This document shows, piece by piece, positions 1-64,000 of a stretch of 64,000 bases of DNA (the stretch's first letter is position 1; each line of letters begins with the position of its first letter). The DNA is from Imperialibacter sp. EC-SDR9 (GTDB lineage: Bacteria > Bacteroidota > Bacteroidia > Cytophagales > Cyclobacteriaceae). The stretch is taken from NCBI RefSeq assembly GCF_902498805.1, contig NZ_LR701637.1, positions 186,001 through 250,000 on the forward strand. Reading direction: 5' to 3'. Under the pieces are notes generated by a model. That model ran no database searches. It worked only from the letters and a program-made list of their open reading frames with translations, and was not told the DNA's origin. Position numbers and translations under genes: made by a program.

Positions 1-479
1 CACCAATCGAAGAAGCAAACATGAGTATGATTCCTGACCTGGCCGCCAGATACGGGGTATTGAGCGGTTTGTCAGACCACACCATGGGTATTACTGTACC
101 AGTTGTGGCCACCACCCTAGGAGCAAGAGTTATAGAAAAACACTTCATTTTGGATCGTGCTATTGGCGGCCCCGATGCGTCATTCTCGTTGAACAAGGAA
201 GAGTTTGCCCAAATGGTGAGGGCCGTGAGGGAAGCTGAGGTTGCAGTCGGGAGGGTGGATTATTCCCTTACAGAAAAGCAAAAAAAGGGCAAGGACTTTA
301 GCAGATCATTATACGCAATTGGCGATATTAAACCGGGAGATGTTTTTTCAGCCGAGAATATCAGGTCAATAAGACCTGGTTTTGGCCTTCATCCAAAGTA
401 CTATAAGGAAATAATTGGAACAACTGCGAAGCGGTCAATTTTATTCGGTGAGCCGCTAAAGACTGAAGATCTTGACTGA
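1..479 (+). CDS. pseI: Pseudaminic acid synthase, C-terminal part (5' end outside window)
   Basis: The reading frame is open from base 3, so this is the 3' part of a longer gene. The visible 158 residues cover the end of the NeuB-type TIM barrel, with GLSDHT and the catalytic-face segment IEKHFILDR followed by GPDASFSL, and then a C-terminal SAF (antifreeze-like) domain. The segment SIRPGFGLHPKY near residue 125 matches pseudaminic acid synthases better than sialic acid synthases, which usually have KRPGTGI there. The enzyme condenses a 6-deoxy diamino hexose with phosphoenolpyruvate to make the nonulosonic acid. The stop codon overlaps the next start (TGATG). PseI versus NeuB or LegI is judged from motifs only; missing pse genes would lie to the left. 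Confidence 0.82.
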   Translation, partial: PIEEANMSMIPDLAARYGVLSGLSDHTMGITVPVVATTLGARVIEKHFILDRAIGGPDASFSLNKEEFAQMVRAVREAEVAVGRVDYSLTEKQKKGKDFSRSLYAIGDIKPGDVFSAENIRSIRPGFGLHPKYYKEIIGTTAKRSILFGEPLKTEDLD

Positions 480-1999
480 TGAAAATAACCGGAGCCGATG
501 ACAGCGCTACGAAAGTAGCTTTTTTTAGCTCGCACAATCTTTGGCCTTCTCACTACGAAACGGAGCTGGAGCTGATGCAGAAGCACCTTGATCACGGGCA
601 CGACATTGTTCAGATGTCGTGCTTTTCTGAACTGAAGGCATGCGATCAGAACTTAACCAATGCTGTTGATACTTGCTTTTTGTGTTGCAAGAAAAGAAAA
701 CTTGGGGTTGACTTGCTAGACTCGAAGGTTAGGAATGTCGGCATTAAAGAATATTTGCACTGGGAAGACAAAAAAGTAGTCGAAGCTCTTCGGAAATATT
801 TTAAAGATATCAATGATCTCAAAGCCTATTCTATTGACGAGAGATATGACATAGGTCAATCTGTGGCATCATCACTTATTTCTTTACTACGAGTGTCTTC
901 TTTAGATCTTCAAGAACACAGAGAGCTTGTTAAGGACTACATGGTCGGTTCGGCAGAGATCTATTATGCGTTCAAGAGATTTTTAGCCGTCGAGCAACCA
1001 GCGCTGGTGTATCTATTTAATGGAAGATGGGCCCATACCCGGGCAGTATTCAGAGCTTGCCAGAGAGCTGGGGTCAGGTGCGTACTGCACGAAAGGGGTC
1101 AGGATATACATCACTACGGCCTTTTTACCAATCATTTTCCTCATTCGATAGAGAATTTCACAACCAAGGCCAAAGAATTGTGGGAAAGATCCGACAAAAG
1201 TGAAAAAATTGAATCGGCAGAGTCATTTTTCAAATCAAGACGGGTGGGCGCAAATGTGGATTGGTATTCTTTTATTGATAAGCAGGATACCAACCAGTTA
1301 CCCGAAGGCTGGGATGATACAAAAGTGAATATAGTGATTTTTAATTCTTCCGAAGATGAAGTTGCCGCCATTGATGATGAATGGAAAAATCACCTGTATG
1401 ACAGCCAGCTTGAAGGTATTAGAGCGATTTGTAAAGATCTTTTGTCTAGGAGCGACATCAAATTATACCTTAGGCTGCATCCAAATTTGGCAAACGCAGA
1501 TCCTTCTGAAACAAACGCATACTCCGCCCTCTCGTATGCTAACCTTACGGTAATAAGCCCCGAATCGAAAATTAGTAGCTACCTGCTAATAGAAAAAGCC
1601 GATAAAGTGGTCACCTTTGGTTCGACGGTTGGGATCGAAGCGACTTTCTGGAATAAGCCTTCAATCTTGGCAGGTAAAGCCTTCTACGAGAAGCTGGAAA
1701 GCACCTACAATCCAAATTCGCACAGTCAGCTGATAGCCTACTGTAAGCAGAAGGACTTAGCTTCACTGGAAAAGAGAGGGGCCTTGATCTATGGCTACTA
1801 CTTCAGAAGCTTTGGCTCAAAATACAAGTATGTGAAGGCGAATAGCTTTTCAAGTGTTGAATTTAGGGAAACAAACCTTGACCAGGTCGTTCAGCACGAT
1901 AGCGTGAAAATCAAACGCTTTTTCAAAATCAGAACCTTTGCCAGAATCCTTAAAAGGCCTTTCCTAAAAGTCAATTTGCTAAAGTTACTCTATAAATAA
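479..1999 (+). CDS. Probable capsule-type GT-B glycosyltransferase, unassigned family
   Basis: A 506-residue protein with no signal peptide. The clearest signal is near residues 375-400, VVTFGSTVGIEATFWNKPSI, which resembles the nucleotide-sugar binding helix of capsule synthesis and Kdo/polysialyl-type transferases (G-S-T-x-G-x-E-A and K-P). A preceding stretch LRLHPN (about residue 330) is typical of the same fold. The N-terminal third contains a cysteine-rich patch (CFLCCKKR, about residues 61-68) that I cannot interpret. It follows pseI with a one-base overlap and precedes GT2 genes, so a transferase acting on a nonulosonic acid acceptor or donor is plausible but unproven. Confidence 0.6.
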   Translation: MKITGADDSATKVAFFSSHNLWPSHYETELELMQKHLDHGHDIVQMSCFSELKACDQNLTNAVDTCFLCCKKRKLGVDLLDSKVRNVGIKEYLHWEDKKVVEALRKYFKDINDLKAYSIDERYDIGQSVASSLISLLRVSSLDLQEHRELVKDYMVGSAEIYYAFKRFLAVEQPALVYLFNGRWAHTRAVFRACQRAGVRCVLHERGQDIHHYGLFTNHFPHSIENFTTKAKELWERSDKSEKIESAESFFKSRRVGANVDWYSFIDKQDTNQLPEGWDDTKVNIVIFNSSEDEVAAIDDEWKNHLYDSQLEGIRAICKDLLSRSDIKLYLRLHPNLANADPSETNAYSALSYANLTVISPESKISSYLLIEKADKVVTFGSTVGIEATFWNKPSILAGKAFYEKLESTYNPNSHSQLIAYCKQKDLASLEKRGALIYGYYFRSFGSKYKYVKANSFSSVEFRETNLDQVVQHDSVKIKRFFKIRTFARILKRPFLKVNLLKLLYK

Positions 2000-3031
2000 T
2001 TGAGCCAGCCTACACCGAAAGTCTCCGTGGTCATACCTGCATTTAACGCAGAGGCGTACATACGTGCAACTATACAAAGTGTTCTGAACCAAACTTTTGA
2101 TGATTTTGAGATTGTTGTCGTTGATGATTGCTCTACGGATAATACTGCAAATGTGATTAGCTCCTTTGACGATAAGAGGATACGGCTTCACACAAACGAA
2201 AAAAATAAAGGAATAGCGTATACTAGGAACAGGTTAATTAGCCTCGCCAGAGCAAAGTACCTAGCGATTCTGGATGCAGATGACTTGGCATATCCTTCCA
2301 GGCTCCAGGTACAGTATGACTTTTTGAGTGAAAATCCAGACTTTGCCTTTGCTGGTTCAGACATAGAGCTTATCGACACCGCTGGCAAAACTATTGGTTA
2401 TAATCAATACACGTATCCTCCTGAGAACTATCCCTCGCTGTTATTCTTTCACAATATCATAGCTCAATCAAGTGTAATGATTAATAGGGACTACATAGAA
2501 AGTTTGCCCCAAATTTACAGCCTCGATTTCCCTCCTGCGGAAGACTATCATTTGTGGGTGAGGCTTGCCTTAATGGGCAAGACTTACAATCTTCCGCAGG
2601 TTCTCGTCAAATATAGAATACATAGCCAAAGTGTGTCCATAGCCAAAGCCTCACTAATGGAGCAAATGGTAGAAAAAATTATCCTTTGGCAGGCCCAAAG
2701 GTTGGGTTTGGCACCGACGAGAGATGAATTAAATATTCAAAAGGCATTGGCTCATAGTGACTATTCAAGATTAGGCGAAATTTCCCATCTTGATATAGAC
2801 CGCTGGTTAGGAAAAGTGTTTGCCGCAAATGTAGAAAAACAGATATATTCGCAGCAATCTTTTGGTGAAGTCATTAAGGACAAGTGGATTGATTTGGTTC
2901 ACTCTCGAATCTTGGAGCATAGTCCAAGAGTATTTTTTGAACTAAGCAAGGGCTTTGGCTTTAGTAAACTTACCTTTGCGGCCAGGGTACGGTTTTTTCT
3001 GAAATGTTTTTTGTTTTACAAGTCGTCGTGA
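2000..3031 (+). CDS. Glycosyltransferase family 2
   Basis: A 343-residue GT-A enzyme. The N-terminus carries the GT2 signature SVVIPAFNAEAYI, then VVVDDCSTDNT (about residues 40-50) for nucleotide binding and LDADD (about 92-96) as the metal-binding DxD. An ED-x-x-L-W segment (AEDYHLWVRL, about residue 180) is the usual acceptor/catalytic region. The start is TTG, directly after the TAA of the upstream gene; no in-frame ATG precedes the fold. The C-terminal 120 residues are not recognised. It probably adds one sugar to the lipid-linked repeat at the inner face of the membrane; donor unknown. Confidence 0.85.
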   Translation: MSQPTPKVSVVIPAFNAEAYIRATIQSVLNQTFDDFEIVVVDDCSTDNTANVISSFDDKRIRLHTNEKNKGIAYTRNRLISLARAKYLAILDADDLAYPSRLQVQYDFLSENPDFAFAGSDIELIDTAGKTIGYNQYTYPPENYPSLLFFHNIIAQSSVMINRDYIESLPQIYSLDFPPAEDYHLWVRLALMGKTYNLPQVLVKYRIHSQSVSIAKASLMEQMVEKIILWQAQRLGLAPTRDELNIQKALAHSDYSRLGEISHLDIDRWLGKVFAANVEKQIYSQQSFGEVIKDKWIDLVHSRILEHSPRVFFELSKGFGFSKLTFAARVRFFLKCFLFYKSS

Positions 3032-3044
3032 CCCCAGAGAATGC

Positions 3045-3935
3045 ATGAGTGAGATTGTTGACTTTCCTCTGATAAGCATCATTGTGCCTTGCTACAATCA
3101 GGGAGAATATTTAAATGAGTCTCTGAGCTCGATTGAATCCCAGACTTACGAAAACTGGGAGTGTTTGATAATTAATGACGGATCAACTGACAACTCAGCC
3201 AATATCGCTGAGGCCTGGTGTAAAAAGGATCAAAGATTTATTTGCTGTGAAAAGAAAAACGGCGGCTTAAGCTCTGCAAGAAACGTGGGCCTGGACAGGG
3301 CAAGGGGAAAATATATCCAGTTTCTGGATGCAGACGACGTCATAGAAAGAGGCAAGCTCGAATTGTCGGTTCAAGAATTAGCTAAAGACGACAACCTGAG
3401 AGTTGTGATATCTAACTTCGAAGGAGCGCTAAAAGTAATGTCGCAGAGAATGCCCCCCTACTGCGATTTATCAGTGGTGAAGTTCTCCTTAAGAACAATT
3501 GTGCTCAATTGGGATAGGGGCTTTACTATTCCGATTCATTGCGGTGTATTTCATTTCGACTTCTTCAAGTCATTTAGGTTCAATGAAACTCTTATGGCCC
3601 TGGAAGATTGGGACTTTTGGATACGTCTTTTTAAGGAGTCTGAGAGTTATGCTTTTATTGATATGCCATTGGCCATCTATCGGCAGCATAATGCTGGAAT
3701 GAGTAAAAATTTTGGAAAAATGTACAGGGCAAAGCGTGATTTTTTGCAACACATAAAGTCTCAAAAGGTGATTGAAGGTGATTTATTGTCTGAATTTGAG
3801 GAAACAATGAAGAACTATTGGCTGCCAATTCTGAGAATAAAGTATCTTGAAGAAAGGTATCCAAAAATCAAACATTATTTTGAGCTAAAAAAAAGTATTC
3901 GCCTCAAGCTTAAATTATTATGGAAGGAGAGCTAA
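3045..3935 (+). CDS. Glycosyltransferase family 2
   Basis: A 296-residue GT-A protein with SIIVPCYNQGEYLNESL at the N-terminus, LIINDGSTDNS near residue 45 and FLDADD near residue 95. The later ALEDWDFWIRL segment (about residue 185) supplies the conserved acidic pair of the family. It begins 13 bases after the previous gene, and its stop overlaps the next gene's start by one base. It is one of six GT2 enzymes in the locus; the sugar it transfers cannot be read from sequence. Confidence 0.85.
   Translation: MSEIVDFPLISIIVPCYNQGEYLNESLSSIESQTYENWECLIINDGSTDNSANIAEAWCKKDQRFICCEKKNGGLSSARNVGLDRARGKYIQFLDADDVIERGKLELSVQELAKDDNLRVVISNFEGALKVMSQRMPPYCDLSVVKFSLRTIVLNWDRGFTIPIHCGVFHFDFFKSFRFNETLMALEDWDFWIRLFKESESYAFIDMPLAIYRQHNAGMSKNFGKMYRAKRDFLQHIKSQKVIEGDLLSEFEETMKNYWLPILRIKYLEERYPKIKHYFELKKSIRLKLKLLWKES
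3923..3930 (+). promoter_or_regulatory. Ribosome binding site deciding the methyltransferase start
   Basis: The purine-rich run AAGGAGAG sits just upstream of the ATG at 3935. An upstream in-frame ATG at 3920 has no such element and would place this run inside the coding region. The spacing favours 3935, where the ATG also overlaps the preceding stop codon (TAATG). Confidence 0.55.
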
Positions 3936-4876
3936 TGAAGTGCAGGATTTGCAGAGAAAGCCAACTTAAGCCCTACCATGTGAGGGAAATGATGTTCGGT
4001 TTAAAGGATTCATTTGAATACCTGGAATGCACAAATTGTGGGTGCCTTCAGATAAAGGAATATCCAAAAAATATTGGTAAGTACTATCCTGAAAATTACT
4101 ACTCATTTAACGAAGTTACCCTGCGTCAAGTTAGCAAGTACCAGAGGCTCAAGAATCAGGTGAAGTTCGTACTAAACCCAATTTTGAGGCTAACAAATAT
4201 ATCGAAACTTAACCTTGATGCCGACTTAGCACGGCTGAAGAAAATTGGACTAAGTCTCAGTTCGGCTATTCACGATGTTGGCTGTGGATCTGGGCATTAT
4301 CTCCGGAGGCTACATAATTATGGTTTTAGCAGCTTGTCAGGGTCCGACTTGTTCATCGAGAAGGACTCTTCAATATTTGGAAAGGTGCCAATATTTAAAA
4401 GTGGCTTACGGGAATTGAACGGTACCTATGATTTGATTATGCTGCATCACGTGTTTGAGCATATGCCAGATCAGAAAGAGACGCTGGAAATACTGAAGAC
4501 AAAACTCAACCCAGCGGGTGTTCTTATGATGCGTATCCCTGTGCTCAGCTACGCATGGGAAAAGTATGGAACCAACTGGGTGCAGCTTGACGCACCAAGA
4601 CACTATTATCTGCACACGCTGAAAAGTGCTGAGATTTTAGCAAAGAGCGTTGGGCTCCAACTTCTTAAAGTGGAGTGGGATTCTTACGCATTACAGTTTT
4701 GGGGAAGTGAACAATACTTGCAGGACATACCGCTAAGGGCAGCTAACTCATATGCAGAGTCGATCCAAAACAGCCCGTTTAGTAAGGAGCAAATTGAACT
4801 GTGGGAAAGGGAGTCCCAAAAGTTGAATGAGGAGGGAAAAGGAGATCAGGTAGTACTTTATCTGAGAGCTGAGTAA
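3935..4876 (+). CDS. Class I SAM-dependent methyltransferase with N-terminal zinc ribbon
   Basis: A 313-residue protein from the ATG at 3935. Residues 3-6 (CRIC) and a second pair (CTNCGC, about residues 33-38) form a likely zinc ribbon, as in many sugar-modifying Methyltransf_23-type enzymes. SAM-binding motif I is VGCGSGHYLRRL (about 110-121), followed by an acidic residue in SGSDLF, and MLHHVFEHMPD (about 170-180) is the post-motif typical of these C/O-methyltransferases. Its place among glycosyltransferases suggests methylation of a nucleotide sugar or of the glycan. The exact acceptor is unknown. Confidence 0.8.
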   Translation: MKCRICRESQLKPYHVREMMFGLKDSFEYLECTNCGCLQIKEYPKNIGKYYPENYYSFNEVTLRQVSKYQRLKNQVKFVLNPILRLTNISKLNLDADLARLKKIGLSLSSAIHDVGCGSGHYLRRLHNYGFSSLSGSDLFIEKDSSIFGKVPIFKSGLRELNGTYDLIMLHHVFEHMPDQKETLEILKTKLNPAGVLMMRIPVLSYAWEKYGTNWVQLDAPRHYYLHTLKSAEILAKSVGLQLLKVEWDSYALQFWGSEQYLQDIPLRAANSYAESIQNSPFSKEQIELWERESQKLNEEGKGDQVVLYLRAE

Positions 4877-4887
4877 ACCCCTTGTAT

Positions 4888-5772
4888 ATGGCATCATTGA
4901 TCGGAATCATTATTCTTAACTACTTTTCTGGTAAGGAGACGCTCAAGCTGTATCAGAAAATTGAGTCCTTTCAGGATGAATCTCTCAGAATGCTTGTTGT
5001 TGACAACTCCGCTGACGCAGCGGAGAACGAACTGCTTCGTAGCTCAATACCTTCTGAGAACCTGCTACTAGCCAGTAGGAACCTTGGGTATGCTGGAGGT
5101 AATAATGTGGGCATCAAAGAACTGATGCGCCGAAAAGAGATAAAGTCAATCGTCCTGCTGAATCCTGACATAGAATTAAACGAGAATATATTCCACACCT
5201 TGAATACTAGCTTATTAAAGGAGAAGAGTTTAGCAGCAATCGGCCCTCGACTTTGTTTGAAAGGAGAAAGAAACAAAATATTTTCAGACGGAGGACTTTT
5301 GCATTTCAACAGATTCTATTACCCAGGACATTTGCACGCTAAAAAGAATGTTCTAGAGGTTATTTCCCACGGCCTGAATTCAGACATTGGCTATGTAAAC
5401 GGCTCGTTTTTTATGATCCGTGTTTCAGCTCTGGAAGCAATTGGACTACTGAAAGAGAAGTTCTTTCTTTATTTTGAGGAAACAGAATGGTGCCATAGGG
5501 CTAAGACATTGGGTTGGCAGGTGGCTTCCGACACAACAGTTACTGCATATCAGGATATCAGTAACAATGGTATTGTATATGAATACTATATGACTAGAAA
5601 TCATTTCCTTTTTCACTATCTATACTATAAAAAAGGGTTGCCCCGGCTTGCGTTGCACTATTTTAAGCATGTTTTAATATGCGTTTTTAAGCAAGAGATC
5701 GATTCAAGTAAAAAGTGGCCATTTCTATTGGCAAGGATAAAGGGAATTGTAAAAGGCCTAATGAATAGTTGA
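4888..5772 (+). CDS. Glycosyltransferase family 2 (rhamnosyltransferase-like)
   Basis: A 294-residue protein. IIILNYFSGKETL opens the GT-A fold. RNLGYAGGNNVGI (about residues 60-72) and LLNPDIEL (about 88-95) are the hallmarks of the WbbL/rhamnosyltransferase-like GT2 subgroup. FLYFEETEWCHRA (about 190-202) holds the catalytic acidic pair. An in-frame TTG at 4882 is an alternative start; the ATG at 4888 is preferred because it begins just before the first strand. It lies 11 bases after the methyltransferase. Donor specificity is inferred only from subgroup resemblance. Confidence 0.85.
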   Translation: MASLIGIIILNYFSGKETLKLYQKIESFQDESLRMLVVDNSADAAENELLRSSIPSENLLLASRNLGYAGGNNVGIKELMRRKEIKSIVLLNPDIELNENIFHTLNTSLLKEKSLAAIGPRLCLKGERNKIFSDGGLLHFNRFYYPGHLHAKKNVLEVISHGLNSDIGYVNGSFFMIRVSALEAIGLLKEKFFLYFEETEWCHRAKTLGWQVASDTTVTAYQDISNNGIVYEYYMTRNHFLFHYLYYKKGLPRLALHYFKHVLICVFKQEIDSSKKWPFLLARIKGIVKGLMNS

Positions 5773-5798
5773 GGCAGTTCAACCCCAAGAAAAGCATT

Positions 5799-6842
5799 AT
5801 GCAATCAAGACCTCTTGTACACGTAAATCTAAAGTTTGGACATCACGGGCAAAGCTCCGGTTATGATGTTCTTTCTTCTTTTTTCCCTTATGCAAAGGTA
5901 TTAAGCTTGAACAGGAGCCGAGAGAGGATCAAGCACCTCGAAAGATTCAAGGATGAAAAACCTGGAATGTACTTATACAATTACTCCTTTAAAATGCTTC
6001 GATTGCTTTTTAATTTCCAAGTAAGAAGGAGCCTCCAAGAAAATAGTATTGTTCATTATTTGTACCCCGAGAATACGCTGGCCTTCACGCCCTTCAATTT
6101 CCCAAGAACAACATCTATCGTATCCACGTTTCATCAACCTGAAGAATGGTTTGACGGGCTTTCCAAAACAGGTTCAGGCAGGAAAATGATGGATAATTTT
6201 AGAAGATCTAATGTTGCAATAGGTTTGGGGTCAAACCAAATTCCAGTGTTGACAAAAATATTTTCTTCCGAGAACGTGGAGTTCATTCCTCATGGTGTGG
6301 ACACTGAATATTTCACTCCATCTTTTGTTGAAAAAGAAGCAAGGAATATTCTCATATTGGGCAGTTGGCTGAGAGATTTTGATATGGCAAGCAAGGTGGT
6401 GGCTGCGTTCAAATCGATAGATGCCAAAGTTAAATTCACTGTGATCTCGTCGCCAGAGAACGAAAGATACTTCCGAAATTGCGACAATGTACTTTTTAAA
6501 AATAACATCTCTGATTTTGAATTGTTGGCAGAAATTCAAAAATCTGATCTGCTTTTCCTACCCCTAAACGGAGCAATTGCCAACAATGCGCTATTGGAAT
6601 GTATGTCATGTGGATTGCCAACAGTAATCACGAAACTAGACTCAATTAGAGACTACGTTACAGAAAAGGAGGCTATTTTTGTAAACAAAAATGTTGATGA
6701 TAGTATAAATGCTTTGGAGTTTTTGTTGAAGAATGAAACTATAAGAAAGGAAAAAAGTGCCGCTGCCAGAGCAAAAGCATTAAGCTTTGATTGGCGTGTC
6801 ATAGCCGAAAAGACCAAGAATGTTTACCAAAAGTTAGACTAA
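5799..6842 (+). CDS. GT-B glycosyltransferase (GT4-like)
   Basis: A 347-residue protein taken from the ATG at 5799; an in-frame TTG at 5769 overlapping the previous stop is the alternative. The N-terminal domain contains VHVNLKFGHHGQSSGYD, and the C-terminal domain has FIPHGVDTEYFTP and then NNALLECMSCGLPTVITK, the E-x7-E-like region that binds the nucleotide sugar in GT4 enzymes. The C-terminal helix region (SFDWRVIAEKT) is also typical of the fold. Probably a retaining transferase working on the lipid-linked intermediate. The next gene starts on its stop codon. Confidence 0.8.
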   Translation: MQSRPLVHVNLKFGHHGQSSGYDVLSSFFPYAKVLSLNRSRERIKHLERFKDEKPGMYLYNYSFKMLRLLFNFQVRRSLQENSIVHYLYPENTLAFTPFNFPRTTSIVSTFHQPEEWFDGLSKTGSGRKMMDNFRRSNVAIGLGSNQIPVLTKIFSSENVEFIPHGVDTEYFTPSFVEKEARNILILGSWLRDFDMASKVVAAFKSIDAKVKFTVISSPENERYFRNCDNVLFKNNISDFELLAEIQKSDLLFLPLNGAIANNALLECMSCGLPTVITKLDSIRDYVTEKEAIFVNKNVDDSINALEFLLKNETIRKEKSAAARAKALSFDWRVIAEKTKNVYQKLD

Positions 6843-8020
6843 TGTCCGTGACAAGGAATGTTTTATGGATTGCCCCCTACCCCGCCGACCCAAAGGCCCA
6901 CGCTGCACCTTGGATAACATCTTTGGCCAGGGCATTGTCTTTGTCAGACAAGATCAAACTTACTATCCTGTCAACGAGCTCGTCAATCAGTTCATCTACT
7001 TTAGAATTTGAAAAGGATGGATACAGGGTTATTCTTCTAAAGATGCTTCCGCCTAAGTGGGATATAGTGACACTTTATCTGTTCCGTATACTCGCTTTAA
7101 GGAGGTGGCTGAAAAACAATCAGATGTCTTATGACCTGGTTCACGTTCATGGAACAGAGCATCAATTTGAGCTTGCCTCGATTGGGCTAAAAAAACCAAC
7201 AGTTGTAAGTATTCAAGGAATTCTTTTCAGATATCTAAAAGCCTTGCCAGAAACATTCTCAAGCAAAAAAATAATATGGCTCCTTGGGTCGGTCTATGAA
7301 AAGTGGGGAATCCGGAAACATAAGCACTTTGTTTGCAGGACTCATTGGGATTCTGCTGCCGTGAGATTGCTTAATCCAACTGCTAGAATATTTATCGGAT
7401 GGGAAATGATCCGCACCGACTTTTTTGTTGAGGAAGGAAACCAATTTGAAGAAAAAAGTAATATCCTCTTTTTAGGAGGGCTTAATTCAATAAAAGGGAT
7501 AGCTGAAGCGTTGTACGTTTTCGATGCATTGGTTCAGGATGACGATCTCACATTAGTAATATTTGGAGATGGCAGTGTTAAAGATCTAAATGCGTTGATT
7601 CAGAGAAAACAGCTCGCCAACCTTAAAGTTGGCGTGAATGTCTTTCACAAAGGCAGAGCCTCCGCTGATCAGATAGTGAAAGAGATGTTGAATAGTAAGG
7701 TGCTGCTGCACCCATCGTATGTTGACAATAGTCCAAATAGTATTTGCGAGGCACAAGTGGTTGGGTTACCAGTGGTAGCCTCAGATGTAGGGGGCGTTTC
7801 CTCACTTATTGAGCATTCTGAAACCGGTATCCTGGTATCTTTGGAGGTTAATAGTATTATTGGGGGGATACGAATGTTAATGAAAGACAAAGCTCTTTCG
7901 AGAAGAATCTCTGTTCAAAGCAGAAAAATGGCAAGGGAACGACATGATACCCAAAAAGTTCTTGGAGAGTACCTCAATATATATAATACCCTAATCGAAG
8001 ATGCTGAGACTTCTTTTTAG
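6842..8020 (+). CDS. Glycosyltransferase family 4
   Basis: A 392-residue GT-B protein. The ATG at 6842 overlaps the preceding TAA (TAATG), and the N-terminal strand VLWIAPYPADPKAHAAP starts a few residues later; upstream extension would run into the previous gene. The C-terminal half has ILFLGGLNSIKGIAEAL, HPSYVDNSPNSICEAQVVG and LPVVASDVGG, the standard GT4 donor-binding elements. It overlaps the acyltransferase start by 20 bases. Donor and acceptor unknown. Confidence 0.85.
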   Translation: MSVTRNVLWIAPYPADPKAHAAPWITSLARALSLSDKIKLTILSTSSSISSSTLEFEKDGYRVILLKMLPPKWDIVTLYLFRILALRRWLKNNQMSYDLVHVHGTEHQFELASIGLKKPTVVSIQGILFRYLKALPETFSSKKIIWLLGSVYEKWGIRKHKHFVCRTHWDSAAVRLLNPTARIFIGWEMIRTDFFVEEGNQFEEKSNILFLGGLNSIKGIAEALYVFDALVQDDDLTLVIFGDGSVKDLNALIQRKQLANLKVGVNVFHKGRASADQIVKEMLNSKVLLHPSYVDNSPNSICEAQVVGLPVVASDVGGVSSLIEHSETGILVSLEVNSIIGGIRMLMKDKALSRRISVQSRKMARERHDTQKVLGEYLNIYNTLIEDAETSF

Positions 8021-8627
8021 ATCGATACTTTTCCTCTACCGGGTGATCGTTTATGTGATTGCGGCCAAAATTTGGAATCGGTTTACCCTGGCGGCCAATG
8101 GTGTAAAGATTGGAGATCGTTGGACAATCAATGGATTCATTTCTATTGAATGTTTACCTGGATCCAGCATTGTGATTTCGCAAGGATTTAGAGCCAACAG
8201 TGGATCTTTTTTTAATAATATTGGCAGGCAGCAGAAAACATCGCTCATTTGCAGAGAAGGAGGCCGTCTTTCAATCGGCGACAATGTCGGGATAAGTGCC
8301 TCAACGATTGTCTGTCATGAAAGAATAACCATAGGCAGCAACGTCAGGTTTGGAGGCAATTGTGTTGTCTATGATACAGATTTCCATTCACTCAAGGCTG
8401 TGGAGCGAACAGCTATTCCGGAGGTGAAAACCAATATTGGCAAATCGGAGGTGATCATAGGGGATAATGTTTTCATAGGAGGGCATTGCACAATTCTGAA
8501 GGGAAGTGTCATCGGAGATAACTCTATCATTGGTGCAGGAGCTGTTGTTAGGGGAAGTAAAATTCCAGCCAATCAAATTTGGGGAGGGAACCCTGCGGTG
8601 TTTATTAAAGAGGTCAGAAACGAATGA
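8001..8627 (+). CDS. Left-handed beta-helix O-acyltransferase
   Basis: A 208-residue protein with a hydrophobic N-terminal helix (LLFRSILFLYRVIVYVIAA) and then hexapeptide repeats: IGDNVGISASTIV, IGSNVRFGGNCVV, IGDNVFIGGHCTIL and IGDNSIIGAGAVV. The ending WGGNPAVFIKE matches the GNPA loop of maltose/galactoside-type acetyltransferases. The family transfers acetyl groups from acetyl-CoA to sugar hydroxyls (or amines) as a trimer. It is flanked by glycosyltransferases, so O-acetylation of the repeat unit is likely. It is not adjacent to the aminotransferase at 26718, so PglD-like N-acetylation is possible but less likely. Confidence 0.85.
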   Translation: MLRLLFRSILFLYRVIVYVIAAKIWNRFTLAANGVKIGDRWTINGFISIECLPGSSIVISQGFRANSGSFFNNIGRQQKTSLICREGGRLSIGDNVGISASTIVCHERITIGSNVRFGGNCVVYDTDFHSLKAVERTAIPEVKTNIGKSEVIIGDNVFIGGHCTILKGSVIGDNSIIGAGAVVRGSKIPANQIWGGNPAVFIKEVRNE

Positions 8628-9346
8628 GTTCGCAAAAAGTAAGTGTAATAACAGTAGTTTTTAATGCCGCCCAACTTCTAAAGGAAACGATAGAGAGTAT
8701 TAGGAGTCAGTCCTACCAAAACATTGAGTATTTTGTGATAGACGGAGGTTCAACTGATGGAACCTTACAGGTAATAGAAGCCAACAGTGATATCATATCA
8801 TCGTACGTCAGTGAAAAAGACGCAGGCATATACGATGCTATGAATAAAGGTATAGCATATGCGACGGGGGACTGGACAATTTTTCTGAACGCCGGTGACA
8901 AGTTTGTTGATGGGGAGACCCTTTCAAAAGTAATTTGCAATGTCGCCAACGGACCCAAGCTAGTTTATGGTTCAGTGCTTTTAAGCGGCAATGGAAATAC
9001 AAATAGGCTTGAGCCAAAGAGCCTTAGTTTTTTTAGCCTTCTATTTTGGGGCACCCGAACTCTCTGCCATCAATCGCTTTTAGTTCACCGTGATATTTTA
9101 ATCAACTACAATTCCAACTACATTTTAAAAGGAGAGTTGGACTGGTACTTTAGGTTAATAGGTCACGAAAATTATACATATGCTCAGCAACTCGATTTCC
9201 CGGTTGCGGAATATTTATTAGGAGGTGTAGGTCAGAAAAAGTTTGTCAGGAATTTAGTTGAAACGATTATTGTCCTAACCAGGCATGGCGGCCCGCTTGC
9301 AATTATATCGCTCCCCGTTCTTATTTATCGACTTTTAAAATACTAA
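8624..9346 (+). CDS. Glycosyltransferase family 2 (WcaE-like)
   Basis: A 240-residue GT-A protein overlapping the previous gene by four bases. Motifs are VITVVFNAAQLLKETIESI, FVIDGGSTDGT (about residues 39-49) and EKDAGIYDAMNKGI (about 65-78). The metal site reads LNAGDKF, where the usual DxD is NAGD, a common variant in WcaE-like enzymes. The short length and C-terminal hydrophobic segment (AIISLPVLIYRLL) fit the subgroup. Confidence 0.85.
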   Translation: MSSQKVSVITVVFNAAQLLKETIESIRSQSYQNIEYFVIDGGSTDGTLQVIEANSDIISSYVSEKDAGIYDAMNKGIAYATGDWTIFLNAGDKFVDGETLSKVICNVANGPKLVYGSVLLSGNGNTNRLEPKSLSFFSLLFWGTRTLCHQSLLVHRDILINYNSNYILKGELDWYFRLIGHENYTYAQQLDFPVAEYLLGGVGQKKFVRNLVETIIVLTRHGGPLAIISLPVLIYRLLKY

Positions 9347-9356
9347 AATCCTATTA

Positions 9357-10265
9357 ATGATAAGCTTTATAATGCCTGCAAAGAACGCAGCCTCCTATAT
9401 AAGAGAATCCATTCTTTCCCTGCAAAAGGAGAAAACTGTTAAATGGGAGCTTATTGTGGTAAATGATAGTTCGGAGGATGATACGTATAAAATCGTGCAT
9501 GAAGTTTCCTTAAAGGATCCAAGGATTAAGATTTATAACAACATTGGTACGGGCAAAGTACAGGGCCTCAATTACGGTTTCAGCCTTTCTGAGGGACAGA
9601 TAATCAAATGCATAGATGCCGATGATGTTTTGCTCCCAGCTTTTTTTTCAAAGTATGATGATTTAAAAAAAGTTGATGCCCATTGCCATGACAGCTTTGT
9701 GGTTGATCAAAAGCTAAAGACAATAGGCAATTACTACGTTAACAAATCTATCATTTCGGCAACCTATGAAGATGTTCTGAAATACATGATCAGCATTCCT
9801 AGGTGGGCTTGGTCAATGAAAAGAGAAATAGCGGAACAGGTATTCCCGATGCCAGAAGACCTGCCTTTTGAGGATGTTTGGTTCTCATTCATGATAAAGA
9901 AGCGAGCAGAAGACATACTACACATCAAAGAAAAACTTTACCTATACCGACAGCATACCAATCAGACCTTTGGAGGAATATTGAATTATGGCAAGGCAAA
10001 AGTAAACTTTAGAGCTCGCAGAATGCTTCAACTTATTGATTGTCTTCTGAAAAATAGGGAGAGATTAGATATACGCCAATCGGATATTTTTGATTATTCA
10101 GTGGGATACAACTCGCTACTTACGGGAGACTTTAAAACTGGAAATATATTACGATCCAAGCTAAAGACTCTTCACAAAGGTAAACTCCTGCTAATTTGTT
10201 TCTTCCCATCTGCGGCCTCTATCGTAACCCGAATCAAGTGGAAGTTTGATGATTTAAAACATTAG
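9357..10265 (+). CDS. Glycosyltransferase family 2
   Basis: A 302-residue protein with ISFIMPAKNAASYI at the N-terminus, LIVVNDSSEDDT near residue 40, KCIDADD near residue 87 and PEDLPFEDVWFSF (about 163-175) as the acidic acceptor-side region. It starts 10 bases after the preceding gene and is followed by a 57-base gap before the polymerase-like gene. No signal or membrane helix is evident. The transferred sugar is unknown. Confidence 0.82.
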   Translation: MISFIMPAKNAASYIRESILSLQKEKTVKWELIVVNDSSEDDTYKIVHEVSLKDPRIKIYNNIGTGKVQGLNYGFSLSEGQIIKCIDADDVLLPAFFSKYDDLKKVDAHCHDSFVVDQKLKTIGNYYVNKSIISATYEDVLKYMISIPRWAWSMKREIAEQVFPMPEDLPFEDVWFSFMIKKRAEDILHIKEKLYLYRQHTNQTFGGILNYGKAKVNFRARRMLQLIDCLLKNRERLDIRQSDIFDYSVGYNSLLTGDFKTGNILRSKLKTLHKGKLLLICFFPSAASIVTRIKWKFDDLKH

Positions 10266-10322
10266 TTTTGCCTAAATTTACAAGTTAACGTTTTTGAATC
10301 TCAAGATGAAGTTTACCTATCG

Positions 10323-11570
10323 ATGATATTTACGATTAACATCCTTCAGAGGGATATCAAAATTGAGCCGGCATATGTTTTTCTATGTCTAGCAATAATT
10401 TCATTGCCAATTAATAAGGAGTTAGCTGGTCCTTTCAGGTTCACAGACATTTTTTTGGTTTTATCCCTTTTGTCTGTGATTGGTAGAATAAAAATATCAC
10501 AATCGCTTTTTCAGATAATATTGGCTCTGCTAGTTATTATTTCAATCAGTAGCGTGATTGGGTTATGGGCTTTTGGAGTTAGGAACATTCAAAACATTGG
10601 ATTTATTTATAAATTTCTAGTGCCCATTTTTCCAATTTTCATACTTAATTCAATACGGATAAGTCCTAGTCGGCTGAAAACGCTTAACAAATTACTTTTG
10701 TGGACGTTCTTCTTCCTGAGTGCCTGGGTATACATCTACCTGTTTCTCAGGATAACTGGCAGAATTCACGGTGTTTTTAGGCCAAGCTTTCCCTTTTCTG
10801 GTAACTTATATCAATCTGACGCACACCTTTATTCTTGCTACTTGGCGATGAGCCTTGTCATGTACAATTTTCACTGGAAAAAAATCTTTGGGCATCATCA
10901 TTTTATGGTGATATTTATCAACGTCGCGTCGGTGCCGGCCATGGTTTTGACGGGTTCAAAGACAGGCATAGCCGTATTGATGTTCTCTCAATTGTTGCAC
11001 ATTCTTATTAGCTTCAGAAGTTTTCGCACTGTTAGAAAGCAGACGGTTTACCTGGCCGTTATCATTTTGATTGGAGGCATTTACCTTATTTCAAAGATCG
11101 ATTTCGATAGAGGTTTGATAGCGCTTGCGGAAAGAGCGATGGATTTCAACAGTGGGGATGATAGCTCAATGAGTCGCATAAGAAAGCTTCTTTTGTCGTT
11201 TGAGCAGACGTCGGCCACGTTTTTCTTGTTTGGCGTTGGGCTTATTTCTAATTACGTAACATGGTACGATGGCCTTATTGGCTCAACCAATGGATTTCTT
11301 GGGGTTTTCGGGCTAGTTCTAATGGTTTTTATTATTGTTGGGCTTGTTAGAAGTACGTTTTTTCTGGCAAAGAATAATAATCGAATTCCGTACTTTGCTC
11401 CTTTCTTGATAGTACTTTGCACATATATTTTGGCTAATTTAATCACCGAATATTATCTGGTGACGAGAGGTGTGCTTCCTACTTCGGTGTTTTTGATGTT
11501 GCTCCATCTACAAATTTCTGAGCCGGATAAAAATGCCGTAATTCCATTGAGCAAAAGTAGCACATTATGA
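10323..11570 (+). CDS. O-antigen polymerase/ligase-like membrane protein (Wzy candidate 1)
   Basis: A 415-residue polytopic protein with about ten to twelve hydrophobic segments spread along its length (for example AYVFLCLAIISL, LFQIILALLVII and TVYLAVIILIGGIYLI). A long periplasmic loop sits in the middle to C-terminal half with FDRGLIALAERAMDF, and STNGFLGVFGLVLMVFI follows, which is the usual layout of Wzy/WaaL (O-antigen ligase superfamily) proteins. Sequence identity in this family is low, so polymerase and ligase cannot be separated here. It overlaps the next GT2 gene by four bases (ATGA). A second such gene is at 20431. Confidence 0.75.
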   Translation: MIFTINILQRDIKIEPAYVFLCLAIISLPINKELAGPFRFTDIFLVLSLLSVIGRIKISQSLFQIILALLVIISISSVIGLWAFGVRNIQNIGFIYKFLVPIFPIFILNSIRISPSRLKTLNKLLLWTFFFLSAWVYIYLFLRITGRIHGVFRPSFPFSGNLYQSDAHLYSCYLAMSLVMYNFHWKKIFGHHHFMVIFINVASVPAMVLTGSKTGIAVLMFSQLLHILISFRSFRTVRKQTVYLAVIILIGGIYLISKIDFDRGLIALAERAMDFNSGDDSSMSRIRKLLLSFEQTSATFFLFGVGLISNYVTWYDGLIGSTNGFLGVFGLVLMVFIIVGLVRSTFFLAKNNNRIPYFAPFLIVLCTYILANLITEYYLVTRGVLPTSVFLMLLHLQISEPDKNAVIPLSKSSTL

Positions 11571-12310
11571 AAATCAGCATAATAACGGTTGTTTATAACA
11601 ACTCACAGTTTATTGAGGGTTGTATCCTCTCTGTGCTGAACCAATCCTACGAAGATATCGAATATATTATCATTGATGGCTGCTCAACTGACGGTACTCT
11701 TGAAAAAATAAACAGGTATTCGGATAGAATTTCAAAGATCGTTAGCGAACCTGATCAAGGAATATACGATGCAATGAATAAGGGAATCAGTCTGGCGACG
11801 GGCGAAATAGTTGGTATTTTGAACGCCGATGATTTTTACGTTGATGGTGATGTAATTACAAAGATAGCAGCGGTATTTGAAGACGAGTCAGTTGACGTGT
11901 CTTATGCAGACGTAAAATATGTTAAAAGAGATAATGTCGGTGAAGTCGTGAGGTCGTGGCGTAGCGGCGCATTTGATAAGGACAGGTTTTACTACGGGTG
12001 GTCACCTCCCCACCCAACTTTCTTTGTTCGAAGGACTATTTACCAAAAGTATGGCCTATACGATCCAACCCTTAATATTTCGGCAGACTACGAGATGATG
12101 TTGAGACTCTTATTTGTACAAGAGATTAAATGTATCTACCTGCCTCAGGTTATCATAAAAATGAGGGATGGAGGAGTAAGCAACAGATCTATTAAAAATA
12201 GAGTTCAAGCGAATAGGGAAGATAGAAAAGCGTGGAAAATAAATAAAATAAAACCAAAGCTCTATACTCTTAGTCTAAAGCCTTTGAGAAAACTTGGTCA
12301 GTTTTTTTAG
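11567..12310 (+). CDS. Glycosyltransferase family 2 (WcaE-like)
   Basis: A 247-residue GT-A protein similar in layout to the one at 8624: IITVVYNNSQFIEGCILSVL, YIIIDGCSTDGTL, EPDQGIYDAMNKGI, and here a normal GILNADDFY metal site. WSPPHPTFFVRR (about residues 145-156) is typical of this subgroup. It starts within the stop of the polymerase-like gene (ATGA overlap), suggesting translational coupling, and is the last transferase before the export genes. Confidence 0.85.
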   Translation: MKISIITVVYNNSQFIEGCILSVLNQSYEDIEYIIIDGCSTDGTLEKINRYSDRISKIVSEPDQGIYDAMNKGISLATGEIVGILNADDFYVDGDVITKIAAVFEDESVDVSYADVKYVKRDNVGEVVRSWRSGAFDKDRFYYGWSPPHPTFFVRRTIYQKYGLYDPTLNISADYEMMLRLLFVQEIKCIYLPQVIIKMRDGGVSNRSIKNRVQANREDRKAWKINKIKPKLYTLSLKPLRKLGQFF

Positions 12311-12417
12311 AGGATTCAGTACTAGAGATTACAAGAAAAAAGGTCGACTTGGACGTTCAACACAACTCAATAGATTTGAAGATGTTCATTTTGCACTATT
12401 TTATTTCATCAAAAAAA

Positions 12418-13242
12418 ATGAATTTAAAAGAAGTTACAGAGCCCAAAAAAAGGAGCTCATTTCTCATGTTTTTTACCAGTGCGTTATTCTCAATGCTCCT
12501 TTCAGCATGTATTCCAAATGGGAAATTGATTTATTTTCAAGGGACTCGCTCAGCGGAAAACCACGGACCATTTTCACCTTCCTCTACAGGCGGTTATAGG
12601 CTGGAGCACGGTGATATAATTAGCGTTGAAATAAGGTCAATTGATCCCGCTGTCACCGAAATATTTGAGTCAAAAAGTAATTCAATTAGGGCTACGCAAC
12701 TTGATGCCGCAGCAAATGCGAACTACTTTTCTGGTTACGATGTAAAAGAGAGTGGCGAAGTGGAGATTCCGCTAATCGGAAATATATATGTTGAGGGAAA
12801 AACATTGCAAGAGTCTAAAACCCTAATCGAAGAAGCCCTTCGACTTTATATGATAGATCCATTCGTTTTAGTTAGAATGGGTGGAATAACTTATACTGCA
12901 TTTGGTGAATTTAATAAACCGGGCAGATACAATGTTTTGAAAGATCGGGTAACAATCTTTGAAGCTATTGCTAATGCCGGGGATTTAACCAATGAAGGAA
13001 ACCGACAGAAAGTGACTTTTATTAGACAGACTACGGACGGCCAAGTTGTTCAATTTGTAGACCTTACTGAGATCGAGATAATTGATAGCCCATTTTACTA
13101 TATAAAGCAGGGAGATCAAATATATGTTGAACCACTAAAAATAAAGGAATTTAAATCTGTTGTCGGCTCTTTAAAGGACATAGCCATTATTGTCGGGGCT
13201 GTTTCTTCGATTGCGCTATTTTTTATTTTGGTAAACAACTAA
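12418..13242 (+). CDS. Wza-like outer-membrane polysaccharide export lipoprotein
   Basis: A 274-residue protein from the ATG at 12418. This start gives a proper lipoprotein signal: basic n-region (EPKKRS), hydrophobic FLMFFTSALFSMLL and lipobox LSAC. Earlier in-frame starts exist (TTG 12349, ATG 12382) but only lengthen the n-region. The mature part has the poly-export domain (YRLEHGDIISVEI; VEIPLIGNIYVEGKTL) and an SLBB segment (AFGEFNKPGRYNV, ITIFEAIANAGDL-like). A C-terminal hydrophobic helix (DIAIIVGAVSSIALFFILV) would be the outer-membrane or anchoring segment. It is followed after five bases by the Wzc-like partner. Confidence 0.88.
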   Translation: MNLKEVTEPKKRSSFLMFFTSALFSMLLSACIPNGKLIYFQGTRSAENHGPFSPSSTGGYRLEHGDIISVEIRSIDPAVTEIFESKSNSIRATQLDAAANANYFSGYDVKESGEVEIPLIGNIYVEGKTLQESKTLIEEALRLYMIDPFVLVRMGGITYTAFGEFNKPGRYNVLKDRVTIFEAIANAGDLTNEGNRQKVTFIRQTTDGQVVQFVDLTEIEIIDSPFYYIKQGDQIYVEPLKIKEFKSVVGSLKDIAIIVGAVSSIALFFILVNN

Positions 13243-13247
13243 TTGGT

Positions 13248-15518
13248 ATGTCAACTCTAAACAAGAAAAACTATCTTAAGTACCTTGGCAGGAGTAAAGA
13301 TAAAGATACAATTGATATACATTCCTATTTATTGCGTTTGTGGGACTATAAAATTTGGTTTTTCCTTTCTCTGATTTCATTCTCCTTTTTTGCTCTTGTT
13401 ATAAATGAGTATTCTACGCCTCGATATTTAGTCAAGGCTAGTTTGGATATTGTCGATCAGAAGAAGAGTGCATCCCAAACATTTATGAAGGAACTTGAGT
13501 TCTTTAGCCCTACTACCAATATCGAAAATGAAATAGAAGTTCTTGGCTCCTATGACTTAATCAAAAAAGTTACGGAATCTCTAAACCTCAATATTGATTT
13601 AGAAGAAGTAAGCCCGATGTCTGAAGCCTCTGAAGATGTGGATTTTTTTACTTGCAGACTTATTGAAACAAATGGTGATGGGCACCTCAAAACATTCCTA
13701 TTTAAGATAGTGGATGAAAATGGAGGGTACATTTCTTCGCAAGGGAACGGGAACTTGGGCGTTGATAGCCTAAGAATTGTCTTAGGTGTGCCAATTCAGT
13801 TTCACGGGTTCATTGTTCAAATTGAAAAAAAAGAAGACATAGAATTATCGCATTTGGGAAGGACATTCAAAATTAACTATTCTCATCCGGGGCAGCATGC
13901 GCTAGTTTTAAAAGAGAGGATTCAAATTAAACCAGTCAGTAATAAGACGAGCATTGTTGAATTGAGCCTTAGTTCCACTAAGCCCGAACTGGATATCGAA
14001 ATTTTGGATGAGCTCATGTCTTCTTACTTGAGCAGGGAATTAGAGTTGAAAAACAAATCGGCCAATGAAGCAATAGATTTCATTGACAATCAATTAAAAA
14101 GCGTTAGAGAGAACCTTTTGATTGCGGAGGCAAAACTGGAGGATTTTAGGTCAGAGAACAAAATCATAAATATCAACCAAGAGGGAATCACAACATTGAA
14201 CAAACTGCACGAACTTGAAAAGGACTACGCCCGATATCAAGTGCAACTTATGTATTGTTCATACACTCTTGACTACCTTAGTAAGACTGATGCGGGTATT
14301 TTAATAAGTCCTTCGACGGCCGGAATTACAGATCCAGTTTTAAATGATTTGGTTTCCAGCCTAAATAATTTAATTAACCAATACTCAAAGTTGCGGACGG
14401 CCGTTTCAGAAATCAATCCGCAACTACTGTCTCTGGCATCACAAATTGCAGTTAAGTTGCGAGCAGTAACAGAAAATATTCGTAATCAACGTAACACCTT
14501 AGAAATACAAATTGGCAGCATTGAAAAACTCATTAAAGAGGTTGAGTTGAATTTAGATAGAGTACCCAATGATGAAAGAACGCTAATTAATATTCAGAGG
14601 GAATTTGACTTAAATGAGGAGGTCTATATTTATTTGCTGAAGCAGAAGTCTGAAGCAGAAATCGCTAAGGAAGGCAACGAAACTTCTTCGAGATTAGTCG
14701 ATCCAGCATATGTTTCCAGCCGAATTTACCCAAGGAGCAACTTTAATGTTTCCGTTGCTATAATTTTTGGTTTTTTCATGCCGATACTGGGAATAGGGTT
14801 TTACGACTTTTTTCGAACAACCATTCACTCGCCACTTGATATTACGAGAGGAACAGATATTCCTATTATTGGGTGTCTACCAGCTGTATCACTGAACAAA
14901 GCAAAGTTTCCGAACTTACAATTTGAACAAATTTCTGAAGACTTGAAGGACTTCTGGGTTAGCATGAGCTTTTTACTGCCGTCCAAGGAATACCCAAAGA
15001 CCATTTTATATCTATCCTATTTACAAGGCGAAGGGAAATCTTTTTCCTCGTTAAATACGGCTATTCTGGCTGCAAACTCTGGTTATTCTACTTTGATAGT
15101 CGATTTAGACAATCGAAAGAAAAATTTATCCTCACTTTTTGGCTACACAGGTTTTGAAGGAATGGAAGAGTTTTTTATCGAGAATATGAATTTGGATAAA
15201 CTTGCAAGAAAAACTGACATTGGGGGCCTTGAAATTATTCAACTTGGCGCAGCTAAGGATTATTCCACTATTCTGATGAATAAGCCTAAACTTGAGATGC
15301 TTTTGGAAAGGTTAAAAAAGAAGTATGACTGCGTTGTTTTCGATAGCACATCCTTAGAGTTGACGCCGGACGCACTAACGCTGAGCACTTTTGTGGATTT
15401 TTCGGTATTTGTCGTCTCGCATAAAAAAACACAGCTTCGAACAGTGGAGATTTTGAATCAATTAAAGACGAAAATTATCAGTTCGGAAATAGGAATTCTA
15501 TACAACAATCTGAATTAG
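13248..15518 (+). CDS. Wzc-like polysaccharide co-polymerase with degenerate tyrosine-kinase domain
   Basis: A 756-residue inner-membrane protein. Residues about 32-55 (IWFFLSLISFSFFALVI) and about 500-522 (VSVAIIFGFFMPILGIGFY) are the two membrane helices framing a Wzz domain with a long coiled-coil middle part and a GNVR-like region. The cytoplasmic part has a P-loop QGEGKSFSSLN, Walker A' LIVDLDNRK and Walker B CVVFDSTS. In BY-kinases a Gly normally opens the P-loop, and a cluster of tyrosines ends the protein; here the P-loop is preceded by SYL and the last 20 residues hold one Tyr. It probably controls chain length and the Wza channel with reduced or no autophosphorylation. Confidence 0.88.
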   Translation: MSTLNKKNYLKYLGRSKDKDTIDIHSYLLRLWDYKIWFFLSLISFSFFALVINEYSTPRYLVKASLDIVDQKKSASQTFMKELEFFSPTTNIENEIEVLGSYDLIKKVTESLNLNIDLEEVSPMSEASEDVDFFTCRLIETNGDGHLKTFLFKIVDENGGYISSQGNGNLGVDSLRIVLGVPIQFHGFIVQIEKKEDIELSHLGRTFKINYSHPGQHALVLKERIQIKPVSNKTSIVELSLSSTKPELDIEILDELMSSYLSRELELKNKSANEAIDFIDNQLKSVRENLLIAEAKLEDFRSENKIININQEGITTLNKLHELEKDYARYQVQLMYCSYTLDYLSKTDAGILISPSTAGITDPVLNDLVSSLNNLINQYSKLRTAVSEINPQLLSLASQIAVKLRAVTENIRNQRNTLEIQIGSIEKLIKEVELNLDRVPNDERTLINIQREFDLNEEVYIYLLKQKSEAEIAKEGNETSSRLVDPAYVSSRIYPRSNFNVSVAIIFGFFMPILGIGFYDFFRTTIHSPLDITRGTDIPIIGCLPAVSLNKAKFPNLQFEQISEDLKDFWVSMSFLLPSKEYPKTILYLSYLQGEGKSFSSLNTAILAANSGYSTLIVDLDNRKKNLSSLFGYTGFEGMEEFFIENMNLDKLARKTDIGGLEIIQLGAAKDYSTILMNKPKLEMLLERLKKKYDCVVFDSTSLELTPDALTLSTFVDFSVFVVSHKKTQLRTVEILNQLKTKIISSEIGILYNNLN

Positions 15519-15603
15519 ATGGATGACTGATGTCAAACTATTTATTTCGAGAAACGATCTGATTTTGATAGAAGCCTGTGCTAAACTAAAGCATTTATTT
15601 TAG

Positions 15604-16512
15604 ATGGAAAGTGAACAACCCATTCTGATTTTAGGTTTTGGCAGGTCAGGTACCACCTGGATGTCAGATATTATTTCAAAATCTCTTGGTGGGTTGATAC
15701 TCTTTGAACCGATGCATCCCGAGGTTTTATCATTTGCGAAACACGCCTGCTATTCTAGCGGGTTAAATGATGAAATGAATAACCAATTATCGAAACACCT
15801 TAAAAGTTGTCTCTGCAAAGAAGTCGATAACCGTTGGCTAATTCGAAATCATTTATCCGCTAATTTACAGGAGGTGAATGAAAAATATGTGGAAATGATT
15901 TGGCGAGAATCTGATATTATTGGAATGAAATTGATTAGAGGGAACTTTATGATTCCCTGGCTATATCAGAATGTTTCGAAAAGGATCATATACTTAGAAC
16001 GAGAAGTTAAGTCCGTTGTTGCCTCTATTCTTAAAAGGCCGCAGTTTTGGATGGAGTTTGGCTTTGATTTCCACTACCATAAATTTACTGCCGAAGTTAT
16101 CAACGGTAAGTATCGCTTTTTATGGAATGAAAAGGAAATGAAAAGTCTGTTAGAAGGATTGGAATTCGAATTTGAAAAGATCACTGTGATGTGGGCTTTA
16201 ACGAGCATAGTTGCAAACTATGAGTTAGGCAAACTGGGTATTCCGGTTTATAGCTACGAAAAACTTTATAAAGATCCGTATAAAGTTACCAGAGAAATAC
16301 TAACTAATCTTTCAGGTCGAAATGTGGCAATACACCCCTCCTATATTTTCACCCCTTCGATGCTGACACACAAGACGAGCCATGACCTTAGAATAGAAGA
16401 TAGTTTTTTCCACGAAGCAGATGTGTCGGTATTTTGGAGAGAAAGGATAACTAATGCTCAATCAACTAGAATAGATTATATTATGAACAGAATTGGCCGA
16501 GCGGCCGTTTGA
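15604..16512 (+). CDS. Sulfotransferase (1 of 5 in the locus)
   Basis: A 302-residue protein with the 5'-phosphosulfate loop GFGRSGTTWMSD at residues 11-22, the hallmark of PAPS-dependent sulfotransferases. A second segment, IIYLEREVKSVVASIL (about residues 135-150), carries the Arg and Ser of the 3'-phosphate binding site. It begins 85 bases after the Wzc-like gene in a short AT-rich spacer. The family transfers sulfate from PAPS to a hydroxyl or amine; given its neighbours the acceptor is probably a sugar of the exported glycan. No PAPS-generating genes are in the window. Confidence 0.82.
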   Translation: MESEQPILILGFGRSGTTWMSDIISKSLGGLILFEPMHPEVLSFAKHACYSSGLNDEMNNQLSKHLKSCLCKEVDNRWLIRNHLSANLQEVNEKYVEMIWRESDIIGMKLIRGNFMIPWLYQNVSKRIIYLEREVKSVVASILKRPQFWMEFGFDFHYHKFTAEVINGKYRFLWNEKEMKSLLEGLEFEFEKITVMWALTSIVANYELGKLGIPVYSYEKLYKDPYKVTREILTNLSGRNVAIHPSYIFTPSMLTHKTSHDLRIEDSFFHEADVSVFWRERITNAQSTRIDYIMNRIGRAAV

Positions 16513-16535
16513 ATTAAACCCTACCTTTTTCAGCG

Positions 16536-17657
16536 ATGAGGCAACCTCCCGTCAACCTGGTTTTTTTAGGCACGAAAACATTTAAGGCAAATAATATTAC
16601 GTTTCTTGAAAATTTTATTCAGCTTCTACAGGAACGAGTTGCTGTATCGCTGATTATTGGCTCCTCCGTCGATCGATCATTAATTAATTCGAGCTGTGAG
16701 GTCTATGTATATAAGAAGAATTTTTTTTTCAATTTCAAAGGACTGGTCTTTGGCGCCTTTGCCCTAAAAAGTTTCCTTAAAACACACCGCAAGCCTGACG
16801 TGCTTGTTAATCTCTCCGATCCGTTTCCATCTGGAGTATTGGTTAACTTATTCAGTCTCTATTATGGCATTCCCTCTATAACACGTGTAACCGGAGATAT
16901 TCTTGGCGAAAAGGACAGGGCCTCTGGTGTTTTACGAAGGGCAGTGAAGTATGTCATCTACAATCTCCTTATTTTGTCCCTTTTTAAAACAACAAATAAG
17001 CTTGTCGTCTTAGGGCAGGATTCAAAAAATAAATTTGCAAGAATGGGGTTCAGCCAAGACAGACTGGTTGTTTTGCCTCAACCTTTTAAGGCGGATCTTT
17101 TTCCGCAATCATCTTTCAGAAAAAAGGGTGCGCTAAAAAAATCATTGGGCTTTAAACCGGAGCGCAAACTTATTTTGTACGTGGGAACCCTGTCATACGG
17201 AAAAGGAGCGGACCGGCTAATTGAAATAATAAAGCGTGTTACCTTGCAAAGTGATGAATACCAGTTTTGTATCATTGGGCGTGGCCCTTATCAGGAAAAT
17301 TTTGAAGCTAATTCCGACGCCAGGATCAGGTATGAGGGTTTTGTATCAAGGGAAAACATTTCAAATTACTACCAAGCCAGTGATCTATTTATTTATCCCA
17401 CTAGAAGTGATTCATTGCCTAATGTAATTATCGAGGCTATATCTAGCGGTTTACCCATTGCCGCCTCTCCTGTTGCTGAAATACCTTATTTGGTAATGAA
17501 TACGATGGATAGTGTTGATGAATTTGTGAAATATATATTGAATGGAAAATTTGTTCCCGAACAAAGGCCGGATTGGTTTAATTGGGTCAGGCAGCGAGAA
17601 ATGTATCTCGACCTACTAGATAGCGTTTCGAAGGGCAAGCAAGCCAAGATCGGATAG
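16536..17657 (+). CDS. Glycosyltransferase family 4
   Basis: A 373-residue GT-B protein. The C-terminal domain has LILYVGTLSYGKGADRLIEI, then FIYPTRSDSLPNVIIEAISS and GLPIAASPVAEIPYLV, the donor-binding face of GT4 enzymes. The N-terminal domain begins LVFLGTKTFKANNITFLENF. It sits between a sulfotransferase and the flippase gene, which starts four bases after its stop. Donor unknown. Confidence 0.85.
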   Translation: MRQPPVNLVFLGTKTFKANNITFLENFIQLLQERVAVSLIIGSSVDRSLINSSCEVYVYKKNFFFNFKGLVFGAFALKSFLKTHRKPDVLVNLSDPFPSGVLVNLFSLYYGIPSITRVTGDILGEKDRASGVLRRAVKYVIYNLLILSLFKTTNKLVVLGQDSKNKFARMGFSQDRLVVLPQPFKADLFPQSSFRKKGALKKSLGFKPERKLILYVGTLSYGKGADRLIEIIKRVTLQSDEYQFCIIGRGPYQENFEANSDARIRYEGFVSRENISNYYQASDLFIYPTRSDSLPNVIIEAISSGLPIAASPVAEIPYLVMNTMDSVDEFVKYILNGKFVPEQRPDWFNWVRQREMYLDLLDSVSKGKQAKIG

Positions 17658-17660
17658 ACG

Positions 17661-19004
17661 ATGAGAATGGACCCTTTGAAGAGGATTAGTCAATCAAATA
17701 TTTTTAGAAAGCTCACCGGTGTGACACTTGTGCAAGTGGCGGGGGCATTCCTGGGCTTATTGAGTCAAACCGTTCTGGCAAGAATATTGGGTGTCAGTGA
17801 TTTTGGGTTGATTACTTATATTTTTTCATGGATAGTTTTGATTTCTTTATTTGCTCGTCTTGGTTTTGACAACTCTTTGATAGTTAAAATTTCGAATACG
17901 ATTGAAAGCCGCAAGTGGTCATTGCTTGGCTGGTATTTGTCCATTCCGCCGCTATTTATTATGGCGTCAAGTTTACTGATCGGTTCTTTGGTGCTATTAT
18001 TTCTCTATATATTCCAGATACCTAATTTTTCTGTATGGGCAATTTCTTTGTTAGTCTTGCTGCCAATCATTTCCTATTCAAATTTGAACCAAAGCATATT
18101 AATTGCCTTTAAAAAGACAATTATTTCTAACATTCCAGTTTTAATAATTAGGCATTTCGTTCTTATTTTAGTGATGATTCTTACGGTCGTTATCAACGAT
18201 GCCTTGATAAGCCCGTTTTATGCTCAAGTTGCGAATGCTTTTGCATTCTTTACTGGGGCATTGGTTTCTGGTTACTGGATTAACAAGGAAAAAGCAACTT
18301 TAGAGTTACACTTGCACAAAAGTGAAAAAGCTAACCCATTTAGACTCGTTGCAGAATCGTTTCCTTTTTTGATCTTTAGCGGCACAAGTATCTTAAACCA
18401 GCACGCAGATGTATTAATCCTGGGGGTTTTTAGGGCACCTGAAGAGGTAGGAATTTATGGTGCAGTGTCCAAGGTTATTATGCTAATCTCCTTTTCATCC
18501 ATAGTCGCAAACATAACAATTAAGCCATATATAACTCGGTCAAGAAAGCAGGATGGCAATAAAGAGCTAGAGAGACAGCTTTTTTTTCTCAATTTATTTG
18601 TGAGTGCCTCGTCGTTTGTTCTTTTCCTGCTAATTGTTGTTTTCGGGGAAAGGTTGCTAGGGATATTTGGAAATGACTTTATCCCTGGATACAACGTTTT
18701 ATTGATACTCTCATTTGGGAAACTTTTCGCTGTGAGCACAGGGCCTGTTGGAATTCTTTTAATGCTTTCAGGTAGCGATAAAATAGGGTCTCGTCTGGAG
18801 CTTCTGTTTGCAATGGTCAACATTGTCTTAAATTTTGCGCTGATTCCGTTTTATGGAATAACTGGTGCGGCTATTGCCACAGTGATATCATGGATCATGA
18901 GGAATTTGGTGATGTTGATTATTGTGAGAAAGAAACTGAAGATCAACCCAACTGTATTTAACTATACACAGATAAAAGGTCTAGTAAATGGATTTAAAAA
19001 ATAA
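17661..19004 (+). CDS. Wzx-type polysaccharide flippase
   Basis: A 447-residue polytopic protein of the MOP/MATE superfamily. About twelve to fourteen hydrophobic segments are visible. The N-terminal pattern GVTLVQVAGAFLGLLSQTVL then ARILGVSDFGLITYIFS is typical of PST/Wzx flippases, as is the internal repeat beginning SFPFLIFSGTSILNQHADVL (about residue 235). It would move the lipid-linked repeat unit across the inner membrane. The next gene starts inside its last codons (17-base overlap). Confidence 0.88.
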   Translation: MRMDPLKRISQSNIFRKLTGVTLVQVAGAFLGLLSQTVLARILGVSDFGLITYIFSWIVLISLFARLGFDNSLIVKISNTIESRKWSLLGWYLSIPPLFIMASSLLIGSLVLLFLYIFQIPNFSVWAISLLVLLPIISYSNLNQSILIAFKKTIISNIPVLIIRHFVLILVMILTVVINDALISPFYAQVANAFAFFTGALVSGYWINKEKATLELHLHKSEKANPFRLVAESFPFLIFSGTSILNQHADVLILGVFRAPEEVGIYGAVSKVIMLISFSSIVANITIKPYITRSRKQDGNKELERQLFFLNLFVSASSFVLFLLIVVFGERLLGIFGNDFIPGYNVLLILSFGKLFAVSTGPVGILLMLSGSDKIGSRLELLFAMVNIVLNFALIPFYGITGAAIATVISWIMRNLVMLIIVRKKLKINPTVFNYTQIKGLVNGFKK

Positions 19005-19872
19005 GCAAAAGGTTTTCCTTATTGGTGCCCCAAAATCTGGAACTACCTCATTGCACCACCTTATTAATTATCATCCAAACATTTGCCTCTCGAAGTATAA
19101 AGAGACCAGATTCTTTCTGGATGACGAATTGTTTTCGGAAGGAGTTAATTTCTTTTACAACAAGTATTTTGATAAGTCTGCGTTGAGCGAGAAAATTCAA
19201 TATATCGGTGAATCAACACCTGCATACTTGGGAAACGCCCACATCGTAGCTAAAAGGATTCAAGAAACCTTCAAAAATGATGATTTAAAGTTTATTGTCA
19301 TCTTGAGAAATCCAACCGACAGGGCTTGGTCCAATTACCTTCACAGGAAAGTTAATCTTGTAGAGTTGAAGTCATTTCGTGAGGCTGTTGATGAAGATAT
19401 CAATGGTTTAAGAGATGGTAAACCCATTTTCCATAGGTATTTTTCTTGTGGCTTGTATTCCATTCAACTTAAGGCATGGTTCAAATGTTTTAGCCCTTCA
19501 AAGTTCCTTATACTATTTTATGATGAACTAAAAGATGAGACAAAACTGCTTGAAAAAATTTTCGATTTCCTGAAAATCCCTCCAATAGGCCGACTGGAGT
19601 TCACAAAGAAACTAAATGTATCAAGCCAGCCAAGGTCACTATATTTATCATCCCTCGTCAGAAATAGTGGGCTAGGCAAATTATTTCGTAAAATCGTTCC
19701 TAAGCATAAGCAACATATGGTTAGGACTTTTGTAAGACAACTCATTAAAAAGAAAGCAAGGTTCAGGGAGGAGATGCCAAAAGAGTTGAGGGACTATATG
19801 GTTAGATTATACAAATCAGAAATTTTGAACCTTGAAGAACTGCTTTCCAGAGACTTATCTGAATGGAAATGA
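18988..19872 (+). CDS. Sulfotransferase (2 of 5)
   Basis: A 294-residue protein with the PAPS loop GAPKSGTTSLHHLI at residues 13-26, KETRFF in the next helix region, GESTPAY (about residue 75) and the 3'-phosphate segment FIVILRNPTDRAWSNYL (about 103-119). These are the features of heparan/NodH-like bacterial sulfotransferases (Sulfotransfer_1). It overlaps the flippase by 17 bases, so the two are likely translated together. Acceptor unknown; probably the polysaccharide. Confidence 0.88.
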   Translation: MDLKNKQKVFLIGAPKSGTTSLHHLINYHPNICLSKYKETRFFLDDELFSEGVNFFYNKYFDKSALSEKIQYIGESTPAYLGNAHIVAKRIQETFKNDDLKFIVILRNPTDRAWSNYLHRKVNLVELKSFREAVDEDINGLRDGKPIFHRYFSCGLYSIQLKAWFKCFSPSKFLILFYDELKDETKLLEKIFDFLKIPPIGRLEFTKKLNVSSQPRSLYLSSLVRNSGLGKLFRKIVPKHKQHMVRTFVRQLIKKKARFREEMPKELRDYMVRLYKSEILNLEELLSRDLSEWK

Positions 19873-20030
19873 TCACTTCTAAATCAAAACGGTGGATTTC
19901 ACAATTGCGTAAGCAGGATTGTCGGGAACGGCTACACTTTATGGCATGCATGGGCTTCACCTGGAAATTTAGAGCAAAAATATTTCTAATTTTAGGGCAT
20001 CCAGTTAAGCGCCTTTATCCTCAATACTGA
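19869..20030 (+). CDS. Small ORF or gene remnant coupled to the sulfotransferase
   Basis: A 53-codon ORF starts at the ATG overlapping the preceding stop (ATGA at 19869-19872), the arrangement seen at real junctions in this operon. It encodes a basic, aromatic-rich peptide (for example FTWKFRAKIFLILGH) and ends at TGA 20028-20030. The same frame then stays open for another 34 codons to a TGA at about 20133. This could be a real small protein, or the truncated 5' end of a lost gene with one in-frame stop. I recognise no family. Confidence 0.3.
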   Translation: MITSKSKRWISQLRKQDCRERLHFMACMGFTWKFRAKIFLILGHPVKRLYPQY

Positions 20031-20430
20031 CAAGAGGTTAAGTCAGGTTCGATTGGCTCACCGTTTGAGACCCTTTTGGAAATAATGACGAAAGGTTTCG
20101 AAGGTGCTTTGAAAATAGCTCCTACAAAATCTTGAGCGCTTCCTTCGAACTAAGAATTTCTTGTAATTAGAAAAGTTCTAATTTAGAGAGCAACATATCA
20201 AAGTCTCCGAAAAGCAAAAAGCCCAAACACGTTGTATTTTTTTTTGTGAAGTTCAAATGAATTGCAAATTTGTCATTACAACCTTCTTAAGAAGATTAAT
20301 ATACTTGGTTATAAATTTGAATCGAAAGGCGGCTAAATACGAGCACTATAGCCGCCAACATTCAAACTAGATTCAATTTATTGAAAGGATTAGAATTCGT
20401 GGAAACCTTATTAAAAATTAAAATTTCACA
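20031..20430 (+). other. 400-base non-coding stretch with three dyad symmetries
   Basis: This is the longest gene-free segment in the window. The first third keeps the frame of the preceding small ORF open to about 20133. After that there is AT-rich DNA with three inverted repeats: CTTCTTAAGAAG at 20283-20294; GGCGGCTA at 20328-20335 paired with TAGCCGCC at 20349-20356; and TTCAAT at 20372-20377 paired with ATTGAA at 20380-20385. None is followed by a T tract, so they look more like regulatory sites or mRNA hairpins than a terminator. An internal promoter for the second half of the locus is plausible but no convincing -7 box was found. Confidence 0.4.
20328..20356 (+). other. 8-bp inverted repeat upstream of second polymerase-like gene
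   Basis: GGCGGCTA and TAGCCGCC form a perfect 8-bp stem with a 13-base loop about 75 bases before the ATG at 20431. It is markedly GC-rich within AT-rich surroundings. There is no downstream T run, so an intrinsic terminator is unlikely; an operator or a 5'-UTR hairpin is possible. Confidence 0.45.
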
Positions 20431-21696
20431 ATGGGGGGAATTGGGTTAAAAGTTAGCAAAGGAGACTTACATCGTGCCATTATCTTTTTAGTTCCAATTT
20501 CTGAGGTTTTCAGAAAATTCTATATTGATGGGCCTATTCATATATCGCTTCCCATAGTTATAGATCTTTTTGCATTTCTTCTTTTTCTTTATTCATTGGC
20601 TAAAGGTGAGCAAATAAAAATATATGTTAAACTTGCTTTAATTGTGGCGTTCGTAGTATTGTCTACATCCATTTACCATTCATTGGTAAATATCAATACA
20701 GCGCATTCATCAAGCCTTACTTCTATATTTGGAGCCTATATTTTATTAGTTGCACTAACCTATATTTTATCAGCCGATGACCAAGGTGGCTATTTAGGTT
20801 TGTTGTCAAAATCTTTTATAATTTCTGGCATTTTGCTCGTGCTAATGCTAGTTATATTTGAAGCGTTCGATTTTCAAAAGGAATTTTTCGACAAAGAGTT
20901 AAAAGTGTCAGCAAGATCAAGATTAAATTCGGAGGGAATTACGTCCGATATTAGAAGGAGTTCAGGGCTTTCAGGGTTAGGTATGGGTGCTTTTGGCTCT
21001 TTTATGGAAGTGTCAATTTTTATGGTACTGTCATTGACCGTTAAAAACATCAAGTACAGAAATACTTTGTTATTCCTAAAGATTCTATTTTCGTTAATTT
21101 TGGTCTACGTAACATTCATTTTCCTTCAATCCAGAAGCTTTCTTTTGGCAGTTGCCGCTGGATTAATTGTATTCTATTTTTTAGACTTTTCTACTCGTAG
21201 TGATAGAAACAGACTCATTTTGTTGAGCGGCTTTCTTTTGATTTCTCTGATATCTTTGCTGGTAGCGCCGTATGTTTTTGACTGGATGGCCTCAATGGGG
21301 TCGGAAGCGCTTGGAAAAAGGCTTGATCTTTTACATTTAGGTTATATCACCGCAAGCAGGAATCCATTCTTTGGCAGTGGGTTCGATGCAGAGGTTTATT
21401 ATTACCACGCAGCTAGCATTGTTCATAACCATTATATGGCGTACATTATGAGCATTGGACTATTACCCTCTCTCCTCTATTTTTCTTTATATTTCTATGC
21501 GTTTATAAACGGGATAAAATATATTGCCGCACAGAGAAATGATAATAGGTTAATAGTCATTGGATTTTTAGCAGCACTCACAGCAATAGTAGTAGAAAAT
21601 AACCTTTATCAAGGGCTTACAACGCCGATCGTTTATATTGTCTTACCTGTCTTATTTACTCTGAGGAATAAAGAAAGTAGCAGTCTCGTAAGCTAA
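20431..21696 (+). CDS. O-antigen polymerase/ligase-like membrane protein (Wzy candidate 2)
   Basis: A 421-residue polytopic protein with about ten hydrophobic segments. The second half has SRSFLLAVAAGLIVFYFL, a large periplasmic loop with GSGFDAEVYYYHAASIVHNH, and then YMAYIMSIGLLPSLLYF. The Arg-rich loop start and the H-N-H in the loop are typical of the Wzy_C/O-antigen ligase superfamily. It differs clearly in sequence from the protein at 10323. It is preceded by the 400-base spacer, so it may be separately transcribed. Polymerase, ligase or chain-capping role cannot be distinguished. Confidence 0.75.
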   Translation: MGGIGLKVSKGDLHRAIIFLVPISEVFRKFYIDGPIHISLPIVIDLFAFLLFLYSLAKGEQIKIYVKLALIVAFVVLSTSIYHSLVNINTAHSSSLTSIFGAYILLVALTYILSADDQGGYLGLLSKSFIISGILLVLMLVIFEAFDFQKEFFDKELKVSARSRLNSEGITSDIRRSSGLSGLGMGAFGSFMEVSIFMVLSLTVKNIKYRNTLLFLKILFSLILVYVTFIFLQSRSFLLAVAAGLIVFYFLDFSTRSDRNRLILLSGFLLISLISLLVAPYVFDWMASMGSEALGKRLDLLHLGYITASRNPFFGSGFDAEVYYYHAASIVHNHYMAYIMSIGLLPSLLYFSLYFYAFINGIKYIAAQRNDNRLIVIGFLAALTAIVVENNLYQGLTTPIVYIVLPVLFTLRNKESSSLVS

Positions 21697-21910
21697 CCTG
21701 GAATTCGTCTGTTCAAAAGCTGAAAAGGTAATCACTTTTAATCGTATATATAAAAAAGTCACGGTTCTGAAAGACACAGATTACAAATTCCATCAGAGCT
21801 CACGAGGCTTGTCATCTTGTTATATAAAAATGGTGCAAGGTTCAGTTATAAATCTTAGTTACCTTTACTTTGCAAATGGGCTGTTTGAATGAGATGACAC
21901 CAACGCTTTC
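21697..21910 (+). other. 214-base AT-rich spacer, possible internal promoter
   Basis: No gene is seen here. Near the right end the sequence TTACCTTTACTTTGC lies about 35-50 bases before the ATG at 21911; it resembles but does not exactly match the Bacteroidota TAnnTTTG -7 box. A promoter for the sulfotransferase pair downstream is a guess. Confidence 0.25.
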
Positions 21911-22807
21911 ATGAATAGTATCAATTTAGATTTCCTCGTAATAGGAGTGCAAAAATCAGCCAGTTCGTGGTTGTATTATTGTTTAAAGGAACATCCCGAA
22001 TTAATATTACCTGCTTACAAGAAGGAGAGGGAATATATTGGCGGGCCTTTGTACAATGAGAAGGGTGGAATAAAATGGTACTACACCTTATTTGACATCG
22101 AAAACAAAAATAATAAGAAAGTCGGAGATGTGTCGGTAGAGTACTTTTTTGATAATACTTCCCCAATCGAAATCCAAAAAAATTTACCTCATTGTAATTT
22201 TATTCTTCTTTTAAGAAACCCGGTAGATCGGTTTAAATCAGCGTACTTTTGGTACCTAAGAAAAGGGCTGATTGACCGGGACGTTGACATCAATGCTCAA
22301 ATTATAAAAGCTATTGATCAGAATCGATCTAACGAAATTGAGCCAATCGTTTTAGACCTTTTGTCTCGGGGATACTATGAAGAGCAACTAGATTGCTTTT
22401 TGGCAGAATTTAAACCAGGGCAATTCTATGTTGCTTTCTACGAAGAAATTGAGGCAGATTCACAAAAAGTATTAGCTGATATTTATTCATTTCTTAACGT
22501 TAAATCTGACTTTGTTCCAACATCCATAAACTCCAGACCAAAAAAAAATTCCTACAATTCTTTTCTAATACACGCCGAAAGACTGGGAAGTAAAAATCGG
22601 GTCATTTCTAAATTTGCAAACTTTAGCAACCAGGTATTTGCAAACTTTTTTAACAAGAACTTAAAGCAAAACATTTTTGATCCAAAAGTAATGAGTTTGT
22701 TAAATGACCATTACAAGCAAAAAAACATTGGGCTCTCCAAAAAATTGAAAAGTTTAAGTAATGGAAAAAAGCATCTCAACAGTGTTAACATCTTTTGGAA
22801 ATGGTAA
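21911..22807 (+). CDS. Sulfotransferase (3 of 5)
   Basis: A 298-residue protein with the PAPS loop GVQKSASSWLYYCL at residues 12-25; most relatives have QKCGTT or PKSGTT here, so the Ala-Ser-Ser form is a variant. KEREYIGG follows, then VGDVSVEYFF (about residue 75) and FILLLRNPVDRFKSAYFWYL (about 97-116) for 3'-phosphate binding. The layout matches bacterial carbohydrate sulfotransferases. The C-terminal part is Lys/Asn-rich. It overlaps the next sulfotransferase gene by seven bases, so the two form a coupled pair. Confidence 0.85.
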   Translation: MNSINLDFLVIGVQKSASSWLYYCLKEHPELILPAYKKEREYIGGPLYNEKGGIKWYYTLFDIENKNNKKVGDVSVEYFFDNTSPIEIQKNLPHCNFILLLRNPVDRFKSAYFWYLRKGLIDRDVDINAQIIKAIDQNRSNEIEPIVLDLLSRGYYEEQLDCFLAEFKPGQFYVAFYEEIEADSQKVLADIYSFLNVKSDFVPTSINSRPKKNSYNSFLIHAERLGSKNRVISKFANFSNQVFANFFNKNLKQNIFDPKVMSLLNDHYKQKNIGLSKKLKSLSNGKKHLNSVNIFWKW

Positions 22808-23574
22808 CCTCCATTATAAACTTTTTTAAAAAAAGCGCTAAATACTCACAAGGTTTCCTTGGTTTAAATAAAAGAGACATCGTTCTGGTTTCATTCCCCA
22901 AATCCGGGAACACATGGGTTAGATTTGTAATAAATAATTACATCTCCCTGAGTGAACTCAATGGGAAAATCGTGACGTTTTCCTCTCTGGATCAAGTTAT
23001 GCCGGAGTTTGGAGTCAATGACCTTTTAAAACCATGGCCGTATAAGTCAATGCCAAGATTTGTGAAAACCCATTGGGCATGGAATCCCCTATTTGCCGGT
23101 AAAAAAAGCCTTCTCATAGTGAGAGACCCTCGGGATACCATGGTTTCTTACTATAATTACAGGAGCAAGCAGGTGTCGGCGGTGAACCCTGAGAGTTTCC
23201 AGACATTTATAAGAAGCAAAAAATTTGGTCTGGAAGCTTGGTTCAAACATTTAAAATCGTGGGAGAAAAAGGCAACTTGCGTTATCAGGTACGAAGACTT
23301 GAAGAGAGACGGATTAAAGGAAATTTCGGATTCTTTGCGGAAGTTAAGTCTTGATATCAACACTGAAATTTTATCAATGGCATTTGACAATGCCGCTTTT
23401 GATAAGTTAAAAACAAATGAGCAGATTCACGGAATGTCGAAAATGAACTTCTTTTCCGGGGGTCAAATGTTTTTCAATAAAGGGAAAACTAATCAATGGG
23501 TTGAATACTTTTCAGAAAAAGATTTAGAGTATTATCAAGAATTGAAAAGTAAGTATCGGCTAAATGCATACTAG
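22801..23574 (+). CDS. Sulfotransferase (4 of 5, cytosolic-type)
   Basis: A 257-residue protein from the ATG at 22801; an in-frame TTG two codons earlier is less likely. The loop SFPKSGNTWVRFVI (residues 31-44) is the classical 5'-PSB motif of aryl/alcohol-type sulfotransferases. THWAWNP (about residue 82) may hold the catalytic His. LLIVRDPRDTMVSYYNYRS (about 102-120) is the 3'-PB motif, and KGKTNQWVEYFSEKD near the C-terminus resembles the R/K-x-G-x-x-x-x-W-x-x-x-F region. It belongs to a different branch from the other four, so a different acceptor position is likely. Confidence 0.88.
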   Translation: MVTSIINFFKKSAKYSQGFLGLNKRDIVLVSFPKSGNTWVRFVINNYISLSELNGKIVTFSSLDQVMPEFGVNDLLKPWPYKSMPRFVKTHWAWNPLFAGKKSLLIVRDPRDTMVSYYNYRSKQVSAVNPESFQTFIRSKKFGLEAWFKHLKSWEKKATCVIRYEDLKRDGLKEISDSLRKLSLDINTEILSMAFDNAAFDKLKTNEQIHGMSKMNFFSGGQMFFNKGKTNQWVEYFSEKDLEYYQELKSKYRLNAY

Positions 23575-24703
23575 CAAAGCACAAAGGACGTCTGTATTAT
23601 TCTTCACTAATTTCCCTCCCCCCTACACTGGCCACACCGTGAATAACGAGTTGGTATTTGGGTGGCTTAACGATGCGCAAAAGAAAAAGATTAATATCTC
23701 GAATAGTAAGGGACGACTTCAGTCAACGGGATTGCTTCGAATAGGCGGTATTGTCTCTCACATCAAAAAATTGATTGGGCTGCGAAAGGAGCTCAATCGA
23801 AGGAGATATAATTGCCTATACATGACTTTCTCTCATTCAACGCTCGGTTTTTTAAAAAATTACTTGACTACATTGGCAGCCAGGGGAAAGGTCGATTTTA
23901 TTGTTGGGCACATCCATACAGGAAGCTACTCTTCTTTATTTCGAAAGAACTTGCTGAGACCCTTTACTTTGTCCTTTGTTACGGGTGTTGATCGCTTTAT
24001 TTTTTCGAGCGAGAGAATGTATGCAAAGTGTGCGTCTTATATCCAGTTAAACAAAAAGTTTGTTCTGGAGAATACGTTAAGCAAAGAACTGCTGGTCTCA
24101 AAAGAAGAAGTAGAGCTAAAGATTCGTAGTCGGAAAAAGGAAGACACTTTTCAACTGATCTATATTTCGAATATGATCCCCTCCAAAGGATATAAGGACC
24201 TGGCAAAAGCCCTCGTCTTGCTTTCGGGGAATTCGGCTATTGACTTCCATGCAACTTTTATCGGAGGTTGGATGGCGAGATCCGATGAATTGGAATTTTT
24301 GAGTTTTCTGTCCGAGAATAAACTTGAGAAATTCGTTACTGTGCTTGGTGCCATCTCCGACCGGCAAGCACTTCGGCGGGCACTTATGGAAGCCCATGTT
24401 TTTATATTGCCAACCTACTATCCCACAGAATGCCAGCCAGTCAGTATTATTGAAGCGATGAATGCGGGCAACGCTATTATTTCTACCTTTCATGCATCAA
24501 TTCCAGAGTACGTAAAAACGGATGTGAATGGCGTCTTGGTGGAAAAAATGTCACCGCTGCAAATACGTGATGCAATAGTCAGATTATACGATTTCCAGTA
24601 TTGGATCGAGTGCGCCACCGGTTCGAGGAGGGTATTTGAAGAGAAGTTTTATCCAGACGTTGTTAAATTGAAGTTCATGGATTTTTTGGAAACTTTGAAG
24701 TAG
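23564..24703 (+). CDS. Glycosyltransferase family 4
   Basis: A 379-residue GT-B protein. FFTNFPPPYTGHTVNNELV at the N-terminus is the glycine-poor acceptor loop seen in this subgroup. LIYISNMIPSKGYKDLAKAL (about residues 198-217) and VFILPTYYPTECQPVSIIEA then MNAGNAIISTFHASIPEYV (about 280-320) form the donor site. It overlaps the preceding sulfotransferase by 11 bases. Donor unknown. Confidence 0.85.
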   Translation: MHTSKAQRTSVLFFTNFPPPYTGHTVNNELVFGWLNDAQKKKINISNSKGRLQSTGLLRIGGIVSHIKKLIGLRKELNRRRYNCLYMTFSHSTLGFLKNYLTTLAARGKVDFIVGHIHTGSYSSLFRKNLLRPFTLSFVTGVDRFIFSSERMYAKCASYIQLNKKFVLENTLSKELLVSKEEVELKIRSRKKEDTFQLIYISNMIPSKGYKDLAKALVLLSGNSAIDFHATFIGGWMARSDELEFLSFLSENKLEKFVTVLGAISDRQALRRALMEAHVFILPTYYPTECQPVSIIEAMNAGNAIISTFHASIPEYVKTDVNGVLVEKMSPLQIRDAIVRLYDFQYWIECATGSRRVFEEKFYPDVVKLKFMDFLETLK

Positions 24704-24740
24704 GAACGTATTCCCTTCATCAATTAAAAACAGGCACGAA

Positions 24741-25901
24741 TTGATCAAACTTTATAACACCTTCGAAATAGCGATTCCTCTTTGGGATTGGATAATTGAG
24801 AAATTTGAATCTCAGGGTTTAAAAACGTCGGCAGTAATAAGCAAAGGGATTTATAGAGCTAAACCAAGTAATATTAGTCAACACATTCAATATGTTTGGA
24901 CGATTCCATTTCTGAGGAAATATAAGTTAGTCTCCCATTTAACTTACTTCTTGCTGACACCCATCAAAATTTTATGGAGCAGGCCTAAAGTCAATATTTT
25001 TTACACGCAACCCCCTCTATTTTACATTTTGGGGGCTTTTTGTTCAAGATTGGTCAGAATTCCCTATGTTGTTCACATAATGGACTTTCAACCTGAATTG
25101 CTGGTGGTCATGGGAAAGCTTAGACGCACGGGGCCGGTTTATAAGCTGCTTAATTTTCTTGGCCTAAGAGCACTTAAGAAAGCTGAAGAGGTAATCGTAA
25201 TTGGTCGGTGTATGCAAAGCCTATTAGTCAGGAAGGGTGTGAATGAGAAAAGAATCCAACTGATTCACAACGTTTCAACCTACAGCCCCGATAGAGTAGT
25301 AAATACTGGCATTAAGTCTGACATTGGGCTGGAGGGAAAATCGATAATACTCTATTCGGGCAACATGGGTGTGGCCCATGAGTTCGAGACAATTCTTGGT
25401 GTTTCGAAAAGACTAGCGAGGCTGTCGAGCCTTCATTTTTTGTTTGTTGGAAAAGGCGCACACAGAAGTCTAATAGAAAACTTTATTGCTGACCAGTCTC
25501 CTGTTAACGTTTCGTTGATCGACTACCTACCTGACGACAAGTTTCAAGAAGTTTCCCAGGAGTCTTTAGCGCACTTTATTTCTTTAAAAAGTGGCTATGA
25601 GGGCCTGATGGTACCAAGTAAGTTCTATAGTTCCATTGCAGCTGGCAAGCCAGTAATTTATGAAGGAGGCAACAGTTCTGAGATTGCACTATTGATTGCA
25701 GAACATGGGTTGGGAAAAAGCGTTCTGAACGGCGATATTGATGAAATGGAGCGCTATATAGTGTCGCTTGTAGAAGACCCAGGATTAGTAAGGCAGATAT
25801 CAAAAAATTGTCGGGCTACGCACGATGGCAACTTTAGACCATCAATTATAACACAGAATTATTTACAATGTATAGATGAAGTTATCAAAAGAAGGGAGTA
25901 A
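24741..25901 (+). CDS. Glycosyltransferase family 4 (WbuB-like)
   Basis: A 386-residue GT-B protein with an N-terminal membrane-associated region: FYTQPPLFYILGAFCSRLV and YVVHIMDFQPELLVVMG (about residues 90-125) match the WbuB/FucNAc-transferase-like branch. The donor side has IILYSGNMGVAHEFETIL (about 204-221) and SLKSGYEGLMVPSKFYS then SIAAGKPVIYEGG. The start is TTG at 24741; no ATG lies close by. WbuB-type enzymes use amino-sugar donors, which would fit the dehydratase and aminotransferase at the end of the locus. Confidence 0.83.
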   Translation: MIKLYNTFEIAIPLWDWIIEKFESQGLKTSAVISKGIYRAKPSNISQHIQYVWTIPFLRKYKLVSHLTYFLLTPIKILWSRPKVNIFYTQPPLFYILGAFCSRLVRIPYVVHIMDFQPELLVVMGKLRRTGPVYKLLNFLGLRALKKAEEVIVIGRCMQSLLVRKGVNEKRIQLIHNVSTYSPDRVVNTGIKSDIGLEGKSIILYSGNMGVAHEFETILGVSKRLARLSSLHFLFVGKGAHRSLIENFIADQSPVNVSLIDYLPDDKFQEVSQESLAHFISLKSGYEGLMVPSKFYSSIAAGKPVIYEGGNSSEIALLIAEHGLGKSVLNGDIDEMERYIVSLVEDPGLVRQISKNCRATHDGNFRPSIITQNYLQCIDEVIKRRE

Positions 25902-26721
25902 TCTTGTTTTTCTTATCGGAGCAGCCCGCTCAGGAACAAAAATGTTGAGGGACGTGCTTGCCCAGCATCCAGGCATTAGTAAAGTCCCATACGACATAAA
26001 CTTTGTCTGGAGGTGGGGAAACGAGTCGTTAGAGCATGACGAATTAAGTCCTGCTAACTATTCTGCTAAGAATAAGCATCGGATACACGAATATTTGGAG
26101 AGATATGCCAAGAAAGGAGATTACTTGATTGAGAAGTCGGTTTCGAATACCATCAGAATCCCATTCCTGCAGAGGAATTACCCTGACGCAAAGTATATAT
26201 TTCTGTATCGAAACGGAATTGACGTCTGCGAGTCAGTAATCCGACAATGGAAGGCCCCTCTTGACAGCAAATACCTTCTCCAAAAGATGAGAAATATGCC
26301 TCCTTCTTTGTTAATTAACTACGGAATGAAGTTTTTGAAGAGAAATCTCATTAAAAGGAAAAATGATTTCTTTTGGGGAGTCAACTTCCCAGGAATGTCG
26401 AAAGATCTTCAATTTAAATCAATAGATCAAATAGTTGCGCAACAATGGACATATTGTGTTGGTAAAATGCTTGAAGCCCGGGAATCAATAGATTCCGGTC
26501 GGCTTATCGAAATTAAATATGAAGACCTTGTTTACAACTCTGAAGCTGTGCTCGAGCGTATCTTTAAATTTATAGACCCGCAATTCTCTATTATGCCAAC
26601 CGAAAAAGATTTGATAACAAGTGACCACGTGGGGAGGGGCAAATCCAATTTTCTCGAAGAACAGTTAATTGTAATTTTACCAATTGTTGAGTCGACGATG
26701 AAAAAAATTGACAGCTTATGA
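25876..26721 (+). CDS. Sulfotransferase (5 of 5)
   Basis: A 281-residue protein with the PAPS loop GAARSGTKMLRDVLAQH at residues 15-31 and the 3'-phosphate segment YIFLYRNGIDVCESVIRQW (about 111-129). The spacing between the two motifs fits the Sulfotransfer_3-like group of bacterial proteins. It begins within the final codons of the GT4 gene (26-base overlap), and its stop overlaps the aminotransferase start (ATGATGA). Acceptor unknown. Confidence 0.83.
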   Translation: MKLSKEGSNLVFLIGAARSGTKMLRDVLAQHPGISKVPYDINFVWRWGNESLEHDELSPANYSAKNKHRIHEYLERYAKKGDYLIEKSVSNTIRIPFLQRNYPDAKYIFLYRNGIDVCESVIRQWKAPLDSKYLLQKMRNMPPSLLINYGMKFLKRNLIKRKNDFFWGVNFPGMSKDLQFKSIDQIVAQQWTYCVGKMLEARESIDSGRLIEIKYEDLVYNSEAVLERIFKFIDPQFSIMPTEKDLITSDHVGRGKSNFLEEQLIVILPIVESTMKKIDSL

Positions 26722-27932
26722 TGAATATTCCCTTTTCGCCACCATTTATTGATGAAGACACAATAACTGAAGTAACTGATACGCTAAGATCAGGTTGGAT
26801 AACTACTGGCCCCAAAGTAAAGGAGTTAGAAGATCTCATCGCAAAGTTCAATCAGTGTGATTCTGCTGTAGCTGTCAATTCAGCAACTTCAGCGCTAATG
26901 CTGGCCCTTCATTGGTTCGGAGTGGGAAGAGGTGATGAAGTTATTATTCCTGCGTATACTTACTGTGCTACGGCTTTGGCTGTAAAGCATATTGGAGCGA
27001 CCCCCATCATGGTCGACGTTAAAAGTGACTTTACCCTCAATCCTGCGAAGATCAAAGCTGCCATCACAAACAAAACCAAGGCGATCATTCCTGTCGACAT
27101 AGCTGGCTGGCCATGTGATTACGAGCAGATATTCGAAATAGTTAGAAATGCTTCCTCCATACATTTTGACCCAGCATCAGCCCCACAAAAGAAGTTGGGT
27201 CGAGTTCTTATCTTAAGCGACTCAGCACACTCTCTTGGGGCAGTATACAAGGGAAAGCCTGTTGGAGCATTGCCCGATATCAGTGTTTTTTCATTTCATG
27301 CAGTAAAAAACATTACGACGGCTGAAGGGGGAGCATTGTGCTTAAATCTTCCACCACCATTTGACAACGGCGACGTCTATAAAACATTGAGGCTTTGGAG
27401 CCTTAATGGGCAAACAAAAGACGCATTTACTAAGTTGCAAGCGGGAGGGTGGAAGTACGACATTGTGTATCCTGGCTTCAAAATGAACATGCCAGACATA
27501 TGTGCAGCAATTGGAGTTGCTCAACTAAGAAAATATGCAAGTACTCTTCTACCTCGAAGAAGAAGCATAGCAAATATGTATCAGGAAGTCTTCTCCAAGC
27601 ATAGCTGGGCAATTCTTCCTCCCTTGAGACATGGAAGCACTGAGTCAAGTTATCACTTGTACCCAATTCGCATTAAGGGAGCAAATGAAGCTCAAAGAGA
27701 TTTAATTATTGAAGAGATGACACAAAGTGGCATTGGGGTGAACGTTCATTTTATACCGCTCCCTTTACTTACTATTTTTAAAGAACAGGCTTATGATATT
27801 TGTGAGTTTGAAGTGAGCTACAATCTCTACGCCAATGAGATATCACTCCCGATTTATCCTCAACTTCTTGATGAGCATATTGAGTATGTAACCAACTGTT
27901 TAGTTACTGCCGTTTCAAACGTTCTGCGCTGA
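26718..27932 (+). CDS. DegT/DnrJ/EryC1-type sugar aminotransferase (PglE/ArnB-like)
   Basis: A 404-residue PLP enzyme. IPFSPPFIDEDTITEV and SGWITTGPKVKELE open the fold as in ArnB/WecE/PglE. DSAHSLGA (about residues 173-180) and FSFHAVKNITTAEGG (about 198-212) hold the cofactor contacts, the Lys in AVKN forming the Schiff base. About 20 extra residues near 145-165 lengthen the protein relative to the usual 370-390. It converts a nucleotide 4-keto-6-deoxy sugar to the 4-amino sugar, probably using the product of the dehydratase at 28642. A second ATG at 26721 is equally possible as the start. Confidence 0.88.
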   Translation: MMNIPFSPPFIDEDTITEVTDTLRSGWITTGPKVKELEDLIAKFNQCDSAVAVNSATSALMLALHWFGVGRGDEVIIPAYTYCATALAVKHIGATPIMVDVKSDFTLNPAKIKAAITNKTKAIIPVDIAGWPCDYEQIFEIVRNASSIHFDPASAPQKKLGRVLILSDSAHSLGAVYKGKPVGALPDISVFSFHAVKNITTAEGGALCLNLPPPFDNGDVYKTLRLWSLNGQTKDAFTKLQAGGWKYDIVYPGFKMNMPDICAAIGVAQLRKYASTLLPRRRSIANMYQEVFSKHSWAILPPLRHGSTESSYHLYPIRIKGANEAQRDLIIEEMTQSGIGVNVHFIPLPLLTIFKEQAYDICEFEVSYNLYANEISLPIYPQLLDEHIEYVTNCLVTAVSNVLR

Positions 27933-27933
27933 A

Positions 27934-28563
27934 ATGATTAGGTTGCTAGATTTAACGATATCCATTTTGGGAATGATATTATTTCTTCCCGCTTTTTTAC
28001 TTTTTGCTGCGCTAATAGTTGCCGACTCTTCTGGATCGGTTTTTTACCTTCAGAAAAGAGTAGGTAGGGGGGGGCAGGAGTTTACTTTATATAAACTCAG
28101 AACTATGAGGAGTGGTGCTGACAAAAATGGTCTTTTGACGATTGGGGCAAATGACAGTAGGATAACAAAATTCGGGTTATTTTTGAGGAGATATAAAATA
28201 GATGAGGTTCCTCAATTGATCAATGTTTTCAAAGGGGATATGAGCCTCGTTGGGCCGAGACCGGAAGTTCGAAGATATGTTGAACATTACACAGAAGATC
28301 AGAAGAAGATTCTTCTCATCCGGCCAGGAGTTACCGATATGGCCTCAATATTCTATAAAGATGAAAATGACGTTTTAAGTCTGGCTTCTGATCCTGACTC
28401 GCTCTATATCAAAGAAATTTTACCACATAAAATCAGCCTCAATCAATTTTACATAGAGAACCCGTCAGTAAGAAATTATTTTTATATAATCTATCTAACA
28501 TTGAGGAAATTATTATCAAGATCAGGTGGAAAGGATACCAGCCAGGGGGCAACTATTCATTGA
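27934..28563 (+). CDS. Small-form phosphoglycosyl transferase (PglC-like), initiating enzyme
   Basis: A 209-residue monotopic phosphoglycosyl transferase. A re-entrant N-terminal hydrophobic helix (LTISILGMILFLPAFLLFAA) precedes VFYLQKRVGRGGQEFTLYKL and RTMRSGA. The catalytic Asp-Glu pair is in YKIDEVPQLINV, followed by KGDMSLVGPRPE. The length and absence of extra membrane helices match PglC rather than the long WbaP/WcaJ forms. It transfers a phospho-sugar to undecaprenyl phosphate and so starts the repeat unit. It begins two bases after the aminotransferase stop. Confidence 0.9.
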   Translation: MIRLLDLTISILGMILFLPAFLLFAALIVADSSGSVFYLQKRVGRGGQEFTLYKLRTMRSGADKNGLLTIGANDSRITKFGLFLRRYKIDEVPQLINVFKGDMSLVGPRPEVRRYVEHYTEDQKKILLIRPGVTDMASIFYKDENDVLSLASDPDSLYIKEILPHKISLNQFYIENPSVRNYFYIIYLTLRKLLSRSGGKDTSQGATIH

Positions 28564-28626
28564 CGCTTTTTTTTCAATTTAGCACTATTTACACCAGGCA
28601 GACTTTGGTAACAAAAGGCATCAGTG

Positions 28627-28634
28627 AAGGAGGT
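28627..28634 (+). promoter_or_regulatory. Strong Shine-Dalgarno sequence before a TTG start
   Basis: AAGGAGGT is a full anti-16S complement and ends seven bases before an in-frame TTG at 28642. Most genes in this window have no Shine-Dalgarno sequence, so this one helps decide the start. An in-frame GTG at 28624 would place the element inside the gene. Confidence 0.6.
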
Positions 28635-28641
28635 CAGACAT

Positions 28642-30504
28642 TTGGGAAAACTAAGCGAAATGACAAGTAGTCATAGTTTCATAATAGGCAATAAATCGAT
28701 AATCAAATTCATGATTGATGTCCTGCTTTGGACAACTCTCACCGTAGTTAGTTTTGTTTTGCGTCTTGAGGGAGATATCCAAAGGTTGGCTGAGTCCCTA
28801 TTTGTTTACTCTTCATTGTTATTCTTCGTCAAGGCTGCATCAGTTTGGCATTTCAAATTGTACAAACAGTCATGGCAAAATGTAGGCCTCTCGGATTTTT
28901 ATTCACTAGTAAAAGCGGATGTCGTAGTTGGATTTTTTGCTTGGGTGCTTGTTTTTGTTTTACGGCCAAATTTTGTTGTTCCATACTCGATCCCATTTAT
29001 TGAGTCCGCACTAATGCTTTTGAGTCTTGGTGGCATAAGGATTCTTTTTAGATATTACTTCAAAAACTTCGTTTCCAAAAGAAATTTCCCACGAAGGAAA
29101 AGGGTGCTGATTGCCGGTGCAGGAGACGTGGGGACAATGGTTGCGAGAGAAATGCTTAGAAACCCGAAAGAAGGGTTCCTTCCTGTGGCGTTTCTGGACG
29201 ATGATCCGACTAAAAGTAACCAACGTTTTTTGGGGGTTCCTGTTCTTGGGCAGATCGAGGAGATGAGTGAAATTATTGATGAAGAGAACATTGACGAGCT
29301 CATTATAGCCATGCCCAATGCTACAGGAGACACAATACGAAAAATCGTCGAGTACGCTCAACTGGCCAACATACCACACAGAACAATCCCAAGGTTAAAT
29401 GATCTCATAAGTGGAAGGGTAAATATTAACTTCCTTAGGAATGTCGAATTGGAAGATTTGTTGAGGAGGGAGCCTGTGCAACTGGATAGCACCAAGATAT
29501 CTGCTTATTTGAAGCAAAAAAGGGTGATGGTTACCGGTGCAGGTGGGTCTATCGGCTCTGAGATTGTTCGCCAGCTTACCAGGTTTGATCCCGACACCAT
29601 CTTATTGGTAGGGAGAGGAGAAAGCAGCTTACATTTGATAAGTATTGAATTGAGGGATAAAAGGGGGTTCCAAAAATTTGATGTTAAAATTGCCGATGTG
29701 CGAGACAGAGACACTCTGGAAAAACTGTTTGATGAATACAAACCAGAAGTGATTTTCCATGCTGCGGCGCATAAACATGTCCCTTTTATGGAGGACAACC
29801 CCGCTCAATCTGTCTTCAACAATGTTATTGGCACCAAGAACCTGACTGAACTTGCACTTAAGTATAATGTTAAATATTTCGTCAATATTTCGACAGATAA
29901 GGCCGTAAATCCAACCTCAGTTATGGGAGCGTCAAAAAGGGTGAGCGAGCACCTTGTTTCGCTAGCGTCTTCAAAAGCCGAAAAGGATCAGTATTTCGTC
30001 TCGGTAAGGTTTGGAAATGTGCTCGGAAGTAGGGGAAGTGTAATCCCGATATTCAAAGAACAGATTAAGAACGGTGGGCCCATTACCATTACTCACCCCG
30101 AAATGGTTAGATATTTTATGACTATACCGGAAGCCAGCCAGTTAGTTTTGCAGGCGGGCGCAATGAATAAGAATGGCTCACTATTTATTTTAGACATGGG
30201 CAAGCCGGTGAAAATATTGGATATGGCGAGAGACTTGATATCACTTTCTGGCCTAATTCCTGATCAGGATATAAAAATTGTATTTTCAGGAGTTAGACCT
30301 GGGGAAAAGATGTTTGAGGAATTGCTTACATCGCAGGAAACACTTGAAGCCACAGTGCATGGAAAAATATTTTCAGCTAAGAAAAATGTTCACCCTCAAG
30401 GCATCGAAACCATGGTTTCGATGCTTGAAAAAGTTGCACAAACTGGAGATATCGTCAAAATCAAAGCAGCATATAAAGAAATAATCCCATCGTATACACC
30501 CTAA
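28642..30504 (+). CDS. Membrane-bound nucleotide-sugar 4,6-dehydratase (CapD/WbpM/PglF-like)
   Basis: A 620-residue protein. The first 130 residues hold four membrane helices (for example FMIDVLLWTTLTVVSFVLRL). A first Rossmann domain follows with VLIAGAGDVGTMVAREML (about residues 153-170), then the SDR-type catalytic domain with VTGAGGSIGSEIVRQL (about 295-310). The catalytic region reads STDKAVNPTSVMGASKR, where Met replaces the usual SDR Tyr, as in WbpM and PglF. The enzyme makes UDP-4-keto-6-deoxy-GlcNAc, the likely substrate for the aminotransferase at 26718. The TTG start is chosen from the strong ribosome binding site; the ATG at 28660 is an alternative. Confidence 0.9.
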   Translation: MGKLSEMTSSHSFIIGNKSIIKFMIDVLLWTTLTVVSFVLRLEGDIQRLAESLFVYSSLLFFVKAASVWHFKLYKQSWQNVGLSDFYSLVKADVVVGFFAWVLVFVLRPNFVVPYSIPFIESALMLLSLGGIRILFRYYFKNFVSKRNFPRRKRVLIAGAGDVGTMVAREMLRNPKEGFLPVAFLDDDPTKSNQRFLGVPVLGQIEEMSEIIDEENIDELIIAMPNATGDTIRKIVEYAQLANIPHRTIPRLNDLISGRVNINFLRNVELEDLLRREPVQLDSTKISAYLKQKRVMVTGAGGSIGSEIVRQLTRFDPDTILLVGRGESSLHLISIELRDKRGFQKFDVKIADVRDRDTLEKLFDEYKPEVIFHAAAHKHVPFMEDNPAQSVFNNVIGTKNLTELALKYNVKYFVNISTDKAVNPTSVMGASKRVSEHLVSLASSKAEKDQYFVSVRFGNVLGSRGSVIPIFKEQIKNGGPITITHPEMVRYFMTIPEASQLVLQAGAMNKNGSLFILDMGKPVKILDMARDLISLSGLIPDQDIKIVFSGVRPGEKMFEELLTSQETLEATVHGKIFSAKKNVHPQGIETMVSMLEKVAQTGDIVKIKAAYKEIIPSYTP

Positions 30505-30593
30505 TGCTCGGACAGACGGCCGTTCGGCTTTCCAGGGTGCCATTCTGTTTCTGGGAGCTTGTTGCTTTACAGTTTTAATTATTCTTTTAGCCC

Positions 30594-30621
30594 AGGGCTT
30601 TTTCAAGCCGTGGAAAGCCCT
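30594..30621 (+). other. 8-bp inverted repeat after the polysaccharide locus
   Basis: AGGGCTTT (30594-30601) and AAAGCCCT (30614-30621) pair perfectly over a 12-base loop; a competing hairpin GGCTT/AAGCC lies inside it. It sits about 90 bases after the last polysaccharide gene. The following TAGTTCTTT is a poor T tract, so a terminator role is only possible. Confidence 0.35.
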
Positions 30622-30682
30622 TAGTTCTTTGCTATTGTACACGCTATTGAGTGGGGTTTTCTTTTTCGTGTTGTTTTGCCAA

Positions 30683-30714
30683 TTTGTTTTACAAAATATA
30701 AGCATATACTTTTG
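30683..30714 (+). promoter_or_regulatory. Bacteroidota-type promoter of the PadR gene
   Basis: TTTG (30683-30686) and TACTTTTG (30707-30714) are separated by 20 bases. This fits the Bacteroidota primary sigma consensus TTTG-N19-21-TAnnTTTG in both boxes and in spacing. Transcription would start roughly 5-9 bases downstream, that is, at or next to the ATG at 30722, giving a leaderless or almost leaderless mRNA. Confidence 0.65.
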
Positions 30715-30724
30715 TAAGTATATG
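30703..30724 (+). promoter_or_regulatory. Palindromic operator overlapping the -7 box and start codon
   Basis: CATATACTT (30703-30711) and AAGTATATG (30716-30724) are perfect inverted repeats of nine bases around a 4-base spacer. The dyad covers the -7 box and ends on the ATG of the PadR gene. PadR proteins are dimeric repressors that commonly bind such AT-rich dyads in their own promoters, so autorepression is the natural reading. Confidence 0.65.
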
Positions 30725-31054
30725 AGCAAAGAATACATAGGCGAGTTCGAGGAGCTGATCCTCACACTCGTTGCCGCTTTGAAAGACGATGCTTACGGAG
30801 CGGCTATCACAGAAGAGATAGAATCGAAGCTAAGCCGGGAAGTCAACCTGAGTGCAGTGCATGTTACCCTGTACAGGCTGGAGGATAAAGGCTTTATTAA
30901 ATCAGAGCTTGGCGGTGGCACCAACATGCGGGGCGGCCGCAAAAAGAGAATTTTCACCATCACCAGCGCCGGTATGGCTATGCTGAAAAACATCAAGGAC
31001 AGCAGGCTGAAACTTTGGAACATGGTGCCCGAGCTTAAAATCGCAGCGGAGTGA
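30722..31054 (+). CDS. PadR family transcriptional regulator
   Basis: A 110-residue winged-helix protein. EELILTLVAALKDDAYGAAI (about residues 10-29) is helix 1-2, VNLSAVHVTLYRLEDKGFIK (about 42-61) is the recognition helix and turn, and RGGRKKRIFTITSAG (about 70-84) is the wing. The start is the ATG at 30722, inside the operator; the frame upstream to 30629 is open but encodes only hydrophobic residues over the promoter. Its stop overlaps the GTG start of the permease. In Cytophagales such PadR genes typically sit before and control ABC permeases of the MacB/FtsX type. Ligand unknown. Confidence 0.88.
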   Translation: MSKEYIGEFEELILTLVAALKDDAYGAAITEEIESKLSREVNLSAVHVTLYRLEDKGFIKSELGGGTNMRGGRKKRIFTITSAGMAMLKNIKDSRLKLWNMVPELKIAAE

Positions 31055-33711
31055 AGGAACAGGATCAGATAATCCCTCATTGGGTGCGGAGGTTCCTTCA
31101 ACTCATCTGCCCAGAGTATCTCTATGAAGAGATAGAGGGTGACCTTATTTATCGATATAACAGAGACTTACTCAAACACAACAACAATAAAGCTAAGAGA
31201 AGGCTGGTGTGGAATGCTATTCGCTTTTTCCGTCCCGGCATCCTGATGCGCAACAATTTTACAAAAGGACTAAACTATCAAATCATGCTCAAGTATCATT
31301 TACTAGTGGCCTGGAGAGTGCTGCTGAAAAACAAGCTCTTTAGCTTCACGAACGTCTCCGGTTTGGCCATAGGCTTTGCCTGCTGCATTTTTATCACTAT
31401 GTATGTACTCGATGAGCTCTCGTATGATCAGTACCACGGCAAGGCTCACCGGATATACCGACTACTGCATAATTCAGGCAACCTGGCCGACACAGCCGCC
31501 ACCAGCAACAACCCTAAAGACTACGACGTGTGGGGCAATGCTCCTGTGGGGGTTGCCCTCCAGGCGGAGTTTCCCGAAGTTGAGCAGGTGGTCAGGTTCT
31601 CCGGACGAGCGAGAACAGTTTTAAGGAAAGACGACAAAGTCTTCAACGAGGAAAACATTTTCATTGTCGATTCTACTGCGTTTGATGTCTTCAGCTGGAA
31701 GTTTGTAGCGGGCGATCCGCAGAAAGCGCTGGCCCAGCCCAATAGTATTGTGCTTACCCAGTCTACTGCAAAAAAATATTTTGGCGACGAAAACCCCGTG
31801 GGCCAAACCATCGAAGTGGATGCTATTCCCGGCCGGATCAATGAAGCATCCACCTGCATGGTAACGGCTGTTCTGGAGGACATCCCTCACAACTCACATT
31901 TTACTTTTGATGTGCTCATGCCCATGAGCATGTTCAAGCGGTCGAGGCCTGGTGTGTTTACCGCCTGGGGCTATGTGGACACCTACACCTACTTTACCGT
32001 GACCGAAGGGTTTGATATCAATGTCCTTCACGCTAAAATGCACGACTTCACACGGCGGCATGTAACCGACTGGAGCTATAATGTACTTATTGAGCCCATG
32101 GGTGATGCCTACCTCCACTCCGAAGCCAAAAGGCAGCCTGGAGTGACTGGCAATCTCTCCAACATCTATTTGTTTTCAGCGATTGCTGTTTTCATTCTCA
32201 TCATCGCAAGCATCAACTTCATGAACCTCAGCAGTGCCCGGTCGATGACACGGGCGAAAGAGGTGGGTGTGAGAAAAGTATCCGGTGCACGCCAGTGGGC
32301 TTTGATGTCCCAATTCCTGACCGAAGCGGTGCTGCTGTCGCTGATCAGTGCATGTATTGCTTACCTGATTGTGCTGGCAGCCATGCCGGGCTTCAGAACG
32401 CTTACCGGCAAAGCCCTCGGGCTTGAGCTGCTTTTCATGCCAGGCACCATTGTCATTTTGCTTGGTTCCGCTGTGGTAGTGGGGCTTTTTGCAGGAATAT
32501 ATCCTGCTGCTGTACTATCGAGCTTTCTTCCTTCTCAGGTTATCAAAGGTATCATCAAAGCTTCTTTTCAGGGAGCTGTGCTTCGCAAAGGGTTGGTAAT
32601 TTTCCAGTTCACATTGTCGATAGCCTTGATTGCCGGTACGACGATTGTATACAATCAGCTGGAGCATATGAGGTCGGTTGATATGGGCTTTGAGCAGGAT
32701 CAAATGCTAGTGATCGATTATGGCTACGATGGCCGGGTGCAGTCAAAAATCGACCTCATAAAAGACGAATACGAAAAAATGTCGTTCGTTACTTCCGTTT
32801 CTGCTACCAGAACAGTGCCGGGCGGGCATTTTCCCAAGGCTGGCACCAGTGTAGAGACCGCCTCTGGCGAAATGATAAATCATGCACCAAACCTCTACGA
32901 GGTAGATTTTGATTTTATCGAGCACTTTGACATTGAGGTAGTTGCTGGCCGTGGTTACTCCAGAGAGTTCCCGGCAGATACCGCAAAATCCATGGTGATC
33001 AACCAAGCAGCCGCCAGGTTGTGGGGCTACCCAAATCCGGAGGATATTATCGGTAAAAAGTTTTCGCAATGGGGGAGAGACGGCCGCATCATCGGCGTGG
33101 TAAAGGACTTCAACTATGTGTCGCTGCACGATCAGGTGGAGCCGCTCACACTAAGGCTGGAACCGAAGTGGAGCACCAGCTTTCTGGCACTGGAGCTAAA
33201 AACGACCGACTTCCCGGCAGCCCTGAGCCAAATCGAAGATACCTGGAAGCAGATGGCCCCGCACCGGCCTTTTCTTTACAGCTTCCTCGATGATTCGTTC
33301 AACCGCCAATACCAGGCCGACGTCAGGTTCGGTAAAGTATTTGGCGTGTTTGCGGTTTTGGCCATTTTTATTGCATGCCTGGGGTTGTTTGGCCTCGCCG
33401 CCTGGACGGCGGAGCGCAGAATCAAAGAAATCGGCATAAGAAGGGTGTTGGGAGCTTCTTTTGCTCAGATTATTTCTCTCCTTTCCGCTGACTTCATGAA
33501 GCTCGTCGCTGTGGCGATTGTGATTGCCACTCCTCTGGCGTGGTATGTGATGAGCCGCTGGCTGGAAGGTTTCGCCTTTCAAACTGAAATCCGCTGGTGG
33601 GTATTTGCGTTGGCTGGGTTAATGGCGACCCTAATAGCGCTGATCACTGTAAGCTTTCAGTCGGCAAAGGCAGCCTCTACGAACCCGGCCAAGTCGTTGA
33701 GGAGTGAATAA
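31051..33711 (+). CDS. ABC transporter permease, MacB/FtsX type with N-terminal prefix domain
   Basis: An 886-residue membrane protein starting at GTG 31051 inside the PadR stop (GTGA). Residues 1-80 (HWVRRFLQLICPEYLYEEIE) form the prefix domain found in PadR-linked permeases. Then come two repeats, each with a MacB-type periplasmic core and a FtsX domain: a helix near residue 100 (SGLAIGFACCIFITMYV), three helices near 375-500 with VGVRKVSGARQ, a second core, and final helices near 770-880 with IGIRRVLGAS. No ATPase is encoded next to it. These proteins act with a separate MacB-like ATPase in peptide or lipid extrusion or signalling; substrate unknown. Confidence 0.88.
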   Translation: MKEQDQIIPHWVRRFLQLICPEYLYEEIEGDLIYRYNRDLLKHNNNKAKRRLVWNAIRFFRPGILMRNNFTKGLNYQIMLKYHLLVAWRVLLKNKLFSFTNVSGLAIGFACCIFITMYVLDELSYDQYHGKAHRIYRLLHNSGNLADTAATSNNPKDYDVWGNAPVGVALQAEFPEVEQVVRFSGRARTVLRKDDKVFNEENIFIVDSTAFDVFSWKFVAGDPQKALAQPNSIVLTQSTAKKYFGDENPVGQTIEVDAIPGRINEASTCMVTAVLEDIPHNSHFTFDVLMPMSMFKRSRPGVFTAWGYVDTYTYFTVTEGFDINVLHAKMHDFTRRHVTDWSYNVLIEPMGDAYLHSEAKRQPGVTGNLSNIYLFSAIAVFILIIASINFMNLSSARSMTRAKEVGVRKVSGARQWALMSQFLTEAVLLSLISACIAYLIVLAAMPGFRTLTGKALGLELLFMPGTIVILLGSAVVVGLFAGIYPAAVLSSFLPSQVIKGIIKASFQGAVLRKGLVIFQFTLSIALIAGTTIVYNQLEHMRSVDMGFEQDQMLVIDYGYDGRVQSKIDLIKDEYEKMSFVTSVSATRTVPGGHFPKAGTSVETASGEMINHAPNLYEVDFDFIEHFDIEVVAGRGYSREFPADTAKSMVINQAAARLWGYPNPEDIIGKKFSQWGRDGRIIGVVKDFNYVSLHDQVEPLTLRLEPKWSTSFLALELKTTDFPAALSQIEDTWKQMAPHRPFLYSFLDDSFNRQYQADVRFGKVFGVFAVLAIFIACLGLFGLAAWTAERRIKEIGIRRVLGASFAQIISLLSADFMKLVAVAIVIATPLAWYVMSRWLEGFAFQTEIRWWVFALAGLMATLIALITVSFQSAKAASTNPAKSLRSE

Positions 33712-33726
33712 GTTTTGATTTTCTAA

Positions 33727-33765
33727 TAAACGGAGAAGGGGCTCAGGTGGCCCCTTCTTCGTTTA
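33727..33765. terminator. Bidirectional hairpin terminator between convergent genes
   Basis: A 16-bp stem (33727-33742 with 33750-33765, one G-U wobble on the plus transcript) encloses a 7-base loop. The stem core is GAAGGGGC/GCCCCTTC and its outer part is A/T. It sits between the permease (plus strand) and the mannanase (minus strand) and can serve both. Confidence 0.7.
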
Positions 33766-33791
33766 GATACATGATGCAGCTGACTGCTGAT

Positions 33792-35297
33792 CTACTTCTT
33801 ATCATACACAACCGTAGAAACATTCTCACCTCTTGGCGATTTTGACGTCTGCTGAATCACAAGCTTCTTACCTCTTCTTTGGAGCGTCCAAACATCCAAA
33901 CCTGTAATCGTGGATGGATTACCGCCAAAGTTGAATGTTACCTTCGAGTCGATGGACAGCGTGTCCTTCATTGGCGACCAGTTGGCATGCTGCACCCTGG
34001 GTGAATTAAACATTTTAGACTCAATAGCCGACCCATCCAACGGCCAGGTTTGCTCGGTTACCTCGTCATCGGCCCATTCTACTACGGAGGTTGACTTAAT
34101 CAGAAGCTTATTGTCCTTTTGCACAATGCTCAGCTTTACTGCCGGCCCGCCAAACCCCTGGTATTTTGTCTCATCCTCATTGAGCACCCACTCGCCTGTG
34201 AAGTCCGCCGGAACTGAGGACGGGAGGGGCTCAAAGCCCTCAGCCTTTCTGAGTTCTCTGGTCCCCTCGGTGTACGCCTTGTCTTCCATAAACACAATGC
34301 GTGAGTCGGCAACAAGTGGCTCATACTCGCTTTTCGGTGTTCCCCTCACCATGCCCGACCACACCACCCAGTAGGTCCAGTTGGGTTGCTTTTCGAGTAT
34401 TTCCAGCGAAGGCGGATTCCCCACTTCACCCAACGCCAAAGGTTTGCCTTGCGACAATTCCATGAGCCCATCATAATAGCTTTGGTTGAAGTCACGACCA
34501 TACACGTCCAGCGAAAGAATGTCCAGATATTCATTGCCTGGGTAGTACTTGATAAACTCACGGCCCGGGGCACTGGGCCTGTCTACACTCCACACCCAAA
34601 TCAGGTTGTTGAGCTTGTGGTAGTTCACCATTCTGTCGAATATCTGACGGTACAAGGCCGCTGTGCCATATTTCGGGTCGGTACGGGCACCCCACCAAAA
34701 CCAGTCACCGTTCATCTCGTGGTAAGGCCTCCACAATACTGGTACACCTGCATCTTGCAACTGCTTCAGGTAGCCGGCAATTTCATCTACCTGAGTCAGC
34801 CACTTCTTGTTGATTTTTGTACCCTTTTTCAGCAGGTCTTTGAATTGCTTGTCCAGTAAATCTCCCTGCACGCTGGCCAAAGCCGTAGAATCAAAACCGG
34901 GCAACGGCTGAAAGGTGACCGGTTCATCAGCTGTCGGCGGCACAGCGTGCCAGCATAAGGTGACAATGGCACCGAGTTGATGCTGGCGAATAGCTTCCTC
35001 CACGATAGAGGGCCGGGCCAGGTACGAATCCTTGTCCCCGTCTTTGGCAAAGCCAAAGTCCTGGCTCCAAACTGGGGGCGTCTTGCCTATGTAATCAGCA
35101 GCGAACTGCGAATTCCTGTCCCTTGAAATAGGAAAGTTGTGTTGACCCACCAGCGTATGCTTGCCACTCAAGCTTTGAATGTACTCAAGCAACGCCCGTG
35201 CCTCAGGAGAGGCGTTCGGCGTAACAGGGGCTATTTGTGCAAAGGCAGCAACATTGAACAGACACAAAAGTGTCAGTGAAAACAAGGCTCTTTTCAT
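33792..35297 (-). CDS. Secreted GH26 beta-mannanase with C-terminal beta domain
   Basis: A 501-residue protein with a Sec signal peptide (RALFSLTLLCLFNVAAFAQ). Residues about 35-330 form the GH26 barrel: SGKHTLVGQHN near 44, the acid/base in WRPYHEMNGDWFWWG (Glu194) and the nucleophile in PLALGEVGNPP (Glu291). WVWSVDRPSAPGREFIKYYP (235-254) is the usual subsite segment. After residue 365 a separate domain of about 135 residues starting FTGEWVLNEDETKY looks all-beta and may bind carbohydrate. GH26 enzymes hydrolyse beta-1,4-mannan. It faces the permease gene and is followed upstream by a sugar isomerase-like gene on the same strand. Confidence 0.9.
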   Translation of the reverse strand: MKRALFSLTLLCLFNVAAFAQIAPVTPNASPEARALLEYIQSLSGKHTLVGQHNFPISRDRNSQFAADYIGKTPPVWSQDFGFAKDGDKDSYLARPSIVEEAIRQHQLGAIVTLCWHAVPPTADEPVTFQPLPGFDSTALASVQGDLLDKQFKDLLKKGTKINKKWLTQVDEIAGYLKQLQDAGVPVLWRPYHEMNGDWFWWGARTDPKYGTAALYRQIFDRMVNYHKLNNLIWVWSVDRPSAPGREFIKYYPGNEYLDILSLDVYGRDFNQSYYDGLMELSQGKPLALGEVGNPPSLEILEKQPNWTYWVVWSGMVRGTPKSEYEPLVADSRIVFMEDKAYTEGTRELRKAEGFEPLPSSVPADFTGEWVLNEDETKYQGFGGPAVKLSIVQKDNKLLIKSTSVVEWADDEVTEQTWPLDGSAIESKMFNSPRVQHANWSPMKDTLSIDSKVTFNFGGNPSTITGLDVWTLQRRGKKLVIQQTSKSPRGENVSTVVYDKK

Positions 35298-35436
35298 CTG
35301 TATAAATTTTACTTTTTAGCGGCCAGATCGGTCCGCCGAAGCGGGAATAGCCTGTACCATTACGGAATAAATCTTAGTCTGTTGACAGGTTATTCATCGT
35401 TCCACGCCGGTCCGGTGGGTAGGGTATTCCTTATGG

Positions 35437-36327
35437 CTATTTCTTTTTCTTGCCTTTCTTTGTCTTTAGCGATGCCAGATAGTCCAGGCTTTGCGGCACC
35501 TGCTCAAGGGCTCTCGAAGATTCATCTTCGATGAAATAGTGTTTGATCCCTATTTCCATGGCGGCTTCCATGGCCTCGGCAATGCCAACATCGCCCTGAC
35601 CAAGCACTACGTTGGTTTCAGGATCCTGGCGGCCCTGCAGGTTGTCTTTGCTTCCCGGCTTCCTGTCCTTCAAATGCAGTGAAGTAAAGCGAGTCGGGTA
35701 TTTTCTCAGCAACGCAGCAGGATTTTGTCCAGGGTTGCGCATCCAGAACACGTCCATTTGAACGGTGACATAGTCCGGGTTGGTATTGTCCATAAAATAC
35801 TCGTACAAGGTGCCATTGCCTCCTTCGTAGTCAACGAACTCATAACCATGGGCATGATAGGCGAAAGTCAGTCCGTTTTCCTTCAGGGTTTTTCCCGCCG
35901 CATTGAAGACCTCCACCCCTTTCTTCATCTCCTCAAGGGTCATCTTTTCCTCAGTATGGGGAATCCAGTAGCAGAGCACAAATTTGGCATTGTAAAACTT
36001 CGCATTATCGATGATTGCCTGAAGCTCATCTGGTTTTTGCAGTGCATCGAAGTTGCTACCAACTGCTACTACTTTGAGCCCGTATTTTTCGAGCAGCTTT
36101 TTATACGCCTCCTTGTCAATTCCACGTGGTGTGCCTCCTTCAAGCTCTTTGACGCCCAGCTCTTGTAGACGAGCCAGCGTCTTTTCCACATCTACTTTCA
36201 TGAGTTCTCTCATGCTACCCATCTGAATGCCAATTTCCTGGGCCATTGTCGCAGGAGATCCCGCCAAAAGGGCCAGCAGCAGCAACAAAATCGTTCTTTT
36301 AGAGAAAGGGGTTATCGTCTTGTTCAT
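35437..36327 (-). CDS. Secreted sugar phosphate isomerase/epimerase-like TIM barrel protein
   Basis: A 296-residue protein with a clear signal peptide (RTILLLLLALLAGSPATMAQ). The rest is an AP-endonuclease-2/xylose-isomerase-like barrel: IGIQMGSMRELMKVD, VKELEGGTPRGID, FAYHAHGYEF (about residues 157-166, metal-binding His), VTVQMDVFWMRN (about 188-199), SLHLKDRK (about 218-225) and HYFIEDESS near the C-terminus. The acidic and His residues expected for a divalent metal are present. Export makes a role on free sugars or sugar derivatives in the periplasm likely, rather than on sugar phosphates. It ends in a Lys-rich tail (KTKKGKKKK). Confidence 0.82.
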   Translation of the reverse strand: MNKTITPFSKRTILLLLLALLAGSPATMAQEIGIQMGSMRELMKVDVEKTLARLQELGVKELEGGTPRGIDKEAYKKLLEKYGLKVVAVGSNFDALQKPDELQAIIDNAKFYNAKFVLCYWIPHTEEKMTLEEMKKGVEVFNAAGKTLKENGLTFAYHAHGYEFVDYEGGNGTLYEYFMDNTNPDYVTVQMDVFWMRNPGQNPAALLRKYPTRFTSLHLKDRKPGSKDNLQGRQDPETNVVLGQGDVGIAEAMEAAMEIGIKHYFIEDESSRALEQVPQSLDYLASLKTKKGKKKK

Positions 36328-36556
36328 ATTTTTTTATTTAGGGTGATTCACATGTTCATATTAGCCCTAATTTAAGGAATGTACAACACGTTTTCCACCA
36401 GTAATTGCGCCAAACGGTCTAACCTGGAACTCCATTTGTATCAAAATGGGGTGGCATTATGTGAGAAAACCAACCAGTGAAAACTAAGTCAATGGGAATG
36501 CGCCATGATAATGGTTAAATTCCAACCTTATACATACTACATTCTATTTTCACCCT
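36328..36556. other. Divergent promoter region
   Basis: A 229-base region between the divergently transcribed sugar isomerase-like gene and the large lipoprotein gene must hold both promoters. I see a 6-bp dyad CCATTT/AAATGG at 36432-36449 and no exact TAnnTTTG box on the plus strand. Nothing else is recognised. Confidence 0.4.
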
Positions 36557-39358
36557 ATGAGAACTACATCAAGTGACTGGCTCCGTGCGGGGGCTGCTTT
36601 TTTTATATCCCTTTCGATTTTCTCCTGCTCTCCGTCAGAAAAGCAGTTCGATAAAACTCCTCAGCTGAGCACTTCTCAGGATACAATCAACCTCCCCGTT
36701 GTGCAGTTACCAGAGGGAGCCGACACCACCAACGCCTATTGGCAAGGCATTGACCTTGAGCCAAAGAAGCCGGTGATACCATTGCCCGTAAATGGAGAAA
36801 AGGCCAGGCTCCTGCTTCAGCCCGGCTACAGCCTTGAACCAATTTTAACAGAGCCGCAAATACAGCAGCCAGGTGCCATTACTTTTGATGGCAACGGCAG
36901 AATGTACGTGCTGGAATTACGCACCTACATGCTTACAGCTGATTCCGAAGGTACGCTTGAACCAGTAAGCGCCATTTCCCGCTGGGAAGACAAAGACAAT
37001 GATGGCATCTATGAGACGGGGGGAACGTTTGTCGACAGCCTCGTTTTCCCAAGATTTGTTCTGGCCTTTGGCCCCAACAGTGTGCTGACCATGGAGTCGA
37101 ACACCGACAATGTGTATATGTTTACCGACACCGACAATGACGGCAAGGCGGACGAAAAGGAGTTTTTTACAGATAATTTTGGCCGCCCGGGTAATGTGGA
37201 GCATCAACAAGCATTTTTGTACTGGGGCATGGACAACTGGTTATACAGCACAGTGAACCCCTTCAGGGTGAGATGGACGCCCAATGGTGTGATAAGGGAA
37301 GCCACAGGCTCCAACCACGCCCAGTGGGGAATTTCGCATGACGATGATGGCAAACTCTGGTTTCAGGGCGGGTCTAACGGTTTACCCATGTCCTTTCAAT
37401 TTCCGATTCATTATGGCGACTATATTGTAAAAGACGTGAACTATGCAGAGGGCTTCGATGTGCCCTGGGGAGCACCCGTAAAGATAGCCGACATGCAGGG
37501 CGGTATGGGTGCGGTGCGAATGCCCGAGGGAACCTTGAACAGAGTGACAGGTGCAGCTGGCAACGATGTGTACCGGGGCGACAGGCTGCCAAAAGAGCTC
37601 TACGGCCAATACTTCTACGGCGAACCTGTAGCAAGAATCGTCAGGCAAATCAATCCTGTAGTTAACGAAGGTTTGACGACGCTACACAACGTCTTTCAGG
37701 ATCAAAAATCAGAGTTCATTCGCTCAACTGATCCACTTTTCCGTCCGGTTGACATGACGACAGCGCCAGACGGCACCATGTACATTACGGACATGTACCA
37801 CGGCATTATCCAGGAGGGAGAATGGACACCTGTGGGCTCTTACCTGAGAGCGAAAATTGAGCAGTATCAGCTCGACAAAGTCGTAGGACTGGGAAGAATC
37901 TGGAGACTAAGCCATAAGGATTTTCAAAGAGACAAGACAAAGCCAAAGATGTACGACCAAAAATCGTCGGAGCTTCTGGCATACCTCAGTCACCCAAATG
38001 GTTGGTGGAGAGACATGGCGCAGCAGGTACTGGTGCAGCGCCAGGATAAGTCGGTAGCTCCTGAGTTAGTTAAGATGGCAAAGACAAGTGACAACCTTCT
38101 GGCTCGTTTTCACGCTTTGTGGGTGCTCGAAGGTATCGGCGCACTCGACGCTGGTCTTGTCAGGGAAATGATGAAAGATTCCAATCCACGTATGCGCATT
38201 CAAGCCATGTGGGTGGGCGAAACACTTTATAAGGCTGGTGACATGTCGCTTGGGGCTGACTACGTGCGTATGATGAACGATGAGGACACCATGGTGAAAA
38301 TGCGTGCCATGATGACCGGGCGCCTCCTCAAAATTCCGGGAACGGAACAGGCTGTGAAGGCAGTAATGACCGCAGATCAAACAGCCGGTGTGCAGTTGGT
38401 GGCGCAGCAGGTACTGGAACCAGTCGTAGTTAATTCATTCTTTGGGCGCAACAACCCCAACTACTCGGAAAAAGAGCAGGTGCTGCTTGAAAAAGGTGCC
38501 GATATATACAACAGCCTGTGTGCTACCTGCCATGGTACGCTGGGGCTCGGAGCTCCTGGCGGGCAAGGCAAGTTAATGGCACCATCGCTGGCCGCTTCAA
38601 AGCGAGTAAAGGGCCACCCGGACTATGTGATTAAGACTCTGCTGCACGGCCTCACAGGAGATATCGAAGGCACTTCGTACACAGGTATCATGATGGCCCC
38701 CATGGGCAACAATGATGACGAATGGATTGCCGCAGCGGCATCGTTTATCAGGGCCAATTTTGAAAATGAATCGTCACTGGTTACCGCCGAAGACGTAGCC
38801 AGAGTGAGAGCAAGTACGACAGCACAAACCAAGTCGTATACATACCCTGAGCTGTTCGCCTCAGTTCCCAAAGTTTTGACGCCAGCAGACAACTGGAAAA
38901 TGACTGCCAGCCACACTGCCAACACCAGAAAGGGAAGTACAGCATCGGCAAAGGGAGCCTTCAACTTCGAAGGCTGGACAACAGGCATTACCCAACAGGC
39001 GGGCATGTGGTACCAGGTGCAGTTGCCTAAACCTGCCACCATTACCGAAATCCATTTCACCTCGCCGCCCATCAGCCGGGGCTGGAGACCAGGCTCACCT
39101 CCTCCAATCCATACCTATCCAAAAGAGTATGATCTGGAAGTGTCGATGGACGGCAAGCAGTGGACAAAATTGCTGGAGAAGGCGAAAGGTGACAATGCTT
39201 CAATGGCTATTAGAATAGCTCCTGTAGAAACGAAATTCCTGCGCATGACTTTAACAAAATCCGATTCTATCGTACACGGAGAGTTCCGTGGGCGCTCCAT
39301 CGACTTTGAGGTCACCTGGACCATGCGGGAGATGAAGCTTTATGGGTTTATGGAGTAG
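36557..39358 (+). CDS. PVC-type propeller dehydrogenase lipoprotein with cytochrome c and discoidin-like domains
   Basis: A 933-residue lipoprotein (signal AGAAFFISLSIFSC). Residues about 85-455 form a beta-propeller of the membrane-bound dehydrogenase/PVC type: GAITFDGNGRMYVLELRTY, SRWEDKDNDGIYETGGTF, DTDNDGKADEKEFF (calcium-loop like) and PVDMTTAPDGTMYITDMYHG. HEAT-like helices follow (about 480-630). A heme site CATCH at residues 655-659 with a later Met-rich GIMMAPMG (axial ligand candidate) forms a cytochrome c domain. The last 170 residues end in a discoidin/F5-8C-like fold (ITEIHFTSPPISRGWRPGSP; DLEVSMDGKQWTKL). It probably oxidises a sugar or alcohol outside the inner membrane. The heme-attachment genes lie just downstream. 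Confidence 0.85.
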   Translation: MRTTSSDWLRAGAAFFISLSIFSCSPSEKQFDKTPQLSTSQDTINLPVVQLPEGADTTNAYWQGIDLEPKKPVIPLPVNGEKARLLLQPGYSLEPILTEPQIQQPGAITFDGNGRMYVLELRTYMLTADSEGTLEPVSAISRWEDKDNDGIYETGGTFVDSLVFPRFVLAFGPNSVLTMESNTDNVYMFTDTDNDGKADEKEFFTDNFGRPGNVEHQQAFLYWGMDNWLYSTVNPFRVRWTPNGVIREATGSNHAQWGISHDDDGKLWFQGGSNGLPMSFQFPIHYGDYIVKDVNYAEGFDVPWGAPVKIADMQGGMGAVRMPEGTLNRVTGAAGNDVYRGDRLPKELYGQYFYGEPVARIVRQINPVVNEGLTTLHNVFQDQKSEFIRSTDPLFRPVDMTTAPDGTMYITDMYHGIIQEGEWTPVGSYLRAKIEQYQLDKVVGLGRIWRLSHKDFQRDKTKPKMYDQKSSELLAYLSHPNGWWRDMAQQVLVQRQDKSVAPELVKMAKTSDNLLARFHALWVLEGIGALDAGLVREMMKDSNPRMRIQAMWVGETLYKAGDMSLGADYVRMMNDEDTMVKMRAMMTGRLLKIPGTEQAVKAVMTADQTAGVQLVAQQVLEPVVVNSFFGRNNPNYSEKEQVLLEKGADIYNSLCATCHGTLGLGAPGGQGKLMAPSLAASKRVKGHPDYVIKTLLHGLTGDIEGTSYTGIMMAPMGNNDDEWIAAAASFIRANFENESSLVTAEDVARVRASTTAQTKSYTYPELFASVPKVLTPADNWKMTASHTANTRKGSTASAKGAFNFEGWTTGITQQAGMWYQVQLPKPATITEIHFTSPPISRGWRPGSPPPIHTYPKEYDLEVSMDGKQWTKLLEKAKGDNASMAIRIAPVETKFLRMTLTKSDSIVHGEFRGRSIDFEVTWTMREMKLYGFME

Positions 39359-39405
39359 AAAGATCAACAGTTTTTCTCTTTGCCAAAAAGTTTTTCCGAT
39401 TTGAC

Positions 39406-39443
39406 AGTTGGGGGAGGCAATCAAATTGCTTCCCTCAACTTTT
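39406..39443 (+). terminator. Intrinsic terminator after the propeller lipoprotein gene
   Basis: A 16-bp stem (39406-39421 with 39425-39440, two G-U wobbles) closes on the 3-base loop CAA and is followed by TTTT. It lies about 50 bases after the stop and separates this gene from the ccm operon. Confidence 0.75.
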
Positions 39444-39516
39444 ATACAGTGCCTGTTAATGCCTCAAATCAGCGCTCTTTAACTGTCTTTTGCTACCAAA
39501 ACACTTTTTTCTGATG

Positions 39517-39524
39517 TAACTTTG
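39517..39524 (+). promoter_or_regulatory. -7 box upstream of ccmB
   Basis: TAACTTTG matches TAnnTTTG exactly and lies 14 bases before the ATG at 39539. The nearest TTTG upstream (39489-39492) leaves a 24-base spacer, slightly longer than the usual 19-21. A very short leader is implied. Confidence 0.5.
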
Positions 39525-39538
39525 CGCCACCAAAAAAT

Positions 39539-40207
39539 ATGTGGGCTGAAGTCAAATATCTGTTCCTCAAAGAGGTCACCCTTGAATGGAGGCAAAAGTA
39601 TGCTTTCAACGGCCTCCTGTTGTTTACTGTCAGCACCATTTTCATCATCTACCTGAGTCTGCGAGTTAAAAATCAGGCCGGACTTCCCGACCATTTGTGG
39701 AATGCCCTCTTCTGGATAATAATTCTTTTTTCTGCCATCAATGCGGTTGCCAAAAGCTTCCTTCAGGAGTCTCCCGGCAGGCAGCTCTACTACTACATTT
39801 CAGTGCACCCAATCAGCCTGATCATGGCGAAAATGATCTACAACAGTTTGCTGATGGTGGTACTGGCAGTGATTGCGGTGGTAGTATACGGAACGGTTTT
39901 GGGCTATCCGGTCATCAACACACTGATGTTTGCCTCAGTGGTGGCGCTGGCCTCCGTAGGTATTTCATCAGTACTCACGATGATGTCAGCCATTGCTTCA
40001 AAAGCTGGCAACAATACCGTACTTATGGCCATTTTGAGTCTGCCCTTGCTCATACCCATTCTCCTGCTGTCAATTAAAGCTGTAAAGAATGCTATTGATG
40101 ACCTAACTTGGGCCGACACATCAGACGAACTAATTACGCTGGCGGCCGTAGATTGCATTGGAATTGCGTTGGGCTATGTGTTGTTTCCTTTTCTCTGGAA
40201 AAGCTGA
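39539..40207 (+). CDS. ccmB: Heme exporter protein CcmB
   Basis: A 222-residue protein with six hydrophobic segments (for example YAFNGLLLFTVSTIFIIYLS, LLMVVLAVIAVVVYG and VLMAILSLPLLIPILLLSI). The N-terminal FLKEVTLEWRQKYA and the ESPGRQLYYY segment (about residues 77-86) match the CcmB family. CcmB is the membrane part of the CcmAB ABC complex that releases holo-CcmE from CcmC in cytochrome c maturation. No ccmA ATPase gene is found in the window. The ccmC start lies one base after its stop. Confidence 0.9.
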   Translation: MWAEVKYLFLKEVTLEWRQKYAFNGLLLFTVSTIFIIYLSLRVKNQAGLPDHLWNALFWIIILFSAINAVAKSFLQESPGRQLYYYISVHPISLIMAKMIYNSLLMVVLAVIAVVVYGTVLGYPVINTLMFASVVALASVGISSVLTMMSAIASKAGNNTVLMAILSLPLLIPILLLSIKAVKNAIDDLTWADTSDELITLAAVDCIGIALGYVLFPFLWKS

Positions 40208-40208
40208 T

Positions 40209-40880
40209 ATGGATAAATTGATAAGAAAATGGTGGTGGAAAATCCTGGCAGTTGTGCTCATGCTCTACGTAGTGTGTGCAGGTCTTCTTTTTGACGTTCC
40301 CCGGCTGGTGATTCTGAATGAAACCATCAGGGTGCTGCATTTTCACGTGCCCATGTGGTTCGGTATGATTTTGCTTTTGCTGGCGTCGGTAGTTTACGCC
40401 ATTAAAAACCTTTCTAACCCCAGCCCAAAAAACGACATCTATAGTTTGGAGTTTGCCAACGTTGGTGTAGCATTTGGTGTGATGGGCATTGTAACTGGCA
40501 TGATTTGGGCCAATTTTACCTGGGGAGAGCCCTGGAGCAACGACCCCAAACAAAACGCTTCCGCCATCGGCATCCTTATCTATTTCGCCTATTTTATACT
40601 TAGAGGATCGATAGAGGACGAAAACACCAAGGCAAGGATAAGTGCGGTTTACAACATATTTGCCTTTGCCATTTTAATCCCTCTTTTGTTTATCCTTCCC
40701 CGGCTTACCGACTCACTGCACCCCGGCAACGGCGGCAACCCCGGTTTCAATGCCTATGACCTGGATAGCAAACTGAGGAAAGTGTTTTACACCGCAGTTA
40801 TTGGCTGGTCGCTCATAGGTTTTTGGATCGCCACCATCAGGGTCAGAATGAGATTAGTTCAACATGTTACAGAGCAATAA
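40209..40880 (+). CDS. ccmC: Heme handling protein CcmC
   Basis: A 223-residue protein from the ATG at 40209; a longer frame from 40158 would overlap ccmB for 50 bases and is rejected. Six hydrophobic helices are visible. FHVPMWFGMILLLL (about residues 40-53) holds a conserved external His. The tryptophan-rich periplasmic segment is WGEPWSNDPKQNA, an altered WWD motif, and a second His lies in LTDSLHPGNGG. CcmC loads heme onto CcmE. The usual WGTWW-x-WD pattern is less complete here. Confidence 0.92.
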   Translation: MDKLIRKWWWKILAVVLMLYVVCAGLLFDVPRLVILNETIRVLHFHVPMWFGMILLLLASVVYAIKNLSNPSPKNDIYSLEFANVGVAFGVMGIVTGMIWANFTWGEPWSNDPKQNASAIGILIYFAYFILRGSIEDENTKARISAVYNIFAFAILIPLLFILPRLTDSLHPGNGGNPGFNAYDLDSKLRKVFYTAVIGWSLIGFWIATIRVRMRLVQHVTEQ

Positions 40881-40881
40881 A

Positions 40882-41151
40882 ATGAAGCATACACTTTCCA
40901 TAGCACTGTTTACCACAGGCATGTTTTTGTCAACCAGCCTCTGGGCACAGGAAAAACATAAAATAGATGAAAACGATTATGCCAATCAATCTGTTGAAAT
41001 GGCAGACGGCTTCCGGGCCGAGGGAAAAATCTATGTCGTAGTAGCAGTAATGGTGGCCCTCTTGGGAGGATTTACCTTCTACGTGGTAAGGATGGACATG
41101 AAAGTGACGGGCCTGGAAAAAAAGGTAGAGGAATTTCTGCAAGGAAAATAA
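40882..41151 (+). CDS. CcmD-like small membrane protein
   Basis: An 89-residue protein. From the ATG at 40882 (one base after the ccmC stop) it has a signal-like helix (LSIALFTTGMFLSTSLWAQ), an acidic linker, then a single membrane helix EGKIYVVVAVMVALLGGFTFYV and a basic coiled tail (VTGLEKKVEEFLQGK). The C-terminal helix and the position between ccmC and ccmE are those of CcmD, which helps free heme-CcmE from CcmC. CcmD is poorly conserved, so the assignment depends mainly on context. Confidence 0.7.
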   Translation: MKHTLSIALFTTGMFLSTSLWAQEKHKIDENDYANQSVEMADGFRAEGKIYVVVAVMVALLGGFTFYVVRMDMKVTGLEKKVEEFLQGK

Positions 41152-41184
41152 GGTTTAGGTAGTTGAAATATAAAAAGAGAGTCA

Positions 41185-41601
41185 ATGAAAAAGTCGCACA
41201 TATTCGGAATCATCATCATAGCTGTGGCTGTCATGGTTATTGTTTCCACAGCGGGTGACGCAAGCACCTATGTGAGCTTTGGAGAAGCCCAGGAGTTAGC
41301 CGAAAAAGGCAACGCAAACATGATCCATGTGGTGGGAGCCCTAAAGAAAGACGAGCAGGGTCAGCCAGTTGGTATTCAAACCAGCCCCGATATGCTCTCC
41401 TTCTCCTTCATCATGGTTGATCAAGACAACCTTGAACAAGAAGTGATTTACAACCAGCCCATGCCCATGGACTTTCTAAGGTCGGAGCAGGTAGTGGTGG
41501 TGGGCTCTTACAAGAAAAATAAATTCATTGCCGACAAAATCCTGATGAAGTGCCCTTCAAAATATCAGGAGAATGAAATAAAAGTTGGAGAGGTCAGATA
41601 A
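41185..41601 (+). CDS. ccmE: Cytochrome c maturation heme chaperone CcmE, Cys-type
   Basis: A 138-residue protein with an N-terminal anchor (SHIFGIIIIAVAVMVIVS) and the CcmE OB-fold: MIHVVGALKKDEQGQPVGI, FSFIMVDQDN, EVIYNQPMPMDFLRSEQVVV and GSYKKNKFIADKILMKCPSKY. In standard CcmE the last strand leads to a His that binds heme covalently (H-D-E-x-Y). Here the position is a Cys in C-P-S-K-Y, the CXXXY form known from Desulfovibrio and archaea. This protein therefore carries heme through a different attachment residue. Neighbours ccmC, ccmD-like and ccmF support the role. Confidence 0.92.
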   Translation: MKKSHIFGIIIIAVAVMVIVSTAGDASTYVSFGEAQELAEKGNANMIHVVGALKKDEQGQPVGIQTSPDMLSFSFIMVDQDNLEQEVIYNQPMPMDFLRSEQVVVVGSYKKNKFIADKILMKCPSKYQENEIKVGEVR

Positions 41602-41614
41602 GCCCGAAAAGTAG

Positions 41615-44149
41615 ATGATACATACCTTTGTTGGTAATTTAGGTCACTTTTTAGTGATCACAGCGTTTGTTTCTGTTCTCATCAGCGCATTTTCATATTG
41701 GAAAGCCCAGCGTTCCGATGAAATTGCCAAGCCTTCCTGGCTTAGCTATGCACGCATCGCCTTTTACATTCATGGCGCTTCCGTATTTGGTGTTGTTGCC
41801 TCGCTCTTTTACATCATCAACAGCCACTATTTCGAGTACCACTATGCCTGGAGCCACTCCTCTGCTGAGCTTCCGGTCTACTATCAGATTGCTACATTTT
41901 GGAACGGCCAGGAAGGCTCTTTCCTGCTGTGGGCATTCTGGCATGTCATTCTTGGGGCGATCCTGATCAACACCAACAAGTTTTGGGAAGCACCCATCAT
42001 GGCCGTTTTCGCTGCTGTGCAAGCCTTCCTTCTGTCAATGATCCTTGGGGTCGTTATTTTCAATGTAAAGTTTGGAAGCTCGCCGTTCATTTTGCTGCGT
42101 GAGGCAATGAATGCGCCGATTTTCCAGCTCAACCCGGACTTCGTTCCCAAAGATGGCTCAGGCCTCAACCCCCTGCTTCAGAACTACTGGATGGTCATTC
42201 ACCCCCCAACTTTGTTCCTGGGCTTTGCCACCACTATTATCCCATTTGTGTATTGCATGGCTGGGCTTTGGATAGGAAAATACAAAGAATGGGTCAGGCC
42301 GGCACTGCCGTGGGCACTGTTTTCGGCAGTCACACTCGGCATTGGCATATTGATGGGCGCCTACTGGGCTTACGAAACGCTAAATTTTGGAGGCTACTGG
42401 AACTGGGATCCCGTGGAAAACGCCATCTACGTGCCGTGGCTGGTGCTGGTGGCAGCCATCCACACCATGATCACCTTCAAGAAAAGTAACAACGCACTGA
42501 AGGCATCCATGGTGCTGTCCATTGCTACGTTCATCTTGGTGCTTTATGCCACATTCCTTACTCGTTCCGGTATACTAGGCGATTCATCAGTCCATTCGTT
42601 TACTGATCTCGGGCTTTCCGGCCAGCTCCTTGTCTATCTTCTAACGTTTACAGTGCTATCCGTTTGGCTTTTGGGCAAAACCTGGAGCAAGATACCCACC
42701 TCCGAAGAGGAAGTTTCCACTTACTCCAGAGAGTTCTGGATTTTCATGGGTGCCGCCACGCTTTGTGTAATGGCCTTTCAGGTGATTATACCCACTTCCA
42801 TCCCTGTATGGAATGCCATTGTTGAGCTGTTTGGCGGCATCTCCAATGTAGCGCCCCCGGCTGATCAGGTCGCTTTCTACAGCAAGTGGCAAATCTGGCT
42901 GGCAGTTATCCTGGCCCTGCTCTCAGGAACAGGGCAGTTTTTCTGGTGGAAAAAAGTGGACAAACAAAAGCTCAAGGAGTCCCTCTTTTACCCCGCAGTT
43001 ATTTCTTTGCTGGGTTCTGGAATTATTATTGTTGTGGCTAAAGTCACCGAGCCAGCCTACATTCTTTTGCTTACCGCAGGCATCTATTCCATCGTTGCTA
43101 ATGGAAAAATTCTTTTTTCGTTGCTGAAAACGAGCCCCAAACTGGCAGGCGGAGCCGTGGCACACATTGGCATAGCCATGATGCTGGTGGGTGTTCTTTT
43201 CTCTTCTGGCTATTCCAAGATCATTTCCCTTAACAATACCGGAATGATTTGGAATAAGGACTTTCCGGAGGAAATGAACACAAAGAATCTCCTGCTGTTT
43301 CAGCATGAAACCGTGCAAATGGGGGACTATTCTCTAAATTATAAAGGTCTCAGAAAAGAAATAGATGGCTTTCCTGGCTATGTGAGCACTAGTGCTATTG
43401 AAGCTTTTGGCGATGCCTACAAAGTAGTGGCCCGAAAGGACATAGAGTGGAAGGGAAAGAAATATTTTTCCGAAGGAGATACACTGGTTCTTGACAACCC
43501 TGAAAACAGTTTCTTCGAAATTGAATATTCGAAAAGCGACGGCAAAAAATTTACGCTATACCCCAGGTTCCAAATCAACGAGTCGATGGGGATGCAAGTC
43601 TATTCTCCTGATATCAAAAGAACTCTTACCTCCGATTTGTATACCCACGTAAGAACCTTTCCGGATCCCGAATCTGAAACAGAGTGGAACGAAATGGAAG
43701 AGGTGACCGTAAAGGTTGGCGAAACTTTTTTTGTGAACGACTTTGTTGCCAGGGTGCAGGGCATTGAAAGAATAACGGAAATCCCACAAGTGACATTGGG
43801 GCCCGAAGACGTGGCAATCAAGGCAAGAATCGTTATTAGTGGCGCCGATGAAGACTATATTGTGGAGCCTATTTACCTGATCAAGGACAGAATGATCGGT
43901 CTGATACCTGAGGAGGTGAAGGATGTCGCTTCAAAAATCACTTTCCTTAACGTCCACCCTGAAAGCAATAGCTTCACTTTTGGCATCAACACCACACAAA
44001 AGGAGTGGGTTATTCTGGAGGCCGTAGTTAAGCCTTATATCAACGTCCTTTGGACAGGCACCCTAATCATGGTACTTGGTTTTGCCATGGCCATTCGCAG
44101 GCGCTATGTCGAGTTTATCAAAATGAGAGACAAGGGCCAGGAGGAATAA
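41615..44149 (+). CDS. ccmF: Cytochrome c heme lyase subunit CcmF
   Basis: An 844-residue polytopic protein (about twelve to fifteen helices). The WWD domain is FGGYWNWDPVENAIYVPW (about residues 269-286). HPPTLFLGFA (about 195-204) carries one conserved His and SHSSAELPVYYQ (about 79-90) another. It is longer than typical 630-680-residue CcmF; the extra part is a large hydrophilic region near residues 560-800 that ends before the last helix (LWTGTLIMVLGFAMAI). CcmF takes heme from CcmE and attaches it to apocytochrome c. It starts 13 bases after ccmE; ccmH and ccmG are not in the window. Confidence 0.92.
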   Translation: MIHTFVGNLGHFLVITAFVSVLISAFSYWKAQRSDEIAKPSWLSYARIAFYIHGASVFGVVASLFYIINSHYFEYHYAWSHSSAELPVYYQIATFWNGQEGSFLLWAFWHVILGAILINTNKFWEAPIMAVFAAVQAFLLSMILGVVIFNVKFGSSPFILLREAMNAPIFQLNPDFVPKDGSGLNPLLQNYWMVIHPPTLFLGFATTIIPFVYCMAGLWIGKYKEWVRPALPWALFSAVTLGIGILMGAYWAYETLNFGGYWNWDPVENAIYVPWLVLVAAIHTMITFKKSNNALKASMVLSIATFILVLYATFLTRSGILGDSSVHSFTDLGLSGQLLVYLLTFTVLSVWLLGKTWSKIPTSEEEVSTYSREFWIFMGAATLCVMAFQVIIPTSIPVWNAIVELFGGISNVAPPADQVAFYSKWQIWLAVILALLSGTGQFFWWKKVDKQKLKESLFYPAVISLLGSGIIIVVAKVTEPAYILLLTAGIYSIVANGKILFSLLKTSPKLAGGAVAHIGIAMMLVGVLFSSGYSKIISLNNTGMIWNKDFPEEMNTKNLLLFQHETVQMGDYSLNYKGLRKEIDGFPGYVSTSAIEAFGDAYKVVARKDIEWKGKKYFSEGDTLVLDNPENSFFEIEYSKSDGKKFTLYPRFQINESMGMQVYSPDIKRTLTSDLYTHVRTFPDPESETEWNEMEEVTVKVGETFFVNDFVARVQGIERITEIPQVTLGPEDVAIKARIVISGADEDYIVEPIYLIKDRMIGLIPEEVKDVASKITFLNVHPESNSFTFGINTTQKEWVILEAVVKPYINVLWTGTLIMVLGFAMAIRRRYVEFIKMRDKGQEE

Positions 44150-44220
44150 GCCATTCAAGTAAAGTGGTTTAACAATCAAGTCAATTTTACTACCTTCATA
44201 GCCGAACAATCAATCGACCT

Positions 44221-45513
44221 ATGAAGGCTTCCAGAAGATCATTTTTCAGGCAAATGAGTGCCGCAGCCGGTGCCTTGTCTTTGTCAGGTATGGCGGCAAA
44301 AGCTGCCTCTTTCGAGGTGGCAGATGGATTGAAGTCCCTGCAATCGCTCGACCCCTTTGCAGCCGCAGAAGATGAGCTCTCATGGGGCGCAGTCCGCCAG
44401 GCTTACACTGTATCCCCCTCCATCATCAACCTCAACAATGGTGGTGTAAGCCCCCAGCCCAAAGTGGTGCAGGAAGCCAACGATCGCTATTACCACCTCA
44501 GCAATGAAGCGCCGTCTTACTATATGTGGGGCATTCTCGACCAGGGTCGTGAGCCCTTACGTGAAAAACTGGCAAATTTAGCGGGTTGTAGCCCTGACGA
44601 AATAGCCATCAACCGGAATGCCACCGAAGCCCTGGATACGGTCATCTACGGCATGGACCTGAAAAAAGGGGATGAGGTGATTCTTACCAGGCAGGACTAT
44701 CCCAACATGATCAATGCCTGGAAGCAGAGGGAAATGAGAGACGGCATTAAGCTAGTCTGGCTCAATCTGGATATGCCCACGGAAAATGCAGACTACGTAG
44801 TAAAGGCCTTCACAGATGCTGTGACCCCTAAAACCAAAGTCTTTCACATCACTCACATGATCAACTGGAACGGGCAGATCATGCCAGTGAAGAGACTCTG
44901 CGAAGAGGCGAAAAAAAGAAACATCTTCTCGCTGGTGGACGGCGCCCACACATTTGCCCATATGGATTTCAAAGTACCCGATTTTGGTTGCGATGCCTAC
45001 GGCACCAGCCTCCACAAATGGCTTTGTGCTCCATTTGGCACCGGCATGCTTTACCTGAGAAAAGAGCGCATCACTGAAATCTGGCCTATTTTCACTAACG
45101 ATAACCCCAGGGGTGATAATATCCGCAAGTTCGAATCCCTTGGCACCCGCTCCTTTGCGCCAGAGCAGGCCATTGGTCAGGCCATCGATTTTCACAATGC
45201 CATAGGCCCAAAAAGAAAAGAAGAAAGGTTGCGGCACCTCAAAAATTATTGGTGCGAAAAGGTAAAAGACCACCCGAAAGTCAAACTCAACATTTCTCTC
45301 AAACCCGACTTTAGCTGCGCCCTCGGCAACTTCGCCATCGAGGGCAAGGAGCCTGGGGAAATCGCCACCCGGTTGTTCAATGACTACAAAATCCACGTGG
45401 TGGGTATTGTGTGGGAAAACATCAAAGGAGTAAGAGTAACGCCACACGTGTATACACTTACCAGTGAATTAGATAAATTAGCTGCCGCAATACACAAAAT
45501 AGCGGACAGTTAA
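44221..45513 (+). CDS. Tat-exported class V aminotransferase (isopenicillin N epimerase-like)
   Basis: A 430-residue protein with a twin-arginine signal (SRRSFFRQMSAAAGALSLSG), so the PLP enzyme is probably exported folded with its cofactor. The class V fold shows INLNNGGVSPQPKVVQEA (about residues 63-80), INRNATEALDTVIYG, VDGAHTFAHMDF (about 240-251) and the Schiff-base Lys in YGTSLHKWLCAPFGTGML (about 260-277). Relatives include cysteine desulfurase-like and isopenicillin N epimerase-like proteins; the substrate cannot be named. Its stop overlaps the start of the next gene by one base. Confidence 0.85.
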   Translation: MKASRRSFFRQMSAAAGALSLSGMAAKAASFEVADGLKSLQSLDPFAAAEDELSWGAVRQAYTVSPSIINLNNGGVSPQPKVVQEANDRYYHLSNEAPSYYMWGILDQGREPLREKLANLAGCSPDEIAINRNATEALDTVIYGMDLKKGDEVILTRQDYPNMINAWKQREMRDGIKLVWLNLDMPTENADYVVKAFTDAVTPKTKVFHITHMINWNGQIMPVKRLCEEAKKRNIFSLVDGAHTFAHMDFKVPDFGCDAYGTSLHKWLCAPFGTGMLYLRKERITEIWPIFTNDNPRGDNIRKFESLGTRSFAPEQAIGQAIDFHNAIGPKRKEERLRHLKNYWCEKVKDHPKVKLNISLKPDFSCALGNFAIEGKEPGEIATRLFNDYKIHVVGIVWENIKGVRVTPHVYTLTSELDKLAAAIHKIADS

Positions 45514-46316
45514 TGGCAGAACGATTTTCCTTCAGAGTAGCTCTTATCGGTTCGGGCAGGCTGGGCACGCAACTGGCAATGGCCCTGGAAAAAGGCGGTC
45601 ACCGGATTGCCGAAATTTTCAACCCTTCCCAAAAATCAGCGGAGAAGTTGGCCTACAACCTCTATTCCAGTCAGCTGGTCAATAGCCTTGATTTTTCCGA
45701 CAGCGACTGCAATTTCTTTATTATTGCCGTGCCCGACGAAGCCATAGAGCAGGTGGCCACAGAAATTGTGCTCCCTGACGAGGCCATCATAGTCCACACG
45801 TCCGGAGCAACCCCCATGAGCATACTGGAGGTGACTGCCGCTGAAAACTTCGGCGTGTTGTGGCCGCTTCAGAGCTTTAGCCATGGTGCAACTATCAGCT
45901 TTTCGCAGCTTCCGATTATTATAGAAGGCTCCAACGATCACACATTGGAAATCCTTAACCGTGTAGTGGCTTCTCTTGGCTCAGAGCCGGTGTTCATGGA
46001 AGAGGAAGAAAGGAAGAACCTGCACGTGGCGGCCGTGTTTGCCAGCAACTTCACCAATTTTATGCTGAGGTCGGCCGAGCGGGTGCTTGAAAAAGACGAC
46101 ATTTCTCTGGATATACTGAAACCTCTTGTAGTGGAAACCATTCGCAAAGCTTTTGAAATCGGGCCTGAAAATGCTCAAACCGGCCCGGCGGCAAGAGAAG
46201 ATTTTACCACTATCGATGCTCAGACCTTACTTCTAGCCGATAACGAATCGCTGCAAAGAATGTACCGCATGATTTCTCAGGAAATCATCGACAGCAAATA
46301 TGAGTCGGACGTGTAG
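45513..46316 (+). CDS. Rossmann-fold oxidoreductase with DUF2520 domain
   Basis: A 267-residue protein. VALIGSGRLGTQLAMAL (about residues 9-25) is the NAD(P)-binding loop, FIIAVPDEAIEQVA follows, and VHTSGATPMSIL (about 90-101) resembles ProC-like enzymes. The C-terminal half (RKNLHVAAVFASNFTNFMLR, about 166-185) is the helical DUF2520 dimer domain. The family is widespread in Bacteroidota and has no settled function. The start overlaps the stop of the aminotransferase gene (TAATG). Confidence 0.82.
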   Translation: MAERFSFRVALIGSGRLGTQLAMALEKGGHRIAEIFNPSQKSAEKLAYNLYSSQLVNSLDFSDSDCNFFIIAVPDEAIEQVATEIVLPDEAIIVHTSGATPMSILEVTAAENFGVLWPLQSFSHGATISFSQLPIIIEGSNDHTLEILNRVVASLGSEPVFMEEEERKNLHVAAVFASNFTNFMLRSAERVLEKDDISLDILKPLVVETIRKAFEIGPENAQTGPAAREDFTTIDAQTLLLADNESLQRMYRMISQEIIDSKYESDV

Positions 46317-46364
46317 TTTGAAATCCAGCGGTTCTGCACTTTCTTTGAACCTTAATTGGAGAAA

Positions 46365-47246
46365 ATGGCAAAGTCGTCCCGGCCCAGGAATTTCTCGTTC
46401 ACCGGTCTTTTCAGGCTGACAAGGTTTCCTAACCTGCTTATTATTGCCCTCACTCAATACATGACGGCCCTCTTTCTTACGACCTCCACACACGGTTTAT
46501 GGGCAATTTTCGCCCACCCAGGCCTGTTTTGGCTCACCAGCTCCACACTCATGCTTGCGGCGGCTGGCTACATCATCAACGACTACTACGACGTAAAAAT
46601 CGATTACATCAACAAGCCCGAGCGGGTGATCGTAGGCAGAATTCTAAAGCGCAGAATTGCCATGATCTGGCAGCTGGGGCTTAACCTGGCAGGCATACTC
46701 ATCGGCTTTTTTCTTTCTCCCTGGATCGGGCTCATCCACTGTTTCTCTGCGTTCACATTGTGGCTCTATTCTAACCAGCTCAAGCGACTTCCCTTTGTTG
46801 GCAACTTTAGCATTGCCCTGCTTACGGGCGTGTCGGTTCTCGTAGTAGCGGTTCTCTTTGGAGAAAAAAACTGGCTGATTTTCACCTATGCTTACTTTGC
46901 CTTTGGCATCACGCTGGTAAGGGAAATCATCAAAGACATGGAAGACCTGAAAGGTGACGAAACATTCGGCTGCAAGACGCTTCCCATTGTGTGGGGCATT
47001 CGCAAAACAAAGCAATTCGTTTTCCTCCTCCTTATCGTCTTCGTTGCAAGCATATTCTATTTTGTTTTCAAGGCAAAAAACGAAGTGCTCAATACCTACT
47101 TCATGGTAATGATTATTCCGGCCGCTCTCTTTATCCTATATTTCTTGCGAGCCGATACCAAAGACAAATTTGCCAACCTGAGTACCTTTTGTAAGCTGTT
47201 TATACTGAGTGGTATCATTAGTATGGCTTTCTTTGCAGCGAATTAA
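46365..47246 (+). CDS. UbiA family prenyltransferase
   Basis: A 293-residue polytopic protein with about eight helices. From the ATG at 46365 the first helix is FPNLLIIALTQYMTALFL. The first Asp-rich motif is NDYYDVKIDYINKP (about residues 67-80) and the second is KDMEDLKGDE (about 190-199). They bind the magnesium-diphosphate of the prenyl donor. Bacteroidota homologues are often named geranylgeranylglycerol-phosphate geranylgeranyltransferase, but quinone or other lipid acceptors are equally possible. Confidence 0.85.
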   Translation: MAKSSRPRNFSFTGLFRLTRFPNLLIIALTQYMTALFLTTSTHGLWAIFAHPGLFWLTSSTLMLAAAGYIINDYYDVKIDYINKPERVIVGRILKRRIAMIWQLGLNLAGILIGFFLSPWIGLIHCFSAFTLWLYSNQLKRLPFVGNFSIALLTGVSVLVVAVLFGEKNWLIFTYAYFAFGITLVREIIKDMEDLKGDETFGCKTLPIVWGIRKTKQFVFLLLIVFVASIFYFVFKAKNEVLNTYFMVMIIPAALFILYFLRADTKDKFANLSTFCKLFILSGIISMAFFAAN

Positions 47247-47251
47247 AAATC

Positions 47252-47821
47252 ATGAAAAAGAACCTGGCCATATTTGCCTCCGGAAGTGGAACAAACGCAG
47301 AAAACATTGTCAACCACTTCAAAGGCAACAGCGACGTAGCTGTTAAGCTCATCCTTTCAAACAAAAAGGATGCGGGAGTACTTCAACGAGCCAAAAAACT
47401 GGGAATTCCTTCTCATGTTTTTTCGAGACCTGACTTTTACGAAAACAACAATGTGCTGGAAGTACTGAAAGCTCACAGCGTTGACTGGGTGGTTCTAGCT
47501 GGATTCCTTTGGCTTATTCCTGACAATCTCATTAAAGCTTTCCCTGACAAAATTATCAACATACACCCGGCACTGCTGCCCAAGTTCGGTGGCAAAGGCA
47601 TGTATGGCGACAGAGTTCACCAGGCCGTAATTCAGGCAGGTGAAAAGGACAGCGGCATTACTATCCATTTGGTGAATGAAAAATATGATGAAGGCAAAAT
47701 CCTCTTCCAGGCATCATGCGATATTGAAAAGGACGAAACGCCGCAAAGCCTAGCTGCCAAAATTCATCAGCTTGAATACGCCTATTTTCCTCAAGTAATA
47801 CACGATCAGGTGATTCAGTAA
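47252..47821 (+). CDS. purN: Phosphoribosylglycinamide formyltransferase
   Basis: A 189-residue enzyme of purine synthesis that transfers a formyl group from 10-formyl-THF to GAR. LAIFASGSGTNAENIV opens the fold with the phosphate-binding loop. The catalytic set is Asn-His-Asp: NIHPALLPKFGGKGMYG (about residues 107-123) and the Asp in EKDSGITIHLVNEKYDEG. The length matches the PurN family (about 190-215). The gene starts five bases after the prenyltransferase and precedes purH. Confidence 0.95.
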   Translation: MKKNLAIFASGSGTNAENIVNHFKGNSDVAVKLILSNKKDAGVLQRAKKLGIPSHVFSRPDFYENNNVLEVLKAHSVDWVVLAGFLWLIPDNLIKAFPDKIINIHPALLPKFGGKGMYGDRVHQAVIQAGEKDSGITIHLVNEKYDEGKILFQASCDIEKDETPQSLAAKIHQLEYAYFPQVIHDQVIQ

Positions 47822-47873
47822 AAAACACAGGGTTTTTTTCAACCTAACAATGCCTCACGCAGGCAAATTTTAT

Positions 47874-47881
47874 TAGCTTTG
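47874..47881 (+). promoter_or_regulatory. -7 box upstream of purH
   Basis: TAGCTTTG followed by CACC matches the Bacteroidota -7 element and lies about 24 bases before the purH ATG. No good TTTG is seen at the expected -33 distance. This suggests that purH has its own promoter rather than depending on purN transcription. Confidence 0.5.
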
Positions 47882-47904
47882 CACCTTAATTTTCCTAGCC
47901 GTAA

Positions 47905-49431
47905 ATGAGCCAAAAAAAAATCACTTCTGCTTTAATATCAGTTTATTACAAGGACGGCCTTGAGCCAATTATCCGTCAACTTCACTCGCTGGGTGTAAAG
48001 TTATACTCCACCGGAGGCACCCAATCATTCATTGAAAAGCTTGGCATAAAAGTGACACCAGTTGAGTCGCTTACAGCCTACCCGTCAATCTTCGGGGGCA
48101 GGGTAAAAACGCTCCATCCAAAAATATTTGGCGGCATTCTCTACCGCCGAGGCAACTATTCTGATATTGAAGAGGCCGGAAAATTTGAAATTCCATCTAT
48201 CGATTTGGTCATTGTTGACCTGTATCCATTTGAAGAAACAGTGGCAGCAGGCGGAACCTCTGAGGAAATCATAGAAAAAATTGATATTGGAGGCATTTCG
48301 CTCATCAGGGCGGCAGCCAAAAACTTCCACGACGTCACCATAGTGGCATCGAGACATCTTTATCCAGACTTGAGCGCCCTGCTTGAAGAGAAGAAGGGCG
48401 AGACCTCTGAAGCTGACCGAAAGAAATTTGCCGCCCATGCCTTCAGAATAAGCTCGGGTTATGATACGGCTATATTCAACTACTTCAATCAGGACGGCGA
48501 AATTCCATCGTTGCGAATAGCGGAAGACGAAGCCACTACTCTGAGATACGGCGAAAACCCTCACCAAAAGGGCGTTTTCTTTGGCGACATGGCCAAAATG
48601 TTTGATCAGCTAAATGGTAAGAAGCTTTCATACAACAACCTGGTGGATATTGATGCCGCTGTTTCGCTTGTGGAAGAATTTCCCAAAGAAACAGCCTTTA
48701 TTATCATCAAGCACACCAACGCTTGTGGTGTGGCTGTGGCCTCAACGGTAAAAGATGCTTACCTCAAAGCTTTTGAAGCCGACACAGTTTCTGCCTTTGG
48801 CGGTGTGCTGGCAACTAATAAAAAAATTGATCTGGAAACGGCAGAGGAACTGAATAAGTTGTTTTTTGAGGTATTAATTGCTCCTGCATATGACGACGCA
48901 GCTTTAGAACTTCTAAAATCAAAGAAGAACAGGATCATCATGCAGCAGAAGGCGGGCATAGACACAAAGAAGCAAGCAAAAACCATTTTGAATGGCGTAC
49001 TTGTGCAGGATCGTGACCTGCATACCGATGGCAAAAAGGACCTTAAGGTTGTGACAAAGGCCGAGCCCACTGCTGAGCAAATTGATGCGTTGCTGTTTGC
49101 CAGCAAGCTCGCCAAGCACACAAAGTCAAACACAATTGTCTTGGCAAAAGGGAGCCAGCTACTGGCTAGCGGGGTTGGACAAACGTCCAGGGTTGATTCA
49201 CTGAACCAGGCCATTGAAAAAGCAAAGAGCTTTGGGTTTGACCTAAAGGGGGCAGTTATGGCGTCGGATGCTTTCTTTCCTTTTCCCGACTGTGTAGAGA
49301 TTGCGGACAAGGCAGGCATTGTGTCGGTTATTCAGCCAGGTGGTTCTATCAAGGACCAAGCATCGATCGACTATTGCGACCAACATGGCTTGTCTATGGT
49401 GTTTACCGGGTATCGCCATTTCAAACATTGA
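47905..49431 (+). CDS. purH: Bifunctional AICAR transformylase/IMP cyclohydrolase
   Basis: A 508-residue enzyme for the last two steps of IMP synthesis. The MGS-like cyclohydrolase domain (about residues 1-150) has SVYYKDGLEPIIRQL, YSTGGTQSFIEKLGI and FGGRVKTLHPKIFGGILYRR. The transformylase domain has LRYGENPHQKGVFFGD, FIIIKHTNACGVAVAS (the Lys-His pair, about residues 270-273) and the C-terminal DAFFPFPDCVEIADKAGI and QPGGSIKDQASIDYCDQHG. The order and length are canonical. Confidence 0.97.
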   Translation: MSQKKITSALISVYYKDGLEPIIRQLHSLGVKLYSTGGTQSFIEKLGIKVTPVESLTAYPSIFGGRVKTLHPKIFGGILYRRGNYSDIEEAGKFEIPSIDLVIVDLYPFEETVAAGGTSEEIIEKIDIGGISLIRAAAKNFHDVTIVASRHLYPDLSALLEEKKGETSEADRKKFAAHAFRISSGYDTAIFNYFNQDGEIPSLRIAEDEATTLRYGENPHQKGVFFGDMAKMFDQLNGKKLSYNNLVDIDAAVSLVEEFPKETAFIIIKHTNACGVAVASTVKDAYLKAFEADTVSAFGGVLATNKKIDLETAEELNKLFFEVLIAPAYDDAALELLKSKKNRIIMQQKAGIDTKKQAKTILNGVLVQDRDLHTDGKKDLKVVTKAEPTAEQIDALLFASKLAKHTKSNTIVLAKGSQLLASGVGQTSRVDSLNQAIEKAKSFGFDLKGAVMASDAFFPFPDCVEIADKAGIVSVIQPGGSIKDQASIDYCDQHGLSMVFTGYRHFKH

Positions 49432-49517
49432 TTAATATTAAAACACAACGAGATTATTAGTCTCAAATTTGTATTTTCGACACGTTTTCAGCGTAATTGA
49501 GCGAATTAAAATAAACA

Positions 49518-50546
49518 ATGGGATTCTTAGATTTTTTCTCCAGCGATATAGCCATAGACTTGGGCACTGCCAACACCCTTATCATTCATAAGGACAAAAT
49601 TGTAGTTGACGAGCCCTCGATTATTGCCATTGACAAAAACACCAACAAGGTATTAGCGATAGGACGTGAGGCCATGCAAATGCATGAAAAAACCCACGAA
49701 AACATCAAGACTATCCGTCCACTAAAAGACGGCGTGATTGCCGACTTCCATGCTGCTGAGCACATGATCAGAGGCATGATCAAAATGATCCATCAGGGTG
49801 GAAAGTCCTTTTTCCCAAGCTCCCACAGGATGGTTATTTGTATCCCGTCCGGCATTACTGAAGTGGAAAAAAGAGCGGTACGTGACTCCGCTGAGCACGC
49901 CGGTGCCAAAGAGGTTTACATGATTCCGGAGCCGATAGCTGCGGCCATCGGTATTGGCATCGACATCGAAAGACCTGTTGGTTCCATGATAGTGGACATC
50001 GGAGGTGGTACCACTGAGATTGCTGTCATCGCACTTTCGGGCATTGTGTGCGACCAGTCGATCCGGGTAGCCGGCGACACCTTCAACAAAGACATTCTCG
50101 ACTATATGCGCCGCCAGCACAACCTGCTGATTGGTGAGCGTACCGCTGAGAGAGTAAAGATCGAAGTTGGCTCGGCCCTTACTGAACTCGACGAAGGGCC
50201 CGAAGATTTTGAAATCAGAGGCCGTGACTTGATGACGGGCATTCCAAAAGTGATCAAGATTTCCTATTCTGAAATCGCTTTCGCCATCGACAAGTCTGTA
50301 TCGAAAATAGAAGAAGCCGTACTCAAAGCTTTGGAAATTTCCCCTCCGGAGCTTTCTGCGGACATCTATGACAACGGCATTCATTTGACGGGTGGCGGTG
50401 CGCTGCTGAGAGGTCTCGACAAGCGCCTGGCCATGAAAACTAAACTTCCGATCCACATTGCAGATGATCCATTAAGAGCTGTTGTGCGAGGAACCGGCCT
50501 TGCCTTGAAAAATCTTAATGCGTACAAAGCGGTTTTGATGACCTAA
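49518..50546 (+). CDS. mreB: Rod shape-determining protein MreB
   Basis: A 342-residue actin-like ATPase that organises lateral wall synthesis. IAIDLGTANTLIIHKDKIVV (about residues 10-30) is phosphate loop 1, VDIGGGTTEIAVIALSG (about 160-176) phosphate loop 2, and IHLTGGGALLRGLDKRL (about 292-308) the adenosine motif. Pro-rich EPIAAAIGIGIDIERP joins the subdomains. It is the first gene of the mre-mrd operon, preceded by an 86-base gap without a fully matching promoter box. Confidence 0.97.
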   Translation: MGFLDFFSSDIAIDLGTANTLIIHKDKIVVDEPSIIAIDKNTNKVLAIGREAMQMHEKTHENIKTIRPLKDGVIADFHAAEHMIRGMIKMIHQGGKSFFPSSHRMVICIPSGITEVEKRAVRDSAEHAGAKEVYMIPEPIAAAIGIGIDIERPVGSMIVDIGGGTTEIAVIALSGIVCDQSIRVAGDTFNKDILDYMRRQHNLLIGERTAERVKIEVGSALTELDEGPEDFEIRGRDLMTGIPKVIKISYSEIAFAIDKSVSKIEEAVLKALEISPPELSADIYDNGIHLTGGGALLRGLDKRLAMKTKLPIHIADDPLRAVVRGTGLALKNLNAYKAVLMT

Positions 50547-50553
50547 CCATTGA

Positions 50554-51396
50554 ATGTATTCATTATTCCAATTTCTCTACCGAAATAGGGCTTTTCTAAC
50601 CTTTCTGTTTTTAGAGGTAATAAGTTTTTGGCTGGTCTTAAACGACAGAAGCTATTTGGGGGCGAAGTTTTTTAACTCGTCCAACCGGTTGACGGCCAAT
50701 GTGCTGAGCGTTTCATCTAATGTATCTGACTACTTCTCTCTGGGTAAGGTAAACGCACAACTGGCTGAAGAAAACCGCCAACTGCACGAAATGTTGTTGA
50801 ATCAACCCCCCAAAGGAATAGACCCGATCAGGGTTGACTCAGTTTCAATAGACTCATCTAATTATGTATATGAAATGTTGGCTGCCAAAGTCATCAATAA
50901 TTCCACTAGAAGGGTCAACAACTATCTTACAATCAACAAGGGGTCGGATGACGGCATAGTCCCGGGTATGGGTGTGGTAGGCCCCCAGGGAATTGTGGGC
51001 AAAGTAAAATATTCTTCGAAGCATTTTTCATCGGTGATTTCGCTGCTGCACACTGAGTTTTTGATATCCACGGCCGTCAAACGAAATCAGGTGTACGGCA
51101 CTTTGCGCTGGGCATCGGGAGATGCCCTTTACGCTGATCTGCAATACGTCCCCCGACATGTAAACCTCCAGGTGGGAGACACCATTGTTACCTCCGGATT
51201 CAATACCATTTTCCCGGAAGGCTATCAGGCAGGTACCATCTCAGAATTTACTATTTCTGATGACGCCACGTTTTACACAGTTAAGGTGAAGCTCGCTACC
51301 GACTTCTACAGTCTCAGATACGTGTATGTAGTGAAAAATCTGTTGGCCGAAGAAAAAGACTCACTCGAACAAGTAACTATTCCAGATTATGAATAG
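50554..51396 (+). CDS. mreC: Rod shape-determining protein MreC
   Basis: A 280-residue protein with one N-terminal membrane helix (AFLTFLFLEVISFWLVL), a short coiled coil (KVNAQLAEENRQLHEMLL, about residues 65-82) and the periplasmic beta domain (LTINKGSDDGIVPGMGVVG and QGIVGKVKYSSKHFSSVISL). MreC links MreB to PBP2 and RodA. It lies between mreB and mreD, overlapping mreD by eight bases. Confidence 0.93.
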   Translation: MYSLFQFLYRNRAFLTFLFLEVISFWLVLNDRSYLGAKFFNSSNRLTANVLSVSSNVSDYFSLGKVNAQLAEENRQLHEMLLNQPPKGIDPIRVDSVSIDSSNYVYEMLAAKVINNSTRRVNNYLTINKGSDDGIVPGMGVVGPQGIVGKVKYSSKHFSSVISLLHTEFLISTAVKRNQVYGTLRWASGDALYADLQYVPRHVNLQVGDTIVTSGFNTIFPEGYQAGTISEFTISDDATFYTVKVKLATDFYSLRYVYVVKNLLAEEKDSLEQVTIPDYE

Positions 51397-51913
51397 AAGC
51401 AATTACATAAGTCTGGCTGCCGCATTTATTATTCTTGGATTACTCCAGGTGACTGTTCTCAAAAACCTCATTTTGGGCAACTATTCATCTTGCTTCATCT
51501 ATATCCTACCCTTGCTTCTTATTCCTCTTGAGGTATCTGCCATAGCATTAATGGCTACTGGTTTTTTGTACGGAATCTCAATTGACACTTTTTATGACAC
51601 GCCTGGAATTCATGCGGCCAGTGCTGTGTTAGTAATGTACTTGCGACCGGGGCTGATCAGAATACTAACTCCAGGCGGTGGGTACGACGCTGGAACGCAA
51701 ATATCGGCTGCCGAGCTGGGTTGGGGATGGGTACTATCCTATTTTATTCCTCTGATCTTTATCCATCATGTAGCGCTTTTCTTTATAGAAGCAGGAAATC
51801 TGGGGATGTTTTGGGTAACTTTAGGTAAAGCAACTATGAGTTCAATTTTCACACTTGTGGTGAGCTTGATCATACTATATATAAGAATGCCTCAGAAAGG
51901 TAGCCGGCTATGA
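51389..51913 (+). CDS. mreD: Rod shape-determining protein MreD
   Basis: A 174-residue integral membrane protein with about five to six hydrophobic segments (ISLAAAFIILGLLQVTVL, FIYILPLLLIPLEVSAIAL and IFTLVVSLIILYIRM). FLYGISIDTFYDTPGIHAAS (about residues 53-72) is the most family-like part. The sequence is otherwise weakly conserved and the assignment depends partly on position between mreC and mrdA. It overlaps mrdA by four bases. Confidence 0.85.
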   Translation: MNRSNYISLAAAFIILGLLQVTVLKNLILGNYSSCFIYILPLLLIPLEVSAIALMATGFLYGISIDTFYDTPGIHAASAVLVMYLRPGLIRILTPGGGYDAGTQISAAELGWGWVLSYFIPLIFIHHVALFFIEAGNLGMFWVTLGKATMSSIFTLVVSLIILYIRMPQKGSRL

Positions 51914-53742
51914 ACGATAGCAGAAAACTATATATCCAAACTGGAATGGTGCTGGTGGGTGTTATCCTGCTCGTCAGGCTGTTCATTATCCAGATAGTTG
52001 ACACCAGCTACAAAAGTGCTGCTGATAGTAACATCATTCAAAAAGTAATTGAGTATCCGTACAGGGGCGAAGTGTATGACCGCAATGGCAAACTGCTGGT
52101 GTACAACAGCCCGGTGTATGATATTCTTGGTGTGCCCAAGGAAATCGAAAACCTCGATACCGCCAAGTTCTGCCGCCTGTTCAATATATCCAAAGCTGAC
52201 TTGATCGAACGGCTAAATGCAGCGAGAAAATACAGCCCCATAAAGGCATCAAAAATTGTGAACCTTCTGTCGCCTGAAGAATTTGCGAAAACACAGGACT
52301 ACCTCATCGACTTTCCCGGATTTTATGTGTCGGCCAGAACAGTGCGGGGCTACACCACAAAAAGCGCCGCCAACGCCCTGGGCTATACTGGTGAAATTAG
52401 CAAAAGGCAACTTGACGCTGACCGCACTGGTTACTATAGCCAGGGAGACCACATCGGCATCAGCGGCCTCGAGTTGTCGTATGAGAGAGAACTGAGAGGC
52501 AAAAGAGGTGTGAAGTACAAACTTGTTAACGTTCGTGGGGTTGATAAGGGGAGCTTCAAAGACGGGTTATACGACACATTAAGTATTCCTGGCGAAAACA
52601 TTACCACAACCCTGGACATTGAGCTTCAGCAATATGCAGAAAAGCTATTGGCAGGAAAAGTGGGAAGCATTGTAGCCATTGAGCCAGCCACTGGGGAAAT
52701 CCTGGTTTTTGTGTCTGGTCCGTCGTACGATCCGGCGGTGTTGAGCGGCAGGGATTTTGGCACCAACTTTACAAAGCTTTCCCAAGACAGTCTGGTTCCC
52801 CTTTTTAACAGGCCCCTGATGGCAATGTACCGACCCGGCTCAGTTTTTAAAATCATGCAGGCCATGATCGGCTTGCAGGAAGGAGTGATTACCCCCAACA
52901 CGGTGATCGCCTGCAACCAGAGTGTGATTGGTTGCCATTATCATGGCCCATCTGAGAATTTGCTGGGGGCCATCACCATGTCTTGCAATCCGTATTTTCA
53001 TCAGGTGTTGAAGCGGGTAGTGAATCAGGATGTCTCCAGGGATACCTACGAAGATACCCGAATTGGGCTTGAGAAATGGCGGGGCAGAGTAGCCAACTTT
53101 GGTTTTGGCAGCACACTGGGAATAGATTTACCCAATGAAAAAGGTGGTATGGTGCCCAACGTAGCTTACTACGACAGGGCTTATAACAATCAACCCTGGA
53201 AATATTCTAACATCTATTCCATTGCCATAGGCGAGGGCGAGAACCTGGTCGTTCCGCTGCAAATGGCAAATTTTACTGCCACCGTGGCCAATCGTGGTTA
53301 CTACTATACCCCTCACCTCGTAAAAGCGATAAGCGACACAGGCAAGCCCAGGCCGGAATATGAAGTGCAGCACCACACCGGTATCAATCCCGAATACTTT
53401 GATATTGCTGTTGAAGCCATGCATAACGTAGTAGAACACGGCACTGGCCAATACAGAGCCAAACTGGACGATATCATCGTTTGTGGTAAGACCGGTACCG
53501 TACAAAATGCCAATAGTCCCGATCACTCGGCCTTCATCGCTTTTGCGCCGATGGATAACCCACGGATTGCTGTGTCAGTGTACGTAGAAAATGCAGGCCA
53601 GGGCGCAAGAGCCGCTGCTGCTATTTCTGGGCTAATTATCGAAAAATACCTCAAGGGAGAAAAAGCAAAATTGAGGATGGAACCCTATGTACTAAAAGGA
53701 GATTTTCTAGATGCGGACGAGAAGGCTAAGTTTAACCTCTAA
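51910..53742 (+). CDS. mrdA: Penicillin-binding protein 2 (elongasome transpeptidase)
   Basis: A 610-residue class B PBP. It has an N-terminal anchor (TGMVLVGVILLVRLFIIQIV), the pedestal domain with EYPYRGEVYDRNGKLL, and the transpeptidase domain with the active Ser in YRPGSVFKIMQ (Ser311-x-x-Lys314), the SxN motif in TMSCNPYFHQ and KTG in VCGKTGTVQNA. The enzyme cross-links lateral-wall peptidoglycan with RodA. The rodA start lies 32 bases inside its 3' end. Confidence 0.96.
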   Translation: MNDSRKLYIQTGMVLVGVILLVRLFIIQIVDTSYKSAADSNIIQKVIEYPYRGEVYDRNGKLLVYNSPVYDILGVPKEIENLDTAKFCRLFNISKADLIERLNAARKYSPIKASKIVNLLSPEEFAKTQDYLIDFPGFYVSARTVRGYTTKSAANALGYTGEISKRQLDADRTGYYSQGDHIGISGLELSYERELRGKRGVKYKLVNVRGVDKGSFKDGLYDTLSIPGENITTTLDIELQQYAEKLLAGKVGSIVAIEPATGEILVFVSGPSYDPAVLSGRDFGTNFTKLSQDSLVPLFNRPLMAMYRPGSVFKIMQAMIGLQEGVITPNTVIACNQSVIGCHYHGPSENLLGAITMSCNPYFHQVLKRVVNQDVSRDTYEDTRIGLEKWRGRVANFGFGSTLGIDLPNEKGGMVPNVAYYDRAYNNQPWKYSNIYSIAIGEGENLVVPLQMANFTATVANRGYYYTPHLVKAISDTGKPRPEYEVQHHTGINPEYFDIAVEAMHNVVEHGTGQYRAKLDDIIVCGKTGTVQNANSPDHSAFIAFAPMDNPRIAVSVYVENAGQGARAAAAISGLIIEKYLKGEKAKLRMEPYVLKGDFLDADEKAKFNL

Positions 53743-54988
53743 CCAGTTTGACTGGCTCGCAGTCTCTCTGTACTTCCTCCTTGTGCTCCTAGGGTGGTTG
53801 AACATATATGCAGCTGTGTACGATGACGAACTCGGCGCCAGCATCTTTGATTTCAGCATCAACTCAGGCCGCCAGCTGATTTGGATCAGTACCAGCGTCC
53901 TAATTATCCTCGTCATAAGCATTATTGATTTCAGGTTTTACGACTCATTTGCCTTCATTGTGCTGGGTGTCATTGTGGTCATGCTTGTCAGCGTGCTTAT
54001 TTTCGGCTCCGAGGTGAAAGGCTCCAAATCGTGGTTTGGTATAGGTGCTTTTGGCATCCAGCCTTCGGAGTTTGCAAAATTTGCGACTGCACTGGCGCTG
54101 GCAAAGTTCCTCAGCCAGCCAACCATCAAGTTCGAGAAAATCAGCACCCAACTGATGAGTCTGGGCATTATTGCCGTGCCAGCGGCTCTGATTTTGCTAC
54201 AGGGCGACACCGGAACTGCGATGGTGTTTGCCTGCTTTATCATTGTGCTTTACAGGGAAGGGCTAAGCCCTGTCTTCTTCATTATTGGCTTTGCATTCGT
54301 GCTCCTTTTCATTCTTACACTGCTGGTGAATAAGCTGGTGCTCATTATCGGGCTCTTAACGCTCGGTCTTTTGGCTGCGGCATTGTCTGGCAGAAATATC
54401 AAAAAAATTGGCGTTGTCATCGTGTCGACTGTGTTCATGTTTGGCTTTGTTCAGAGTGTCGATTTTATTATGAACAAAGTGCTGAAGCCCCACCAGCAAA
54501 AGCGGGTGATGCAGCTCATCGACCCCAATGCCGATCCACTTGGCGCTGGCTGGCAGGTGACCCAGTCTAAGATCGCCATTGGTTCAGGGGGCCTGTTTGG
54601 TAAGGGCTACCTGCAGGGCACACAAACGAAGTTCGACTTTGTGCCAGACCAGAGCACGGACAATATCTTTTGTACTGTTGGAGAGGAGCACGGCTGGTTT
54701 GGTGGACTTATTTTGATCGCCGCTTTTCTAGCGCTGCTCCTGCGAATTACTCAGCTAGCTGAACGCCAAAAATCCAAATTTGCCCGGGTATATGGTTATG
54801 GGGTAGCGTCCATTTTGTTCTTTCACTTTGCCTTTAACATTGCCATGACCATCGGGCTGTTTCCTGTTATTGGCATTCCACTGCCTTTTTTCAGCTATGG
54901 CGGCTCCTCGCTGTGGGCATTCACCATATTGCTGTTTATCTTTTTGAAGCTGGACGCACACCGCATGCAAATCTTCACAAGATCTTGA
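53711..54988 (+). CDS. rodA: Rod shape-determining SEDS glycosyltransferase RodA
   Basis: A 425-residue SEDS protein with about ten helices. Family marks are VKGSKSWFGIGAFGIQPSEF (about residues 98-117), LILLQGDTGTAMVFA (about 159-173), the loop DPLGAGWQVTQSKIAIGSGG (about 277-296) and the catalytic Asp region QTKFDFVPDQSTDNIFCTVG (about 307-326), then IPLPFFSYGGSSL near the C-terminus. It polymerises lipid II with PBP2. It is the last gene of the mre operon, with a 7-base gap to the convergent acidic-protein gene. Confidence 0.96.
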   Translation: MRTRRLSLTSNQFDWLAVSLYFLLVLLGWLNIYAAVYDDELGASIFDFSINSGRQLIWISTSVLIILVISIIDFRFYDSFAFIVLGVIVVMLVSVLIFGSEVKGSKSWFGIGAFGIQPSEFAKFATALALAKFLSQPTIKFEKISTQLMSLGIIAVPAALILLQGDTGTAMVFACFIIVLYREGLSPVFFIIGFAFVLLFILTLLVNKLVLIIGLLTLGLLAAALSGRNIKKIGVVIVSTVFMFGFVQSVDFIMNKVLKPHQQKRVMQLIDPNADPLGAGWQVTQSKIAIGSGGLFGKGYLQGTQTKFDFVPDQSTDNIFCTVGEEHGWFGGLILIAAFLALLLRITQLAERQKSKFARVYGYGVASILFFHFAFNIAMTIGLFPVIGIPLPFFSYGGSSLWAFTILLFIFLKLDAHRMQIFTRS

Positions 54989-54995
54989 AAGACGG

Positions 54996-56297
54996 CTAGC
55001 GAAACTTTTTGAAGACAATTTTAAGGAGCTCCTTTACCTCAGGAGCGTTCATGTCCCATTCCAGCTTTTTGGAATAGGTTTGGATAAGGAGTTCAACAGC
55101 GTCGTCGAAACTATCACAGCCCTCCACTTTCTTCATTGCGGCCAGAAAAACGTCGCTGTCACCATCAAACAACTCGTTAACAAACATATAGCGTTGATTA
55201 ACCGTGATGCTGCCAGCTATGCTATCAATTTTTTGACTTTGATGCACCTCAGCCAAAGAAGGCCTTTGATCGGCTTTTAGCTGCTCATGGAGCGGCGTTT
55301 TTTCAGACGAAAACTGCTTGTTCAAGGGTGCAGCATCCGGCTCAGCGTCATCATCGCTTTCTTCATCTCCCAAAAACTCAAATGAACCCTTGCCCTTAAC
55401 CTCCTCCTCTGGCTGCGTTTCCTGCACTTCTTCCAGGGCATCATAGGAGGGTTTCTCGTCTTCCTCGTCGCCTTCCTCCTCGTCAACAAAACGTATCAAC
55501 TCATCATCTTCGTCCTCTTCTGCAGTTTCGGCTGGGCCTCTGTCTTCCACAGTCATTGAGCTATCATCCTCCTCGTCTTCTGAGGTTTCACTCTCTTCCT
55601 CTTCCGGATTTTCATCAAAATCATCATCATTGTCGTCGTCATCTTCTTCCGACGAATCCTCCTCCTCTACAAAAGTTGAGAAATCAACCTGTGCTACTTC
55701 GCTAAACCTCTCCTCATACTCCTGGCGGTTTTCCATGGAGAGGTTTCCAGCAGCAAAAAGCTCATCGAGTAAAACAACAGCGTCGTCATGCGACAACTCG
55801 CCCTCCGCTTTCTCCTCAAAAAGCGCTACATAGCTTTCAAAAATTTCTTGATTGACCTTAATGTATTTTGAACTGTTTTTCAAATACTTGTCATTCAGCT
55901 TGCCGCTTTCGTGCCCGGTCAATTCCTCTCTGAAAAAATCGTAGGGAGACACAATCAGTAAAATTGCTTCCCTGGTAGCTTGCTGTAGCAAAGGCTCAAA
56001 GTTCACCCTATTAACCTTTATCTGCTGGGAAAGCGCATTCATAAATGACAGAAGAGCCTTACGAACATCTTCATTTTTATAATTAAAATAGGGGCTCTGT
56101 AGGCGCAGCGTCTCTTTTTGCCATTTGCGAAAAAGAATTTTCAACACAAAATAATTCACCTGCTTTACAGGAGTTAAATCCACTATTTCCTTCCCCGAAA
56201 TAGTATCAGTGCCTTCAAAGAAAGAATCACAAGCTCTCTTTGTAAACAATTCAGCAAACGCTTCTATAGCCTCATGATTCAGTTTGCTCTCCCGCAT
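54996..56297 (-). CDS. Unassigned highly acidic protein
   Basis: A 433-residue protein from the ATG at 56297. Residues 1-200 are helical and unremarkable (EAIEAFAELFTKRACDSFFE; a KWQKETLRL stretch). Residues about 210-325 are almost all Glu/Asp with some Ser (for example DDDDNDDDFDEN). The last 100 residues form a helical C-terminal domain (VNQRYMFVNELFDGDSDVFL). A longer start at 56348 is possible but would read past the promoter. I do not recognise a family for the whole; the three-part layout with an acidic linker is common among Bacteroidota hypothetical proteins. It is convergent with rodA and divergent from the ferredoxin gene. Confidence 0.75.
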   Translation of the reverse strand: MRESKLNHEAIEAFAELFTKRACDSFFEGTDTISGKEIVDLTPVKQVNYFVLKILFRKWQKETLRLQSPYFNYKNEDVRKALLSFMNALSQQIKVNRVNFEPLLQQATREAILLIVSPYDFFREELTGHESGKLNDKYLKNSSKYIKVNQEIFESYVALFEEKAEGELSHDDAVVLLDELFAAGNLSMENRQEYEERFSEVAQVDFSTFVEEEDSSEEDDDDNDDDFDENPEEEESETSEDEEDDSSMTVEDRGPAETAEEDEDDELIRFVDEEEGDEEDEKPSYDALEEVQETQPEEEVKGKGSFEFLGDEESDDDAEPDAAPLNKQFSSEKTPLHEQLKADQRPSLAEVHQSQKIDSIAGSITVNQRYMFVNELFDGDSDVFLAAMKKVEGCDSFDDAVELLIQTYSKKLEWDMNAPEVKELLKIVFKKFR

Positions 56298-56314
56298 ATA
56301 TTTTGTTTCTTTTG

Positions 56315-56322
56315 CAAAGCTA
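56315..56322 (-). promoter_or_regulatory. -7 box of the acidic-protein gene
   Basis: Read on the minus strand, TAGCTTTG matches TAnnTTTG and lies 17 bases before the ATG at 56297. A TTTG at 56349-56346 on the same strand leaves a 23-base spacer. The box lies in the 30-base gap before the ferredoxin ATG at 56328, and the -33 element would fall inside the ferredoxin gene. Confidence 0.45.
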
Positions 56323-56327
56323 GTTTT

Positions 56328-56651
56328 ATGCCCAAGATCGTTATACAAAACCTGAATAACAAACGCCTATTCAGCGAAAATAGTGGCCGAACCCTCCTTT
56401 CTATTTTGCAGGAAAACTACATTGACTGGATGCACGCCTGCGGCGGCAAAGGGCGATGTACAACCTGCAAGGCGATCGTTCATGAAGGGCTGGCATTGCT
56501 TGGTGAACTGACCGAAGCGGAAAAAAAGTATGTGGAAATGGGTAGGCTGGAAAGCAATGAGCGACTTGCCTGCCAGTGCCTGGTGTCGAACGATATTGAA
56601 ATAAGTGTGGCGGATGAAAATAAATTCCCGCATATTGACTACTCAGGATAA
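56328..56651 (+). CDS. [2Fe-2S] ferredoxin
   Basis: A 107-residue ferredoxin. The cluster ligands are Cys residues in ACGGKGRCTTCKAIV (C-x5-C-x2-C, about residues 37-51) and in LACQCLV near residue 85. The order resembles bacterial adrenodoxin/Fdx-type or plant-type [2Fe-2S] proteins. An electron-transfer role is certain at the family level; the partner is not known. The ATG at 56328 is preferred over an in-frame ATG at 56274, which lies inside the divergent acidic-protein gene. tdk begins six bases after its stop. Confidence 0.88.
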   Translation: MPKIVIQNLNNKRLFSENSGRTLLSILQENYIDWMHACGGKGRCTTCKAIVHEGLALLGELTEAEKKYVEMGRLESNERLACQCLVSNDIEISVADENKFPHIDYSG

Positions 56652-56657
56652 CAAAAA

Positions 56658-57257
56658 ATGCTAATAGAGCCACATTTGGAAGGATCGGGCAGGGAAAGCC
56701 GCAGGTCAGGCTGGATTGAAGTAATCTGCGGTTCCATGTTTTCGGGCAAAACAGAAGAGCTTATCCGGCGGCTGAACCGAGCCGTAATTGCAGGGCAAAA
56801 AGTCGAAATATTTAAGCCAGCTATCGAAAAAAGATACCATGATAAAAATGTGGTGTCGCACAACGACCGAAGCATCCGGTCAACCCCTGTTCAGTTTGCT
56901 GACGATGTGGTTCTGCTAGCCGGAGAGAGCCAGGTGGTAGGCATAGACGAAGCTCAATTTTTTGATGACGAAATCGTTAACGTAAGTGTAGCACTTGCAA
57001 ATAAAGGCAAGAGGGTGATACTGGCTGGCCTCGATATGGACTTTATGGGCAAGCCATTTGGCTGTATGCCACAGCTAATGGCTGTCGCAGAATTTGTGAC
57101 AAAAATTCACGCAATATGTATGAACTGTGGCGACGTTGCTTCCTACTCATATCGTACTTCGTTGGGAAACAATAAAATAATGCTCGGTGAAAAAGAAGCC
57201 TATGAAGCAAGGTGCCGCAAATGCTTTTGGGAAGCTATGGGTAATGACAAGAAATAG
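56658..57257 (+). CDS. tdk: Thymidine kinase
   Basis: A 199-residue type II thymidine kinase of the pyrimidine salvage pathway. CGSMFSGKTEELIRRL (about residues 24-39) is the P-loop; VGIDEAQFFDDEIVN (about 93-107) holds the Walker B Asp and the catalytic Glu. Four zinc-binding cysteines are in CMNCGD (about 154-159) and CRKCF (about 189-193). The length is normal for the family. The porZ start overlaps its last 14 bases. Confidence 0.95.
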   Translation: MLIEPHLEGSGRESRRSGWIEVICGSMFSGKTEELIRRLNRAVIAGQKVEIFKPAIEKRYHDKNVVSHNDRSIRSTPVQFADDVVLLAGESQVVGIDEAQFFDDEIVNVSVALANKGKRVILAGLDMDFMGKPFGCMPQLMAVAEFVTKIHAICMNCGDVASYSYRTSLGNNKIMLGEKEAYEARCRKCFWEAMGNDKK

Positions 57258-59469
57258 AAAAAGCTCGCTAGTCTCTTTTGCACTTCTCCTGTTGACCGCT
57301 GTTGCCCAAGGGCAAAACGACATACCTGTGGGGCAGTGGCGAACGCACTTCAATTATAACCAGGGATATGGAGTAGTCAAGCTAAATGAACGAATCTACA
57401 GCAACGTCTTTCATAGCCTAGTAGAGGTTGACGGCGAAAACATGGCTATCAGAAAAATCACCAAAGCCAATGGTTTAAGCGATGTGGGTATCACAGCACT
57501 TGCGGCGCATGAGTCAAGCAGCTCTCTTCTCATTGGCTATGCCAATGGCAATATTGATATCCTCAAAGAGTCAGAGACTATTAATGTCAACGACCTGATG
57601 CGTGCCAATATCACTTCCAGTAAAGTCATTAACAATATCTTCGTCGGGGAAGAAACCTTTTTCGCCACTACCAGCTTTGGCATGCTGGAAATTGACCTGC
57701 ACTCATTTCAGGTTGTGAATGACTATCGGGAGCTGGGAAGAAACGGAACGAGCGTAGGCATTCTGGATGGAGGCATCAAAGGAGATAGCATTGTGCTTGC
57801 TACCACAGTCGGCGTTATTTCAGGCCACCGAAACAATACTAATCTACTGGACTTCCGCAGTTGGAAGCGATCGCTTGAAGGGGTGAGCCAAATTGATTTC
57901 ATTGAAGTTTCGGATGAAATTTCCTACGCTGCCAGCATGCAAGGGCGGTTATGGGTAAATGAAGGAAGTGGCTGGGAGGAAATCTCTTTTACTACAAAAC
58001 CAGAGTTTCTCACGCTGCAAAATGGCGAGTTGCTTTATGGAAAAGGGAATCAAGTCTCCAAACGATCTGTGAATGGCCAAACCTCCGCCTTTACCCTGGG
58101 AAACAGCACTGTGGTGGCAGACGCCTTTGCTGACGAGGGAACCATCTGGTTTGCAGATGAAAAAAACGGTTTGGGTCAGTCTACCGCAGAGGGAATCACC
58201 TATCACGTGGTGAATGGCCCGTTCGAAAGTACCATTGCCGATGTTTCGGTGATCGGCAATACAGTTTTTAGTCTTGGCGGCGGCTTTGAGTACAATGGGC
58301 TCATTCCTTTTAACCGAAACGCATCTGTGTCGGCTTTCACAAAGGAGGGCTGGGAGCCCATTCAGCCAGGAAGTCTTCCTCTTTTTAAGGATGCTTCCTC
58401 AATTGCCTCGGTGGGGGACTCCGGCGATTTTTATGTCCTGGCCTATGGAAAAGGCATCATTCAAAACAGCTCTGGCAAACTCATCGACCACCAAACACAG
58501 GGCAGTCTCATTCAGGCGACCAACAGCTTTGTGCCTGTTACGGCCATGGCCATGGATCAAAATAACAACCTGATTATCTGCTCCAATCAGGCCAGCAACA
58601 AGTACATGATGATGCTTGCCGATGGAAGCTGGGAACCTCTCAGCTTTATTCCCAATACCGTACCGTCAGCCGTATCTCTTCAGCAAAACAGCTATGGCGA
58701 TTTCTGGGGAATTTTGCCGCATTCGTCAAATAGTGGTGTAATTGTTTTCAACATCGATTCGAAAGAATACAGAATCATTAACACAGGATCTGGCCTTCCT
58801 TCGTCAACAGTGGCTGACATCGCTTTCGACCAAGACGACTACACCTGGCTGGCTACATCAGGCGGCTTGGCCATTGTAGCCAACACCTACGAGGTGTTCG
58901 ACCCAGTCGACCTTTTGATCTCCTACCCGGTGGCAGAGAATGCCTTTGTGTTGAACGAAGAACCCGTTCAGGCGATAGAAGTAGATGGAGCGAACAGAAA
59001 ATGGATTGGCACGGACAAAGGCTTGTTCCTTCTGGATGAATATGGTGCCGGAACGCTTACCTCATTTACCAGAGAAAGTAGCCCGTTAGCCGCCAACGAC
59101 GTGCAGCAATTGACAATTAATAATAGCTCGGGTGAGCTCTTCGTGCTTACTTCTGGTGGACTGGTGTCGTACAGAACAACGGCAACAGCACCGAGCAAGG
59201 CCATGCAAAAAGCAAAGATCTTCCCAAACCCTGTGAGGCCTGGCTTCAATGGTGTGGTGGCCATCGAGGGTCTCGCCTACGATGCAGTAGTGAAAATCAC
59301 CAACGAAGCAGGTCGCCTGGTCAGAGAAATGGTCAGCACAGGCGGAACAGCGATCTGGAACCTAGCCGACTACAACGGAACCAGGGTTGCTTCGGGCATT
59401 TACATTGTGTTTGCTGCTACCCGAGACGGCAGCCAATCTGTAGTCGGCAAAATAGCCGTAATCAACTAA
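57244..59469 (+). CDS. porZ: Type IX secretion system protein PorZ
   Basis: A 741-residue exported protein. From the ATG at 57244 there is a signal peptide (SSLVSFALLLLTAVAQG) and then the PorZ start motif IPVGQWRTHFNYNQGYGVV. Two beta-propellers fill about residues 25-640 (WLATSGGLAIVANTYEVFDP and RKWIGTDKGLFLL are blade-like). The C-terminus (KIFPNPVRPGFNGVVAIEGL and ASGIYIVFAA) is a type A T9SS sorting domain. In Porphyromonas PorZ feeds anionic LPS to the PorU sortase. Its presence shows that this organism has type IX secretion. recO follows four bases later, the usual order in the phylum. Confidence 0.88.
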   Translation: MTRNRKSSLVSFALLLLTAVAQGQNDIPVGQWRTHFNYNQGYGVVKLNERIYSNVFHSLVEVDGENMAIRKITKANGLSDVGITALAAHESSSSLLIGYANGNIDILKESETINVNDLMRANITSSKVINNIFVGEETFFATTSFGMLEIDLHSFQVVNDYRELGRNGTSVGILDGGIKGDSIVLATTVGVISGHRNNTNLLDFRSWKRSLEGVSQIDFIEVSDEISYAASMQGRLWVNEGSGWEEISFTTKPEFLTLQNGELLYGKGNQVSKRSVNGQTSAFTLGNSTVVADAFADEGTIWFADEKNGLGQSTAEGITYHVVNGPFESTIADVSVIGNTVFSLGGGFEYNGLIPFNRNASVSAFTKEGWEPIQPGSLPLFKDASSIASVGDSGDFYVLAYGKGIIQNSSGKLIDHQTQGSLIQATNSFVPVTAMAMDQNNNLIICSNQASNKYMMMLADGSWEPLSFIPNTVPSAVSLQQNSYGDFWGILPHSSNSGVIVFNIDSKEYRIINTGSGLPSSTVADIAFDQDDYTWLATSGGLAIVANTYEVFDPVDLLISYPVAENAFVLNEEPVQAIEVDGANRKWIGTDKGLFLLDEYGAGTLTSFTRESSPLAANDVQQLTINNSSGELFVLTSGGLVSYRTTATAPSKAMQKAKIFPNPVRPGFNGVVAIEGLAYDAVVKITNEAGRLVREMVSTGGTAIWNLADYNGTRVASGIYIVFAATRDGSQSVVGKIAVIN

Positions 59470-59473
59470 AGGC

Positions 59474-60166
59474 ATGTTACAGAAAACCCGTGGCATCGCT
59501 ATCAACTACATCAAGTACCGGGACACGTCGATTATCTCCCGCATTTATACCGAGGATTTTGGTTTGCAGTCTTACATTGTTAATGGAGTAAGGTCGGCCA
59601 AATCAAAAGGAAAGATGGCGCTATACCAGCCACTCACATTATTGGATTTGGTAATCTATCATAAAGACGGAGCGCAACTCAATCGTATTTCAGAAATAAA
59701 GTGTTTTTATCCGTATCAACATATTCCCTTTGAAATACGAAAAACGACTATCGGCATCTTTTTGGGTGAGGTACTGAGCAAGATCGTAAGGGAAAACGAG
59801 CATGATCACGCCGGTCAGTTTGATTTCGTAGCAAAATCCCTCCAAGAGTTCGATACGCTAACTGCCAATTTTGAAAGCTTTCATTTACAGTTTCTTGTCA
59901 AGTTTACGCAATACCTGGGCTTCGACCTGGTCAATACCGAAGACCTGTACCAGCAGGTGTATCACCTGACGAAAAGTGATATGCTCTCGAAAGAGGTGTT
60001 GGAGTTTATTGAGTTTTTGTACAACGCTCCCTACGCTCACGAAAAGAAAACCACCCTGGAGATTAAAAGAGAGGCTCTGAAAAATGTCATCAGCTTCTAC
60101 GATCACCACCTTGGCACCCTGGGCTCACTCAAGTCGGTGGAGGTATTGCGACAAATTCTTCATTAA
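59474..60166 (+). CDS. recO: DNA repair protein RecO
   Basis: A 230-residue protein of RecF-pathway recombination repair. The N-terminal OB fold has GIAINYIKYRDTSIISRIYT then EDFGLQSYIVNGVRSAKSKG and ALYQPLTLLDLVIY. The helical part (IFLGEVLSKIVRENEHDHAG) and C-terminal region (LRQILH ending) fit the Bacteroidota form, which lacks an evident zinc site. RecO loads RecA with RecR on SSB-coated DNA. Confidence 0.92.
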   Translation: MLQKTRGIAINYIKYRDTSIISRIYTEDFGLQSYIVNGVRSAKSKGKMALYQPLTLLDLVIYHKDGAQLNRISEIKCFYPYQHIPFEIRKTTIGIFLGEVLSKIVRENEHDHAGQFDFVAKSLQEFDTLTANFESFHLQFLVKFTQYLGFDLVNTEDLYQQVYHLTKSDMLSKEVLEFIEFLYNAPYAHEKKTTLEIKREALKNVISFYDHHLGTLGSLKSVEVLRQILH

Positions 60167-60254
60167 GCGTCTCCTCACGAATCTATTTGCTGCTATGATG
60201 GTTATTTCGTGGTAAGAGTTATAATTTTACACGAACCAACAAAAATTGTCAATT

Positions 60255-60713
60255 ATGAGAAAAATTCTTTTAGGAGCTATGGTAGCATTTGGTGTATATG
60301 CATGCTCTAGTCCAAAAACAGAAAACACAGAAGAGACGGCCAGCACTCCGGAAGCAACAGAAGCCGTTGCCGAAGCAGTTAAGCCCCGGGTGTTTTTCAA
60401 ATCTCCTACCGACGGAGCCACGGTAAGCAGCCCTGTATTTGTGGAAATGGGTGTGGAAGGCATGCAGATTGAACCAGCAGGACAGGTCAAAGAAGGTTTT
60501 GGCCATCATCATATACTTATCAATCAGGAGTTTTGGCCAAAAGGCGAAGTAATTCCTTCCAGTGATTCAACCATTCACTTTGGCAAAGGCCAGACTGACA
60601 CGCAGCTTGAGCTTGCTCCGGGCGACTACACTATATCGCTACAATTCGCTGACGGTGTTCACACATCGTATGGCCCTGAAATGGCCACCAGCATTAAGAT
60701 TACCGTGAAGTAA
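60255..60713 (+). CDS. DUF4399 lipoprotein
   Basis: A 152-residue lipoprotein from the ATG at 60255 (signal KILLGAMVAFGVYACSS). An acidic Glu/Thr-rich linker precedes a DUF4399 domain with VFFKSPTDGATVSSPVFVEM, EGFGHHHILIN (His cluster, about residues 83-93) and LELAPGDYTISLQFADGVH. The His cluster suggests metal binding, which is inference. An in-frame TTG at 60246 is an alternative start. It is followed by a strong terminator. Confidence 0.85.
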   Translation: MRKILLGAMVAFGVYACSSPKTENTEETASTPEATEAVAEAVKPRVFFKSPTDGATVSSPVFVEMGVEGMQIEPAGQVKEGFGHHHILINQEFWPKGEVIPSSDSTIHFGKGQTDTQLELAPGDYTISLQFADGVHTSYGPEMATSIKITVK

Positions 60714-60729
60714 TTTCAAAAAAATAGCT

Positions 60730-60787
60730 AAAAAGCCACCATACTTAGTCAACGTGACTTGGAAGTTAGTATGGTGGCTTTTTTTTT
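60730..60787 (+). terminator. Strong intrinsic terminator
   Basis: A stem of 16 bp (60730-60745 with 60768-60783; core GCCACCATACT/AGTATGGTGGC) is topped by a nested 5-bp hairpin AGTCA/TGACT at 60747-60759. It is followed by nine T residues (60779-60787). The outer A/T ends also give a T tract on the opposite strand. Confidence 0.88.
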
Positions 60788-60823
60788 CGTTTTTCACTAT
60801 CATTATACAAAATACAAGCAACT

Positions 60824-61795
60824 ATGGCCCAGGTCCTATTTGATGCGGTTCCCTCTCTCGATTTGGCTGATTTCACTTCCGGAGACGCTGAAAAAAAGAA
60901 AAAATTTGTTGAGAAACTCGGGGAAGCATACAACAACATAGGCTTTGTTTCTATCAAAAATCACGGCTTGACCGACGAATTACAGCAAAAGCTCTACAGT
61001 ATCATCAAGAAGTTCTTTGACGAACCTGACGCAGTAAAACAAAAATATGAAAAACCGGAGCTGGCTGGTCAAAGGGGGTATATTTCCAAGGGAAAGGAGC
61101 ATGCGAAGGGAAGGTCGACCGGCGATTTAAAAGAGTTTTATCATATCGGCCAGGAAGTAACCGACAACGACCCGATCAAAGAAGAGTACCCTGACAATAT
61201 TTGGCCTGAAGAGATTCCAGAATTCGAAGGAATTGCCCTGACAGCTTACAGAACTATTGAAAACGCAGGAAGAGCGATGCTGAGAGCCATTGCATTGTAT
61301 CTTGAGCTCGATGAAGACTATTTTGAATCAAGGGTGAAAAATGGGAACAGTATCCTAAGGCCCATCCATTATTTTCCTATTGAGAACCCCGATGCCATTC
61401 CTGCCGATGCAGTAAGGGCCGCCGAACATGGCGACATCAACCTTATCACGCTGCTGATGGGAGCCAGTGCTGATGGCCTTCAGGTTTTGAGGAGAGATGG
61501 GAAATGGATCCCAATTACGGCACTACCTGAGCAGTTGGTAGTAAACGTAGGTGATATGCTCGCCAGATTAACAAACGACAAGCTTAAAAGCACTATCCAC
61601 AGGGTAGTAAACCCTCCCAGAGACCTCATGCATACCTCAAGGTATTCGATTCCTTTTTTTATGCATCCCCGGTCCGACATGGATCTCACCTGCCTGGAAA
61701 GCTGTGTTGATAGTGAACATCCTAAAAAATACGATGACATAACAGCTGGAGCCTTCCTCCAACAGAGGTTAGCTGAAATAGGCCTCAAGAAATAG
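60824..61795 (+). CDS. 2-oxoglutarate/Fe(II)-type dioxygenase (isopenicillin N synthase family)
   Basis: A 323-residue cytosolic enzyme. The N-terminal part has FVSIKNHGLTDELQQKLY (typical DIOX_N). The jelly roll holds the iron site: His and Asp in EHGDINLITLL (about residues 204-214) and His in KSTIHRVVNPP (about 258-268), and R-x-S in TSRYSIPFFMHP for the carboxylate of 2-oxoglutarate. The family includes isopenicillin N synthase, gibberellin and ethylene enzymes; homologues in Bacteroidota are unassigned. The start at 60824 follows the terminator, so it has its own promoter. Confidence 0.87.
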   Translation: MAQVLFDAVPSLDLADFTSGDAEKKKKFVEKLGEAYNNIGFVSIKNHGLTDELQQKLYSIIKKFFDEPDAVKQKYEKPELAGQRGYISKGKEHAKGRSTGDLKEFYHIGQEVTDNDPIKEEYPDNIWPEEIPEFEGIALTAYRTIENAGRAMLRAIALYLELDEDYFESRVKNGNSILRPIHYFPIENPDAIPADAVRAAEHGDINLITLLMGASADGLQVLRRDGKWIPITALPEQLVVNVGDMLARLTNDKLKSTIHRVVNPPRDLMHTSRYSIPFFMHPRSDMDLTCLESCVDSEHPKKYDDITAGAFLQQRLAEIGLKK

Positions 61796-61802
61796 TATTG
61801 CC

Positions 61803-62996
61803 ATGCGCAATATTCGCAATTTCATCTTTCTCAAAGACGTTTTCATCCTCGCCATCACTTCATTTGGCGGTGCTCAAGCACATTTTGCCATCATTCTCGA
61901 CAGGATGGTGAAGCTCAGGGCATATTTAACGGAAGAGGAGTTGATAGAGCTTCATGCGCTGTGCAACCTGCTACCCGGCCCCACCTCTACACAAACAATT
62001 ACCGCTATAGGCTTCAAAAGGGGAGGGCCGCCTTTGGCATATCTGACACTGCTGGTTTGGATTTTGCCAGCTGTGACTATCATGACGGCGGCCGCTATCC
62101 TGATCAACAGTCTACAGGTAAAAGAGCTTAGCCTTCATTTTACCCGGTTTATCCAGCCCATGGCGATAGCTTTTGTTGCTTATTCAGCCGTGCTTATCTG
62201 GGGCAAGGTGGTAAAAAGCCGGACAAGCATTTTTTTAGCGATTGGATCAGCAGTAATCTCCTATTTTATCAGCTCTCCCTATTTGTTCCCCGTACTTCTG
62301 CTCGCAGGTGGAGTAATCTCTTCCACCAAATACAAAAGGCACGAAAAAGAAGAGCGTCAAAAGATAAACATCGTATGGGCCAACTTTTTCCTCTGGGGAG
62401 GCGTGCTGATATTTGCAGCGCTACTTGGCGCAGCTACAAAGTACCAGGCCATCACGCTGCCAATAAGGTTATTTGAGAACTTTTACCGGAACGGAAGCCT
62501 CATCTTTGGCGGAGGGCAGGTACTTGTTCCCTTTCTGTATACGGAGTTTGTGGAATTCAAAAGCTACCTCAGCTCAGAGGAATTCCTTTCTGGCTACGCC
62601 CTGGTACAAGCGATTCCGGGCCCTACTTTTTCTTTCAGTGCTTTTATCGGAGCTCTTACCATGCGGGAATGGGGGACAAGCGGCGAAATAATGGGTGCGG
62701 TTATCGCCTCAATAGGTGTGTTTCTCCCAGGCACTTTCCTGATCTTCTTCGTATCCAGGTTTTGGGATCAGCTCAAAAAGTACCGGCCTGTAAAAGCCTC
62801 GCTGGAGGGGATCAATGCCGCCAGTGCGGGCATGGTGGTAGCAGCGGCTTTTTTGCTTTACCAGCCCCTGGAGCAAAACCTCCTCAATATTCTGGTGATC
62901 ATTATTACTTTTCTGGTGCTTCAGTTCACTAAAATGCCTCGCCCCATTATAATTCTTATTGGCTTTGCCCTGGGTTTTGTATTCAAAGGCCAATAA
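61803..62996 (+). CDS. Chromate transporter family protein (two-domain ChrA)
   Basis: A 397-residue protein with two homologous CHR domains of about 180 residues. The N-terminal copy has FGGAQAHFAIILDRMV and LHALCNLLPGPTSTQT; the C-terminal copy has FGGGQVLVPFLYTEFVEFKS and YALVQAIPGPTFSFSA. The GGAQ/GGGQ and PGP motifs are the family signature. About eleven to twelve hydrophobic segments are seen. The family exports chromate, but many members have other or unknown anion substrates, so resistance is only one possible role. It starts seven bases after the dioxygenase gene. Confidence 0.87.
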   Translation: MRNIRNFIFLKDVFILAITSFGGAQAHFAIILDRMVKLRAYLTEEELIELHALCNLLPGPTSTQTITAIGFKRGGPPLAYLTLLVWILPAVTIMTAAAILINSLQVKELSLHFTRFIQPMAIAFVAYSAVLIWGKVVKSRTSIFLAIGSAVISYFISSPYLFPVLLLAGGVISSTKYKRHEKEERQKINIVWANFFLWGGVLIFAALLGAATKYQAITLPIRLFENFYRNGSLIFGGGQVLVPFLYTEFVEFKSYLSSEEFLSGYALVQAIPGPTFSFSAFIGALTMREWGTSGEIMGAVIASIGVFLPGTFLIFFVSRFWDQLKKYRPVKASLEGINAASAGMVVAAAFLLYQPLEQNLLNILVIIITFLVLQFTKMPRPIIILIGFALGFVFKGQ

Positions 62997-62999
62997 AAA

Positions 63000-63023
63000 A
63001 CCCTGAGTGCTTGTACCCAGGGT
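63000..63023 (-). terminator. Terminator for the universal stress protein gene
   Basis: Read on the minus strand, ACCCTG (63023-63018) and CAGGGT (63005-63000) form a stem followed by a run of T residues (from 63000 down to about 62995). The plus-strand copy lacks a T tract. It sits between convergent genes. Confidence 0.65.
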
Positions 63024-63052
63024 CTTCATGCCAAATAGCCTTCTATATTGTG

Positions 63053-63883
63053 TTACTCGTGAAAGGTGAGCAAAGGCACCTTGACACCCATGGCCACTTT
63101 TTTTGTAACACTGCTTTTGAAAATCTTTTCAAAAAGAGAATGCTTTCTAGGCATCATGGCAATCATGTCAGCTGAGTTTTTTTCGGCAAATTCAAAAAGC
63201 CCGGCTCTTACATCATCATTCTTTGTAGTCTCGAAAGAGTGCTTAATGTTCTTAAGAAATTTGTCGACTTTGAAGCTCTCCACCAGACGGCTAAATGGAA
63301 ATTTGTCATCCTCAGTAACATTGACGATTGTGATTTCAGCTTCGAAAAGCTCGGCAATATCCTTCAACGGACTTAGCCTTCCTATTGACTCTATCTTATT
63401 GAAGTCAGCAGCAAATACTATCTTCTTCGGTTTGAATTGTTTGGTAGTTTCAGGCACCACCAGCACTGGCACATCAGCAATTCGAATCACTTCGCTGCTT
63501 ACCCCGCCGAGCAGCTTCTCAAGCGTGTCATGACTGCCTTTTGTGCCCATCACAATCATATCAATCTTCTTGGTTTCCATCGCCGTATAAATAGCGTCAA
63601 TGGTGAAAGATATATACGCTCTATGATCATGCTTAACATCCTTCAACCCTGGAATTTCTTCATCCAAAGCGTCGAATTTCTTGTCTATTTCCTCCTCGTA
63701 CTCTTCCAGCATTGGTTCAATAATGGCCTGGCCGCCGATGTCCATATGCGGCGTTGGCACATGAATGGCATTGATAAGGTGGATTTTAGCACCTAGCTTC
63801 TTGCTAAGGTCTACTGCAATTCTAACAGCATTCTTCGAACACGGAGAGAAGTCTGTCGGTACAAGTATGTTTTTGATGTTCAT
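63053..63883 (-). CDS. Tandem universal stress protein
   Basis: A 276-residue cytosolic protein with two Usp domains. Domain 1: ILVPTDFSPCSKNAVRIAVD at the start and VMGTKGSHDTLEKLLGGVSS (about residues 110-129), the G-x2-G-x9-G-S/T-type ATP site, then VLVVPE. Domain 2: KIVFAADFNKIESIG (about 153-167) and DMIAMMPRKHSLFEKIFKSS (about 234-253), where the nucleotide site is degenerate. Usp proteins respond to starvation and stress. The gene is convergent with the chromate transporter gene. Confidence 0.92.
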   Translation of the reverse strand: MNIKNILVPTDFSPCSKNAVRIAVDLSKKLGAKIHLINAIHVPTPHMDIGGQAIIEPMLEEYEEEIDKKFDALDEEIPGLKDVKHDHRAYISFTIDAIYTAMETKKIDMIVMGTKGSHDTLEKLLGGVSSEVIRIADVPVLVVPETTKQFKPKKIVFAADFNKIESIGRLSPLKDIAELFEAEITIVNVTEDDKFPFSRLVESFKVDKFLKNIKHSFETTKNDDVRAGLFEFAEKNSADMIAMMPRKHSLFEKIFKSSVTKKVAMGVKVPLLTFHE

Positions 63884-64000
63884 GTCTTTGTAGGATTACA
63901 AGGTTGCTAATTAAAAGTAAACTTAAAGCTTCCCAATTCCCCCTGACATGACCTCAATATTCAGAAAACCTGACATTGGTCAGTTTGTGTTAACCCAATA
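63884..64000. other. Upstream region at the right edge
   Basis: This 117-base stretch contains no gene. It should hold the promoter of the stress protein gene on the minus strand. A 5-bp dyad CTGAC/GTCAG with a 4-base spacer lies at 63970-63983. Confidence 0.4.

Follow-up and report, generated by a model that had tools for sequence, protein, structure and literature searches.

The exopolysaccharide synechan of Synechocystis sp. PCC 6803 carries two sulfates per eight sugars and is assigned two sulfotransferases (STs), which belong to distinct subfamilies and lie amid the glycosyltransferases of a Wzx/Wzy locus, xss (PMC8205485). The wps-1 locus of Actinoplanes missouriensis is described as likewise of the Wzx/Wzy type, with two STs of different families and a sulfated product inferred from the genes (PMC13390465). 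Genes for 3'-phosphoadenylyl sulfate (PAPS) and STs share one capsule locus in Cobetia marina KMM 1449, where cysQ is present too (PMC11766843), and in Vibrio sp. KMM 8419, from a species whose capsule clusters differ among strains (PMC11641403). In Pontiella sulfatireligans, a putative glycosaminoglycan-like cluster likewise has an ST amid glycosyltransferases and a sugar aminotransferase (PMC7356697). According to a 2026 paper, bacterial sulfated polysaccharides have been reported exclusively from cyanobacteria (PMC13390465), a statement contradicted by the structures given in the Cobetia and Vibrio papers (PMC11766843, PMC11641403), and the Bacteroidetes MAGs of a microbial-mat study yielded no ST (PMC9723792).

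We analysed a 64,000-nucleotide stretch of the Imperialibacter sp. EC-SDR9 genome (the window), in which twelve tightly packed genes, five STs among them, form a Wzx/Wzy cassette of about 13 kb (15604–28563; Table 1). Five of the 13 junctions from Wzc to CapD are overlaps (wzx/ST2, ST3/ST4, ST4/GT4b, GT4c/ST5, and ST5/aminotransferase), and wzy is bordered by non-coding gaps of 558 bp and 214 bp. All Pfam models of the Wzx/Wzy-pathway set (PF01943, PF04932, PF02706/PF13807, PF02563, and PF02397) were matched above cut-off. For the Wzc-type protein, the NCBIfam Wzc-type models score below their curated cut-offs. The score behind the Wzy call is modest, and PF04932 also contains ligases. A sequence-only reading of the window had described five ST genes with the loops listed in Table 1, interleaved with the flippase, a polymerase, and glycosyltransferases. 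The ORFs and loops were found where it had placed them, and Pfam confirmed the flippase, the polymerase, and three glycosyltransferases. Only the start of ST4 needs qualification, as position 22801 is indeed an in-frame ATG but the ORF itself opens at TTG 22795.

Table 1. Predicted genes of the cassette and its flanks, with positions in the window
Feature	Position	Strand	Evidence and remarks
Wza-type outer-membrane polysaccharide export protein (OPX)	12349..13242	+	PF02563 53.9 bits (cut-off 28); 41% identity with congener's syntenic gene
Wzc-type polysaccharide co-polymerase/tyrosine kinase	13248..15518	+	PF02706 and PF13807 above cut-off; AAA_31 just below cut-off; 33% identity with congener's syntenic gene
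ST1, loop GFGRSGTTW, divergent, relative of PRGG(S/T)TW clade	15604..16512	+	ST-fold AlphaFold2 model; Pfam just below cut-off
GT4 glycosyltransferase a (GT4a)	16536..17657	+	PF13692 80.6 bits
Wzx flippase	17661..19004	+	PF01943 67.5 bits (cut-off 28.2)
ST2, loop GAPKSGTTS	18988..19872	+	PF00685 84.9 bits; 17-base overlap with wzx
Wzy polymerase	20431..21696	+	PF04932 Wzy_C 35.6 bits (cut-off 31.7)
ST3, loop GVQKSASSW	21911..22807	+	PF00685 45.2 bits
ST4, loop SFPKSGNTW, SULT-like	22795..23574	+	PF00685 93.6 bits; overlaps ST3 by 13 and GT4b by 11 bases
GT4 glycosyltransferase b (GT4b)	23564..24703	+	PF00534 69.2 bits
GT4 glycosyltransferase c (GT4c)	24741..25901	+	PF13579 30.7 bits (cut-off 29.7)
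ST5, loop GAARSGTKM	25876..26721	+	PF13469 87.8 bits; overlaps GT4c by 26 and aminotransferase by 4 bases
DegT-family sugar aminotransferase, PseC/PglE-like	26718..27932	+	PF01041 313.5 bits; PseC model 301 bits, below cut-off (423.5)
Priming sugar-phosphate transferase (initiating enzyme)	27934..28563	+	PF02397 177.6 bits
CapD/PglF-type nucleotide-sugar dehydratase, conserved right flank	28624..30504	+	PF02719 388.7 bits; 86% identity with congener's syntenic gene

The five ORFs are PAPS-dependent STs as predicted from their sequences and, for ST1, also from its predicted fold. STs are defined by a basic PAPS-loop residue (Lys or Arg) together with a Ser on the 3'-phosphate helix (PMC11625862), and alignment and pairwise comparisons place both in all five proteins. 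Across the five-ST alignment, one PAPS-loop Ser is invariant, as are an Arg and a Ser in the 3'-phosphate segment, in agreement with the sequence-only reading; loss of PAPS-site residues was sought and none was seen in alignments of the five and in the one usable structure model, that of ST1. ST2, ST3, and ST4 (PF00685, cut-off 22) and ST5 (PF13469, cut-off 27) are members of their Pfam families. ST1 falls just below both cut-offs (24.6 of 27 bits for PF13469, 19.1 of 22 for PF00685), and it is therefore counted as an ST by fold and residues and not by family membership. In a VIA-align comparison of its AlphaFold2 model (pLDDT 81.5, pTM 0.82), all 50 matches listed were STs or ST domains (Z 11.5–15.8), the best of these being human TPST1 (Z 15.8, 219 residues, 3.5 Å). 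Foldseek TM-scores of the model were low (0.37–0.46), and P-loop kinases and tRNA-modifying enzymes appeared from E 1.6e-3 on. Seven ST1 residues (R14, G16, T18, W19, E35, R133, and S141) are invariant across 26 sequences. ST1 as lone query found no relative in the genome contigs and plasmids searched; a five-sequence query set without ST1 (set A2) yielded 28 loci, 25 of which fed the ST1 model. Four phmmer matches of ST1 in the PDB, to a resistance enzyme, were judged to be chance (E 0.37–0.44). Non-ST P-loop proteins as the identity of the five ORFs were ruled out by Pfam and the listed VIA-align matches.

The sequence-only reading had expected at least two or three ST branches, and the nearest relatives of the five form about four groups, as judged from similarity matches and not from a tree. 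ST2 and ST3 group with 3rnl and the heparan-sulfate 3-O/N-sulfotransferases: ST2 matches 3rnl (E 7.5e-24) and HS3ST1 (E 1.8e-12, the KExxFF Glu being aligned), and ST3 matches the NDST N-sulfotransferase domain 1nst (E 9.6e-12). ST4 groups with the cytosolic SULTs (SULT1C3, E 2.7e-18), with the KTH, RDPxDxxxSYY, and KG...W stretches aligned. ST5 groups with PF13469 and weakly matches TPSTs and the sulfotransferases of polyketide synthases, and ST1 groups with the PRGG(S/T)TW clade. Recent duplication as the source of the five was ruled out, the other four being only 16–27% identical to ST3.

It is possible, though we do not favour it, that fewer than five of these enzymes work, ST1 or ST3 having decayed or changed function, and that the polymer carries two to four sulfates; this would be compatible with our main reading. 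The sub-threshold Pfam scores of ST1, the Ala that replaces Gly in the ST3 loop (KSASS), the low confidence of the ST3 structure model (pLDDT 51), and the gaps around wzy all point in this direction, and loss of the synechan ST gene xssE is reported not to have substantially altered bloom formation or the amount of EPS (PMC8205485). Yet all five ORFs are open and full length and keep the Lys/Arg, Arg, and Ser, the ST1 model is a confident ST fold, and a relative of ST3 (36% identical) is found in a Wza–Wzc locus of another genus.

Comparison with the one congener available (two genomes of the genus in all) showed that it lacks the cassette DNA and that its corresponding region has no true counterpart to any of the 12 genes. 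The flanks are kept there, and enclose a different cassette with one ST-like gene inside. Identity to the congener is 95–100% for the PAPS operon described below, 86 and 98% for the right flank, and 33–70% for the eight genes left of the cassette (6791–15518). In a genome of another genus (G007), Wza, Wzc, and a weak Wzx match are followed consecutively by relatives of ST3, ST5, and ST4 and a GT4 gene. The ST4 relative adjoins a GT4b-like gene in this genome and in G132, both of one genus, and such a neighbour is missing in G012, G161, and G191, so that we claim no fixed ST4–GT4b pairing.

These comparisons bear on the acceptor of the sulfate. The STs could be real and yet, in part or all together, serve another acceptor, be it a glycolipid, a protein O-glycan, or the glycan made by the upstream unit with the ABC exporter. 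The gene list, judged by eye, shows that C2:146.8–216.5 kb comprises several glycan units that have export genes of their own, among them one with an ABC transporter pair about 25 kb upstream of the cassette; bacterial carbohydrate STs include the glycolipid enzymes NodH and Stf0 (PMC11625862), and STs of the Vibrio sp. KMM 8419 locus are assigned to two glycans (PMC11641403). We nevertheless regard such an acceptor as unlikely, as the STs overlap cassette genes, are lacking in the congener's region just as the rest of the cassette is, and have three relatives in a row in the Wza–Wzc locus of another genus. That the STs act on the cassette's own polymer is the reading we hold with good confidence; its chemistry and sulfate count are deduced from the genes.

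Seven STs were detected in the 6.8-Mb genome, and five of them lie in a stretch of 11.1 kb inside the cassette (rough probability under uniform placement, 8e-10), so the clustering is not due to chance. The remaining two also lie amid glycosyltransferase-like genes, as judged by eye. That the STs modify small molecules, in SULT-like detoxification or signalling, and leave the polymer unsulfated is highly improbable: ST4 is closest to cytosolic SULTs, but ST1, ST2, ST3, and ST5 are not, and all seven detected STs lie amid glycan genes. The next densest 12-kb stretch in a family sample of 60 genomes has at least three STs, in five genomes. In the 28 set-A2 loci, home-made HMMs recognized at least three ST-like ORFs in the fullest stretch (≤21 kb) and no second five-ST locus; these counts are lower bounds, the main match in locus L092 having escaped the models.

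The sequence-only reading had also called for PAPS-supply genes in the genome. A cysC–cysD–cysN–cysQ operon was found at C2:146812–150380, 51 kb upstream of ST1, where it opens the glycan region to which the cassette also belongs, and each of its four products scores above the curated NCBIfam cut-off. The operon adjoins an export set other than that of the cassette. CysH proteins of the family are of two types, assigned from scores and by sequence inspection for all 18 type-A genomes: type A (KxCCxxRK), which occurs without cysC, and type B (DxCCxxNK), which is 30–34% identical to type A. Type B was found in all 11 other cysC genomes with low-scoring CysH that were examined, and in three genomes with cysC in which no ST was found (G015, G029, and G056). 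CysC may also serve cysteine synthesis in EC-SDR9, because the CysH of this strain is of type B and matches NF002537 (phosphoadenylyl-sulfate reductase) with 222 bits (cut-off 154), in line with the 11 genomes. The idea that cysC is reserved for sulfation was dropped for this strain once the two types had emerged. The cysH gene adjoins cysD in 10 of 15 cysC-less genomes, as counted from PF01507 places in part of 75 listed rows and excluding the two CysH of G032.

The family sample (Cyclobacteriaceae level) comprises 60 genomes from 59 genera, which the statistics treat as unrelated, ignoring kinship. At least 42 contain ST genes, and many members combine ST sets of their own with a PAPS operon. 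Among the matches listed, 40 genomes have ST and cysC, two ST only, five cysC only, and 13 neither (Fisher p 1.4e-7). This association is confounded by CysH type, but survives the confounding, since it holds within the 18 type-A genomes (five with both, two cysC only, 11 neither, none ST only; p 0.0025). One genome scored as ST-less (G047) has a relative of ST1 about 8 kb from cysC; counting it as an ST genome gives 41/2/4/13 among the matches listed (p 4e-8) and, for type A, six with both, one cysC only, 11 neither, and none ST only (p 0.0004). The ST list consists of 137 PF00685 places, from which a duplicate match of one ORF was dropped and in which one with internal stops and a few below cut-off were retained, and 27 chosen among the PF13469 matches listed (four below cut-off); the cysC counts exclude PF01583 matches weaker than E 1e-5. 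Among the matches listed, six of 40 genomes have cysC no more than 20 kb from an ST, with 1.2 expected. Wza/Wzc near cysC (11 of 45) did not differ significantly from ten cysC-less loci chosen for cysH next to cysD (0 of 10; p 0.18). BLAST gene recognition in this comparison missed cysH in one and cysD in two of these ten, and cysC in L121.

Gene order, cassette exchange, and ST–cysC co-occurrence together point to a sulfated surface glycan, and the five STs in a surface-sugar locus with genes for activated sulfate suggest that it is multiply sulfated, as the sequence-only reading had proposed. As an exchangeable unit, the cassette probably directs synthesis and export of a multiply sulfated polymer, either a capsule or an exopolysaccharide, by the Wzx/Wzy route, its chemistry, acceptor, and sulfate number being predicted from the genes. 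A UDP-4-amino-4,6-dideoxy sugar would be supplied by the CapD-type dehydratase and the aminotransferase and loaded on undecaprenyl phosphate by the PF02397 enzyme, after which the three GT4 enzymes would add three sugars. Each ST would transfer sulfate from PAPS to one sugar position of the lipid-linked repeat in the cytoplasm, before Wzx flips the repeat, Wzy polymerises it, and Wzc/Wza export the polymer. PAPS would come from CysD/CysN and CysC, and the by-product PAP would be cleared by CysQ. As seen against the congener, the cassette is swapped whole while its flanks stay, much as when strains switch capsule type. A bolder and rather doubtful extension is that each repeat, of roughly four sugars, bears five distinct sulfate esters, hence more than one sulfate per sugar and a heparin-like charge density in an exchangeable capsule type.

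Multiply sulfated polysaccharides of this kind are better known from animals and seaweeds, and Bacteroidota are degraders of algal sulfated glycans. If our reading is right, they are also makers of them, and the locus supplies five carbohydrate STs that can be studied one by one, a clean way to test genetically whether each ST serves one position, and possible catalysts for making sulfated glycans to order.

Compared with the described systems, the five STs, which the sequence-only reading had called unusual, are so in number but not in kind, because two-ST loci precede them in synechan (PMC8205485) and wps-1 (PMC13390465). The literature searched contained no match for five STs with three glycosyltransferases in a Bacteroidota locus; this combination is new, and loci for sulfated polysaccharides are a known kind, as in synechan and the Cobetia capsule. 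The cluster of P. sulfatireligans, in which a sulfated exopolymer was detected, has one ST (PMC7356697), and wps-1 has two in a Gram-positive host, with a role in sporangium formation (PMC13390465). The Cobetia and Vibrio capsules, whose sulfated structures come from NMR, are exported by ABC transporters and have STs described as tied to one sulfated rhamnose (PMC11766843, PMC11641403), whereas the present cassette has Wzx and Wzy and is known from its genes. As expected of a sulfated-polysaccharide locus of the synechan and Cobetia kind, it is accompanied by genes for PAPS synthesis and PAP removal (cysC, cysD, cysN, and cysQ). Synechan, a measured sulfated product, is described as having two STs with eight glycosyltransferases, encoded on a plasmid of a cyanobacterium with the regulators XssSRQ (PMC8205485); the cassette of EC-SDR9 has five STs with three GT4 enzymes and a priming enzyme, in a member of the Bacteroidota with the PAPS operon in the same region.

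In the Imperialibacter genome (assembly of 6.80 Mb in 64 contigs), the five sulfotransferase genes (ST1–ST5) that the sequence-only reading had placed in one Wzx/Wzy polysaccharide locus were borne out, all five being real, full-length open reading frames. Genes 2–5 passed the curated Pfam cut-offs as sulfotransferases in a profile search and gene 1 fell marginally below both. The structure predicted for gene 1 from an alignment with 25 relatives from named genomes (pLDDT 81.5, pTM 0.82) retrieved sulfotransferases in 50 of the 50 VIA-align matches listed, with tyrosylprotein sulfotransferases (TPSTs) at the top (best Z 15.8, 3.5 Å, 219 residues). Foldseek returned nine matches with E < 0.001, all of them sulfotransferases with low TM-scores (0.37–0.46), and other P-loop proteins appeared from rank 11 on. 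All five proteins have the Lys/Arg of the loop as well as the Arg and Ser that belong to the 3'-phosphate site.

Coordinates of the features described. Positions without prefix are window positions, the window being C2:186001–250000; G000 is the Imperialibacter genome, C denotes contigs and L fetched loci. Groupings of ST2–ST5 are from sequence comparison with solved structures.
Feature	Position	Remark
Cassette	15604–28563	12 genes, single strand
ST1	15604	
ST2	18988	groups with 3rnl and heparan-sulfate 3-O-/N-sulfotransferases
ST3	21911	as ST2
ST4	22795	groups with cytosolic SULTs
ST5	25876	weak grouping with TPSTs and polyketide sulfotransferases
Stretch between ST2 and wzy	19873–20430	558 bp, no ORF of at least 100 residues
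Glycosyltransferase-like genes	2000–12310	eight more, by eye; two confirmed with Pfam
Six-gene stretch	6791–12310	five genes resemble glycosyltransferases or a polymerase; 49–70% identity to congener G028
PAPS operon	C2:146812–150380	cysC, cysD, cysN, cysQ
Glycan region	C2:146812–216504 (window about −39188 to 30504)	glycan genes almost without a break over ~70 kb, three export sets, by eye
Nonulosonate-type unit with ABC exporter	extends into 1–479	in the glycan region, by eye
PadR-like regulator, FtsX-type permease	30629–33711	directly after the cassette region, by eye
Further ST	G000:C40:19210 (L020)	amid glycosyltransferase-like genes, by eye
Further ST	G000:C50:72291 (L021)	amid glycosyltransferase-like genes, with Wzx-like and polymerase-like proteins, by eye
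CysH	L022:8560–9216	motif CC-X80-CXXC
Second APS-kinase match	G046:C69:10187–10645	strong, in a 577-residue frame
Second APS-kinase match	G058:C414:3810–4268	strong, in a 574-residue frame

Besides the sulfotransferases, which with the two further genes in the table are all that were detected in the genome, the cassette encodes Wzx, Wzy, three GT4 glycosyltransferases, one sugar aminotransferase and one priming transferase. To its left lie Wza/Wzc, and to its right a CapD-type dehydratase. Eleven of the 13 junctions from Wzc to CapD are shorter than 90 bases, five of these being overlaps of 4 to 26 bases, and both long intergenic gaps adjoin wzy, one on each side. The 558-bp stretch in this otherwise tight operon may be a gene remnant or bear a promoter. 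If the cassette enzymes alone build the repeat, it would comprise about four sugars for five sulfotransferases.

PAPS supply, which the sequence-only reading requires, was found as one operon 51 kb before the first sulfotransferase gene, its CysC, CysD, CysN and CysQ each exceeding the NCBIfam cut-off. Export genes follow directly, and then nearly unbroken glycan genes up to the window (by eye). Profile search of the genome gave no cysC or cysD copies besides those of the operon; a second PF01583 match (21.8 bits), limited to 42 positions in a frame of 442 residues, was taken as unrelated to cysC. At the level of gene content, the proposed multiply sulfated surface polysaccharide is supported as a putative product. 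The other PF01507 protein of the genome is CysH, whose cysteine pattern is known from iron-sulfur APS reductases. It was accepted by the NCBIfam phosphoadenylyl-sulfate reductase model NF002537 (222 bits, cut-off 154) and by cysH TIGR00434, and stayed under the cut-offs of the specific APS and PAPS models. The cysC of this genome may serve both sulfation and cysteine synthesis.

Profile searches with PF00685, PF13469, PF01583 and PF01507 covered sixty genomes, which represent 59 genera of the family. Sulfotransferases were present in at least 42 and true cysC in 45; among the matches listed, 40 genomes had both, two only sulfotransferases (G032 and G054, both drafts), five only cysC and 13 neither (Fisher p 1.4e-7). 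A PF01507 match lay within 1.5 kb of cysC in 42 of the 45 cysC genomes, and cysH adjoined cysD in ten of the 15 cysC-less genomes. Around cysC, stretches reaching at most 10 kb to each side (many shortened by contig ends) contained cysQ in 36 of the 45 genomes, the whole set in 34 and a recognised cysH in none; cysQ was absent from all ten cysC-less loci with cysH beside cysD. The second APS-kinase matches of G046 and G058 perhaps represent fused sulfate-activation enzymes.

The reading of cysC as a sulfation-only gene was dropped, since the family has two CysH types. Type A (KxCCxxRK) and type B (DxCCxxNK) share 30–34% identity or slightly less (survey loci L152–L161 and L173–L192). Eighteen genomes have type A: those of the ten cysC-less loci, seven with cysC, and G057. 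Type B was found in the Imperialibacter genome and in each of the other cysC genomes with a fetched lower-scoring CysH (11 of 11); among fetched CysH, type A thus occurs with or without cysC and type B with cysC only, so cysC may accompany type B for another reason. G032 has a third form (37% type-B-like) without cysC. Type A occurs without need of cysC. Within the stratum of its 18 genomes, among the sulfotransferase matches listed, five had both, two only cysC and 11 neither (p 0.0025), or 6/1/11 with the sulfotransferase-like gene of G047 counted (p 0.0004). As every type-A genome with a listed sulfotransferase has cysC, PAPS supply follows sulfotransferases in this stratum.

The corresponding region of congener G028 retains the PAPS operon (95–100% identity) and the right flank (86 and 98%), with Wza at 41% and Wzc at 33%, and contains true counterparts of none of the 12 cassette genes; a match to the aminotransferase was a paralogue elsewhere (27.5%). 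The G028 stretch in this position carries Wzx- and Wzy-like genes (by eye) and one sulfotransferase-like gene (PF00685 score 20.2; 23.3 with neighbours). Kept flanks around different inner genes are, in this single comparison, the pattern of capsule-type exchange. The PadR-like regulator is 98% identical in G028, and the permease lies beyond the compared stretch.

Other loci of the family carry several sulfotransferases, fewer than this cassette among the matches listed: the best counts within 12 kb across the 42 sulfotransferase genomes were five here, at least three in five, at least two in six and at least one in thirty. In G007, from another genus, Wza, Wzc, a weak Wzx match and a Wzy-like membrane protein (by eye) precede consecutive relatives of ST3 (36%), ST5 (29%) and ST4 (31%) and a GT4. 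In G132, which belongs to the genus of G007, an ST4 relative also adjoins a GT4, with Wza/Wzc on one side and relatives of PglC/CapD on the other; the ST4 relatives of G012, G161 and G191 lack this neighbour. G059 has four sulfotransferases in 21 kb, with a cysC operon in the same region. Two gene-1 relatives from a family member (L055 and L059) match proteins of Reichenbachiella agariperforans DSM 26134 (L083) at every residue except the first, so the family as classified here includes that species, which NCBI taxonomy places in Reichenbachiellaceae, Cytophagales. In literature searches that covered mainly papers outside subscription journals, no listed title or abstract described a bacterial polysaccharide locus with five sulfotransferases, or a locus of this kind from Cytophagales. 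The published work considered comprised synechan (PMC8205485), Cobetia (PMC11766843), Vibrio (PMC11641403), Actinoplanes (PMC13390465), Pontiella (PMC7356697), microbial mats (PMC9723792) and bacterial carbohydrate sulfotransferases (PMC11625862). Polysaccharide loci with sulfotransferases are already known as a kind, and the Imperialibacter locus is a variant of it.
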